A stretch of 44,265 nucleotides of DNA, taken from assembly GCA_023663465.1 (NCBI GenBank), contig JAMPHJ010000009.1, forward strand, positions 1-44,265, written 5' to 3'. This document shows positions 1-44,265 of this stretch, piece after piece. This stretch comes from Muribaculaceae bacterium. Lineage in GTDB: Bacteria; Bacillota; Clostridia; Lachnospirales; Lachnospiraceae. The notes under the pieces were generated by a model. It was not told where the DNA came from. It saw nothing but the letters and a program-made list of their open reading frames with translations, and ran no database searches. How positions within the stretch are numbered: the first letter of the stretch is position 1; each line of letters opens with the position of its first letter. A program made the position numbers and the translations under genes.

Positions 1-137
1 CTGATGAGACAAGCCCAGATACCTGCAGATTATGGGACGTCCATACCAATGAGAAACTGGATAAAGACCGTTTCCGCAGGGACTTGGGGAATGTGGAAGA
101 GGCATATAATGAAGTGTTTAAGAGGTTGGGATTGTAA
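1..137 (+). CDS. purC: SAICAR synthetase, C-terminal end only
   Basis: This is the last 44 codons of a gene that begins before the window; the open frame starts at base 3 and ends at TAA 135-137. The peptide contains SPDTCRLWD, then [13 protein letters not shown] and a final EVFKRLGL. That is the typical C-terminus of phosphoribosylaminoimidazole-succinocarboxamide synthase, which joins CAIR and aspartate in purine synthesis. It lies 37 bases before purF on the same strand, so the two are probably co-transcribed with purB. Only the C-terminus is visible, so catalytic residues cannot be checked. Confidence 0.88.
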
Positions 138-174
138 TACCGAGTATTGGCAGTGATAGGACAAACAGACGGAA

Positions 175-1695
175 ATGACGATAGACAGAATGGAAGAATT
201 AGAGCAAATGGAATCAGAAATAGATAGAAGACGGCGGGTGAGCACAGCAGGCGGGCGCGGAGCCGCAGATAGCAACTGGAACGATAAGCCGGGTGAAGAG
301 TGTGGTGTGTTTGGCATCTATGATTTTGACGGGCACGACGTAGCGTCCACGATTTATTATGGGCTTTTTGCTTTACAGCACAGAGGGCAGGAAAGCTGTG
401 GTATTGCTGTTAGCGATACGAAAGGTCCGAAAGGAAAAGTAGCAAGTGTCAAAGAGATGGGGTTATTAAATGAGAATTTTACCCCGGATACACTGGATAA
501 GTTAAAAGGCGATATCGGCGTAGGGCATGTCCGCTATTCCACGGCGGGCAGCAGTACCAGAGAAAATGCGCAGCCCTTAGTGCTTAATTATGTAAAAGGC
601 ACTCTTGGGCTGGCCCATAACGGAAATCTAATCAACGCGCCGCAGTTACGGCATGAATTGGAATATTCGGGGGCGATTTTCCAGACGACGATTGATTCCG
701 AGGTGATTGCTTATCATATCGCCAGGGAACGCTTAAACTGCGGCACCGTGGAAGAAGCAGTAGGGCGCGCTATGCAGAAGATTCGGGGCGCGTATTCTCT
801 TGTGATTATGTCACCCCGGAAATTAATTGGCGCGCGAGACCCCTATGGGTTTAGACCGCTTTGTATCGGAAAACGGGACAATGCCTATATTCTTGCTTCG
901 GAGACCTGCGCGCTGGATACGATTGGCGCAGAGTATATCCGGGATGTGGAGCCGGGGGAAATCGTCACGATTTCGCCGGAAAAAGGGATTCAATCGGATA
1001 AGCGGCTCTGCATCGAATCAGAGAAACAGGCAAGATGTGTCTTTGAATATATTTATTTTGCAAGACCGGACAGCCATATCGACGGCGTCAGCGTCTACGA
1101 CTCCCGGATTCTGGCGGGAAAATATCTCGCTATGGATTCGCCGGTGGAGGCAGATTTAGTCGTGGGCGTACCGGAGTCAGGCAACTGTGCGGCATTGGGG
1201 TATTCTATGGAATCCGGGATTCCTTACGGACAGGCATTTGTAAAAAACGCTTATGTGGGGCGTACCTTCATCAAGCCAAAGCAGAAGAACCGGGAAAGCA
1301 GCGTGCAGGTGAAACTAAACGCTATCAGGGAAGCCGTGCGGGGGAAAAGAATCGTAATGATAGACGATTCCATCGTGCGCGGAACCACTTCTGATAGGAT
1401 TGTGCGGATGCTTCGGGAAGCGGGAGCCACCGAAGTGCATATGCGCGTAAGTTCCCCGCCGTTTCTCTGGCCCTGCTACTTTGGAACCGATGTTCCAGCC
1501 AGGGAGCAGTTGATTGCCTACAATCATTCCATAGAAGAAATCCGTGATATCATCGGCGCAGATTCTTTAGGATATCTGCGGATGGAGCGGCTTAATGAAA
1601 TCGCAGGACATCTCGGTATCTGCCGTGGGTGTTTTACCGGAGTCTATCCGATGGAACCACCGAAAGAAGATATCCGGGGGGAATTTGAGAAATAA
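175..1695 (+). CDS. purF: Amidophosphoribosyltransferase (PurF), active form
   Basis: First committed step of purine synthesis: PRPP plus glutamine gives phosphoribosylamine. The glutaminase signature ECGVFGIYD places the catalytic cysteine at residue 43. The other glutaminase motifs are intact: RYST (120-123), HNGN (148-151) and the TTIDSE segment near 171-176. The PRPP loop IDDSIVRGT is present. Cysteines typical of the Bacillus-type 4Fe-4S enzyme are seen in ARCVFEY, LWPCYFG and CRGC near the C-terminus. The enzyme matures by cleavage in front of the cysteine; the implied propeptide of 42 residues is long compared with 11 in Bacillus subtilis. No clear ribosome binding site supports the first ATG, and ATGs at 190 and 211 are alternatives, so the true start may be internal. 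It lies between purC and purB. Confidence 0.95.
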   Translation: MTIDRMEELEQMESEIDRRRRVSTAGGRGAADSNWNDKPGEECGVFGIYDFDGHDVASTIYYGLFALQHRGQESCGIAVSDTKGPKGKVASVKEMGLLNENFTPDTLDKLKGDIGVGHVRYSTAGSSTRENAQPLVLNYVKGTLGLAHNGNLINAPQLRHELEYSGAIFQTTIDSEVIAYHIARERLNCGTVEEAVGRAMQKIRGAYSLVIMSPRKLIGARDPYGFRPLCIGKRDNAYILASETCALDTIGAEYIRDVEPGEIVTISPEKGIQSDKRLCIESEKQARCVFEYIYFARPDSHIDGVSVYDSRILAGKYLAMDSPVEADLVVGVPESGNCAALGYSMESGIPYGQAFVKNAYVGRTFIKPKQKNRESSVQVKLNAIREAVRGKRIVMIDDSIVRGTTSDRIVRMLREAGATEVHMRVSSPPFLWPCYFGTDVPAREQLIAYNHSIEEIRDIIGADSLGYLRMERLNEIAGHLGICRGCFTGVYPMEPPKEDIRGEFEK

Positions 1696-1803
1696 GACGG
1701 ACAGAGAAGCGGATAGGATATAAGGCAGACGGATAGGAAAGCAGATTAGAAATAAGATAGATTGGTTGAGATAGAATTGAGGCCAGACGAAAAGGAGAGA
1801 CAA

Positions 1804-3255
1804 ATGGGTACAGATAACTATGTAAGCCCGTTATCGGAGCGGTATGCGAGTAAAGAAATGCAATATATTTTTTCACCGGATATGAAGTTTAAGACATGGC
1901 GCAAGCTCTGGATTGCGCTGGCGGAAACCGAGATGGAACTAGGACTTTGCCAGAACGGCAAACCAGTTATTACGAAAGAACAGATTGACGAGTTAAAAAG
2001 CCATGCCGAAGACATCAATTACGATGTGGCGAAAGCCAGGGAAAAAGAAGTGCGCCATGACGTTATGAGTCATGTGTACGCATATGGACAGCAGTGTCCG
2101 AAGGCGGCTGGCATCATTCATCTGGGGGCGACTTCCTGCTATGTGGGCGATAATACGGATATCATCGTCATGACGCAGGCGCTAAAATTGGTGAAAAAGA
2201 AACTGGTGAATGTGATTGCCAGACTGGCGGATTTTGCGACAGAATATAAAGCGCTTCCGACGCTTGCCTTTACCCATTTTCAACCGGCGCAGCCTACGAC
2301 CGTAGGAAAAAGGGCGACTCTGTGGGCGCAGGAATTTTGTCTGGATTTAGAGGACTTAGATTATGTCCTGTCAACGATGAAGCTGCTGGGATCTAAAGGA
2401 ACCACCGGCACCCAGGCCTCTTTTTTGGAATTGTTTGACGGAGATCAGGAAACCATCGATAAAATCGACCCCATGATTGCCCAGAAGATGGGATTTGAAA
2501 AATGCTATCCCGTATCCGGGCAGACCTATTCGCGGAAGGTAGATACGAGAGTCTGCAACGTGCTGGCGGGAATTGCGGCCTCAGCGCATAAGATGTCCAA
2601 TGATATCAGATTGTTACAACATTTGAAAGAAGTGGAAGAGCCTTTTGAAAAGAGCCAGATTGGGTCTTCCGCTATGGCCTATAAACGGAATCCGATGAGA
2701 AGTGAAAGAATTGCTTCCCTATCCAGGTTCGTCATGGTAGATGCGCTGAATCCAGCGATTACCTCTGCTACACAGTGGTTTGAGAGGACGCTGGACGATT
2801 CGGCCAATAAACGCCTTTCCATTCCAGAGGCTTTCCTTGCCATCGACGGTATTCTGGATTTGTGCCTGAACGTAGTGGACGGGCTGGTAGTTTATGATAA
2901 AGTAATTACCAGACATTTATTGAGCGAGCTGCCGTTTATGGCGACGGAAAATATCATGATGGACGCCGTCAAAATGGGCGGAAATCGCCAAGAGCTGCAC
3001 GAAAAAATCCGCGAGCTTTCCATGATTGCCGGCGCCAATGTAAAAAAAGAAGGCAAAGAAAACAATCTGCTGGAATTAATCGCAGCAGACCCTGCTTTCC
3101 ATATGAGTCTGGAAGAATTGCAGAATGCGATGGAACCTTCCCGGTATGTAGGAAGAGCCCCCCTGCAGGTAGAGAAATTCATAGAAGAGGTCGTGAAACC
3201 GATTCTGGAAGAGAATGAGGAGCTGTTGGGGATGAAGGCGGAAATTAGTGTGTAG
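1804..3255 (+). CDS. purB: Adenylosuccinate lyase
   Basis: Cleaves SAICAR to AICAR plus fumarate and adenylosuccinate to AMP plus fumarate. The 483-residue protein has the fumarase/aspartase superfamily layout: an N-terminal YVSPLSERYAS segment, HLGATS after about 110 residues, TGTQASFL in the middle, and the flexible catalytic signature SSAMAYKRNPMRSER near residue 290. The start at 1804 was chosen because AAAGGAGA lies at 1791-1798; the frame is open upstream to an ATG at 1762 without such a site. It is 108 bases after purF, separated by purine-rich sequence with no obvious terminator, so it probably belongs to the same transcript. Confidence 0.95.
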   Translation: MGTDNYVSPLSERYASKEMQYIFSPDMKFKTWRKLWIALAETEMELGLCQNGKPVITKEQIDELKSHAEDINYDVAKAREKEVRHDVMSHVYAYGQQCPKAAGIIHLGATSCYVGDNTDIIVMTQALKLVKKKLVNVIARLADFATEYKALPTLAFTHFQPAQPTTVGKRATLWAQEFCLDLEDLDYVLSTMKLLGSKGTTGTQASFLELFDGDQETIDKIDPMIAQKMGFEKCYPVSGQTYSRKVDTRVCNVLAGIAASAHKMSNDIRLLQHLKEVEEPFEKSQIGSSAMAYKRNPMRSERIASLSRFVMVDALNPAITSATQWFERTLDDSANKRLSIPEAFLAIDGILDLCLNVVDGLVVYDKVITRHLLSELPFMATENIMMDAVKMGGNRQELHEKIRELSMIAGANVKKEGKENNLLELIAADPAFHMSLEELQNAMEPSRYVGRAPLQVEKFIEEVVKPILEENEELLGMKAEISV

Positions 3256-3305
3256 GGAAAAGTTCAATAGTTTTTTACTTTAAAAGGAAGAGGTGCAAAG
3301 AGGCG

Positions 3306-4794
3306 ATGCTATTCAATTCAATAAATTTTTTGTTTTTTTTCCCGATAGTAGTTTTGCTATATTTTGCAATTCCTGTTAAAGTAAGATATTTGTGGTTATT
3401 GGCGGCAAGCTATTTCTTTTATATGTGTTGGAACGCAGAGTATGCGCTGCTGATGCTGTTTTCTACCATTGTGACTTATGTATGCGGACTGTTTCTGGAG
3501 AGAACAAACTTAATATCGGGGGGGGGTAAAAACATGGCATGGAAAATGTTGCGTCGCCGTCGGTCTTACTCTCAATCTGACAGTTTTATTTGGTTTTAAA
3601 TATAGTAATTTTATCATTCATAATTTCAATTCTGTGATGGATATTTTGCATATAGAAATCAATATTCCTAATTTTGATATTCTACTTCCCGTTGGGATTT
3701 CGTTCTATATTTTTCAGAGTTTAGGATATATGATAGACGTATATAGGGACGAGATTCCGGCGGAAAAAAATTTTTTCCGTTATGCTCTTTTCGTATCTTT
3801 CTTTCCCCAGTTAGTTGCCGGACCGATTGAACGTTCCAAAAACCTGTTGATGCAGTTGAAAAATCCCGTAAAATTTAATGTAAAAAATGCTGAATGGGGA
3901 TTGCTGACTATGGCATATGGACTGTTTTTAAAATTAGTGGTTGCCGACAATATTGCTGTCATTGTGGATGAGATGTTTGAAAATACAGCGGAATACAGTA
4001 CAATGGCGCTTCTGACGGCAGTTATTCTTTTTGCATTTCAGATTTACGGAGATTTTCAGGGATATACGCAGCTTGCAATTGGAAGCGCGCTTGTTTTCGG
4101 TATCTGTATCAATGAAAATTTCAATGCTCCGTATTTGGCGCGGAGTGTCAAAGACTTCTGGCGGAGATGGCATATCTCTTTAACGTCCTGGTTTACAGAT
4201 TATTTGTATATTCCGCTTGGCGGAAATCGAAAAGGAAAAATCAGAAAACAGGTGAATACACTGATTGTTTTTTTATGTTCGGGTTTATGGCATGGCGCAG
4301 GATGGCATTTTGTGGCATGGGGAGCATTAAACGGGATATTCAGTGTTCTGGAAGACATTCTGATTCCTTTTTATCATAAAATGATTAATGCCTTAAAAAT
4401 TAAAGAAAATACGATAACATGGAGAGGTTTCCGTGTGGCTGTTACTTTCTGCCTTGTTGATTTTACATGGCTTTTTTTTAGGGCAGCTTCTCTTGGAGAT
4501 GCGATAACGCTTTTAAAACGGTTTGTTTTGGAATTTAGACCGCAATGGTTTTTGTCGGAAAGTTTGCCCGCCGCATTTGGCGGTGACGCGAATTTTATGA
4601 TTATTATGGTATCGTTGTTGATTTTGTTTGCCATTGATTTTCTGTTATATAAAGGAATCGATTTTAGGACTATTATTTTCAGACAGCAGATAGTTTTCAG
4701 GTGGGCGCTTTACTTGTTGATTTTTTTGGTAATTATAAGTTGGGGAGCATATGGGGCATATGAGCAGAAACAATTCATTTATTTCCAGTTTTAA
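3306..4794 (+). pseudogene. MBOAT (AlgI-type) O-acyltransferase, frameshifted at a 9-G tract
   Basis: A polytopic membrane protein of about 495 residues in two frames. The first part starts at 3306 after an AGGAAGAGGTG-like site and runs to TAA 3597-3599. The second part is open in the next frame and continues to 4794. Bases after the G run, read in the second frame, give a natural join (LNLTVLFGFKYSNF), so removing one G from the nine at 3518-3526 restores one protein. Family signatures include WRRWHISLTSW, IPLGGN and SGLWHGAGWHF, the last with the conserved histidine. Such proteins move acyl groups, often acetate, across the membrane to exopolysaccharide or cell wall polymers. The downstream SGNH-like gene overlaps the end and is the expected partner. 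The shift may be real inactivation, phase variation or a sequencing error. Confidence 0.85.
3518..3526 (+). repeat. 9-G homopolymer in the acyltransferase gene
   Basis: Nine consecutive G bases lie inside the coding region. The reading frame before the tract and the long frame after it differ by one base. Eight Gs would make the gene continuous. Tracts like this slip during replication and act as on/off switches in other bacteria; they are also a common site of sequencing error. Confidence 0.9.
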
Positions 4795-5728
4795 ACATTT
4801 TTTTTCCAATGGGAATACGAAATTTGTTCTAAAACTTTTCTTATTTTTTATGATGGTAATTACTTATTTTTATCTTATGATGCCACAATACGAAGGAATT
4901 TACTGCGCTTCCTTACAGGATAAAGTGAAGCGCTTAGAATCTCTTGAAGGTCCCAAAATTGTTTTGTTGGGAAATTCTAATCTTACCTTTGGCATTGAAT
5001 CTGAACTGATAGAGTCTGCGTTTGGTATGCCAGTTGTCAATATGGGACTGCACGGAGGACTCGGAAACAGATTTCATGAAGATATGGCAAGATACCATGT
5101 GGAAGAGGGGGATATCTATATTTTATGCCATACGTCGTTTGCGGATGATGGCAGTATCGGTGATGCGACACTTGTATGGTCTGCAATCGAAAATCATCCT
5201 AAACTATGGAAACTTCTGCGCTTATCGGATGCCCGCGACATGCTGGAGGCTTTTCCCAAATATCTGAAGAAATGTGTGGAATTATATAATACCGGACAGG
5301 GAAATCAGGATTTCGGCGGCATGTATGCCAGAAGTGCATTCAACGAGTATGGCGATGTGGCGTTGGAACGAAATGAAAATTTATACATTTTTAAGGAACC
5401 GGTCAATCCGCCGCCAATAAATGAAACGACGGTTCAAAGAATTAATGAATTGAATGCCTGGCTTGAGGAACGAGGAGCAGTTTTGCTGATAGCGACTTAT
5501 CCGATTGGAAGTGGAGAATTGACGGCCGAAGCAGAGGAGTTTGACGCTTTCCAAAAGGAACTGGAAGAACAATTAGACCCTGTGGTAATATCGAGGTATA
5601 CAGATTACATGTATGATTATACCTGTTTTTATGATACAAGTTTGCATTTAAATAGCGAAACGGCTAGAATCAGGACAGAACAATTAATTGAGGATATCAA
5701 GAACTGGCAGGAGTTACAGATAGAATAA
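4751..5728 (+). CDS. Membrane-anchored SGNH-like protein, partner of the acyltransferase
   Basis: A 325-residue protein with one N-terminal membrane segment (about residues 24-44) and an extracellular domain. VLLGNSNLTFG near residue 73 resembles the nucleophile block of SGNH/GDSL hydrolases, with serine in GNSN, and YDTSLHLN near the C-terminus supplies a possible Asp-x-x-x-His pair. Membrane O-acyltransferases are often encoded beside an SGNH-type or DltD/AlgX-like partner that completes acyl transfer outside the cell, so a role in polymer O-acylation is inferred. It overlaps the acyltransferase by 44 bases, suggesting translational coupling. The start could instead be ATG 4760; GGGGAG at 4742-4747 does not decide. 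The exact family is not certain. Confidence 0.7.
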   Translation: MGHMSRNNSFISSFKHFFSNGNTKFVLKLFLFFMMVITYFYLMMPQYEGIYCASLQDKVKRLESLEGPKIVLLGNSNLTFGIESELIESAFGMPVVNMGLHGGLGNRFHEDMARYHVEEGDIYILCHTSFADDGSIGDATLVWSAIENHPKLWKLLRLSDARDMLEAFPKYLKKCVELYNTGQGNQDFGGMYARSAFNEYGDVALERNENLYIFKEPVNPPPINETTVQRINELNAWLEERGAVLLIATYPIGSGELTAEAEEFDAFQKELEEQLDPVVISRYTDYMYDYTCFYDTSLHLNSETARIRTEQLIEDIKNWQELQIE

Positions 5729-5816
5729 CATAACTAACATTAAATCAGAAGAACCCATTTATATCACCTCAAAGCTTCCAGCCTGATTCTAAACCAACGT
5801 TATGCTTACACGGTTT

Positions 5817-6272
5817 CTATTCAATCTCGCCGCTTAAATAAGCGTTCAATATATTCTGCGGTGCGTCGTAGTAAAAACTGCTGTTGAAATCTTCAATTTT
5901 GTCACTGACAAAAGAATGATAAGCGGCGAACAGGGCGTCAATAACGTCCAGATTGTTTTCCCTGGCGATGCCAAGAATAAGCCTTTTATATACTTTGCCG
6001 ATATCCCAGTGACTGGGGATGGCATATCTTGCGGCGGTGATATTGTCAAAACCGCCTTCTGTGATATGGCTGGCGGCAATAAAGTCGTCGCTGACCTTTT
6101 CCAGATTATCGCTGTGGAAAACATCTGCCAGCTCATAGATTTTCGTTATATTTGCCCTGCCCAGCGCATTTACTATGTCGGTTCTTTTATTCTTTGTTTT
6201 CCTTGCGATATAGTCAATCAAGCTGCAGGTAAAAAAAAGGTCATTGTCTTTACGGTTTTCACGTCCTGTCAA
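5817..6272 (-). CDS. DUF3791-like protein, possible antitoxin
   Basis: A 151-residue soluble protein, second gene of a minus-strand pair. The N-terminal 60 residues (FFTCSLIDYIARKTK to KVSDDFI) resemble DUF3791 proteins, which are often encoded beside DUF3990 genes; the C-terminal half is a longer helical extension I do not recognise. A TTG start at 6272 is preferred: GGGAGGTG lies about 6 bases before it, and the TTG overlaps the TGA of the upstream gene in the sequence TTGA. An in-frame ATG at 6308 has no such site. The tight coupling supports joint function with the DUF3990 gene. Antitoxin action is an inference. Confidence 0.7.
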   Translation of the reverse strand: MTGRENRKDNDLFFTCSLIDYIARKTKNKRTDIVNALGRANITKIYELADVFHSDNLEKVSDDFIAASHITEGGFDNITAARYAIPSHWDIGKVYKRLILGIARENNLDVIDALFAAYHSFVSDKIEDFNSSFYYDAPQNILNAYLSGEIE

Positions 6273-6733
6273 TCTGACACCTCCCTTGCGGATACAAATT
6301 CCAGACATTTTAAGGCGGCGGCAGAGTGAAAGTTTATCTGATGGGTAGGATACTTAAATTTTGCCAGCGCCCAGAATTGTTCTCTTGTAAGAATGCCGTC
6401 GATGTAGTCGGCAATGAAATTATAAATCTGGTCATCTGCCATTGCACCAATGACGATATCATAATCATGTTCTATTCCATGACGGCAGGCAATTATGAAG
6501 TCCAGCCATTCTTCCGTCATTTCCTTAAATTCCAGTATTTTCAGAGTAGTATCCATGCGGACGGTATAGGTATTTACCATGCCGGTGTCATATCGCCTTG
6601 CCCAACGCTCCGCTTGTTCCCGGATTGTTGTACAATAGAAACCGACGCCGAAATCCTTAGTATTTCTGCCTATGACAATATCCGGTTTTTCTACAGAAGC
6701 ATAACTGCCGTGATAGACTGTCATTTTTCCCAT
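6269..6733 (-). CDS. DUF3990 protein, ADP-ribosyltransferase-like, possible toxin
   Basis: A 154-residue soluble protein of DUF3990 type. It opens with TVYHGS (H8), followed by IGRNTKDFGVGFYCTT (residues 21-36) and an REQAERWA helix. A YHGS strand followed by a GFY(T) strand is the layout of small ADP-ribosyltransferase-fold proteins, where the histidine and tyrosine bind NAD. ATG 6733 is supported by AAAGGAG about 9 bases upstream. A good minus-strand promoter precedes it. It is first in the pair and overlaps the next gene by 4 bases. Toxin activity is an inference from the fold-like motifs and pairing. Confidence 0.75.
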   Translation of the reverse strand: MGKMTVYHGSYASVEKPDIVIGRNTKDFGVGFYCTTIREQAERWARRYDTGMVNTYTVRMDTTLKILEFKEMTEEWLDFIIACRHGIEHDYDIVIGAMADDQIYNFIADYIDGILTREQFWALAKFKYPTHQINFHSAAALKCLEFVSAREVSD

Positions 6734-6765
6734 GCGATATTGCTCCTTTATCCATCGTTAAAATA

Positions 6766-6794
6766 TACATACAATAAGTCGCACATTCTGTCAA
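6766..6794 (-). promoter_or_regulatory. Probable promoter of the DUF3990/DUF3791 pair
   Basis: Read on the minus strand, a perfect TTGACA (6794-6789) is followed after 17 bases by TATGTA (6771-6766), with TATATT slightly downstream. The predicted leader is about 25-30 bases to the DUF3990 start. The -35 is strong and the -10 is weak. Confidence 0.5.
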
Positions 6795-6884
6795 GGTACA
6801 GAGGGAAAACTTTTTTAAGAAATTGCTTCTTAGGAAATTGTAAGAAATTCAAAAGATTGATTTTACTTATGCCAGAAAATGGTT

Positions 6885-6890
6885 TATAAT
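6885..6890 (+). promoter_or_regulatory. Probable -10 box of purA
   Basis: A consensus TATAAT lies 72 bases before the purA start. The hexamer at the right distance upstream (TTTACT, 6862-6867) is only a partial -35 match. The leader would contain the 9-bp hairpin at 6908-6930. Confidence 0.5.
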
Positions 6891-6907
6891 CATATAGTAA
6901 AAAACAG

Positions 6908-6930
6908 GGCAGGTTTTTTACAAACCTGCC
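6908..6930 (+). promoter_or_regulatory. Leader hairpin before purA
   Basis: GGCAGGTTT (6908-6916) and AAACCTGCC (6922-6930) form a perfect 9-bp stem with a 5-base loop, between the predicted -10 box and the purA ribosome binding site. No T-run follows, so it is not a standard terminator. It may be an attenuator-like or mRNA-stabilising structure. Confidence 0.55.
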
Positions 6931-6962
6931 TTCTTAATGAAAAAAAGTCTGGAGGAATGAAC

Positions 6963-8252
6963 ATGGTAAAAGCAATCGTAGGCGCTAACTGGGGTGACGA
7001 AGGCAAAGGAAAGATTACAGACATGCTGGCGAAAGAAGCCGACATTGTGATTCGTTTTCAGGGAGGCGCTAACGCAGGACATACAATTGTAAATAATTAT
7101 GGAAAGTTTGCGCTGCATACATTGCCGTCGGGCGTATTTTATGATCATGTTACAAGCATTATCGGTAATGGAGTCGCGCTCAATATTCCCATCCTTTTTA
7201 ATGAGATAAAATCAATCACAGATAGAAATGTACCAATGCCGAAGATTCTTGTATCTGACAGGTGTCAGATTGTGATGCCTTATCATATTCTGTTCGACCA
7301 GTATGAGGAAGAGCGGCTGGCGGGTAAATCTTTTGGCTCCACCAAGTCGGGGATCGCGCCTTTTTATTCCGATAAGTACGCCAAAATCGGTTTTCAAGTC
7401 AGCGAGCTTTTTGATGAGGACCGTTTAAGGGAAAAAGTGGAACGGGTATGCGTGACCAAGAATGTGTTATTAGAGCATTTGTATCATAAACCGACGATTC
7501 AGGTAGAAGAGCTTCTGGCGACGCTAAAGGAATACAAAGAGATGATTGCGCCTTATGTGTGTGACGTATCTTCTTATCTGCATCAGGCAATCAAAGACGA
7601 TAAGACCATCCTGCTTGAGGGACAGCTTGGTACGTTGAAAGACCCGGATCATGGCATTTATCCGATGGTAACTTCTTCTTCCACATTAGCGGCATACGGC
7701 GCTATCGGCGCAGGAATTCCGCCTTATGAAATCAGGCAGATTTATACGGTATGTAAAGCTTATTCTTCCGCGGTGGGCGCAGGGGCTTTTGTATCGGAAA
7801 TCTTTGGCGACGAAGCAGATGAACTGCGGCGGCGTGGCGGCGACGGCGGCGAGTTTGGCGCGACTACGGGGCGTCCACGCCGTATGGGATGGTTTGACTG
7901 CGTGGCTTCTAAGTACGGATGCAGACTACAGGGAACAACGGACGTAGCTTTCACCGTATTGGACGTACTCGGCTATCTGGATGAGATTCCCGTCTGCGTC
8001 GGTTATGAAATTGACGGCGAAGTGACGACAGAATTTCCGGTGACGGCGAAGCTTGAGAAAGCAAAACCTGTCTTAAAGAAAATGCCAGGCTGGAAATGCG
8101 AAATCCGGGGTATCCGAAATTACGAAGAACTCCCGCAAAACTGCCGCAATTATATAGAATTTATCGAAGAACAAATCGGCTACCCGATTACTATGGTATC
8201 CAACGGACCCGGACGGGACGATATCATCTATCGTAAAAGCCCGTTGAGGTAA
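6963..8252 (+). CDS. purA: Adenylosuccinate synthetase
   Basis: Joins IMP and aspartate using GTP to make adenylosuccinate, which PurB then converts to AMP. The 429-residue length is normal. Family motifs are GANWGDEGKGKI at the N-terminus (GTP loop and catalytic Asp), GGANAGHTI, then GATTGRPRRMGW in the C-terminal half and a final segment VSNGPGRDD. ATG 6963 was chosen because GGAGG at 6951-6955 is 7 bases upstream; the in-frame ATG at 6957 is too close to it. The gene is monocistronic or forms a pair with the kinase-like gene 4 bases downstream. Confidence 0.96.
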   Translation: MVKAIVGANWGDEGKGKITDMLAKEADIVIRFQGGANAGHTIVNNYGKFALHTLPSGVFYDHVTSIIGNGVALNIPILFNEIKSITDRNVPMPKILVSDRCQIVMPYHILFDQYEEERLAGKSFGSTKSGIAPFYSDKYAKIGFQVSELFDEDRLREKVERVCVTKNVLLEHLYHKPTIQVEELLATLKEYKEMIAPYVCDVSSYLHQAIKDDKTILLEGQLGTLKDPDHGIYPMVTSSSTLAAYGAIGAGIPPYEIRQIYTVCKAYSSAVGAGAFVSEIFGDEADELRRRGGDGGEFGATTGRPRRMGWFDCVASKYGCRLQGTTDVAFTVLDVLGYLDEIPVCVGYEIDGEVTTEFPVTAKLEKAKPVLKKMPGWKCEIRGIRNYEELPQNCRNYIEFIEEQIGYPITMVSNGPGRDDIIYRKSPLR

Positions 8253-8256
8253 CAAC

Positions 8257-8802
8257 ATGCCGGAAGACATCATGGAAGTAAACGATAAGAAATTTGCCAT
8301 CCTCAGACTGCTGGGTAAAGGAAAAGGCGGCTATTCTTATCTGGTTTCTGACGAAACAGGGCGGTATGTTTTGAAACAGATTCACCACGAGCCCTGTGAT
8401 TATTATCAGTTTGGCAATAAAATCGAGGCGGAAATCAGGGACTATGACAGGTTGAAGAAGATAGGAATCCCGATGCCGCAGTTATTTGGTGTGGATCATG
8501 GGCGGGAGCGGATTCTGAAGGAATATATCGAGGGCGATACCATTTATGACGCGGTCCTGCATGATAAAATGAAACCAGAGTATATGAAACAGGTAGAGGC
8601 AATGTGCGCCCTGTTATATCCGGCGCATACGAATATCGACTATTTTCCAACAAATTTCATTGTGCAGCGTGGGAAACTCTTCTATATAGACTACGAATGT
8701 AACGACTATATGGAAGAATGGAATTTTGAAAATTGGGGGATACAGTATTGGTCTAAGACGGAAGCGTTTTTAAAATATGTAGAAGAGCATGAGGGGGTCT
8801 GA
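8257..8802 (+). CDS. Small protein-kinase-fold protein
   Basis: A 181-residue protein with a compact kinase-like fold. Visible motifs are a glycine loop GKGKGGYSYLV (residues 20-30), a lysine in YVLKQI (K40), a glutamate in KIEAEIRDY (E59), a catalytic-loop-like DYFPTNFIV (D128, N133), and YIDYE (D145) in the place of DFG. This resembles Bud32/RIO or aminoglycoside-phosphotransferase-type kinases without a full C-lobe. The substrate is unknown. It starts 4 bases after purA, probably in the same transcript, but a link to purine metabolism is not shown. ATG 8272 is an alternative start. Confidence 0.75.
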   Translation: MPEDIMEVNDKKFAILRLLGKGKGGYSYLVSDETGRYVLKQIHHEPCDYYQFGNKIEAEIRDYDRLKKIGIPMPQLFGVDHGRERILKEYIEGDTIYDAVLHDKMKPEYMKQVEAMCALLYPAHTNIDYFPTNFIVQRGKLFYIDYECNDYMEEWNFENWGIQYWSKTEAFLKYVEEHEGV

Positions 8803-8812
8803 TAGGATCCCC

Positions 8813-9859
8813 TCAAATAATAATCCCCTTCCTACGATATTCTGTGGGCGTCATATGCATTTGCTTCTTGAAGATGCGGATAAAATGTTCTGTCGTCTCA
8901 TAGCCGACCTGTTCGGAAATATTGGCGATTGAGAGATTCGTATCCTGAAGCAGTACCTGCGCCCGCTCTAAGCGTACCTGCTGTAAAATCTGGGTAAAAG
9001 AGCGTCCCGTGGTGGATTTAATCAGACGGGAAGTATATTCCGGCGTATAGTGGAATCTGACGGCAACCTGGTTTAGCGTCACAGTGGTAAAATTATCCTG
9101 AATATATTGAAGCAGAGCGAAGCGTTGAACGTCTGCCTTTTGCATAAAGGTAGGCAGTTCAATGCTTTTTTCATAGTTACGGATTAACAACCCGAATATC
9201 AGCATCAGCGTATAAGAAATCATCTGATCCCAGTAGAGGGACTGATTGATGGATTCCCAGTACATATAGAGGAAACCGCGCTGGATTTCATAATCACTGC
9301 CGGTATGGAAAATGATATAGTCATTCCCGTTTTCAGAATAGATATTGTTCAGAAAAAAGGCAGTCAGGATATTTGGGTTATTCAGAAAGTTAAAAAAGAT
9401 ATTGTGCAGCGTGCTCTTGCGAATCAGGCAGTTGAGGACGATGCTGTCATCAAAGACGCCGATGGAGTGTTTGATGCCGGGCGGAATGATGCAGATGTCC
9501 CCTTTAGATAACGGCTGTTTTTTATTACTGATTGTCTGTTTGCATTTCCCATCATAGACATAAATCAGCTCAAAGAAAGTATGTTCATGGACAATCGGCG
9601 GACTGTAGCGGTTATGCCGCAGGGTAACGATAGAGGCGCGTTTGTCCGCATCGAAATAGAAATAATCTTCATACACGGGAGGTATCGTATTCGGGATATC
9701 CGGTATTAGGAGATGTTTTTCATATACTTTATTCATATCCAGCTCGGCAAGGAACTTCTTCAGGGAATATTCCTGCTGTCTTGCGTAATAATATTTCCGG
9801 TAAATCAATTCTTCTTCATTGAGTTTATAAATCTCACTTTTTAAGGTCTCATAATCCAT
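8813..9859 (-). CDS. AraC-family transcription regulator
   Basis: A 348-residue regulator. Residues about 60-180 form a cupin-like sensor domain (HEHTFFELIYVYDG, LSKGDICIIPPGIKHS). The last 100 residues are an AraC double helix-turn-helix: TLNQVAVRFHYTPEYTSRLIK and ISEQVGYETTEHFIRIFKK followed by TPTEYRR. The start at 9859 is used because GGAGG lies about 8 bases upstream on the minus strand; the frame is open to an ATG at 9922 that lacks a site. It is divergent from the ABC transporter and glycosidase cluster and shares a 320-base region carrying two identical 14-bp repeats. It is the likely local activator of that cluster, sensing a sugar. Confidence 0.92.
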   Translation of the reverse strand: MDYETLKSEIYKLNEEELIYRKYYYARQQEYSLKKFLAELDMNKVYEKHLLIPDIPNTIPPVYEDYFYFDADKRASIVTLRHNRYSPPIVHEHTFFELIYVYDGKCKQTISNKKQPLSKGDICIIPPGIKHSIGVFDDSIVLNCLIRKSTLHNIFFNFLNNPNILTAFFLNNIYSENGNDYIIFHTGSDYEIQRGFLYMYWESINQSLYWDQMISYTLMLIFGLLIRNYEKSIELPTFMQKADVQRFALLQYIQDNFTTVTLNQVAVRFHYTPEYTSRLIKSTTGRSFTQILQQVRLERAQVLLQDTNLSIANISEQVGYETTEHFIRIFKKQMHMTPTEYRRKGIII

Positions 9860-9975
9860 CGTCGTATCCTCCGCCCGGTAAAAGGATCGGTTTATCGTTT
9901 TGTAGGACAGTGCTCGGTACAATAAGATAATCGCGTAGCAATTTTCCTATGTTCTATTCTATCAAAAACCGAAAT

Positions 9976-9989
9976 ATCAAAATAAATCA
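9976..9989 (+). repeat. 14-bp direct repeat, copy 1 (probable AraC operator)
   Basis: ATCAAAATAAATCA occurs here and, identically, at 10017-10030. The two copies start 41 bases apart, close to four helical turns, as expected for direct-repeat binding by an AraC-family protein. This copy lies about 105 bases before the predicted cluster transcription start and within the araC leader. Confidence 0.6.
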
Positions 9990-10002
9990 TCTAGTTACGT
10001 CT

Positions 10003-10031
10003 ATTATAACATAAAAATCAAAATAAATCAA
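10003..10031 (-). promoter_or_regulatory. Probable promoter of the AraC-family gene
   Basis: Read on the minus strand, TTGATT (10031-10026) and a consensus TATAAT (10008-10003) are separated by exactly 17 bases. The second 14-bp repeat (10017-10030) overlaps the -35, which would allow the regulator to control its own gene. The leader to the start at 9859 is about 135 bases. Confidence 0.65.
10017..10030 (+). repeat. 14-bp direct repeat, copy 2 (probable AraC operator)
   Basis: Identical to 9976-9989. Its centre lies about 64 bases before the predicted start of the ABC operon transcript, a usual place for an AraC-type activator site, and it overlaps the -35 of the divergent regulator gene. 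Confidence 0.6.
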
Positions 10032-10053
10032 TTAAATATGTATTTTATGACCA

Positions 10054-10081
10054 TTGGAAAAGGGATAGGGAAGACTATAAT
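10054..10081 (+). promoter_or_regulatory. Probable promoter of the sugar ABC/glycosidase cluster
   Basis: TTGGAA (10054-10059) is followed after 16 bases by a consensus TATAAT (10076-10081). The poor -35 fits an activator-dependent promoter. The leader to ATG 10180 is about 90 bases, purine-rich, with no clear hairpin. Confidence 0.6.
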
Positions 10082-10179
10082 GTAAGTATAGCAGAAAAGA
10101 AAGTAAGCTGAAAGAGCTAAAAGGCGGCAAAGTTGTTAAAGCAGCAAAGCACAAAAAGCAACAAGAAAGGACAAAGCGT

Positions 10180-11697
10180 ATGGGAAAAGTAATACTTCAG
10201 GTAGAGCACATGGATAAGCGGTTTGGTTCTACTGTCGCATTGAATGATGTCAGCATTGAGGTCAGGCGAGGGGAAATTCAGGGACTGATTGGCGAGAACG
10301 GTTCCGGGAAATCTACGGTTACTTCCATCATAGCGGGAATGCAGAAGGCGGACAGAGGGGAAATGTATTTAAGAGGCGAGAAATGGGAGCCGCGTTCCAT
10401 GCTCTGGGCGCTGGAAATGGGCGTCGGGATGATTGTACAGGAAAACGGAACGGTTCCGGGCATCACGGTGGCGGAAAATATTTTTCTTGGGGAATCCAAA
10501 CGGTTTAAAGTTCTCGGAAAACGGGGCAAAGAATGGGGAACCGTCAACCGGAAAGCGATGATAGAAGAAGCGCAGGCGGCGTTAGATGCGATAAGCGCTT
10601 CCCATATCCGGGCAGAGCAGCTGACAGCAAGATTGGATATGCAGGATAGAAAGCTCATCGAGATTGCCAGAATCATGAATAAGAAACCGAAGATTCTGGT
10701 GGTGGATGAAACGACGACGGCATTGTCGCAGATTGGGCGGGATATCATCTACAAAATCATGAAACAGATGAAGGAAGAAGACAATGCAGTCATTTTCATA
10801 TCCCACGATCTGGATGAAATCATGAATGTCTGCGATTCCCTCACGGTACTTAGGGATGGAAAGATTATCATTACATTTTCCAAGGAAGAGTTTGATGAGG
10901 AAAAGATTAAGACGAGTATGATTGGCAGGGAAATGCAGGGCGATTACTATCGCAGCGATTATGACGGAAGTTACAGCGACGAAGTGGTCATGGAAGTGAA
11001 GGACGCCAACTTGGGCAATCAGTTAAAAGATTTCAACTTGCAGCTGCACAAAGGGGAAATCTTAGGAATCGGCGGTCTTTCCCACTGCGGGATGCATACG
11101 CTTGGCAAGGTTTTGTTTGGAGCCGAAAAACCGGCAGAAGGCAGGGTTCTCATCCGGGGCAGAGAGCTGAAAAATGAAGCGGACGCCATGAAAGAGCAGA
11201 TAGGATATGCGGCGAAAGACAGGGACGTTGAGTCATTATGCTTAAATGCAAGTATCCGCGACAATATCGCCATCGGCGGTCTGGATTGCTTTTCCATACA
11301 GAATTTCCTGATTCTGCCCGGCAAAGAGAAGAAATATGTGCAGGAACAGATTCAGAATCTGAGCGTGAAATGTGCGGAAATGAATCAATATGTGTCCGCT
11401 TTATCGGGCGGAAACAAACAGAAAGTCGTTTTCGGGAAATGGATTGGAAGAGGGAGTGAAATCCTGATTCTGGACTGCCCCACAAGAGGCGTGGATATTG
11501 GTGTGAAACAGGCGATGTATCAGCTGATGTACCAGATGAAGAAGGAAGGCAAGTCCATCGTCATTATTTCCGAGGAAATGACAGAGTTAATCGGGATGGC
11601 GGACCGTCTGATTGTTATGAAGGACGGGGAAATCAAGAAAGAGTTTCCAAGAAGCGAGTCGCTTAGCGAATCAGACATTATTCAATACATGATTTAG
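10180..11697 (+). CDS. Sugar ABC transporter ATPase, double ABC domain (RbsA/MglA-type)
   Basis: A 505-residue cytoplasmic ATPase with two ABC domains. The first has Walker A GENGSGKST (residues 38-46) and Walker B ILVVDETT; its signature segment (RLDMQDRKLIEIAR) is atypical. The second lacks a proper Walker A (GIGGLSHCGMH), as is usual for this family, but has the signature ALSGGNKQK and Walker B ILILDCPTRGVD. It would power import by the permeases encoded downstream. AAAGGA lies 8-13 bases before ATG. It is the first gene of the cluster under the AraC-family regulator. The sugar is not given by the sequence; the GH78 gene suggests a rhamnose-containing compound. Confidence 0.93.
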   Translation: MGKVILQVEHMDKRFGSTVALNDVSIEVRRGEIQGLIGENGSGKSTVTSIIAGMQKADRGEMYLRGEKWEPRSMLWALEMGVGMIVQENGTVPGITVAENIFLGESKRFKVLGKRGKEWGTVNRKAMIEEAQAALDAISASHIRAEQLTARLDMQDRKLIEIARIMNKKPKILVVDETTTALSQIGRDIIYKIMKQMKEEDNAVIFISHDLDEIMNVCDSLTVLRDGKIIITFSKEEFDEEKIKTSMIGREMQGDYYRSDYDGSYSDEVVMEVKDANLGNQLKDFNLQLHKGEILGIGGLSHCGMHTLGKVLFGAEKPAEGRVLIRGRELKNEADAMKEQIGYAAKDRDVESLCLNASIRDNIAIGGLDCFSIQNFLILPGKEKKYVQEQIQNLSVKCAEMNQYVSALSGGNKQKVVFGKWIGRGSEILILDCPTRGVDIGVKQAMYQLMYQMKKEGKSIVIISEEMTELIGMADRLIVMKDGEIKKEFPRSESLSESDIIQYMI

Positions 11698-11709
11698 GAG
11701 GGAAAGAGG

Positions 11710-12669
11710 ATGAACGGGAGAACAATCAAGAAGTACATTATGAATTTAACCCCTCTTTTTGGATTAGTTGCATTATTTGCAGTGTTCATGATACTTGGAA
11801 CGTCGAGGGACATCAATATTTCCTATGGTCTGAAAAGTATCGTCAACCAGTCCGTAGTCGTAGCGGTAGTCGCTACAGGAGCGATTTTCATCTATACGCT
11901 GGGTTCTTTTGATATCAGTCTCGGCGCATCTACCGCAGTCAGCGCGCTTATCGGCGGGATGGTTTATCTCAAGACGGAAAATATTTTCCTCATGCTGCTT
12001 GTCAGTGTCGGTGTGGCGGTCTTGGTGGGGCTTTTAAACTCAGTCCTTGCCTCGGTGTTTAACTTACCGGTGTTTGTCACGACGATTGCGATGTTGAGTG
12101 TGTTAAACGCCCTTGTCCTGGTCCTGATTAAGATAAACGGGACGGGTTCTGAAATCGCGGTTCCGGCAGCAGCGGTAAAAGCGTTGAACAATACGACCTT
12201 TAAAATAGTGGTATTAGCGGTATTTGTTTTATTCAGCATCTTTATCTTTAGTTTTACGAAAGTCGGCAGAATGCAGAAATTCCAGGGCGGAAATCCGGTT
12301 TGTGCCAAATTGAGCGGTATTTCCGAAAAGAAAATGGCGATTATCGCATTCGTCATGTCGGGTATCGGCGTAGGTCTTGGAGCGTTTCTTTTCATTATCT
12401 ATGCGCCCACGCTGACAAGAAACACGGCTTCCAGCGTCGGTATGGACGTCATCATCGCAATTGTATTCGGCGGTATGCCGGTATCGGGCGGCGCGAGAAG
12501 TAAGATTTACGCGGCAGTGATTGGGGCATTTTCCATGACGCTGTTGAGTCAGATTATGGTAATGTTCAATCTCAATTCGGGAATTGGACAAATGGTAAAG
12601 GCGGCAATCTTTATCCTGGTTGTATTCTTGGCGACCAGCGACCAGAGAGGAAAAATGCTGCCAAGGTAA
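11710..12669 (+). CDS. Sugar ABC transporter permease (RbsC-like), first copy
   Basis: A 319-residue inner-membrane protein with 8-10 hydrophobic segments. It has the family elements YTLGSFDISLGAS, where ribose-type permeases have a GGIDLSVG-like segment, and IVFGGMPVSGGARSK, the cytoplasmic loop that meets the ATPase. It starts 12 bases after the ATPase gene behind AGGAGGGAAAGAGG. A second permease lies after the binding protein, so the membrane pore may be a heterodimer. Confidence 0.9.
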   Translation: MNGRTIKKYIMNLTPLFGLVALFAVFMILGTSRDINISYGLKSIVNQSVVVAVVATGAIFIYTLGSFDISLGASTAVSALIGGMVYLKTENIFLMLLVSVGVAVLVGLLNSVLASVFNLPVFVTTIAMLSVLNALVLVLIKINGTGSEIAVPAAAVKALNNTTFKIVVLAVFVLFSIFIFSFTKVGRMQKFQGGNPVCAKLSGISEKKMAIIAFVMSGIGVGLGAFLFIIYAPTLTRNTASSVGMDVIIAIVFGGMPVSGGARSKIYAAVIGAFSMTLLSQIMVMFNLNSGIGQMVKAAIFILVVFLATSDQRGKMLPR

Positions 12670-12729
12670 CGGATTCGGTATTTCGCGGGGACGCTTAATA
12701 CATAAAAATGAAAAAGGAGGAACTATCTA

Positions 12730-14028
12730 ATGAAAAAGTTTTGGGCATTATTGCTTACAGCAGCGATGGCAGTATCTATGTTGACCGGCTGTGGGAGCAA
12801 CGGTTCAGAAGGAAATGGAACAACAGAGGGTAACACAAACAGCGCAGCTGATACAGGGGCGCAGACAGACGGGGCGGACGATGCTGATACAGCAGACGAC
12901 GGCGGAGCGGATATAGCATCCGGTTTGGATATGAGCCAGACCGTCAAAATGGGTATTCTTGTATCGGACGCAACAAGTGCAGAAGCATTGGCATTTCGTA
13001 ATTATTACACAGAATATATTCAGAAACAATATAATGTGGAAATGATTTATTCTGACGAATTGACGGACGCAGCAGGGGAAACATCGGCAATCGATACATT
13101 TATCACCAACAATTGTAAAGCGATTATCTCTTTTTCCTCTTTCGACCGTGCAGCGCAGCTGGAACAGTGCGATGCGGCTGGCGTTTACTATGCGGTAGCA
13201 ACCGGAACGCTGACAGAAGAAGAGTATGAGACCTACAAAGGATATGAGTATTATGTAGGCGCAATCGGTCCTTCCCTGGATGTGGAATTTGAAACCGGTT
13301 ACAACATGGCAAAACACTACCTGGATCAGGGTATGAAGAACTTCGCAATCTTTGGCGGCGCGATTCCGTATTACACGGAAATGCATATCTATCGTGCAGC
13401 AGGTATGTTGAGTGCTATGGTAGAGGCAAGCGGCGCAGATTATCAGGGAGCGGCGGATAAAGGCGCGATTATCGGACAGATTTTCACAGACGGCGAAGTA
13501 AAGACCGGCGCAATCGGCGATATCAATGTCCTCGGTTATGTGGGCGGATACGATATGGACGATGCATGGTTTGGTAAATGTGCGCAGATGGCGCAGACAG
13601 CAGATTTGGAAGTGATTCTGGCAGTCGGGAATGGTTCAGACTTCTTCGGAACCGCGATTGCTGGAACAGACGTAAAAATTGCCAGTGTAGACGCCTATGC
13701 AAGCAGCTACGGCGAAGCGATGGAAGCGGGAATGTTGGATTATCTTGCAGGTAAATTCTCTGCAAGCATCGGACCTATCTTTCTTGCAACTTACAGGGCA
13801 GCTCTTGGCTCCCCGGTTCGTACAGCAGACGGTAACGCGCTTGCATTAAGCCAGGGTTACTGGGTAGCGACCAGCGCAGATGAATTTAATACTTACTATG
13901 CAGTGGACAGCAGCGTGGACTCCCCGGCATATACGAAAGACATGCTGGATACGTTATTAGGCGCAGATTATGCGGCATTTGAGAGTTTTGTAGGCAAATA
14001 CAGCTTTGAAGAAATTCAGGGAATGTAA
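12730..14028 (+). CDS. Sugar ABC transporter substrate-binding lipoprotein
   Basis: A 432-residue secreted lipoprotein. The signal peptide ends at LTGC (cysteine about residue 21), the lipid attachment site. A 40-residue linker rich in Gly, Asn, Thr and Asp follows, then a periplasmic-binding fold beginning VKMGILVSDATSAEA. It resembles the clostridial DUF3798-type binding proteins more than classical RbsB. A strong AAAGGAGGA site precedes ATG. It sits between the two permease genes and is followed by a GC-rich hairpin. The ligand is unknown but probably the sugar handled by the glycosidases downstream. Confidence 0.88.
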   Translation: MKKFWALLLTAAMAVSMLTGCGSNGSEGNGTTEGNTNSAADTGAQTDGADDADTADDGGADIASGLDMSQTVKMGILVSDATSAEALAFRNYYTEYIQKQYNVEMIYSDELTDAAGETSAIDTFITNNCKAIISFSSFDRAAQLEQCDAAGVYYAVATGTLTEEEYETYKGYEYYVGAIGPSLDVEFETGYNMAKHYLDQGMKNFAIFGGAIPYYTEMHIYRAAGMLSAMVEASGADYQGAADKGAIIGQIFTDGEVKTGAIGDINVLGYVGGYDMDDAWFGKCAQMAQTADLEVILAVGNGSDFFGTAIAGTDVKIASVDAYASSYGEAMEAGMLDYLAGKFSASIGPIFLATYRAALGSPVRTADGNALALSQGYWVATSADEFNTYYAVDSSVDSPAYTKDMLDTLLGADYAAFESFVGKYSFEEIQGM

Positions 14029-14040
14029 GAGAGAAATTTA

Positions 14041-14080
14041 CACAGGAGGCAGGCGGAGAACGCTCCGCCGCCGCCCTGTG
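14041..14080 (+). other. GC-rich stem-loop inside the transporter operon
   Basis: CACAGG (14041-14046) pairs with CCTGTG (14075-14080), enclosing GGCGGAG (14052-14058) that pairs with CTCCGCC (14063-14069). There is no T-run, so it is not a full terminator. It follows the binding-protein stop by 12 bases, a position where such structures commonly protect the upstream mRNA and give more binding protein than permease. Confidence 0.75.
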
Positions 14081-14122
14081 GTAACAAATTTTGCAGGTTG
14101 AGAGAAAGGCATGGTTATTAAT

Positions 14123-15118
14123 ATGAAGACAAAGAATAATGATATGTTGAAAAGAATCGTGGGAACGGCGGCAATTCCTGTAGCAACCTTTCTGATTGTA
14201 CTCATACTGTGCAGCGTACAGGGCGTGAAATTATTTGAAACAGAAGGAAACTGGGTTTTGTTTTTCCGTGCGGCGGCGTCGGTCATGCTGACAACCTTTG
14301 CGCTGTCGTTAAATTTAAACAGCGGAAGATTTGATTTTTCCATCGGGTCCGTATCGTTGTTATCTTCCGTAATCAGCGCTTCAATCTGTACATCGGCGGG
14401 ACTTCCCACGGCGGCGATGCTGGGGATTTCCATTGTATCCGGCGCAGCGCTTGGACTGATATCCGGTTCGATATATGTTATCGTAAAACTTCCGCCGATT
14501 ATCGTATCGCTGGGTGTGGCGCTGTTTTATGAAGGGCTTGCTTTTGCCATCACGGACGGGTACGGCATTTCCTTTGTGGCGAATACGGAATTAACAAGTT
14601 TTCCAAGCGTTATCAATTATGTGCTTGTCATTTTAGTCGGGTTGTTTGTTTTTATCTTTCTTTTTGACTATACGCAGTTTGGTTATGAATATAAGGCGCT
14701 TGTTTCCGGTCAGAAAGTATCGGTAAATACGGGAATCAAAGAAATTCCCAATGCAGTTTTTTGTTATACGATTTCAGGCGCGCTCATGGGAGTCGTAGGA
14801 TTTATGAGTGCAACCAATACGGGAACCATTCAGATGGCTTTGAATTTCGGTTCCATCGGCGTGATGTTTACGGCGTTCCTTCCCATGTTCATCGGCGGTT
14901 TTATCGGAAGGTTCTGCAATGAAAAAATCGGGTATCTGCTGGGAGCCGTGACGACGGCGTTTATATCCCTGATGTATGCAAGACTGAATGTGAACGCATC
15001 GATTCAACAGATTGTAACGGCATTGATTTTAGTATGCTTCCTGATTTATCTGAATAACGAAAATAAAGTGATTGAATTAGTCACATTGAAGAAATATATC
15101 AAATCGAAAACAAAGTAG
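14123..15118 (+). CDS. Sugar ABC transporter permease, second copy
   Basis: A 331-residue polytopic membrane protein of the same family as the first permease, with LSLNLNSGRFDFSIGS near the N-terminus and an MPMFIGGFIGRF loop in the C-terminal half. ATG 14123 is preferred because AGAAAGG lies about 14 bases upstream; the in-frame ATG at 14111 is only one base from that site. The start region AAAGGCATGGTTATTAATATG is nearly the same as three other starts in this window. A second, divergent permease suggests a two-subunit channel. Confidence 0.85.
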   Translation: MKTKNNDMLKRIVGTAAIPVATFLIVLILCSVQGVKLFETEGNWVLFFRAAASVMLTTFALSLNLNSGRFDFSIGSVSLLSSVISASICTSAGLPTAAMLGISIVSGAALGLISGSIYVIVKLPPIIVSLGVALFYEGLAFAITDGYGISFVANTELTSFPSVINYVLVILVGLFVFIFLFDYTQFGYEYKALVSGQKVSVNTGIKEIPNAVFCYTISGALMGVVGFMSATNTGTIQMALNFGSIGVMFTAFLPMFIGGFIGRFCNEKIGYLLGAVTTAFISLMYARLNVNASIQQIVTALILVCFLIYLNNENKVIELVTLKKYIKSKTK

Positions 15119-15165
15119 TCTGCGGTTTTACTGTCGAAGGCTGCGGGAAAGGCATGGTTATTAAG

Positions 15166-15801
15166 ATGAAATATGAAGCGGTGATTTTTGACTTAGACGG
15201 GGTGATTTGCTTTACGGATAAATATCATTACCAGGCGTGGAAAAAGATGGCGGATGATATGGGCATCTATTTTGATGAAACGATTAACAACAGACTGCGG
15301 GGCGTAAGCCGTATGGAAAGTCTGGATATTATCTTAGAAAACTACGATAAAGAGCTTTCCTTGGAAGAAAAACAGAAACTGGCGCAGAGCAAGAACAGTC
15401 TCTATGTCGAGCTGCTTAGCCAGATGTCGGAAAAGGATTTGTCTACGGAAGTAAAAGAAACGCTGGACGCTTTGCGGGCAAAGGGATTACGGCTTGCGAT
15501 TGGCTCTTCCAGCAAAAATGCAAAATACATATTGGAACGGTTAGGGCTGAAAGATTACTTTGATGCTGTAAGCGACGGGACGAATATTACGAAATCGAAG
15601 CCGGATCCGGAAGTTTTCTTAAAAGCGGCGGAATTTCTAGGAAAAGAACCGGGGAAATGTCTGGTAGTCGAAGATGCAAAGGCAGGAGTAGAAGCGGCCG
15701 GAGCAGGCGGATTTGACAGTGCGGGCTTAGGCGAGGCGGCATCCTGTGGGGAAGCCACATATGGGATGGAAACGTTTAGCGATTTAGTGAAAATTGCCTG
15801 A
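15166..15801 (+). CDS. Beta-phosphoglucomutase-type HAD phosphatase/mutase
   Basis: A 211-residue HAD-superfamily protein. Motif I is VIFDLDGVICFTD with two aspartates; GSSSKN is motif II, TKSKPDPEVFLKA holds the motif III lysine, and VVEDAKAGVEAA is motif IV. The cap domain and the SKPDPEVF/EDAKAG pattern match beta-phosphoglucomutase (PgmB), which converts beta-glucose-1-phosphate to glucose-6-phosphate. Here it may act on a sugar phosphate released during glycan breakdown. ATG 15166 is preferred over the in-frame ATG at 15154, as in the previous gene. It lies in the middle of the cluster. Confidence 0.85.
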   Translation: MKYEAVIFDLDGVICFTDKYHYQAWKKMADDMGIYFDETINNRLRGVSRMESLDIILENYDKELSLEEKQKLAQSKNSLYVELLSQMSEKDLSTEVKETLDALRAKGLRLAIGSSSKNAKYILERLGLKDYFDAVSDGTNITKSKPDPEVFLKAAEFLGKEPGKCLVVEDAKAGVEAAGAGGFDSAGLGEAASCGEATYGMETFSDLVKIA

Positions 15802-15836
15802 TAGCCGGAAATGGTGACAGAATGCGAGGGAAAATT

Positions 15837-17522
15837 ATGGATTTGAAGAAAAAACCTTTTTGTTTAAGCGACGCGGATATCGCATGGGTGGACAAAACAT
15901 TGGAGCAGATGACTCTGGAAGAAAAAATAGGCGCCCTGTTCTGCCCGATTGGATACTCTACGGAACCGGAATATCTGGACAGGATGCTGGGTTTTCATAT
16001 CGGCGGTCTTTTCTTCCGCGACGGTGTCGGCAGTGAAATGAGAAGAACATTTGAGTATGCGCAGACCCATTCCCGGATTCCGTTGTTGATTCCTTCCAAT
16101 CTGGAAGCGGGTGGGGACGGCGCGGCGACGGACGGAACGCCTTACGGAAAACAGATGGCGTGCGCGGCAGCCGGCGATAAGAAATATGCCTACAGGCTGG
16201 GAAAAATCGCTTGTAAGGAGGCGTCGGCGCTGGGGATTAACTGGGCGTTTGCGCCAGTGGTGGATATTGACAGGAATTATCACAATCCGATTACCAATGT
16301 GAGAACTTATGGCGATGACCCGGAGATGATTTATGCATGTGCGAAAGAATACATGCGCGCAGCGACGGAGTGTAATATGGCGGTGGCCATCAAACATTTT
16401 CCTGGAGACGGCGTGGATGAAAGGGATCAACATCTTCTGACATCCGTTAACAGCCTGTCTATGGAAGAGTGGGATGAGACTTATGGGACGATTTATAAAA
16501 GACTAATTGACGATGGGGCGTTAACCTTTATGGCAGGGCATATCGCAATGCCGGCTTATCAGGAACATTATAATCCAGAGATGAGGCATAGAATTGTCCC
16601 GGCCACTTTGTCAAAGGAAATCTTACAGAATCTACTGCGGGACAAGTTAGGCTTTAACGGTCTGATTATCACGGACGCAACGCCGATGGTGGGCTTTACT
16701 GCGGCGATGGCGAGAAATCAGTCTGTACCGCTTGCGATTGAAAGTGGCTGCGACATGTTCTTATTTAATAAGGATTTGGAAGAAGACTATCAATTCATGA
16801 TGGACGGCTATAAGAACGGCATCTTATCAGAAAAACGTCTCATGGAGGCAAATAGAAGGATTCTGGCGCTGAAGGCGGCATTAAAGCTGCATGAGAAGAG
16901 CGCGGCAGGTACCTTGGTGCCGCCGGAAGAGAGTCTCTGTGTCTTAAAAAGCAAGCAGCATATCGCCTGGGCGAAAGAACTGGCGGACGCATCGATTACG
17001 CTGGTTAAAGATACGCAGAAGTTGCTTCCGATAAGCGCACAGAAATATCCTAGAGTCTTACTGGAAATTTTGGGGGATTTCCCATCCAACGACAGGGTTT
17101 TGAAACAGACCAGGACCGCCTTGGAACAGAAAGGATTTCAGGTTTTCGTCTATGAAAAAGAAAACTTCGAGGTCGGCGTCGATAACGTGAAAAGTTTTAA
17201 AGAAAAATACGATATGGTCATCTATATTGGCAATGTCGAGAACGCAAGTAATAAGACGACGAACCGGTTAAATTGGTACACTTTCTGGGGACAGGGAAAC
17301 AATGTGCCCTGGTTTGTACACGAGGTTCCGGTGTTATTTATCAGCGTGGCCAATCCTTATCATCTCTTAGATGTGCCGATGATACAGACCTATATCAACT
17401 GTTATTCTAACAATGAATATGTACTGGAAGCGGTTGTAGGGAAGATAACCGGAAACAGTGAATTTAAAGGAAAAAGCCCGGTTGACGTATTCTGCGGAAG
17501 GGACGAGTTACAATATTGTTAA
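15837..17522 (+). CDS. Glycoside hydrolase family 3, NagZ-like
   Basis: A 561-residue intracellular glycosidase without a signal peptide. The N-terminal barrel has AFAPVVDID, then KHFPGDGVDERDQH (about residues 186-199). The Asp-x-His at the end of that loop is the feature of the NagZ-type beta-N-acetylhexosaminidase branch, where it is the acid/base pair. The nucleophile is the aspartate of LIITDA (about residue 280). The C-terminal part is an alpha/beta domain. GAGGGA 8 bases upstream supports ATG 15837; an ATG at 15822 has no clear site. Together with the GH78 gene it suggests a mixed glycan containing hexosamine or glucose and rhamnose. The precise sugar cannot be read from the sequence. 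Confidence 0.85.
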   Translation: MDLKKKPFCLSDADIAWVDKTLEQMTLEEKIGALFCPIGYSTEPEYLDRMLGFHIGGLFFRDGVGSEMRRTFEYAQTHSRIPLLIPSNLEAGGDGAATDGTPYGKQMACAAAGDKKYAYRLGKIACKEASALGINWAFAPVVDIDRNYHNPITNVRTYGDDPEMIYACAKEYMRAATECNMAVAIKHFPGDGVDERDQHLLTSVNSLSMEEWDETYGTIYKRLIDDGALTFMAGHIAMPAYQEHYNPEMRHRIVPATLSKEILQNLLRDKLGFNGLIITDATPMVGFTAAMARNQSVPLAIESGCDMFLFNKDLEEDYQFMMDGYKNGILSEKRLMEANRRILALKAALKLHEKSAAGTLVPPEESLCVLKSKQHIAWAKELADASITLVKDTQKLLPISAQKYPRVLLEILGDFPSNDRVLKQTRTALEQKGFQVFVYEKENFEVGVDNVKSFKEKYDMVIYIGNVENASNKTTNRLNWYTFWGQGNNVPWFVHEVPVLFISVANPYHLLDVPMIQTYINCYSNNEYVLEAVVGKITGNSEFKGKSPVDVFCGRDELQYC

Positions 17523-17589
17523 AAATTTAACAGGCAGACTAGATACACTTATGCGAACAAAAAGAGTTTAAACGAAGGAATGAGAGAAT

Positions 17590-20145
17590 ATGAGAATAGA
17601 ACATCTACGAGTCAATCACTTAAAAAACCCATTGGGGTATGATTTCCCCTATTTGACGCTTTCCTGGAAAGTAAGAGATGCGGCGGCGCATTTTTTGGAA
17701 GAAGTGCGTATCGTCATATCCCAGAGCGAGACAATGGACTCTTTTGTTTATGACAGTGGTATCCTGCATGATTTTAGAAGCTGCCAGTTGGAAGTAGAGA
17801 TGCCGCTACAGCCACGGACACGCTATTTCTGGAAAGTCTTTGTAACGGCGGATGACGGAAAGGAAAGCGCAGAAAGTGAGGTAGCATGGTTTGAGACGGC
17901 GAAAATGGAAGAGCCCTGGGAAGCATGCTGGATTGCGGCTCCGGAAGACAGGGAGAGAATGCCGGTTTTATACCGCTCTTTTTCTATCGTAGATACCTTG
18001 AAGAAGGCGCGGCTCTATAGTTTCGGCGCAGGATTATATGAAGTGGAAGTAAACGGTACAAAAGTGGGGGAAGAATACCTGCTTCCGGGCTATCATTCCT
18101 ACGATTTGCTGTTAGAATATCAGACCTTTGATTTGACGGACTATCTGCGAAAAGGTGACAACTGTGTCAGTATTTCCCTGGGGGAAGGCTGGTATAAAGG
18201 CAGGTTTGGATTTGACGATGTCTATCTGGATTTATATGGGGAAAGAAAAAAATGCATTGCAGAGCTATATCTGGAGTATGAATCGGGACGGATTGAGCGG
18301 ATTGATACGGATGGAAACTGGCAGGCGAAAGCAGGCAATATTCTGGGAAACGGAATCTATGACGGGGAATGTCAGAATGATTTGCTTGCGCCTATGTCCC
18401 TTACAGTGGAAGTATTACAGGATGATACTTTCCTGTTGACGGCAAGGTCCAATCCGCCCATTCATAAAGTGGGCGACTATGCGCCTGTATCGGAAAAAGA
18501 GCATCCGGACGGCTATCTGCTGCTGGATTTTGGCAAAAGTATCACCGGCTGGGTGGAATGGCAGGGGAAGTTAGATAGCGGACAACAGATTCGTCTGCAA
18601 TACGGCGAAGTGTTGCAGAACGGTGGTTTTTACCGGGATAATCTAAGGACGGCAAAGGCGGAGTTTGTCTATACTTCCGATGGAAACGAGAAGACGGTAC
18701 GCCCGCACTTTACCTATTATGGCTTCCGCTATGTCAAAGTCGAGGGGTTAAAGGAAGGGCAGAAACTAACGTTTCGGGCTTATCGCCTCATGTCCGATAT
18801 CGAGAGAACCGGCTTTATCGAGACTTCCGATACGAAGATAAATCAGTTATTTGAAAATACCCTGCGTTCCCAGAAATGTAATTTTCTGGATATTCCTACC
18901 GACTGCCCCCAGCGGGATGAGCGCATGGGATGGACGGGGGATGCCAATATCTTTGCGAATACGGCTTGTTTCCATATGGACAGCAGCGCCTTTTTCCATC
19001 ATTATACAAGGAGTCTGCATTTAGAACAGGGGTTGGGCAATGGAGCGATTCCTTTCTTTTCCCCTAGACCCAAGGTCCCGGTGAATGAGCGGACGAATCC
19101 TTTTTATCTGGATACCGGCGCATGTATCTGGGGCGATGTGGCAGTCATGCTTCCCTGGACGCTCTATCAGTACTATGGCGATAAGGCGCTTCTTAGGGAA
19201 CAGTACCCGATGATGAAAGAATGGATCGAATATGTCAGAGGACGTTCTAAAGAAAACGAAATTCCGTTTCTATGGCAGAACGATAGGCAGTTAGGGGACT
19301 GGCTGGCGTTAGATAACGGCAATATTCATAATCCGGTGGGGAAGACGGACGCTGGTTTTCTTGCCTCAGCATGTTACTATCAGTCTACGCTGACGCTGGC
19401 GCAGGCGGCGGAGGCATTGGGACTGGCGGAAGCGGAAAAATACCGGGAGCTTTCGGAAAAGATTAAAAAGGCGTTTATCGGCTTCTATTTTACGACAGAC
19501 GGAAGGCTGAAAATTGATTTGACCCAGACGGCATGCGCCTTTTTACTACATATCGGGCTTTATCCCGAACATGCGGCAGAAAAGTTAAAGGCAGATTTAA
19601 AACGTCAGATAGAAGAAAACCAAGGGCATCTGAATACCGGTTTTCTTGGAACGCCGATTTTATGTCTGGCACTATCAGATAACGGGTGTAATGATTTATC
19701 CTACGATTTGCTTCTCAACGAAGAATATCCGGGCTGGCTCTATGAGGTGAATCTGGGAGCGACTACTGTCTGGGAGCGTTGGAACTCATTAGGCGAGGAT
19801 GGCGTAATAAGCGGTACGGGGATGAACAGCCTGAATCATTACGCTTATGGAAGTATTGCGGACTGGATGTACCGGTATATGTGCGGATTCCAGCCGGCGA
19901 TGGGGCAGGATATCCCGATGACGATAAGACCCATGCCGGATACGAGATTTTCTTTCGTAAAAGGACGCTGGGAGTCTGTATTTGGGACGTATGTAAGCGG
20001 CTGGCATTATGAAGAGGGGACGGGTTTCCAATATGAGATGGAAATTCCTTTTAATACAATAGCAAATGTTATTTTACCAAATGGAAAAAAACATCGCTTA
20101 GAAAGCGGAATATACAGGTTTGATAAGGATGGGCAGATCCTTTGA
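17590..20145 (+). CDS. Alpha-L-rhamnosidase, glycoside hydrolase family 78
   Basis: An 851-residue intracellular enzyme that releases terminal alpha-L-rhamnose. The N-terminal part is a fibronectin-like domain (RVNHLKNPLGYDFPYLTLSWKV begins the usual GH78 opening) and a beta-sandwich with GLYEVEVNGTKVGEE and SLGEGWYKGRFGF. The catalytic barrel carries PTDCPQRDERMGWTGDA near residues 436-452, the family hallmark with the acidic residues of the active site, and TTVWERWNS near 725. A C-terminal beta domain ends the protein. No signal peptide is seen, so substrate is probably imported by the ABC system first. It ends inside a 10-bp inverted repeat before the GGDEF gene. Confidence 0.93.
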   Translation: MRIEHLRVNHLKNPLGYDFPYLTLSWKVRDAAAHFLEEVRIVISQSETMDSFVYDSGILHDFRSCQLEVEMPLQPRTRYFWKVFVTADDGKESAESEVAWFETAKMEEPWEACWIAAPEDRERMPVLYRSFSIVDTLKKARLYSFGAGLYEVEVNGTKVGEEYLLPGYHSYDLLLEYQTFDLTDYLRKGDNCVSISLGEGWYKGRFGFDDVYLDLYGERKKCIAELYLEYESGRIERIDTDGNWQAKAGNILGNGIYDGECQNDLLAPMSLTVEVLQDDTFLLTARSNPPIHKVGDYAPVSEKEHPDGYLLLDFGKSITGWVEWQGKLDSGQQIRLQYGEVLQNGGFYRDNLRTAKAEFVYTSDGNEKTVRPHFTYYGFRYVKVEGLKEGQKLTFRAYRLMSDIERTGFIETSDTKINQLFENTLRSQKCNFLDIPTDCPQRDERMGWTGDANIFANTACFHMDSSAFFHHYTRSLHLEQGLGNGAIPFFSPRPKVPVNERTNPFYLDTGACIWGDVAVMLPWTLYQYYGDKALLREQYPMMKEWIEYVRGRSKENEIPFLWQNDRQLGDWLALDNGNIHNPVGKTDAGFLASACYYQSTLTLAQAAEALGLAEAEKYRELSEKIKKAFIGFYFTTDGRLKIDLTQTACAFLLHIGLYPEHAAEKLKADLKRQIEENQGHLNTGFLGTPILCLALSDNGCNDLSYDLLLNEEYPGWLYEVNLGATTVWERWNSLGEDGVISGTGMNSLNHYAYGSIADWMYRYMCGFQPAMGQDIPMTIRPMPDTRFSFVKGRWESVFGTYVSGWHYEEGTGFQYEMEIPFNTIANVILPNGKKHRLESGIYRFDKDGQIL

Positions 20146-20165
20146 AAGAAACGTACTTTCAAAGG
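20139..20165 (+). other. Inverted repeat over the rhamnosidase stop
   Basis: CCTTTGAAAG (20139-20148) and CTTTCAAAGG (20156-20165) form a perfect 10-bp stem with a 7-base loop; the TGA stop is inside the left arm. No T-run follows. A second hairpin comes right after it. These may adjust transcript level between the enzyme genes and the signalling genes. Confidence 0.65.
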
Positions 20166-20173
20166 AAGGACCG

Positions 20174-20193
20174 TTATCCGGTGAAGCGGATAA
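20174..20193 (+). other. Small hairpin next to the ribosome binding site of the GGDEF gene
   Basis: TTATCCG (20174-20180) pairs with CGGATAA (20187-20193). The right arm touches the AAGGAGAG site for the next gene, so folding could reduce its translation. It is the second of two hairpins in this 61-base gap. Confidence 0.5.
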
Positions 20194-20206
20194 GGAGAGA
20201 ATATTT

Positions 20207-22096
20207 ATGAAGATTGCTGTACTTGTGGGCGGGATTGCATATGAGACGCAGCGGCGTCTGTTAGAAGGGATTACCCAGTATGCAGAAGAGAAAAATATCA
20301 GTATTTTTGTATTTACCTGTAACGGGGACATTTACAAACAGTCAGAATACGGCATGGGGGAATTTCAAATCTTTCATTTGCCGGACTTAAACCGTTATGA
20401 TGGGATTATTTTCGCCAGGGATACGATTCAGAGTGAGCAGTTTGCGGCGGATATCACGAAGCGGATTGAGGAATCGGGAGTGCCGGCGGTCAGCATTGAA
20501 AACGATATTCCGGGGATGCCGGTCTATTATGTGGACAACAGGGAAGCGATGCGGGATATGGTAACGCATGTTATTGAAATGCACGGTGCGAAAGATATCT
20601 GTTATCTGTCAGGACCTAAGCAGAATCCCGAAAGCGCAGAACGCTTAAAGGGCGCGCAGGACGCCATAGAAGCGCATGGGCTGAAACTGCCAAAAGAGAG
20701 GCTTTTTTATGGAAATTACTGGATAGACAGCGGCAAAGAGCTGGTGGATACGCTGATGAAGCAGGCGGAGGAGCAGGAAAAGATGCTGCCGGACGCCATT
20801 GTCTGTGCCAACGACGATATGGCGCTGGGAGCCTATATCGAGCTGAACGAGCGCGGCGTCGAGGTGGGAAAAGAGATGATCCTGACCGGATACGACCATA
20901 CGTCGGATGCCACGAATCTTTCCCCCAAGATTACGACCGTCGAGAAGCCCCAGGCGCAGATTGGCTACGAAGCCTGTAAGAGCCTTGTGGAACATGCCGG
21001 GGAAACCCGAATCGGGAAGCAGATAGAAAGCCGGAAATTCAAGGTAAAACATTTTTACCGCGGAAGCTGCGGGTGTCAGGACCATAAGAAAAGGAAACTT
21101 TCCAAAGTGCAGTTGAAAAATTTGCAGCAGAAACTGGAAATCTTCAACATAGCAGAAATCAATAAAAACATGGTATCCGACTTAAACGACTGCGATAATC
21201 AGCAGGATTTCTATGAGTGTCTGAAGGAGTATATCGCGCAGCTGGATTTTTCCTTCCTCTATCTGTGTCTCTGCGAGGACAAAGATGCGGAGGATAAGAC
21301 GGAATACAGTTATCAGATTCATGAAAACTATTCTGAGCAGATTTATATTCCGGTTGCCTATGAGGAAGGCGTTTTTACCCAATATCCCTATTTTGCCTGT
21401 AAAGATTTGCTTCCGCAGGAATGCATGGATAAAATCGGCAGCCAGCTATGCATTGTGGCGCCGGTTCATTTCCGCAAAAACTGCCTCGGCTATCTGGTCA
21501 TGTGCGGAAGCGGACTTCCCTTTAACAGCACGCAGTTTCAGATGTGGCTGATGAATATTTCAAATGCCTTAGAGAACATCCGCAAACAGACGGAGTTAAA
21601 ACGCCTCGTCAAGAAACTCAACAGCGTCTGGATGTTAGACAGTCTGACCCAGATTTACAACAGAGCCGGATTTTTCCACTTTGCGGATAAGCTGCTAAAG
21701 GAGTGTAAGAAACATGAAACGCCAATCGGAATGCTTTTCGTGGATATCAATAAGCTAAAGCGTGTGAACGACGGTTTCGGGCATGAAGAGGGCGATTTCT
21801 ATATCAAGACCGTCGCCGACTATCTGAAAAAACTGAAAAACGACGGACAGCTTCTGATGCGCTATGGCGGGGATGAATTTGTGGTTTTGGGCGAGTTTGT
21901 GACAGGGGAAGAATTTAAAAACCTGTTAGAAAAATTAAACCCGGAACTTGCCCTATGCAGACAGCAGCATCAGAAACCCTACGAAATGAGCGTGAGTATC
22001 GGCTTCCAGTCGGTATCGATGACGCAGGATTTCCAGCTGGATGAGCTGATGAAACAGGCGGACCAGGAAATGTATACCATGAAAAAGAAAGGATAG
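20207..22096 (+). CDS. Soluble LacI-type sugar sensor fused to diguanylate cyclase (GGDEF)
   Basis: A 629-residue cytoplasmic protein. Residues 1-300 are a periplasmic-binding/LacI-type sensor without a helix-turn-helix: [38 protein letters not shown], and a C-lobe with [19 protein letters not shown] and [12 protein letters not shown] middle section of about 150 residues resembles a GAF-like or linker region. The C-terminal domain is an intact diguanylate cyclase: [27 protein letters not shown] and YGGDEF (GGDEF at 554-558). No clear RxxD inhibition site is seen before it. No membrane segment is visible, so it should sense an imported sugar and make cyclic-di-GMP. ATG 20207 follows AAGGAGAG; the frame is open further upstream without a site. 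Confidence 0.88.
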
Positions 22097-22103
22097 ACGA
22101 AGG

Positions 22104-23849
22104 ATGAAAAAAGGCGTATCGATTCAGGTAAAAGTTATGATTAGCATGTTCATTATTTTGGCGGCGGTACTGTTTAATACCTTCTTCACCAATGCCAATC
22201 TGGGGAATATTGAACAGTCGGCGGCACAGATGAACCAGATTTATGTCCAGATTCAGAAGTTGTATGGAAATATTGGAAAAAGAGTCGAGATGATACAGAA
22301 GTATGCGAATATTTTAGTGGGCAGCTCCGATGACGACTTAGTCATTGCGGGCGATATCTACGGGCAGCTGGATAGTGAAATGACGACGGTCAAAGGGCTG
22401 CTTGTAGAGCTTGGGGATTACGCCCGGATGACGGAAAATGAAGAATTAATTGCCCTTTTTGCGCAATACAGCGACGGATGCGACGTTTTGCTGGATAGTA
22501 TGCAGACCCTCAGCCAGATTCGGAAAGAGGGCGATATGGCAGGCGCCAAGATGTATCTGGGGACAGAAGCGTTAGCCATTATTCTTTCCCAGGAGCAGGT
22601 GTGCATCGATTTGGAAGCAGCGTTTGATATCTGTCTGGCGGACGCCCAAAAAAGTCTGGAAGGGCGCATCAATATTGCGGAAAACAGCAGTCTGGCAGTT
22701 TCTATCATCAGTATTTTAAGCATTCTCTTTTCCCTTATCATGTGTTATAAGGATATGCTGCAGCCCATGAAGAAACTGAGCCTGAAAGTACAGCAGATAG
22801 CGTCCCGGATAGCGGAAGGAACCTGCGATTTGACCGAGCGGATGCCCACCAGGAGAAACGATGAAATCGGACAGCTGATGGCAAGCATGAACCTGCTCTT
22901 AGAAGCCTTTTTAAAGCTTACTTATAAAGTCCAGAAAACAACCGCATATATGGAGGAAGCGGCGAACCGGACCAAGGTGCAGTTTGCGACGTCCAATGAT
23001 AAAATAAACGATTTATCGGCAGTCATGGAAGAACTTTCGGCGGGCAGTGAAGAGGTTTCCACCCTTGTAAACCAGATGAAGGGAAAGATGCAGGAAATCG
23101 CCGGTCAGACGGGCGATATTACGGGCGAAGTAGAACAGGGAAGCAGCTTTGCCGCAGATTTACGGGAACGGGCAGGATATATCCGTAGTAAGACCACGGA
23201 AAGCAGGAAAAATTCAGAAAACATGGTCGGAACCATCAAAGAGACGATGTCGAAGAGCATCGAAGAAAGCCATAGCATTAACCGCGTGAACGAACTGACC
23301 AACACGATTCTGGAAATTGCTTCCCAGACCAACCTGCTGGCGTTAAACGCCGCCATCGAAGCGGCAAGGGCAGGGGAGGCCGGCAAAGGATTTGCGGTCG
23401 TGGCGGAAGAAATACGCGCCCTTGCGGATAATAGTAAGACAAACGCCAGCGCCATCCAGGAATTGAATAACAAGATTATTGAAATCGTCCAGTCCTTATG
23501 CGCGTGCAGTGAGAAGATGCTGGGATTTGTGGATTCCGATATTATGGAAGATTATAAAAACTTTGAGAACATGTCCATCCAATATGCCGATGATGCGGAC
23601 GCAGTATCCCAAATCATGGAAAAGATACAGGGCAGCGTAGATCATATCAATCAGCAGATTTTTAGTGTGACCCAGAATATCGGCGGTATTTCATCCTCGA
23701 TGGAGGAAAGCACGCAGGGAATCCAGAACGTAGCCCAGAATGTGCTGGATATTTCCAATACCACCAATGAGATTTACCGGGAAACCTGTGAAAATACCAA
23801 GGTGACGACAGAGTTAAAGCATGTTTCGGCAGGATTTGTCGTGGAATAA
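22104..23849 (+). CDS. Methyl-accepting chemotaxis protein in the glycan cluster
   Basis: A 581-residue chemoreceptor. A first membrane segment lies at about 8-30, an extracellular four-helix-like region to about 195, then a second segment ([19 protein letters not shown]) near 197-216. A HAMP-like region follows, then the signalling domain with the conserved tip [20 protein letters not shown] near residue 410 and [11 protein letters not shown]. It begins 7 bases after the GGDEF gene, so the two are co-transcribed and probably work in one signalling response. The ligand may be a sugar or a bound sugar-binding protein; this is inferred from position. Confidence 0.92.
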
Positions 23850-23883
23850 GAGTCTCTTTTTTCCTAATTTTACAGATTGGTAC

Positions 23884-23913
23884 TTTACATATCCCCCCTC
23901 AAAGCGATATGAT
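23884..23913 (+). promoter_or_regulatory. Probable promoter of the sufC/sufB-like pair
   Basis: TTTACA (23884-23889), an 18-base spacer and TATGAT (23908-23913), each one base from consensus. It lies 75 bases before the sufC-like start, downstream of the chemoreceptor gene, so the Fe-S genes probably have their own transcript. Confidence 0.6.
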
Positions 23914-23988
23914 AATGTAGATGTGAAATAAGCGCTAAAGCATAGAGAGTGGTGCACTTTCAACTATAAGATGACAGAGGTATGGATT

Positions 23989-24744
23989 ATGCTGGAATTA
24001 AAGAAGATATCTTTTGAGGTATCGGGGGAAGATAGGAAAGAGAGCCAGAAAGAAATCGTCAGGGATATCAGCCTGACGGTAGAGGAACGTAAGTTCGTGG
24101 TTATAACCGGACCCAACGGCAGCGGAAAGTCGACCCTTGCCAAATTAATCGCAGGAATCGAGAAGCCGACCAGCGGACAGATTTTTTTGGATGGCATCGA
24201 TATTACGGATACAGGCATTACCGAACGGGCGAAAATGGGAATCGGCTTTGCCTTCCAGCAGCCGGTGCGGTTTAAAGGACTGGAAGTGCTGGATTTGTTA
24301 CGGATTGCATCGGGCAGGAATCTGTCGGCGTCGGACGCCTGTGAATATCTGGCGGAAGTGGGGCTTTGCGCCAGGGATTATATCAAGCGGGAGGTCAACG
24401 CAAGTTTGTCCGGCGGCGAGCTGAAACGCATCGAAATCGCAACCGTTCTGGCAAGGGAAAGCAAATTGTCCGTTTTTGACGAACCGGAAGCCGGCATCGA
24501 CCTCTGGAGCTTCCAGAATCTGATTCAGGTCTTTGAGCGATTGCAGAAGCGGGATAAAGAGGGGTCTATTATCATCATTTCCCATCAGGAACGGATTCTG
24601 AATATTGCGGATGAGATTATCGTGCTGGCGGATGGCAGGATTGCCGACAGAGGGGCGAAAGAAGAGATTTTGCCGGGACTTTTAGGGACGCCTTCCGCCA
24701 TCAGCCAGTGTACGGGGAATGAAGGCAGAAAGGAGCGGTTGTAA
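23989..24744 (+). CDS. SufC/SmsC-like ATPase for Fe-S cluster assembly
   Basis: A 251-residue ABC ATPase of the SufC type. Motifs are Walker A GPNGSGKST (residues 41-49), a Q-loop in FAFQQPVRFKGL, the signature LSGGELKR, Walker B LSVFDEPEAGIDLW and a switch histidine in IIISHQERI. FDEPEAGID is characteristic of the SufC branch rather than of transporters, and no permease gene is nearby. It forms a two-gene unit with the SufB-like gene 2 bases downstream, the minimal arrangement described as the SUF-like minimal system in anaerobes. ATG 23989 follows AGAGGT at about 8 bases; an in-frame ATG lies at 23971. Confidence 0.9.
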   Translation: MLELKKISFEVSGEDRKESQKEIVRDISLTVEERKFVVITGPNGSGKSTLAKLIAGIEKPTSGQIFLDGIDITDTGITERAKMGIGFAFQQPVRFKGLEVLDLLRIASGRNLSASDACEYLAEVGLCARDYIKREVNASLSGGELKRIEIATVLARESKLSVFDEPEAGIDLWSFQNLIQVFERLQKRDKEGSIIIISHQERILNIADEIIVLADGRIADRGAKEEILPGLLGTPSAISQCTGNEGRKERL

Positions 24745-24746
24745 CC

Positions 24747-25667
24747 ATGCTTGATACAATACAGAAACGGCTTCTGGCGGAAGTGGCGGATTTACACGAG
24801 GTGCCGGAAGGAGCTTATAATATCCGGGCGAACGGACAGATGGAGGCAAGAAATACTACAGCCAATATCGACATAGTATCCAAACAGGACGTGAGCGGCA
24901 TCGATATTTATATAAAACCGGGGACGAAGAAAGAAAGCGTCCATATCCCGGTAGTTTTAAGCCAGAGCGGTCTCAAAGAAATGGTCTATAACGATTTCCA
25001 TATCGGGGAAGATGCGGACGTGGTAATTGTGGCGGGCTGCGGCATTGATAACTGCGGCGGACAAGATGCGCAGCACGACGGTATCCACCGGTTTTATCTT
25101 GGAAAAAATGCGAAAGTCAAATATGTGGAAAAACATTACGGCTCCGGTGATGGTGCAGGAAAACGTATCCTGAATCCGGGCACGGAAGTTTATATGGAAG
25201 AAAATAGTTTCATGGAAATGGAAATGGTGCAGATAAAAGGCGTCGATTCCACGAACCGAAAAACCATCGCAGAGCTTTCATCAGGCGCGAAACTGCTTGT
25301 GCGCGAGCGGCTGATGACCCACGGCAGACAACAGGCATTCAGCGCTTATGAAGTGAATCTGAATGGGGAAGGCGCCAGCGCGGATGTGATTTCCCGTTCC
25401 GTGGCAAGGGACGCTTCTTATCAGAAATTCGATTCCAGACTGACAGGCAAGGTTCCCTGCACGGGGCATACGGAGTGCGACGCAATCATTATGGATAAGG
25501 CAAGGGTCTTAGCGGTGCCCCAGTTAGAGGCGGATAATGTGGACGCCGCGCTGATTCACGAGGCGGCAATCGGTAAGATTGCAGGGGAGCAGATTATCAA
25601 GCTGATGACGCTTGGCTTAACGGAAGCGGAAGCGGAAGAGCAGATTATTAATGGATTTTTGAAATAA
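24747..25667 (+). CDS. SufB/SmsB-like Fe-S scaffold protein
   Basis: A 306-residue SufB/SufD-family protein. It is shorter than the roughly 470 residues of Escherichia coli SufB and keeps the beta-helix core and C-terminal helices. Visible features include AGCGIDNCGGQDAQHDGIH in the middle, GHTECDAIIMD and the family ending LEADNVDAALIHEAAIGKI. The cysteine-rich loop and the C-terminal histidine/glutamate may hold the cluster. AAGGAG lies 10 bases before ATG. No SufD, SufS or SufU gene is adjacent, consistent with a minimal two-gene system. Confidence 0.9.
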   Translation: MLDTIQKRLLAEVADLHEVPEGAYNIRANGQMEARNTTANIDIVSKQDVSGIDIYIKPGTKKESVHIPVVLSQSGLKEMVYNDFHIGEDADVVIVAGCGIDNCGGQDAQHDGIHRFYLGKNAKVKYVEKHYGSGDGAGKRILNPGTEVYMEENSFMEMEMVQIKGVDSTNRKTIAELSSGAKLLVRERLMTHGRQQAFSAYEVNLNGEGASADVISRSVARDASYQKFDSRLTGKVPCTGHTECDAIIMDKARVLAVPQLEADNVDAALIHEAAIGKIAGEQIIKLMTLGLTEAEAEEQIINGFLK

Positions 25668-25680
25668 AATTTGTTTTACG

Positions 25681-25705
25681 AGGGCGGAATTTCCGTCCTT
25701 TTTTT
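25681..25705 (+). terminator. Terminator after the sufB-like gene
   Basis: AGGGCGG (25681-25687) pairs with CCGTCCT (25693-25699), with one G-T pair and a 5-base loop, followed by a run of seven Ts. It lies 13 bases after the stop. Confidence 0.85.
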
Positions 25706-25779
25706 CATTTAATTTTAGGTTTTCTGCAAAATTTGTTGTTCTTTTTGCAAAATTTGCACATTTTTGTTGTAAAATGATA

Positions 25780-25809
25780 TTGAAGTGGTGTATAGTAAAA
25801 TAGTATAAT
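25780..25809 (+). promoter_or_regulatory. Probable promoter of the second chemoreceptor
   Basis: TTGAAG (25780-25785), 18 bases, then a consensus TATAAT (25804-25809), followed by a leader of about 70 bases to the start at 25886. Confidence 0.55.
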
Positions 25810-25885
25810 AATAAGGGTATGTCAAATTTCATTGCAATTCTATGCAAAATCATTAAGGCAGAAAGTGCGAAGAAAGGGGTTATCT

Positions 25886-27430
25886 ATGAACACAAACGTT
25901 GTTGAAGAGTATATGAACAAAGTGTATACAATCGTTATTCTGGTTGGTACGGGAGCCTGTTGTGCCGGAGGCAGTACGACAGGGGTTTTGAAGCTGTTAG
26001 GATTTTATCCGACGGTTCCCTGGCTTGCGATAGGTATTTTCGTCGGAAGTTGTATCCTGTATTTTTCCATTGGCGTATGGTTTGTCACCCATGCTTATGA
26101 AATCAGCGAGGAGGGGGGGGCAAAAAGAATCAGGCACGACATGATGGTAAAGGGCAAAATATTTATGCTGATTATCCTGACGATTCAGTGGAATTTCTTT
26201 GTCTATATGCTGCCCAGCCGTGATTTTTGGGCATATGCCTTTTTCTTTATCATCTTAATAGCTTTTTTCATGGATGTGAAACTGACCTCTGCTTTATCCG
26301 CAGCCATCGTTGTTTCCACGATAGTTGCATGGATTTTCCGGGCGGACAAACTGCTGCCGGTGAAAGATGCGTATTTTATCCCGGAAATGGTCTTTCGGAT
26401 TATTTGTATCACGTTATCCATTGCAGGAATTATCCTGTTTGATTTCTTAGTAGAGCATTATCTGATTAATGTAAAAAAAGAAGAGCTGGAAGCCAACAAT
26501 TCAAGGGTGGAAAAAGTGCTTTCCAAAGTGACTTCCCTTGTAGCGGACTTAAACGATACAAGTGTTATTTTATCTGAAGTTTCCCAGAATGAGAGTGCTT
26601 CCACGGAAGAGCTGTCCGCGACCAGCGATTCCCTGCTGAAAACCAGCAATGCCGTATTGCAGGAAACGGAAAGAAGCCGGGAAAATATGACGTCCCTGGA
26701 GGACTGCTCCGTAGAGCTGGATAAGAATATCGCGGAAGTGGAACGAATTTCCAGAGACCTTCTGGCGAAATCTTCCGAGAACGAAGTCCTGCTAAAAGAG
26801 CTGCAGGAAAAGAATAAAGAAGTTTCCGATTCTTCCCAGAATACGCAGAAAATGTCGGAAGCGCTGCTGGGCTGCGTAGATGAAATCGGCATTGCCCTCA
26901 AGGTGATTAACGATATTTCCTCTTCCACAAGTCTGCTAGCCTTAAACGCTTCCATTGAGGCAGCGAGAGCGGGTGAAGCGGGCAAAGGTTTCGCCGTCGT
27001 AGCGGAATCTGTCGGCGGACTGGCAGCGAATACGAAAGAATCCCTGAGCGATATCCAGGAAGTCATCAACAAGCTGCAGAGCAATGTAAGGGAAATGTCC
27101 ACTTCGGTTGAGGTAAGCACCACGAGTCTGGAGCGGCAGAATGAGACCTTCGAGCAGACTTTTGCAAGTATCGAGGATATGATGTCCATTATCAAAGCTT
27201 CCTTAGACGCTATCACCGAGATGAACCGGGTACATACCAAACAGAGCGATATCATCCAGACGACGGTTTCCATCAATCAGGAAATCCTGGAAGCCGTTCA
27301 GTCGGAAAGCGAGCAGTTTATTAATATATCTGAGATGATTAATGACAATTCTTCCAACATCATCAAGATGACCGCCCAGGCGGAGCAGTTAGAGAGTATG
27401 ATTGGGGATTTGAAGGCTACGTTGTTATAA
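25886..27430 (+). CDS. Chemoreceptor with a six-helix membrane sensor
   Basis: A 514-residue chemotaxis-type signalling protein. Its N-terminal 190 residues hold about six hydrophobic segments (for example [58 protein letters not shown]) with little extracellular sequence, so it lacks the usual ligand-binding domain. The rest is a coiled-coil signalling domain with the conserved tip [20 protein letters not shown] near residue 353. No HAMP domain is obvious. ATG 25886 follows GAAAGGGG by about 8 bases; the frame is open upstream. An 8-G tract at 26113-26120 lies within the coding region. It stands alone between terminators. Confidence 0.88.
26113..26120 (+). repeat. 8-G homopolymer in the second chemoreceptor gene
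   Basis: Eight Gs in frame encode the end of Glu, Gly-Gly and the start of Ala after membrane segment two. The gene is open at this length. A slip of one base would truncate it. Confidence 0.9.
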
Positions 27431-27447
27431 AGAAAAATAAAAGAGGA

Positions 27448-27484
27448 GCTGCCGCACCAAACCAGTGCGCAGCCCCCTTTTTTT
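27448..27484. terminator. Bidirectional terminator between convergent genes
   Basis: GCTGCCGCAC (27448-27457) pairs with GTGCGCAGC (27465-27473) with one bulged C. A T-run follows on the plus strand (27478-27484), and A-rich sequence on the other side (TCTTTTATTT on the minus strand) serves the opposing gene. It separates the second chemoreceptor from the PurF paralogue. Confidence 0.85.
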
Positions 27485-27497
27485 GTCATACAGGGAA

Positions 27498-28904
27498 TTA
27501 TTCGCGTCCATCCCAGCAATAAGTACAGAGTTTCGATTTATCGATGCCCACCGAGGCAATCATATCATCGAGACGATGGTAGCGCAGGGACGTGAAATTC
27601 AGTTTTTCCCGTATTTTTTCCAGCATGTCATGGTAAGAGGTGGATTCGGGGTCTGCGTAAACCGACAGGTTCGGGTATTTATTGTCCCCTTCCATCTCTT
27701 TGATTACCTGCCGGGTAATCAGCTCCATTTCGGAAGTGGAGCGTGAGAAATTCAGGTATTTGCAGCCGAATAACAACGGCGGACAGGCGGGGCGGATATG
27801 TACTTCCCTTGCGCCGCTTTGGTATAAAAATTCCGTCGTTTCCCGCAGCTGGGTTCCCCGCACGATGGAATCGTCGATGAGTACGAGACTCCTGTCCTTA
27901 ATCAGATCATGCACCGGAATCAGTTTCATCCGGGCGATTAAATCCCGCTTGCTCTGTATCGTCGGCATGAAGGAACGGGGCCAGGTAGGGGTATACTTGA
28001 TAAACGGTCTGGAAAAAGGAATGCCGGAGCGGTTGGCGTAGCCGATGGCGTGCGCCGTGCCAGAATCCGGGATTCCGGCAACAGTATCCGCATCTACCTT
28101 ATCCCTTGACGCCAGCAGCGAGCCGCACTGATACCGCATCGCCTCTACGCTGACGCCCTCGTAGGAAGAAGAGGGATATCCATAATAAATCCATAAAAAT
28201 GTGCAGATTTTCATATCCTTCCCCGGTGCGATGAGGGTTTTTACGCCTTCCGGGGTAAGAATGGCGATTTCCCCCGGTCCTAACTCCCTATCCTGCGTAT
28301 AGCCCAGGTTCAGATAGGCGAAGCTCTCAAACGAGACGCAGTAAGCGGACTCTTTTTTGCCGATTGTGACGGGCGTGCGCCCTAAGCGGTCCCTGGCGGC
28401 ATAAATGCCCTTCGGTGTCATGAGAAGCATCGTCATGGAACCCTCGATAAGCTCCTGGGCATACTGCAGCCCCTCGATTAGATTGTCCTTCTGATTGATG
28501 ATGGCGGCCACAAGCTCTGTGGCGTTGATTTCCCCGCTGCTCATTTCCTGAAAATGGGCATGTCCGCTGTGAAAAAGCTGTTTCTCAATGGCTTCTTTAT
28601 TATTGATTTTCCCGACGGTGGTAATGGCATAAGTGCCATGATGGGAACGTATGATAAGGGGCTGCGGTTCATAGTCAGAAATGCAGCCTATGCCGAGAAA
28701 CCCTTGCATTGTATTTGCATCTTTATCAAATTTTGTCCGAAAAGGCGCGTTTTCGATATTGTGAATAGCCCTGTCAAACCCGGATTCCGGGCTGTAAACT
28801 GCCATGCCGGCACGCCGTGTCCCAAGATGAGAATGATAATCCGTACCAAAGAATAAATCAAATACACAATCTTCTTTTGAAGCGACGCCAAAAAATCCTC
28901 CCAT
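27498..28904 (-). CDS. PurF paralogue with inactive glutaminase domain
   Basis: A 468-residue relative of amidophosphoribosyltransferase. The C-terminal phosphoribosyltransferase domain is well kept, with PRPP loop LIDDSIVRGTQ (342-352). Cysteines matching the four Fe-S ligands of Bacillus PurF are present: KICTFLW (234), LLFGCKY (381) and CTYC (460, 463). The glutaminase half has lost its key residues: it begins MGGFFGV where the active enzyme has CGVFGI, RYST is replaced by CISD (74-77), and HNGN by TVGK (96-99). It therefore should not hydrolyse glutamine and might use free ammonia, accept another partner or act as a sensor. AGGAGAG precedes the ATG. The window also has the active purF. 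It is alone on its transcript, opposite to its neighbours. Confidence 0.88.
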   Translation of the reverse strand: MGGFFGVASKEDCVFDLFFGTDYHSHLGTRRAGMAVYSPESGFDRAIHNIENAPFRTKFDKDANTMQGFLGIGCISDYEPQPLIIRSHHGTYAITTVGKINNKEAIEKQLFHSGHAHFQEMSSGEINATELVAAIINQKDNLIEGLQYAQELIEGSMTMLLMTPKGIYAARDRLGRTPVTIGKKESAYCVSFESFAYLNLGYTQDRELGPGEIAILTPEGVKTLIAPGKDMKICTFLWIYYGYPSSSYEGVSVEAMRYQCGSLLASRDKVDADTVAGIPDSGTAHAIGYANRSGIPFSRPFIKYTPTWPRSFMPTIQSKRDLIARMKLIPVHDLIKDRSLVLIDDSIVRGTQLRETTEFLYQSGAREVHIRPACPPLLFGCKYLNFSRSTSEMELITRQVIKEMEGDNKYPNLSVYADPESTSYHDMLEKIREKLNFTSLRYHRLDDMIASVGIDKSKLCTYCWDGRE

Positions 28905-28963
28905 AAATGCTCTCCTATTCTGTCTTTGCTGTGTTGTAGTGTTGAGTAACCTTTTATACTATA

Positions 28964-28992
28964 AGTATATAAAAAGATGTGGCGCAGGGCAA
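28964..28992 (-). promoter_or_regulatory. Probable promoter of the PurF paralogue
   Basis: On the minus strand TTGCCC (28992-28987) and TATACT (28969-28964) are separated by 17 bases. The leader to the ATG at 28904 is about 50 bases. The -35 is weak and the -10 good. Confidence 0.5.
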
Positions 28993-29038
28993 TGATATTT
29001 TGAAAAAGAATTGGAAGATAGTAATTTAGTTTGTTTTG

Positions 29039-29047
29039 TGGTATTAT
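29039..29047 (+). promoter_or_regulatory. Extended -10 element before the zinc-ribbon gene
   Basis: TGGTATTAT gives a TG dinucleotide one base before TATTAT (29042-29047). The start is 34 bases downstream. No good -35 is seen, as often with extended -10 promoters. Confidence 0.4.
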
Positions 29048-29080
29048 GGCAGTATATACAAGACCAGGGGGGAAACAAGG

Positions 29081-30064
29081 ATGATTTTTAAATGCAGAAA
29101 CTGCGGCGGCAACACGGTCTATGACCCAGGCAGGAAAAAGATGTACTGTCCGCATTGTGAAAGCATCGACAGTGAGACGATGGTAGAGGAAGGCTCCATT
29201 ACATGTTGTGGAAACTGCGGCGCGCCGCTTGACATAAGTCCCTATACGTCCGCCGACAGATGCGCGCATTGCGGAAGCTATCTTGTGTTTAACGAAAGGG
29301 TAGAGGGCGTTTATGAGCCCCATCTGATACTGCCCTTCCAGGTAGATAAAGACAAGGCAGTCGAGGCGCTGAACCGGGAATTTTATAAAAGAACCTTTAC
29401 GCCGTCCGGGTTTCTTTCAGAAAAGAGTCTGGAAGGAATGAAAGGAGTTTATGTTCCTTTTTGGCTCTACGATTATCAGGCGCATTACAGTTTTCATGGG
29501 CAGGGCACGAAAGTGCGCAGCTGGCAGAGCGGCAATATGCGCTATGTGGAAACTTCTTATTATCAGATTATCAGGCAGATGGAAGCGGGTTTTGAAAAAG
29601 TGCCGGTAGATGCATCTATCGCCATGAATGATGGCGAGATGGATTTGATGGAACCTTATCAGTATCAGGAATTGGAAGGTTTTTTGCCCAAATATATGTC
29701 GGGTTTTTATGGGGAAGTCTATAACCAGAGTGCGCCGGAACTGGAAGGCAGGGCGCAGGTGAAGGCGAGAAACGCTTCCGAAGAGCTGATGAAGCAATCC
29801 CTGGCGGGATACAATACCATACAGGCTGCGGACAAACAGCTGAATCTGGATCGATGCGGCGTCCACTATGCCCTGATGCCGGTGTGGATGTATCTCTATC
29901 AGTATAGGGGGCAGACGTATCGTTTTCATGTGAATGGGCAGACCGGGAAAGTCGTAGGCAAAACGCCGGTATCCAAAGGCAAGGTGTTATTATATGGATT
30001 TTCTGTCCTGGCTTATGTGAGCGCGATTGTGCAGCTTGCACTCTCGATTCTGGAAATACTATAG
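29081..30064 (+). CDS. Membrane protein with two N-terminal zinc ribbons
   Basis: A 327-residue protein. The N-terminus has two four-cysteine ribbons: CRNCGG with YCPHC, then CGNCGAP with CAHCGS (within residues 5-70). The middle is a beta-rich soluble region (LILPFQVDKDKAVEAL, VYVPFWLYDYQAHYSFHGQG). A single C-terminal membrane segment lies near residues 305-325. Zinc-ribbon proteins of this type are commonly encoded beside TPM-domain proteins, as here, 16 bases upstream. The biochemical role is not known. ATG 29081 is preceded by AGGGGGG and AAGG; the frame is open 45 bases further upstream. Confidence 0.75.
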   Translation: MIFKCRNCGGNTVYDPGRKKMYCPHCESIDSETMVEEGSITCCGNCGAPLDISPYTSADRCAHCGSYLVFNERVEGVYEPHLILPFQVDKDKAVEALNREFYKRTFTPSGFLSEKSLEGMKGVYVPFWLYDYQAHYSFHGQGTKVRSWQSGNMRYVETSYYQIIRQMEAGFEKVPVDASIAMNDGEMDLMEPYQYQELEGFLPKYMSGFYGEVYNQSAPELEGRAQVKARNASEELMKQSLAGYNTIQAADKQLNLDRCGVHYALMPVWMYLYQYRGQTYRFHVNGQTGKVVGKTPVSKGKVLLYGFSVLAYVSAIVQLALSILEIL

Positions 30065-30080
30065 GAAGGAATAGGGTTAA

Positions 30081-30962
30081 ATGAAAGCATATTTCAAATT
30101 TTTCAGGGTAATCTATATTATCATTGCTGTACTTGCGTTGATTTTTCTGGGAATAAACGGGCTGCATACCGTGACGTCCAAGGCGATGTACCATGAGAGA
30201 ACCAATACGGAATGCCTGACTACGATGCGGGTTTTTGACGGCGCCGATGTTTTAAGCGATAAAGAAGAGCAGAAGCTGGAAAAGCTGATAGCAAAGAGAG
30301 AAAAAGAGACCGGATGCGATATCGTGCTTGTGACGCTGGATACACCCTTAAAAGACTATGCAAGGGAAATAGAGCCATATGTGCCTTCTGAAGAATTTGT
30401 CAGGGTTTTTGCCGAACAGTTTTATGAGGAAACGAAATTCGGTTATGATGAGCCCAACGGCGACGGCGTGATTCTGGTGGATAACTATTCCAGGGAAGAT
30501 GACGGAATGATTCATACCTGGTTCTGTACGACCGGTATCGTGAAAGAGACCTATTCCGACGCGGATATCGACCATATTCTGGACAGGGTGTACCGCTATG
30601 TGGAATGGAGTCCCTACCTTGCCTATAAGATCTATGTCAACGATTTCTATGACGATATGATGGGCGGCAGGGTGTTCCATATGGACGTGCCGCTGGGGCT
30701 GGCTCTTATCATCGGCGTACTTGCGGCGGCAGGTTTCATTCCGATGAACTGGAAATCCAAGAGCGCCAATAAGACCACGACAGCCGTAACCTATGTAAAC
30801 GGGCAGCAGGCGGACTTTGTAAGGCGCGAAGATATTTTCCTGCGCAAATCCGTCGTAAAACACCGCATTGAATCAAGCAGCAGCGGAGGCGGCGGTCATA
30901 GCGGCGGCGGAGGCGGCAGTCACGGCGGAGGAAGTCATGGCGGCGGCGGACACAGCAGATGA
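30081..30962 (+). CDS. TPM-domain membrane protein with Gly/Ser/His-rich tail
   Basis: A 293-residue protein with a membrane segment at about 10-30, a TPM (TLP18.3/Psb32/MOLO-1) domain from about residue 50 to 200 starting at VFDGADVLSDKEEQKLEKLI, and a second segment near 210-228 (LALIIGVLAAAGFIP). The last 35 residues are a low-complexity run of Gly, Ser and His, a frequent ending for bacterial TPM proteins that may bind metal. The domain is usually outside the membrane. It pairs with the zinc-ribbon gene; AAGGAATAGGG precedes the start. Function is unknown. Confidence 0.85.
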   Translation: MKAYFKFFRVIYIIIAVLALIFLGINGLHTVTSKAMYHERTNTECLTTMRVFDGADVLSDKEEQKLEKLIAKREKETGCDIVLVTLDTPLKDYAREIEPYVPSEEFVRVFAEQFYEETKFGYDEPNGDGVILVDNYSREDDGMIHTWFCTTGIVKETYSDADIDHILDRVYRYVEWSPYLAYKIYVNDFYDDMMGGRVFHMDVPLGLALIIGVLAAAGFIPMNWKSKSANKTTTAVTYVNGQQADFVRREDIFLRKSVVKHRIESSSSGGGGHSGGGGGSHGGGSHGGGGHSR

Positions 30963-31020
30963 CATGGGTGTCATATTTGGATATGCAAGGTCGTTTTCAG
31001 ATAATTTTGGCAAAAAGTTA

Positions 31021-31049
31021 TTGACCTATACGCACAATGGGCGCATAAT
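31021..31049 (+). promoter_or_regulatory. Probable promoter of hicAB
   Basis: TTGACC (31021-31026), a 17-base spacer and CATAAT (31044-31049), each one base from consensus. It lies 22 bases before the hicA start, in the gap after the TPM gene. Confidence 0.7.
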
Positions 31050-31070
31050 TATAAATGTAAAGGGGATAGA

Positions 31071-31244
31071 ATGAAGACAAAAGACCTTATTAAGCTATTA
31101 GAAAGTAACGGCTGGAAATTCAAGCGGCATGGTTCAGACCATGATATTTATATAAAAGGTACAAAGCGTGAGAGCATTCCGAGACATAATGAGATAAAAG
31201 AGAATTTGGCAAAGTCTATTATAAAAAGGTGTGGGTTAAAATAA
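31071..31244 (+). CDS. hicA: HicA-type mRNA interferase toxin
   Basis: A 57-residue toxin that cleaves mRNA. It begins MKTKDLIKLLESNGWKFKRH and continues with GSDHDIYIKG, which contains the conserved histidine of the HicA double-stranded-RNA-binding fold, then SIPRHNEIKENLAKSIIK. AAGGGG lies about 8 bases before ATG. It precedes hicB by 27 bases, the usual toxin-first order. The motif is GSDH rather than the common GSHH, but the catalytic histidine is kept. Confidence 0.88.
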   Translation: MKTKDLIKLLESNGWKFKRHGSDHDIYIKGTKRESIPRHNEIKENLAKSIIKRCGLK

Positions 31245-31271
31245 TTTCATAGAAACAAGGAGGAGATTTTT

Positions 31272-31670
31272 ATGAAAAATTCTTATCCAATTATTTTAAT
31301 GCCGGATAAGACAGGTTATGTGGTGTATATTCCTGATTTTGATATAAATACCGAAGGTGATACACTGACAGAAGCCATAGAGATGGCAAGGGACGCAATT
31401 GGGGTTGTTGGTATTGATATGGAAGACGATGGAGAAAACTTGCCAGAGCCAACAGCGGTTTCAGAAGTAAAGGCAGAATCAGCAGAAGATATCATAACGC
31501 TTGTTGACGTGGATTTCGGAGAATATCGTAGAAAGAATGATATGCGGGCGGTCAAGAAAAACTGCACAATACCGTCGTGGCTGAATTTTGAAGCCGAGAA
31601 GGCAGGAGTGAATTTCTCTGCGATATTGACGGCAGCGCTCAAAAGCGAATTAAAAATTCAAAGCAGATAG
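31272..31670 (+). CDS. hicB: HicB-type antitoxin
   Basis: A 132-residue antitoxin with a partial RNase-H-like N-terminal fold (YPIILMPDKTGYVVYIPDFD, then the GDTLTEAIEMARDAIG helix) that blocks HicA. The C-terminal section (NCTIPSWLNFEAEKAGVNFSAILTAALK) looks like a ribbon-helix-helix DNA-binding segment, which would let the complex repress its own promoter. AAGGAGGAG is 6-7 bases before ATG. It is followed by a strong terminator. Confidence 0.9.
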   Translation: MKNSYPIILMPDKTGYVVYIPDFDINTEGDTLTEAIEMARDAIGVVGIDMEDDGENLPEPTAVSEVKAESAEDIITLVDVDFGEYRRKNDMRAVKKNCTIPSWLNFEAEKAGVNFSAILTAALKSELKIQSR

Positions 31671-31691
31671 GTAAAATCATGAGGACATAAT

Positions 31692-31727
31692 AAAAACACC
31701 CCATATGACGGTATTAGGGGTGTTTTT
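31692..31727. terminator. Bidirectional terminator between hicB and rpsT
   Basis: AAAAACACCCC (31692-31702) and GGGGTGTTTTT (31717-31727) form an 11-bp stem with a 14-base loop; the A/T ends give a T-run in both directions. It serves the convergent hicAB and rpsT. Confidence 0.88.
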
Positions 31728-31750
31728 ATATATGTTATTTAGATTCCAAA

Positions 31751-32014
31751 TTAAGCCATTTTATTAACTGCCTGTGCCAGACGGGATACTTTTCTGGAAG
31801 CTGTATTTTTGTGATATACGCCCTTAGAAGCGGCTTTGTCGATACAAGCCGTGGCAGCGGTCAATGCAGCCTTAGCAGCGTCCTTATCGTTCGCGGCAAT
31901 AGCGGCAGTCACTTTCTTAACAGAAGTCTTCACGCCGGATTTAATCGCTTTATTCCTTTCCGCTTTCGTTCTGTTAACCAAAATTCTCTTCTTCGCAGAT
32001 TTGATATTAGCCAA
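31751..32014 (-). CDS. rpsT: Ribosomal protein S20
   Basis: An 87-residue primary binder of 16S rRNA in the small subunit. The sequence ANIKSAKKRILVNRT is the family N-terminus, followed by basic and alanine-rich helices and ending NTASRKVSRLAQAVNKM. The TTG at 32014 is used because it gives the normal MANIKSAK start and sits about 8 bases after GGAGG on the minus strand; a GTG in frame at 32023 overlaps that site. S20 genes often use a rare start codon, which supports feedback control of translation. A strong promoter lies at 32112-32140. Confidence 0.95.
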   Translation of the reverse strand: MANIKSAKKRILVNRTKAERNKAIKSGVKTSVKKVTAAIAANDKDAAKAALTAATACIDKAASKGVYHKNTASRKVSRLAQAVNKMA

Positions 32015-32111
32015 GATGCACACCTCCTATTATCTTTATTTCTATCATAAATCTCTAAGGAAAGTGTCTCATTAATCCGGACACGGACGTTTTAATGAAC
32101 ACACAGCTAAT

Positions 32112-32140
32112 ATTGTAGAATAAACCCCAATTTATGTCAA
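32112..32140 (-). promoter_or_regulatory. Promoter of rpsT
   Basis: On the minus strand a perfect TTGACA (32140-32135) and TACAAT (32117-32112) are separated by exactly 17 bases. The leader to the TTG start is about 90 bases. Confidence 0.8.
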
Positions 32141-32179
32141 TACATAATTTCAAAAATATTGCGAAAAATAAAGCCATGC

Positions 32180-32241
32180 ACCTGCATATCATAGCAGACA
32201 AATGTGTGCTTGCACATATTTGGCGGCTATGATGTGCAGGT
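32180..32241. other. Long imperfect hairpin between rpsT and gpr
   Basis: Sixteen bases at 32180-32195 pair with 32226-32241 with one mismatch. Inside, AAATGTGTGC and GCACATATTT form a second near-perfect stem. It lies directly before the 50-bp tandem repeats. There is no T-run. Confidence 0.7.
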
Positions 32242-32245
32242 ATAG

Positions 32246-32395
32246 GGCGCAAGCCCGAACCGAGATGAAGCAAAGCGGAATCGAGGTTGCATGGCGGCGC
32301 AAGCCCGAACCGAGATGAAGCAAAGCGGAATCGAGGCTGCATGGCGGCGCAAGCCCGAACCGAGATGAAGCAAAGCGGAATCGAGGCTGCATGGC
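32246..32395 (+). repeat. Three tandem copies of a 50-bp unit
   Basis: The unit begins GGCGCAAGCCCGAACCGAG and ends GCATGGC; copies are at 32246-32295, 32296-32345 and 32346-32395. They differ by one base (GAGGTTGC in copy one, GAGGCTGC in the others). There are no spacers, so this is not a CRISPR array. The unit is open in some frames but shows no sign of translation. Confidence 0.92.
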
Positions 32396-32466
32396 GGCAT
32401 ACGCAATACAACCATAATCTGCATATTATAACAGAGAAAAAGGAAGAAGAAACGAGGACATGACGT

Positions 32467-33342
32467 ATGGGGTGGTTTCAAATCAGAACGGATCTGGCGC
32501 TGGAAGCCAGGGAAGGTATTGATGGAAAAGAAAACGCAGTTCATGGAATAAAAGTAGAAGAAAATTACGACAAGGATAGCGATGTGCACATTACCAAAGT
32601 TGTGATTGAGACAAAAAACGGCGCCCGCGCAATGGGAAAGCCTATGGGAATCTATGTGACATTGGAGGCGCCGGGAATGATTGAGCCGGAAGAGGACTAC
32701 CATCAGGAAATATCGGACATTCTTGCGCAGGAAATCAGAAATCTGATAGCGGAGCCGGAAGAGGAAAAATCCGTTCTGGTAGTCGGACTCGGCAATCGGG
32801 ACGTGACTGCGGATTCCCTCGGTCCTAATGTGGTAGATAATCTTTTTGTCAACCGGCATATTGTAATGGAATATGGGAAAGTGGCATATAATTGCTCCAA
32901 AATGCACATGGTCAGCAGTCTTGTGCCCGGCGTTATGGCAAAGACAGGCATGGAATCGGCGGAAATTATCAAAGGGGTCATCGAGCAGACCAATCCGGAC
33001 CAGGTGATTGTCATTGACGCCTTAGCGGCAAGGTCAACCAAACGTCTGAACCGTACCATACAGATTACGAATACCGGTATCCATCCAGGCTCCGGTGTGG
33101 GCAATCATAGAAATGCCCTGACGCAGGAAAGTCTGCATGTTCCGGTGCTTGCGATAGGTGTGCCCACGGTAGTCGATGCAGCGACCATTGTAGGCGATGC
33201 CATTGGCGAATACCCCAGCGCCCTTTCCGAGCTGAATAATATGTATGTAACAAGTAAAGACGTGGATTTTCAGGTACAGCAGATTAGCCATATCCTTTGT
33301 GACGCTTTGAACAAGGCGTTAGATATCTCAATATCATGTTAG
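32467..33342 (+). CDS. gpr: Spore protease GPR
   Basis: A 291-residue endopeptidase that degrades small acid-soluble spore proteins during germination. The N-terminus (FQIRTDLALEARE) has the propeptide-boundary pattern, in which B. megaterium GPR is cut between IRTDLA-type residues and the start of the mature enzyme. Further family segments are VVGLGNRDVTADSLGPNVVDNL, FVNRH, the PGVMAKTGME and IDALAAR stretches, and HPGSGVGNHR. It is shorter than the roughly 370-residue Bacillus enzyme, lacking an insert in the C-terminal third. It heads the gpr-spoIIP-lepA-hemW order typical of spore-formers. Confidence 0.95.
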   Translation: MGWFQIRTDLALEAREGIDGKENAVHGIKVEENYDKDSDVHITKVVIETKNGARAMGKPMGIYVTLEAPGMIEPEEDYHQEISDILAQEIRNLIAEPEEEKSVLVVGLGNRDVTADSLGPNVVDNLFVNRHIVMEYGKVAYNCSKMHMVSSLVPGVMAKTGMESAEIIKGVIEQTNPDQVIVIDALAARSTKRLNRTIQITNTGIHPGSGVGNHRNALTQESLHVPVLAIGVPTVVDAATIVGDAIGEYPSALSELNNMYVTSKDVDFQVQQISHILCDALNKALDISISC

Positions 33343-33362
33343 CTTCCATGCCTTCATATAAT
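33334..33362 (+). promoter_or_regulatory. Sigma-E-like promoter of spoIIP
   Basis: TCATGTT (33334-33340), a 14-base spacer and CATATAAT (33355-33362). These match the Bacillus sigma-E pattern (TCATATT, 14 bases, CATACAAT) at 6 of 7 and 7 of 8 positions. It overlaps the gpr stop and lies 54 bases before the spoIIP start. In Bacillus spoIIP is under sigma-E. Confidence 0.7.
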
Positions 33363-33415
33363 ATGTGTGGGGCTGTCTGGAAAGTGTTAGAGCCCGGATG
33401 GGATGAAGCGGATAC

Positions 33416-34777
33416 ATGAAAAAAATGCGGTTGCGGTTAAAATGGGGGAATCAAATTCATATCGGGCGTGGTATCCTGCGCATTTTGCTTTTGATTTTAT
33501 GCGTCATGGCAGTATTTTCCATTTTCTGGGAGTTTTATCAGGGATTTCGTAAGGAAGAAGCGCAGGATAATCCCGGTCTGCAGTCATGGCTGGAACAGTC
33601 CGTTATGGACTTATGGATGCCGGGAACGGCAGTTTTATGGGAAGGACGAAAAAATAACACCTATAATTTATTAGACCGGCTGGTACTGGAAAACTTTCCG
33701 GTTCTTCTTTTTGGGCTGGAATGGCCAGGAGAATATGACAGCCTGGCGCGTGGGGAAAGCGATTATGAAGAACTGCTGATTCTGGAAGGCTCCGATGAGA
33801 ACCGGAAAGAAATTGCAGAAGGGTCCTTGGAATATGAAGAAGATGCCATTCATCTTGATAAGGGGCTGGAAAACGCCTTTTTAACAGAAAATGAACAAGC
33901 TGCCGGGGAAACGGCGCCGGGACCAAAAGAGGGCGAAGACACCGGGGCGGCGGAAACTGCGGGCAATGCGGTTTTTCATGAGGTGGAAGAACCGGTATAC
34001 CGTTATCAGTGGGACACTTTGCAAAGCTATGAGGATCTTGTCAAGGCTTTTTACGCCATAGACTCTACCACGACGGCGGGACCGGAACTGTTAAATCTGG
34101 AAAAACTGCTTTCTAAAGATATGCAGATGCAGGGGAGCAATGAGAACCCACAGATTCTCATCTATCATACCCATTCCCAGGAAGCTTTTGTAGACTCCAT
34201 AGAAGGCGATGAGAGCACTACGATTGTAGGGGCGGGGGAAAAACTGGCGCAGCTTCTGCGCGACAAATATGGTTATCATGTCATCCACTATACGGAAAGT
34301 TTCGATAAGGAATCGCGGGATTATTCCTACAGCGACGCACTCCCCGCCATTGAGAAGCTGCTTTTTGAGAATCCCTCGATTGAGCTGGTTATCGATTTAC
34401 ATAGGGACGCAATGCCCGCAGATAAAAGGTTGGTCGTGGATTTGCAGGGAAGACCCACGGCACAGTACATGTTTTTTAACGGATTGAGCAGAACGGCTAA
34501 AAACGGGGCGATTGAATCTTTAGAAAACCCCTATCTGGATGATAATCTTGCCCTGTCCTTGCAGATGCAGACGGCAAGCAATGAATATTATCCCGGCATA
34601 GCAAGGCGGATTTATCTGAAAGCCTATCGTTATAATATGCACCTTCGCCCCAAATCCCTGTTAATTGAGTTAGGAGCGCAGACGAATACGGTAGAGGAAA
34701 TCATGAATGCCATCGACCCGCTGGCCCATGTGCTTCATCTGGTATTGTCGGGAGAAGAGCCGGACAGGGATTTTTGA
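33416..34777 (+). CDS. spoIIP: Stage II sporulation protein P
   Basis: A 453-residue cell wall amidase/endopeptidase that works with SpoIID and SpoIIM to thin septal peptidoglycan during engulfment. It has an N-terminal membrane anchor (about 18-40), an acidic variable linker (about 110-200), and the C-terminal catalytic domain with IYHTHSQEAF, DLHRDA and LIELGAQTNTVEE, whose histidines and glutamates would bind zinc. It follows gpr by 73 bases behind a sigma-E-like promoter. The ATG is at 33416 with a GGGATGAAGCGG region upstream, a weak site. Confidence 0.94.
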   Translation: MKKMRLRLKWGNQIHIGRGILRILLLILCVMAVFSIFWEFYQGFRKEEAQDNPGLQSWLEQSVMDLWMPGTAVLWEGRKNNTYNLLDRLVLENFPVLLFGLEWPGEYDSLARGESDYEELLILEGSDENRKEIAEGSLEYEEDAIHLDKGLENAFLTENEQAAGETAPGPKEGEDTGAAETAGNAVFHEVEEPVYRYQWDTLQSYEDLVKAFYAIDSTTTAGPELLNLEKLLSKDMQMQGSNENPQILIYHTHSQEAFVDSIEGDESTTIVGAGEKLAQLLRDKYGYHVIHYTESFDKESRDYSYSDALPAIEKLLFENPSIELVIDLHRDAMPADKRLVVDLQGRPTAQYMFFNGLSRTAKNGAIESLENPYLDDNLALSLQMQTASNEYYPGIARRIYLKAYRYNMHLRPKSLLIELGAQTNTVEEIMNAIDPLAHVLHLVLSGEEPDRDF

Positions 34778-34788
34778 AAAAGCCTTTC

Positions 34789-34817
34789 TAGACATAAGAT
34801 GCGGAATTTGCTATACT
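34789..34817 (+). promoter_or_regulatory. Vegetative promoter of lepA
   Basis: TAGACA (34789-34794), a 17-base spacer and TATACT (34812-34817), with the extended element TGC immediately before the -10. It starts 12 bases after the spoIIP stop, separating the housekeeping gene lepA from the sporulation genes. Confidence 0.75.
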
Positions 34818-34894
34818 AATTCTACATGGTTTTAGGAAATGGAAACGTTACCGTACTTGCAGGACAGACGGTAAGGAAAGGCAATGGGATAGCA

Positions 34895-36703
34895 ATGACA
34901 GAGCAGAGCAGGATTAGGAATTTTTGTATCGTGGCGCACATCGATCATGGCAAATCGACACTTGCGGATAGAATTATAGAGAAAACGGGACTGCTTACCA
35001 GCAGGGAAATGCAGGCGCAGGTTCTGGACAATATGGAACTGGAACGGGAACGAGGCATTACCATTAAGGCGCAGACGGTCCGTATCGTCTATCAGGCGAA
35101 AGATGGACAAGAATATATTTTTAATCTAATCGATACGCCGGGGCATGTGGATTTTAACTACGAAGTCAGCAGGAGCCTTGCGGCGTGTGATGGCGCGATT
35201 TTAGTAGTGGACGCGGCGCAGGGCATCGAGGCGCAGACGCTGGCGAATGTGTACCTTGCGCTGGATCATGATTTAGATGTATTTCCGGTCATCAACAAAA
35301 TCGATTTACCCAGCGCAGACCCGGAGCGGGTAAAAAATGAAATTGAGGACGTCATCGGGATAGAAGCCCAGGACGCTCCGCTGATTTCCGCGAAAAACGG
35401 AATCGGCATCGATGAGGTGTTAGAGGCGGTAGTAGCCAAAATCCCCGCCCCTAAGGGCAGCCCGGACAACCCCTTACAGGCGCTTATTTTTGATTCCGTC
35501 TATGATTCTTATAAAGGCGTCATCGTCTTTTGCAGGATTATGGAGGGGGCTGTCCGTAAAGGCACCAATATCAGAATGATGGCGACCGGGGCGATGGCGG
35601 AAGTAGTGGAAGTCGGTTATTTTGGCGCGGGACAGTTTATCCCCTGTGAGGAGCTTTCAGCGGGGATGGTGGGTTATCTGACGGCTTCCATTAAGAATGT
35701 AAAAGATACGGCGGTGGGGGATACAATAACAGATGTTACCAATCCTTGCAAGGAACCCCTGCCGGGCTATAAGAAAGTCAACTCTATGGTTTACTGTGGC
35801 ATGTATCCGGCGGATGGCGCAAAATATCCCGATTTGCGGGACGCGCTCGAAAAGCTCCGTTTAAATGACGCTTCCCTAAATTATGAGCCGGAAACTTCCA
35901 TCGCGCTAGGCTTTGGGTTCCGCTGCGGCTTCCTGGGGCTGCTGCATCTGGAAATCATACAGGAGCGTCTGGAACGGGAATATAATCTGGATTTAGTAAC
36001 AACCGCACCGGGTGTTATTTATCGTGTGCATAAGACGAATGGGGAAATGCTGGAACTGACGAACCCCTCGAATCTGCCCGATGCTTCCGAGATTGATTAT
36101 ATGGAAGAACCTGTAGTCAGTGCGGAAATCATGGTGACGACGGAATTTATCGGACCGATTATGCAGCTTTGCCAGGAAAGACGCGGACGCTACGGTAGTA
36201 CGGAGTATATCGAGGCTTCCAGGGCTTTGTTAAAATACGATTTACCTTTGAATGAAATCATATATGACTTCTTCGACGCCTTGAAATCCCGCTCCAGAGG
36301 ATATGCTTCCTTTGATTATGAGCTGAAGGGGTATGAGGAGTCTAAGCTGGTCAAACTGGATATCCTGATTAATCATGAAGAAGTGGACGCGCTTTCTTTT
36401 ATCGTCCATGCAGACAGCGCCTACGAGCGGGGACGGAAGATGTGCGAGAAACTAAAGGGCGAAATTCCCAGACACCTGTTTGAAATTCCTATCCAGGCGG
36501 CAGTAGGCGGTAAAATTATCGCAAGGGAAACCGTAAAGGCAATGCGCAAAGATGTCCTTGCAAAATGCTACGGCGGGGATATTACCCGCAAAAAGAAGCT
36601 CTTAGAGAAACAGAAAGAAGGCAAGAAGCGGATGCGCCAGATAGGAAACGTAGAAATTCCGCAGAGCGCGTTCATGAGCGTGCTGAAACTGGATGAGAAT
36701 TAA
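34895..36703 (+). CDS. lepA: Elongation factor 4 (LepA)
   Basis: A 602-residue ribosome-dependent GTPase that can move tRNAs backwards and assist ribosome function under stress. The GTP motifs are AHIDHGKST (G1), RGITI (G2), DTPGH (G3) and NKIDLP (G4). EF-G-like domains follow, and the C-terminal LepA-specific domain ends [17 protein letters not shown]. The start at 34895 gives the normal length; the frame is open upstream to 34826. AAAGG and GGGA lie 14 and 9 bases upstream. It has its own promoter. Confidence 0.96.
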
Positions 36704-36730
36704 GAAATCGTGAAAGGCGTGGTTATTGGT

Positions 36731-37861
36731 ATGCGGGATTTAAGCGTTTATATCCATATTCCTTTTTGCATCAGAAAATGCCGCTATTGCGATTTCCTAT
36801 CCTACACTGCTTCCGAAGAAGAAAGGCGCGATTATCTCGCCTTATTGTTGAAAGAAATAAAAAATCAATCGTTATTATATAAAGACCATCAAGTGATTTC
36901 TGTTTTTATCGGTGGCGGAACGCCTTCCGTCTTGGACGCGGACGCGATAGAAACGATAATTTATGAGTTAAAACAAGATTTAATTTTTGTAAAAAGCCCG
37001 GAAATAACAATAGAAGTCAATCCCGGTACGGTAACAGAGGACAAACTTACCGCTTATCGGCAGACAGGCATCAACCGTCTGAGCATCGGATTGCAGACGG
37101 CGAATGATGAGGAACTGAAAATTCTGGGTAGAATCCATGACTATGAAGCTTTCTGCCATACTTATGAAGCCGCAAGGCGGGCTGGGTTTCAGAATATCAA
37201 TGTGGATTTGATGTCGGCGATTCCCAAACAGACGTTATCTTCATACCGGAATACGCTGCAGAAAGTCCTGGCATACGAACCGCAGCACATTTCGGCATAT
37301 AGTCTGATTCTGGAAGAAGGCACATGGTTTTATGAACACCGTAAGGAACTGGCGCTTCCAGATGAGGAAGAGGACAGGCAGCTCTATGAGCTGACAGGAG
37401 AAGTCCTGTCCCATAACGGTTATAACCGTTATGAAATATCCAATTATGCCAGGGAAGGCTATGAGTGTATCCATAATAAAGTCTACTGGCAGAGAGGGGA
37501 CTATGTCGGATTCGGTCTGGGCGCCGCTTCCATGATGCAGGAAGTTCGTTTCAGTAATCCGCGGAGCATGAAGGACTACCGGGAAATGCTGGACAATCCG
37601 TCACTCCGGGAAGAAAACAAGTGTTATCTTACAAAAGAAGAGCAAATGGAAGAATTTATGTTCCTTGGACTGCGTCTGATGAAAGGCGTAAGGAAACAGG
37701 ATTTCTGGCAGAAATTCGGCGTTTCCATGGACAGTGTCTATGGGGAAATTCTGGAAAAATTACAGAGACAGGGATTGCTTCTTATAGATGATTCCGTAAG
37801 GCTTACTGCTTATGGAATTGATATCAGTAATTATGTGATGGCGCAGTTTCTGCTGACATAG
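36731..37861 (+). CDS. hemW: Heme chaperone/radical SAM protein HemW
   Basis: A 376-residue radical SAM protein of the HemN-like HemW type. The cluster motif CIRKCRYC gives C13, C17 and C20 in a C-x3-C-x2-C spacing. Other family parts are VFIGGGTPSVL, EVNPGTV, RLSIGLQ and VYWQRGDYVGFGLGAAS, and a C-terminal winged-helix-like region. HemW binds heme and is not the coproporphyrinogen oxidase that HemN is. It is 27 bases after lepA. ATG 36731 is preferred; a GTG 12 bases upstream fits the same start pattern as three other genes. Confidence 0.92.
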   Translation: MRDLSVYIHIPFCIRKCRYCDFLSYTASEEERRDYLALLLKEIKNQSLLYKDHQVISVFIGGGTPSVLDADAIETIIYELKQDLIFVKSPEITIEVNPGTVTEDKLTAYRQTGINRLSIGLQTANDEELKILGRIHDYEAFCHTYEAARRAGFQNINVDLMSAIPKQTLSSYRNTLQKVLAYEPQHISAYSLILEEGTWFYEHRKELALPDEEEDRQLYELTGEVLSHNGYNRYEISNYAREGYECIHNKVYWQRGDYVGFGLGAASMMQEVRFSNPRSMKDYREMLDNPSLREENKCYLTKEEQMEEFMFLGLRLMKGVRKQDFWQKFGVSMDSVYGEILEKLQRQGLLLIDDSVRLTAYGIDISNYVMAQFLLT

Positions 37862-37883
37862 AGGTTTGCCATATAAAATTGTA

Positions 37884-37912
37884 TTGAATTTTATACAAAA
37901 TGTCTGTATAAT
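37884..37912 (+). promoter_or_regulatory. Vegetative-type promoter before sigK
   Basis: TTGAAT (37884-37889) and a consensus TATAAT (37907-37912) are separated by 17 bases. The leader to the TTG start is about 130 bases. A sigma-E-type promoter was looked for and not found with any confidence. Confidence 0.6.
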
Positions 37913-38049
37913 GATTTTATCGTATACTTTATTAGAGTAAAATGCAGTAAATTTCTCATTTTCATTTTCGGTATTTTTATTTTGGTTGGAAAGGCACTTG
38001 CACTGTCCCAGAGTCATAGAATAAGATAAATGAACTTTGGGGGCTTCTT

Positions 38050-38679
38050 TTGAAAACATTTAAACAACCGCTGACGGCGAAAGAAGAAGCCGCATATCTT
38101 CGCCAGTTGAAGGAAGGAAACAGCGGGCAAAGGCAGACTGCCAAAGAAATACTGGTTGAACATAATCTTCGTCTGGTGGCGCATATCGCCAAGAAATACC
38201 AGAATGTTGATGAGGATATGGAAGATTTAATTTCGACGGGGACAATCGGACTCATCAAGGCGATAGATTCTTTTGACGCAGGAAAAGGCAAACTCAGCAC
38301 ATATGCTTCCAGGTGCATCGATAACGAATTGTTGATGCTGCTGCGGGCAAGAAAGAAAACTTCCAGAGAGGTATCGCTTTACGAGCCTATTGGAACCGAT
38401 AGAGAAGGGAATGAGATTAACCTTCTGGATATCATCGAGCAGGAACAGCCCGATGTGATAGACCGGATGGAGGTAGAGGAACACTTAAAACGCCTGACAG
38501 GACTTTTGAATGACAGACTGGATGAGCGGGAGAAAGAGATACTGATTCTGCGATACGGTCTTGCCGGCGACAGGGAAGTGACCCAGCGGGAAATTGGAAA
38601 AAGTCTCGGAATATCCAGAAGTTATGTATCCAGAATTGAAAAAAAAGCGTTAGAAAAACTCAGAGAAGGCTTTGACTAA
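38050..38679 (+). CDS. sigK: Sigma factor, sigma-K type, without pro-sequence
   Basis: A 209-residue sigma-70 family factor for late mother-cell genes. The sequence has QPLTAKEEAAYLRQL, NLRLVAHIAKKY, EDLISTGTIGLIKAIDSF, STYASRCIDNELLM and a region-4 helix-turn-helix (TQREIGKSLGISRSYVSRIEKKALEKL). These match SigK most closely. It starts with TTG directly at the position of mature Bacillus sigma-K; a stop codon lies 11 codons upstream, so the usual 20-residue membrane pro-sequence is absent. GGGGG lies 6-7 bases before TTG. The gene is uninterrupted, with no skin-type element. Confidence 0.88.
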   Translation: MKTFKQPLTAKEEAAYLRQLKEGNSGQRQTAKEILVEHNLRLVAHIAKKYQNVDEDMEDLISTGTIGLIKAIDSFDAGKGKLSTYASRCIDNELLMLLRARKKTSREVSLYEPIGTDREGNEINLLDIIEQEQPDVIDRMEVEEHLKRLTGLLNDRLDEREKEILILRYGLAGDREVTQREIGKSLGISRSYVSRIEKKALEKLREGFD

Positions 38680-38750
38680 ACTCAGGAAAGCACTGGGCAG
38701 CATAGAAAAGTAAGGCTCTGGGCGGCAGATAAACAGGGGGATAAAATCTG

Positions 38751-39908
38751 ATGATTTTTGTCAAAAGAGATGATTTAAAGGCAGGTATGCGGCTGGCGCG
38801 TCCTATTTATAATAAGAACGGCGTCCTATTGTATGAAAGAAATTCCAAACTTACCAGTCAGGGCATTGTCAGTATCAAGAATTTTGGGCTGATTGGTATT
38901 TTTGTGCTGGAACCCGCCGAACCTGTCCCGCCGATGACGCAGGACGATATCGAATTTGAACGTTTCCAGACGATATGCGTTTTTTCGATTCAAGAGGAAT
39001 TAAATACGATTCTGCGTATGTCGAAGGCTCCAAAAACACCTGTTATCGTATCTAATATTATCAAGAGTTACGGACGGCTGGATAAGAAAATTAATTTCAT
39101 GCAGAATTTGAGAAGTAAGGAAGATTATTTTTATAAACACTCGTTAAATGTCGCGATTTTGTGTGCGATGATAACGCACACGCTGAATCTGTCCCCGGCG
39201 GAACAGTTAGAAACCGTTACGGCGGCTGTGGTGCATGATATCGGGAAACTCTCAGCGCCCAAAGAAATCCTGATGAAAGAAGAATGGTCGAAAGAGGACA
39301 GGGCGAGAATCAAGAGCGCGGAAGTCGCAGGTTTTGGTCTTTTAGAGCAGGTCTTTGCCGCGTCCCCCAATATCAGGCGTATCTGTATGCAGGCGCAGGG
39401 GCACCTGGATAATCTGGAAAAATACAGGGAGCCGGATAGCCGGAAATTACTGATGGGAGCCAAAGTGCTGGCAGTTGCGGAAATTTTTGACACGATGACA
39501 GCCATGCAGGTTGATAAAGAGCCGGCGTCCGAGGTTGCCGCACTCAAATTTTTACTGGATAACCCGAAATTTTTTGATAAAAAAGTCGTAGATGCTTTCT
39601 GCAAGTCCGTCAATATCCTATTCCCCGGTGTCAGCGTGGAACTAAACAACGGGGAAAAGGCATTGGTTCTGGTGGAAAATTCGGCGAATATCCTAGAACC
39701 GCTGATTCTGACCTTCGGTGATAACAGATTGATTGATTTAAGCCATCCCGCCTATAATGGTCATTTAGAAATAGCAGATGTTATGAAAACGATGGATAAC
39801 CGCTATGTCATGAACATGGATTTATTGAAAAAGCAGGGAGTGGAAGCGGAAGAACCCGTCTATGTCGGCGATACGGCGGCAGAGGAATATACCCCCGGAA
39901 TGGTTTAG
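38751..39908 (+). CDS. HD-GYP-related protein with altered GYP motif
   Basis: A 385-residue protein related to cyclic-di-GMP phosphodiesterases. The N-terminal 70 residues are a conserved leader of this family (VKRDDLKAGMRLARPIYNK). The HD domain has YKHSLNVAIL near residue 128 and VVHDIGKLSAPKEIL (HD at 162-163). Where HHExxDGxGYP is expected, the sequence reads QAQGHLDNLEKYRE, so the GYP motif and neighbouring metal ligands are lost. EIFDTMTAM is kept. It may therefore bind rather than cleave cyclic-di-GMP, or have other activity. It lies between sigK and pilT. Confidence 0.82.
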   Translation: MIFVKRDDLKAGMRLARPIYNKNGVLLYERNSKLTSQGIVSIKNFGLIGIFVLEPAEPVPPMTQDDIEFERFQTICVFSIQEELNTILRMSKAPKTPVIVSNIIKSYGRLDKKINFMQNLRSKEDYFYKHSLNVAILCAMITHTLNLSPAEQLETVTAAVVHDIGKLSAPKEILMKEEWSKEDRARIKSAEVAGFGLLEQVFAASPNIRRICMQAQGHLDNLEKYREPDSRKLLMGAKVLAVAEIFDTMTAMQVDKEPASEVAALKFLLDNPKFFDKKVVDAFCKSVNILFPGVSVELNNGEKALVLVENSANILEPLILTFGDNRLIDLSHPAYNGHLEIADVMKTMDNRYVMNMDLLKKQGVEAEEPVYVGDTAAEEYTPGMV

Positions 39909-39936
39909 GAAATACTAAGAAAGAAGGATTATAAAG

Positions 39937-40992
39937 ATGCCAACGATAGAAGAGATTATGAGAACTGCACACGCCGCCGGCGCATCAGATGTACATATTA
40001 CGGTCGGAATACCGCCCAAGATGCGTGTGAACGGGAAACTGATTACGATGGATTATCCCAAGATGCTCGGAGCGGACACTTTGGAGGTGCTGCTTGAAAT
40101 CATGACGGAAGCGCAGCGCGCACGTTTTGAAGAACGGGGCGAATACGATATGTCCTTCTCGATTCCAGAGCTGGGGCGTTACCGTGTGAATGCCTATAAA
40201 CAGAGGGGTTCTGTGGCGCTGGCGCTGCGTCTTGTAAGTACCGTGGTGCCTTCTCCCGAAGTTCTGGGGGTTCCCGAATCCGTTATTAATTTATATGAAA
40301 GAAAAAGGGGCCTTATTCTTGTTACGGGACCCACAGGAAGCGGTAAATCGACTACGCTTGCCGCGATTATCGATAAGATTAACAATAACAGGGACGCCCA
40401 CGTCATTACGCTGGAAGACCCTATCGAGTACCTTCATCAGCATAAGGTAGCAATGGTGAATCAGCGTGAAATCGGTCTGGATTCCCAGAGTTACGCCAAT
40501 GCGTTGCGTGCGGCGCTGCGTGAGGATCCCGATGTTATCTTGGTCGGTGAGATGCGTGATTTTGAAACCATCAGTGTTGCCATTACCGCAGCGGAAACAG
40601 GGCATCTTGTTCTATCCACCCTGCATACCATTGGTGCGGCGAGTACGGTAGACCGTGTTATCGACGTTTTCCCGCCCCATCAGCAGCAACAGATTCGTGT
40701 ACAGTTTGCCAACGTTTTGGAGGCGGTTATATCCCAGCAGCTTGTCCCAACTCAGGATGGGAAGGGACGTGTGGCGGCGTTTGAAGTCATGCACGCCAAC
40801 CATGCGGTCCGCAACCTGATTCGGGAAGGAAAATCCCATCAGCTTGTATCCGTTATGCAGACCAATCGTAAAATGGGCATGATTACGATGGATGAAAGTC
40901 TGACCCAGCTTTATTATGAAGGGAAGATTACGAATGAGATGGCGGTTCAGTTTGCGGTTGATCCGGATGGGATGCAGAATAAGGTGATGTAA
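39937..40992 (+). CDS. pilT: PilT-type ATPase
   Basis: A 351-residue hexameric motor that retracts type IV pili. The N-terminal PAS-like part (ASDVHITVGIPPKMRVNGKL) is followed by Walker A GPTGSGKST near residue 131, an Asp box (ITLEDPIEYLH), Walker B ILVGEMRD and the His box HLVLSTLHT. Length and motifs are PilT rather than PilB. AGAAGGATTATAAAG precedes ATG. No pilin or PilB gene is nearby in this window, so the rest of the machinery must be elsewhere. It follows a cyclic-di-GMP-related gene by 28 bases. Confidence 0.93.
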   Translation: MPTIEEIMRTAHAAGASDVHITVGIPPKMRVNGKLITMDYPKMLGADTLEVLLEIMTEAQRARFEERGEYDMSFSIPELGRYRVNAYKQRGSVALALRLVSTVVPSPEVLGVPESVINLYERKRGLILVTGPTGSGKSTTLAAIIDKINNNRDAHVITLEDPIEYLHQHKVAMVNQREIGLDSQSYANALRAALREDPDVILVGEMRDFETISVAITAAETGHLVLSTLHTIGAASTVDRVIDVFPPHQQQQIRVQFANVLEAVISQQLVPTQDGKGRVAAFEVMHANHAVRNLIREGKSHQLVSVMQTNRKMGMITMDESLTQLYYEGKITNEMAVQFAVDPDGMQNKVM

Positions 40993-40998
40993 AGTTCT

Positions 40999-41007
40999 GG
41001 GGGGGGG
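40999..41007 (+). repeat. 9-G homopolymer at the edge of a palindrome
   Basis: Nine Gs start 6 bases after the pilT stop and run into the left arm of the palindrome at 41004-41151. It is noncoding, so a length change would not alter a protein. Confidence 0.85.
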
Positions 41008-41151
41008 CGGAGCAGATAATAATCCCGCGAAGGCGCGCTCTCGCTCCGTGAAAAACGCAGCGGTACTAAGTTCAAAAGCCGCTTCGCGTCTTTTTCACTA
41101 AGTACCGGCGTTTTTCAAGGACCTTCGCGGGATTATTATCTGCTCCGCCCC
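41004..41151. repeat. Large nested palindrome between pilT and comM
   Basis: A perfect 30-bp inverted repeat: left arm 41004-41033 begins GGGGCGGAGCAGATAATAAT, right arm 41122-41151 is its exact complement. The 88 bases between hold a second pairing, TGAAAAACGC and GGTACT on the left with AGTACC and GCGTTTTTCA on the right. The whole can fold into a long hairpin or cruciform. It has no open frame, no transposase and no clear target duplication. It might be a mobile palindromic (REP/MITE-like) unit or a transcription stop. Confidence 0.9.
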
Positions 41152-41166
41152 GACGTAATTTCCATC

Positions 41167-41195
41167 TTGACAGTTTTTAGATATTCCGATATGAT
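41167..41195 (+). promoter_or_regulatory. Strong promoter of comM/dprA
   Basis: A perfect TTGACA (41167-41172), a 17-base spacer and TATGAT (41190-41195). The leader to the TTG start is about 130 bases and holds two small hairpins: ATCGG/CCGAT at 41217-41230 and CGGCG/CGCCG at 41249-41261. Confidence 0.78.
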
Positions 41196-41330
41196 AAATA
41201 CATTCTTTTTTATATTATCGGATGACCGATATATTGGTGTCCGAGTCCCGGCGTATCGCCGAAATATTCAATGGGAATTTGATAACGCATGATATTTATA
41301 TGTTCGTAAAGAGAAAAGGAGGATGAATAT

Positions 41331-42878
41331 TTGTTTAGTTCAATTATATCCGGCACGGTTCATGGAATCAGGAGTTATCTGATTCATGTGGAGGTGGACG
41401 TGTCTAAGGGGCTGCCCTGTTTTCAAATGGTGGGGCTTTTGGGCTCCGAGGTGAAAGAAGCCAGGGAACGGGTCAAGGTTGCCTTGAAAAATGCTGGTAT
41501 CCCGCTGCCGCCCATGTGTATCAACGTCAGCTTGTCGCCGGCGGATTTGCGCAAAGAAGGTTCCATGTTTGATTTGCCTGTGGCGCTTGGCATTCTGGAA
41601 TCTCTGGGTTATTTTCCGAAGGAAAGCGTAGAGGATACGATTATCATAGGCGAGCTGGGCTTAAATGGGGAAATCAAGCCCTTAAAAGGCGTACTGCCGA
41701 TTGTCAGTGAGGCGAAGAAGCGGGGAATGAAACGCTGTATCCTGCCCAAAGAAAATGCCAGGGAGGGCGCCGTCGTACAGGAAATGGAAATCATAGGCGT
41801 TTCGGATATCCGGGAGGCGCTGGCTTTTTTATGCGAGACGCCGGAAAAAAGAAATACCGTCATTGCGCCGCTGAAAATTGATGTGGCCGCGATGCTGGAA
41901 ACGACTCAGAAAGAGTCCAAGCTGGATTTTGCAGACGTCAGTGGGCAGGCAGCTGTCAAAAGAGCGGCGGAAATTGCAGCGGCAGGGTTTCACCATCTTT
42001 TAATTATCGGGCCGCCCGGTTCCGGCAAAACAATGATTGCCAAGCGGATTCCCACGATTTTACCGCCCCTGTCTTTAGAAGAGAGCATGGAAGTATCTTC
42101 TATTTATAGTGTATCGGGCGCCCTTCCGAAAGGTGGCGTTCTGATGACGGAGCGTCCTTTTATCGCGCCCCATCACACGATTACGAAACAGGCGCTTGCG
42201 GGCGGCGGCAAAGTGCCCGCGCCGGGCATGGTTACGCTTGCCCATAGAGGAGTGCTGTTTTTGGACGAGCTGCCGGAGTTTAAAAGAGAAACCATCGATA
42301 TTCTAAGACAGCCGCTGGAAGATAAACAGGTGCGCCTTGCCAGAAGTAGCGGAAATTATATCTATCCTGCGGATTTTATGCTGGTTGGCGCCATGAATCC
42401 CTGTCCCTGCGGTCATTACCCCGATATGCACAAATGCAGATGTTCCCCCTATGCGGTGCACCGTTATCTGGAGCGGATTTCCGGTCCCATTCTGGATAGG
42501 ATTGATATCTGTATCGAAGCCCCTGCCGTGGAAGTGTCCGAACTGACGACTGCCGTCAAAGCAGAGAGCAGCAGCGATATACGTCTTCGCGTCTTAGCGG
42601 CAAGAGAACGCCAGAAGAAACGCTTTGCCGGGACAAACCTGCAGTTTAACGCGGATATGGAGGCGCAGGACATTTCAAGATATTGCGCCCTGCAGAGACA
42701 GGAGGAACGGTTGCTGGAACAATTTTTCCAAAAACTGAATCTGACGGCAAGAAGTTACCACCGGATTCTGAAAGTGGCGCGCACCATAGCGGATTTGGCG
42801 GGCGCGGAGCGGATTGAGGAAACGCATCTGACAGAAGCCCTCTGCTATCGGGTGACAGACCATAAATACTGGAAATAG
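41331..42878 (+). CDS. comM: YifB/ComM-type Mg-chelatase-like AAA ATPase
   Basis: A 515-residue protein of the YifB/ComM family, a hexameric helicase that extends branch migration when foreign DNA is integrated. The N-terminal fold is a Lon-like domain (VEVDVSKGLPCFQMVGLLGSEV, SLSPADLRKEGS). Walker A is GPPGSGKT (about 227-234), Walker B is VLFLDELPEF, followed by GAMNPCPCGHY and a C-terminal zinc-like CxC region and helix bundle. The start is TTG with AAAGGAGG 8 bases upstream; an ATG at 41323 is out of frame. dprA follows 88 bases later, a common arrangement. Confidence 0.93.
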   Translation: MFSSIISGTVHGIRSYLIHVEVDVSKGLPCFQMVGLLGSEVKEARERVKVALKNAGIPLPPMCINVSLSPADLRKEGSMFDLPVALGILESLGYFPKESVEDTIIIGELGLNGEIKPLKGVLPIVSEAKKRGMKRCILPKENAREGAVVQEMEIIGVSDIREALAFLCETPEKRNTVIAPLKIDVAAMLETTQKESKLDFADVSGQAAVKRAAEIAAAGFHHLLIIGPPGSGKTMIAKRIPTILPPLSLEESMEVSSIYSVSGALPKGGVLMTERPFIAPHHTITKQALAGGGKVPAPGMVTLAHRGVLFLDELPEFKRETIDILRQPLEDKQVRLARSSGNYIYPADFMLVGAMNPCPCGHYPDMHKCRCSPYAVHRYLERISGPILDRIDICIEAPAVEVSELTTAVKAESSSDIRLRVLAARERQKKRFAGTNLQFNADMEAQDISRYCALQRQEERLLEQFFQKLNLTARSYHRILKVARTIADLAGAERIEETHLTEALCYRVTDHKYWK

Positions 42879-42978
42879 CATACAGCGTATCTAGACGCGC
42901 AGACATAGATTTTGCCAGACATCACAGATGTCCCGGGCACATAAATTCGCAGACTAAGAAAGGAACATGGTCATTATA

Positions 42979-44214
42979 ATGAACAGAAGAAACCAAATCA
43001 TTCCGATAGAAGAAGATATGCTGCCCTATGTCCATTGGCTCTATAATGTTCCGGGAGTGGGGAATATCACCATGCAGTCGCTGCTTGCCCGGATAGGAAC
43101 GCCGGACATTGTGTACCGGCTGTCGGAAAAGGAGCTGGACGCACTTCTATGTAAGGAAGGACGGAATCAGAAATTGAAAGAAAGAATCCTACAGTCCAGA
43201 CAAAAGTGGAATGTAGAAGAAAATTACAGGCAGCTTGGAGAAAAACAGATACGCTTTACCTGTCTTGGGCACCGGGATTATCCGGCGAGACTTCTGGAAA
43301 TTCCAAATGCGCCTTACGGACTCTACTACCGCGGAAAATTGCCAGATGAAAAACAGGGCGCAGTGGCGATGATAGGTGCAAGGAACTGCTCGGAATATGG
43401 AAGACGGATGGCGCAGACTTTTGGCAGAGAGCTGGCGATGGCAGGCATCCAGATTATCAGCGGCATGGCAAGAGGCGTCGATGGCATCGGACAGAAAGAA
43501 GCACTTGCTGCGGGCGGCTATTCGCTGGGCGTGATGGGCTGTGGGGTAGACATTTGTTATCCCAAAGAAAACAGAGAGTTATATGATATGCTTTGCATAC
43601 AGGGCGGCATTTGCTCAGAGTATCCCCCTGGAACAGAACCGAAGAATACACTTTTTCCGCCGAGAAATCGTATCATCAGCGGATTTGCGGATATTGTGCT
43701 CGTGGTGGAAGCAAAACACAGGAGCGGCACTCTGATTACAGTGGATATGGCATTGGAGCAGGGAAAAGAGATTTACGCGCTGCCGGGACGGGTAACAGAT
43801 GCGCTGAGTGAAGGCTGCAACCGGTTAGTGCAGCAGGGGGCGGGCGCAGCGCTTACGCCGCAGGATATTCTTTATGCGCTTGCCGGGCGCCGGCAGTCTG
43901 GACAGCCGCCGATAATACCGCAGCAGATTGAACAATCACCCCAGATATCGCAACAGATTAGGCAATCATCATTTGGGCGACCGTTAGAAAAACAGAGGCA
44001 GAAAGAAGCGCAAGGGCATTTTTTACCGGAAATTCAAAGAGAAATACTGCAAAGTCTGGACGATACGCCGCAGTCTGTGGAAATAATAAAAGAACGCATG
44101 TTATCTAAATTTCAGCGGGAAATGACACTGCCGGAGCTGATGAATCAGCTTGTCAAGTTGAGTCTATGCGGTCTGGCGAAACAGATTGGAGGGTCGTATT
44201 TTGTGAGAGGATAG
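42979..44214 (+). CDS. dprA: DNA-processing protein DprA
   Basis: A 411-residue protein that loads RecA on incoming single-stranded DNA in transformation. N-terminal helices are followed by a Rossmann fold: GARNCSEYGRRMAQ, SGMARGVDGIGQKEAL, GVMGCGVDICYPKEN, FPPRNRIISGFA and SGTLITVDMALEQG. The C-terminal winged helix is joined by a Gln-rich linker (about residues 300-345). ATG 42979 is preferred because AGAAAGG lies about 15 bases upstream and an in-frame ATG at 42967 is too near. A 12-bp hairpin overlaps the stop. topA would be the usual next gene but lies outside the window. Confidence 0.93.
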   Translation: MNRRNQIIPIEEDMLPYVHWLYNVPGVGNITMQSLLARIGTPDIVYRLSEKELDALLCKEGRNQKLKERILQSRQKWNVEENYRQLGEKQIRFTCLGHRDYPARLLEIPNAPYGLYYRGKLPDEKQGAVAMIGARNCSEYGRRMAQTFGRELAMAGIQIISGMARGVDGIGQKEALAAGGYSLGVMGCGVDICYPKENRELYDMLCIQGGICSEYPPGTEPKNTLFPPRNRIISGFADIVLVVEAKHRSGTLITVDMALEQGKEIYALPGRVTDALSEGCNRLVQQGAGAALTPQDILYALAGRRQSGQPPIIPQQIEQSPQISQQIRQSSFGRPLEKQRQKEAQGHFLPEIQREILQSLDDTPQSVEIIKERMLSKFQREMTLPELMNQLVKLSLCGLAKQIGGSYFVRG

Positions 44215-44240
44215 GTTGAAAAATCAGAGATTTTTCAACC
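44214..44240 (+). other. 12-bp hairpin overlapping the dprA stop
   Basis: GGTTGAAAAATC (44214-44225) and GATTTTTCAACC (44229-44240) form a perfect 12-bp stem with a 3-base loop. The last base of the dprA TAG is the first base of the stem. No T-run follows on the plus strand, so it may be a processing or stability element rather than a strong terminator. Confidence 0.75.
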
Positions 44241-44265
44241 GCGAGTTTGTGCTGACGTTTGCAAC

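Follow-up and report, generated by a model that had tools for sequence, protein, structure and literature searches.

Nine same-strand genes at 10180..23849 (+) of the window, that is, the whole 44,265-nucleotide stretch of DNA analysed here from a Lachnospiraceae draft genome of 86% completeness, are likely to constitute an operon for rhamnosylated beta-glucosides that carries its own dedicated chemoreceptor (MCP1) and an internal sensor, in which a LacI-type binding domain is joined to a diguanylate cyclase (LacI-GGDEF). The content, order and conservation of the genes, and the partnership between the sensor of MCP1 and the operon, can be read from the sequences of the window and its relatives.

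Operon layout and borders

The features of the region, with the evidence for each, are as follows:

8813..9922 (-): divergent AraC-type regulator (Pfam HTH_18, AraC_binding, Cupin_2)
10054..10081 (+): promoter-like site TTGGAA-16-TATAAT (consensus scan, 10/12)
10180..11697 (+): ABC importer ATPase, RbsA/AraG-like, two nucleotide-binding domains (Pfam ABC_tran, two stretches)
11710..12669 (+): ABC permease 1 (Pfam BPD_transp_2)
12730..14028 (+): putative substrate-binding lipoprotein (lipobox-like LTGC at the N-terminus, operon position)
14111..15118 (+): ABC permease 2 (Pfam BPD_transp_2)
15154..15801 (+): beta-phosphoglucomutase (TIGR01990)
15822..17522 (+): GH3 enzyme, probable beta-glucoside phosphorylase (5vqd match, His/Asp dyad region in common)
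17590..20145 (+): GH78 alpha-L-rhamnosidase (five Pfam rhamnosidase domains)
20207..22096 (+): LacI-type binding domain, linker and GGDEF diguanylate cyclase, soluble (Pfam Peripla_BP_3, GGDEF)
22104..23849 (+): chemoreceptor MCP1 with TM segment, sensor, TM segment, HAMP and MCP signalling domain (Pfam HAMP, MCPsignal; hydrophobic segments)

Gene calls and domain searches (Pfam, NCBIfam) confirm the positions, common direction and small gaps that a preliminary description had reported, the spacing being 7-82 bp (12, 60, 82, 35, 20, 67, 61 and 7 bp in gene order). Its gene list also holds, except that one of its two glycosidases is reassigned below and that the mutase lies upstream of GH3 and GH78. 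For the LacI-GGDEF gene, the start is most likely ATG 20207, which an aaggagag ribosome site precedes, and not the listed TTG 20120.

The importer is CUT2-like (ribose-type), with a double ATPase and two BPD_transp_2 permeases, both above the Pfam cut-off. The AraG and RbsA models cover nearly the full length of the ATPase, yet they score under their equivalog cut-offs (best NCBIfam match AraG, 374.9 bits against 689). The putative binding lipoprotein stands where the Peripla_BP_4-type binding protein of such an importer would be expected, but it matched no Pfam family and no PDB sequence better than E 0.1.

The AraC-type gene is likely the regulator of the operon, and a divergent AraC-type neighbour is also found in L079, L112, L113, L164, L165, L166, L168-L171 and L174. 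Promoter-like sites are near chance level in this DNA (39 found against 26.3, sd 6.2, expected); at the one before the ATPase gene, the -10 box TATAAT is the same in six of six aligned regions (the window and five relatives) and the -35 box TTGGAA in five. Another promoter-like site (9/12), at 20033-20060 inside the end of GH78, could drive just the last two genes. Between MCP1 and the next gene, a gap of 121 bp holds a promoter-like site (23884-23913) and no listed terminator-like site. A continuation of the operon into the following SufC/SufBD and MCP2 genes was considered; these are not counted as parts because, among the mapped relatives, only the near-identical G079/L064 has them next. 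A horizontal cassette of odd composition was likewise rejected, since the GC content of 0.45-0.48 over 10-24 kb falls within the 0.39-0.51 found across the window.

Recurrence in relatives

Twenty-two related operons were found via the binding protein of the importer, the two homologue searches behind this set scoring at most four candidates per genome. Ten of 24 binding-protein rows, at 29-35% identity, were left out; nine of these were viewed and appeared by eye to belong to other transporters, except G413, which has the ATPase (56%), GH3 (47%) and a mutase with neither signalling gene, while the tenth is G430. A chemoreceptor is present in 15 of the 22 operons (20 judged) and LacI-GGDEF in 10 (21 judged, 11 of them with none seen). 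Six operons carry the MCP alone and five (G034, G283, G107, G333, G176) have neither gene, as is also the case for G064:C98 and G022:C4, which were found by GH3. The absence of the cyclase is uncertain in G340 (contig end after the MCP) and in G134 (contig break before GH3), and in G026:C69, reached via the GH3 search, the contig ends within the LacI-GGDEF gene.

The MCP directly follows LacI-GGDEF with a gap of 7-8 bp in 10 of 11 loci examined; in locus L073 the cyclase is present with no MCP adjoining. In L069/L116, genes of the rhaB, rhaA and rhaD type come after the MCP, and in L113 they are located on the far side of the AraC gene. Since rhamnose genes follow the receptor in some relatives, the catabolic cluster encloses the signalling genes, which upholds the earlier proposal that they are part of the operon. 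Chance placement of the two was considered and rejected, as only 21 MCP-domain places above the cut-off exist in 3.15 Mb and the gene set recurs in other genera.

The enzymes appear to work without the signalling genes, since five operons have neither and G078 shows a deletion footprint where the cyclase was, with the MCP kept. The c-di-GMP gene is thus dispensable in this lineage, given the operons with neither gene and those with the MCP alone, and its link to the operon is looser than that of the MCP. Mapped onto the importer tree, the cyclase takes four changes and the MCP five.

The chemoreceptor

MCP1 has two TM segments, HAMP, an MCPsignal hairpin and an outer sensor of about 160 residues that has no Pfam match. 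The source genome has 21 MCP places and flagellins at four places. The 20 other MCPs found there gave no match to the sensor of MCP1 with an E-value of 10 or lower, in a comparison where 22 MCP loci gave 21 distinct genes, MCP1 included and one being a 262-residue fragment. Among the sensors of relatives, that of L171 weakly matches the source-genome receptor own_L191 (E 0.0015) and that of L119 matches own_L201 weakly (E 0.00025, comparison over 11 of 22 MCP loci).

A sensor search of 397 family genomes, scoring at most seven candidates per genome, gave 48 rows, of which the top 20 were inspected. The best eight, the window's own included, are all operon-linked, one of them by inference only; none of the next 12 lies beside this transporter as far as the contigs reach, the receptors of G378 and G412 standing at contig ends and that of G387 near what appear by eye to be other ABC permeases. 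The query alignment already contained the receptors of the window, G432, G364, G391 and G156, so that only the matches in G134, G238 and G246 come on top of these, G238 being already known. The G134 receptor is on a second contig, and that of G246, cut by the contig end, scores 68.7 bits across 74 positions, barely more than the first row without a link (67.2). Across seven rows, E62, Q65-K66-Y67, N69, Y122, D144, G153 and E164 are invariant. In the G340 operon the MCP present is without the MCP1 sensor type.

Taken together, the operon-linked best sensor matches, the lack of a match among the other MCPs of the genome and the position of the signalling genes inside the catabolic cluster indicate that MCP1 is very probably dedicated to the substrate of the operon.

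The cyclase

The LacI-GGDEF protein retains an intact GGDEF motif (RYGGDEF) and shows no HTH and no transmembrane segment. The RxxD I-site is not present at its usual distance from GGDEF; this feature is optional and not decisive. Of 13 rows of nearly full length from the two clades described below, 12 have GGDEF and one, L124, has GGDEY. The source genome also encodes two PilZ proteins.

The preliminary description had held that frequent unlinked occurrence of the last two genes in relatives would speak against it. The finding is divided: the eight best matches of the MCP sensor type are all linked to the operon, but the LacI-GGDEF family is often found elsewhere. In particular, 31 copies at 30 loci were not seen in this transporter operon (a count that leaves out G036:C49, G021:C5, G001:C31 and G049:C14), with an MCP next in 2 of the 28 that have a visible next gene. 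It is conceivable, if unlikely, that the MCP is dedicated while LacI-GGDEF serves another end, for instance in signalling general sugar status or in feedback, and was recruited for expression timing only. The patchier presence of the cyclase (10 operons against 15 for the MCP) fits such a role, as do its relatives beside other catabolic sets (L077, L038, L122) and its homologues beside unrelated genes. Against it, the operon proteins form two fully supported clades in a tree that left out L042, L043 and L038 as incomplete, and the data do not reject a single clade (p-AU 0.20, with the operon label including L073 and L077, neither seen in this transporter operon), which is the pattern to be expected of a sensor that goes with its substrate; moreover, the cyclase requires no more changes than the MCP on the importer tree.

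That both genes are passengers, namely a generic chemoreceptor and cyclase placed after an ordinary sugar operon and kept together only by shared descent, is quite improbable. Near relatives do have long stretches in common by descent, both genes are missing from five operons and LacI-GGDEF homologues are often at unrelated places. However, the block stays intact across relatives while its flanks differ, catabolic genes stand behind the MCP in L069/L116, and the same sensor type is found in G156, G246, G364, G391, G238 and G134 although their binding proteins are only 44-70% identical.

Enzymes and substrate

Of the two glycosidases originally proposed, GH78 is a rhamnosidase by family, whereas GH3 finds its best solved match in 5vqd, a beta-glucoside phosphorylase (485.7 bits over residues 8-560 of 566, with an identical KHFPGDGVDxRDQH stretch). 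GH3 enzymes with a His/Asp dyad are reported to yield beta-glycosyl phosphates (PMC8950772). The mutase scores 239.6 bits against the curated cut-off of 189.4 of the equivalog model TIGR01990, and a phosphorylase as best match of GH3 would explain its presence. The sequence evidence thus points to a probable beta-glucoside phosphorylase, which resembles BglP/BglX (5vqd; PMC8950772) in its full-length similarity and dyad and differs from it in standing within a rhamnoside operon, beside a beta-phosphoglucomutase. It is very improbable that GH3 is instead an ordinary, N-acetylglucosaminidase-like hydrolase acting on a wall or host glycan and not on a plant glucoside, since its weaker matches of NagZ hexosaminidase type (PRK05337, 110 bits, under the NCBIfam cut-off of 207; a NagZ-type lipoprotein as next-best PDB chain, 178.3 bits) fall well short of 5vqd, the mutase adjoins it, and 17 of the 22 operons have loci in which the dyad stretch can be read, with a further one where a single residue is ambiguous.

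GH3 is missing from the G333 and G391 operons, and the GH78 of locus L072 is split into two reading frames. A rhamnosidase of either of two types is present in 20 of the 22 operons, the remaining two being cut off. Neither GH3 nor GH78 shows a membrane segment in a simple hydropathy scan or a signal peptide by eye, so that breakdown is probably intracellular and concerns imported small glycosides rather than a polymer. No secreted enzyme is seen in the operon, and its gene content (Pfam, sequence) fits a small glycoside. The glycan first suggested as substrate is therefore probably better described as a rhamnosylated beta-glucoside.

A model for uptake and signalling

We infer that rhamnosylated beta-glucosides, with rutinoside-type plant diglycosides as the likeliest class, would enter through the lipoprotein-dependent ABC importer and be broken down inside the cell. 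GH78 would take off L-rhamnose, GH3 would phosphorolyse the remaining beta-glucoside to beta-glucose 1-phosphate, and the mutase would convert the latter to glucose 6-phosphate. MCP1 would sense this substrate too, probably through contact of its outer part with the loaded binding lipoprotein or directly with the sugar, and LacI-GGDEF would act as internal sensor of the imported sugar or a product, changing c-di-GMP. Going further, one substrate might be read twice, by the MCP outside so that the cell swims towards it and by the cyclase inside, raising c-di-GMP, so that it stops and stays; such a self-contained seek-and-settle circuit, travelling with the catabolic genes, is a tentative proposal, in which the contact between lipoprotein and receptor, the direction in which c-di-GMP changes and any influence on swimming or attachment are conjectural.

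Parts of this scheme have known counterparts. Gram-positive polysaccharide utilisation loci combine glycosidase, transporter and regulator. All three parts are present here; unlike those loci, the operon adds chemoreceptor and c-di-GMP genes, and its enzymes are probably intracellular. In the ribose and galactose importers of E. coli, the binding proteins also engage the chemoreceptor Trg by docking, and Trg is not known to be encoded in the transport operon. The present system shares a CUT2-like importer and a HAMP chemoreceptor that has two TM segments and an outer sensor comparable in size, but encodes the receptor within the transport operon, and its sensor is without a Pfam match. In Sphingomonas sp. 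A1, the pectin-binding protein SPH1118 serves both uptake and chemotaxis, according to the abstract openings of PMC7055323 and PMC9314435, and our proposal is alike in that one binding protein would serve uptake and swimming. In contrast, Sphingomonas is Gram-negative and the substrate a polysaccharide, and those openings name no diguanylate cyclase. The gene combination was not found in titles and abstract openings from a literature coverage that mostly lies outside subscription journals and preprints, and very little was found on c-di-GMP, GGDEF proteins and motility in the Lachnospiraceae, a family widespread in animal guts.

To our knowledge, only a few chemoreceptors have a known ligand, and only a few diguanylate cyclases a known input signal. 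The operon described here points to a probable class of ligand for both, so that a small set of plant rhamnosides would suffice to test each sensor. The sensor type of MCP1, with its QKYxN signature, is usable for finding such operons. All in all, these results suggest that certain Lachnospiraceae steer towards rhamnosylated glycosides and may settle on reaching them.

Organization and conservation of the gene block

The source assembly is a draft of 3.15 Mb in 182 contigs, and the window is its contig C182. Nine consecutive genes on the + strand run from 10180 to 23849, separated by intergenic gaps of 12, 60, 82, 35, 20, 67, 61 and 7 bp. The preliminary description had placed a transporter, a mutase, glycoside enzymes, a cyclase and a chemoreceptor in one direction with small gaps, and both the Pfam/NCBIfam assignments and the gaps of 7-82 bp agree with it.

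Genes of the block, in order
Gene 1, + strand, double ABC ATPase (Pfam/NCBIfam)
Gene 2, + strand, BPD_transp_2 permease (Pfam)
Gene 3, 12730 to 14028, + strand, lipoprotein without family (Pfam/NCBIfam), the putative substrate-binding protein of the importer
Gene 4, + strand, second permease (Pfam/NCBIfam)
Gene 5, + strand, beta-phosphoglucomutase (NCBIfam, 239.6 bits; cut-off 189.4)
Gene 6, + strand, GH3 (Pfam/NCBIfam)
Gene 7, + strand, GH78 (Pfam/NCBIfam)
Gene 8, 20207 to 22096, + strand, LacI-type binding domain with GGDEF (LacI-GGDEF, the cyclase; Pfam/NCBIfam)
Gene 9, 22104 to 23849, + strand, HAMP and MCPsignal (the chemoreceptor MCP1; Pfam/NCBIfam)

A divergent AraC-type regulator gene lies upstream of the block. 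In the region before the ATPase gene, compared between the window and five relatives, the -10 box is identical in all six and the -35 box in five. LacI-GGDEF at 71-98% is found at 11 loci of the genome_contigs collection; an MCP gene lies 7-8 bp 3' of the cyclase gene in ten and GH78 lies 5' of it in nine, the remaining two being cut on that side (in one locus, L072, GH78 reads in two frames). The anatomy and conservation of the block are firm. The flanks outside it vary among genomes. In particular, the MCP gene is followed at locus L069 by an FGGY kinase, RhaA and a class II aldolase, and at L070 and L072 by what look like the same genes, judged by the first residues of the proteins; at L068 the block is accompanied by a kinase, a different isomerase-like protein and an aldolase-like protein. 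With rhamnose genes 3' of the MCP gene, the signalling genes in these genomes thus lie within a rhamnose cluster.

Other genes were observed 3' of the block. A SufC-like ATPase and a SufBD-core protein are encoded as a pair (23971-25667), which is preceded by a promoter-like site and has a terminator-like site at 25680. A further MCP (25832-27430) shows several membrane segments but no match to HAMP. Unlinked to the operon, a protein with an HD_5 domain (38751-39908) may be a cyclic-nucleotide phosphodiesterase.

Catabolic genes and candidate substrate

Compared with solved structures, the GH3 protein gives its top match to the beta-glucoside phosphorylase 5vqd (485.7 bits, residues 8-560; next chain 178.3), with which it has the stretch KHFPGDGVDxRDQH in common. 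GH3 enzymes with the His/Asp dyad are described in a review (PMC8950772) as retaining phosphorylases that yield beta-glycosyl phosphates. Thus, of the two glycosidases first proposed, GH78 stands, while GH3 has a phosphorylase as its nearest solved relative. The neighbouring beta-phosphoglucomutase gene encodes the enzyme needed for the product of a GH3 phosphorylase. Together with GH78, these genes point to a rhamnosylated beta-glucoside as the candidate substrate.

Related loci extend this picture. A block at L077 (9209-17395) combines LacI-GGDEF (59%), mutase and GH3 with an esterase of BD-FAE type and proteins resembling UbiX and UbiD, and looks like a cluster for a phenolic glycoside. At L038, genes for GH1, GH3, GH78 and GH43 occur together with one for an apiosidase-like protein. 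The gene content of both loci points to plant compounds as the candidate substrate class. Two open frames fuse the beta-phosphoglucomutase to another protein, namely a rhamnosidase (L170:9447-11576) and a metallo-beta-lactamase-fold protein (L114:12144-13640).

Census of the operon through its importer

The operon type was surveyed with the binding lipoprotein, a query blind to the signalling genes, at a threshold of E 1e-30. Matches occur in at least 23 of 397 family genomes (up to the best four candidates per genome scored) and in 8 of the 77 genomes of the genus set. Identity of at least 43% retained 22 distinct operons among the matches listed, window included.

Signalling genes in the 22 operons
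Both: 9 (window, G432, G246, G156, G079, G067, G069 twice, G065)
MCP only: 6 (G364, G340, G238, G391, G134, G078)
Neither: 5 (G034, G283, G107, G333, G176)
LacI-GGDEF, the operon being truncated on the 3' side: 1 (G450)
Not visible: 1 (G011)

The MCP is seen in 15 of 20 judgeable operons; the cyclase is seen in 10 of 21 and not seen in 11. The operons of G065 and G134 each span two contigs joined by inference, only the start of the MCP is visible in G246, and the MCP of G238 is split into two frames. A rhamnosidase is found in 20 of the 22 operons (GH78 in 13, a second type in 7), the other two being cut off; four of the seven second-type enzymes were scanned in Pfam and carry Glyco_hydro_78_N and a six-hairpin domain. 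GH3 is missing from two operons (G333, G391) and seen in part in G134, and the His/Asp dyad stretch was found in 17 of the 22.

The MCP1-type receptor tracks the operon

MCP1 has hydrophobic segments at residues 3-33 and 191-219; the outer part that they bound, some 160 residues long, belongs to no Pfam family. A search with its sensor (residues 1-215) recovers the MCPs encoded in the G364, G391, G238 and G156 operons, whereas the 20 other MCPs detected in its own genome give no match at E 10 or better. A profile of seven operon-type sensors was searched against 397 genomes, with up to the best seven candidates per genome scored, and gave 48 rows among the matches listed. The best eight (at least 68.7 bits) all come from this operon type, the assignment of G134 being inferred across a break between contigs; five of these genomes were already in the profile, and G134, G238 and G246 lay outside it. 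The G246 sensor scores low because it is truncated after 74 positions. The next 12 rows were all inspected, and none lies beside this transporter as far as the contigs extend. We read this distribution as co-inheritance of the MCP1-type receptor with the importer.

The cyclase is the looser partner

The cyclase occurs in fewer of the operons than the MCP does, although on the importer tree it needs four changes and the MCP five. In G078, QADREMYEMKQKKG is retained between GH78 and the MCP, as compared with the 13 C-terminal residues of the window cyclase; this remnant of the last codons directly follows the GH78 stop (about L113:6262-6304, G078:C88), so G078 has lost the cyclase gene by deletion but retains the MCP. 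The refuting condition set in the preliminary description, frequent unlinked occurrence of the last two genes in relatives, gives a split result: the MCP sensor is tied to the operon in its eight best rows, whereas LacI-GGDEF proteins in general are often found at other places. Outside this transporter operon, 31 LacI-GGDEF genes at 30 loci were examined. The next gene is visible for 28 of these and is an MCP in two, one in G339 and one on contig C98 of the window's own genome. The C98 set (L047:1479-8125) runs on one strand from a permuted GH3, whose C-terminal domain precedes the N-terminal one, through a LacI-GGDEY protein to a dCache MCP. Given these two further cases, LacI-type cyclases and MCPs have probably been paired more than once. 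In the LacI-GGDEF tree, the operon-linked proteins fall in two clades (support 100/100 each), but the AU test does not reject one common origin for them (p-AU 0.199).

Other settings of LacI-GGDEF genes include two in tandem 5' of apparent flgB, flgC, fliE, fliF and fliG, identified by eye (L126:8206-19445); one that lies 20 bp upstream of a gene for a sugar transferase of the bacterial Bac_transf family (L127:6500-9909), a possible exopolysaccharide output; and one (32%) as the last gene of a series that also holds, judged by BLAST and by eye, a GH3-like glycosidase and a further ABC transporter (L122:8772-19284, G340:C27).

The window cyclase has the binding fold from its N-terminus onwards. 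Pfam gave no HTH and the sequence scan no hydrophobic segment, and the protein should therefore be soluble. It has an intact GGDEF motif that lacks a preceding RxxD site. Arg 146, Asn 202/Asp 203 and Asp 230, three positions that would be effector contacts in LacI-type proteins, are invariant in the 11 sequences compared, window included.

A proposed link between uptake and signalling

In E. coli, ligands are presented to the chemoreceptor Trg by binding proteins that dock to it. By analogy, the lipoprotein would most likely capture the predicted glycoside for uptake and also present it to MCP1; alternatively, MCP1 would bind the glycoside alone. After uptake, the sugar or a product of it would be read by the LacI domain, with a putative change in GGDEF activity. 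The own genome encodes flagellins and PilZ proteins, which could bring about the response.

The sharing of a binding protein between importer and chemotaxis is already known, for example from PMC7055323. Among the papers listed by the literature searches, no title or abstract beginning describes a sugar operon in which a chemoreceptor gene and a cyclase gene are both included. What appears to be new here, as judged from gene content, is thus the combined layout, a sugar operon that carries both a chemoreceptor and a cyclase of its own.
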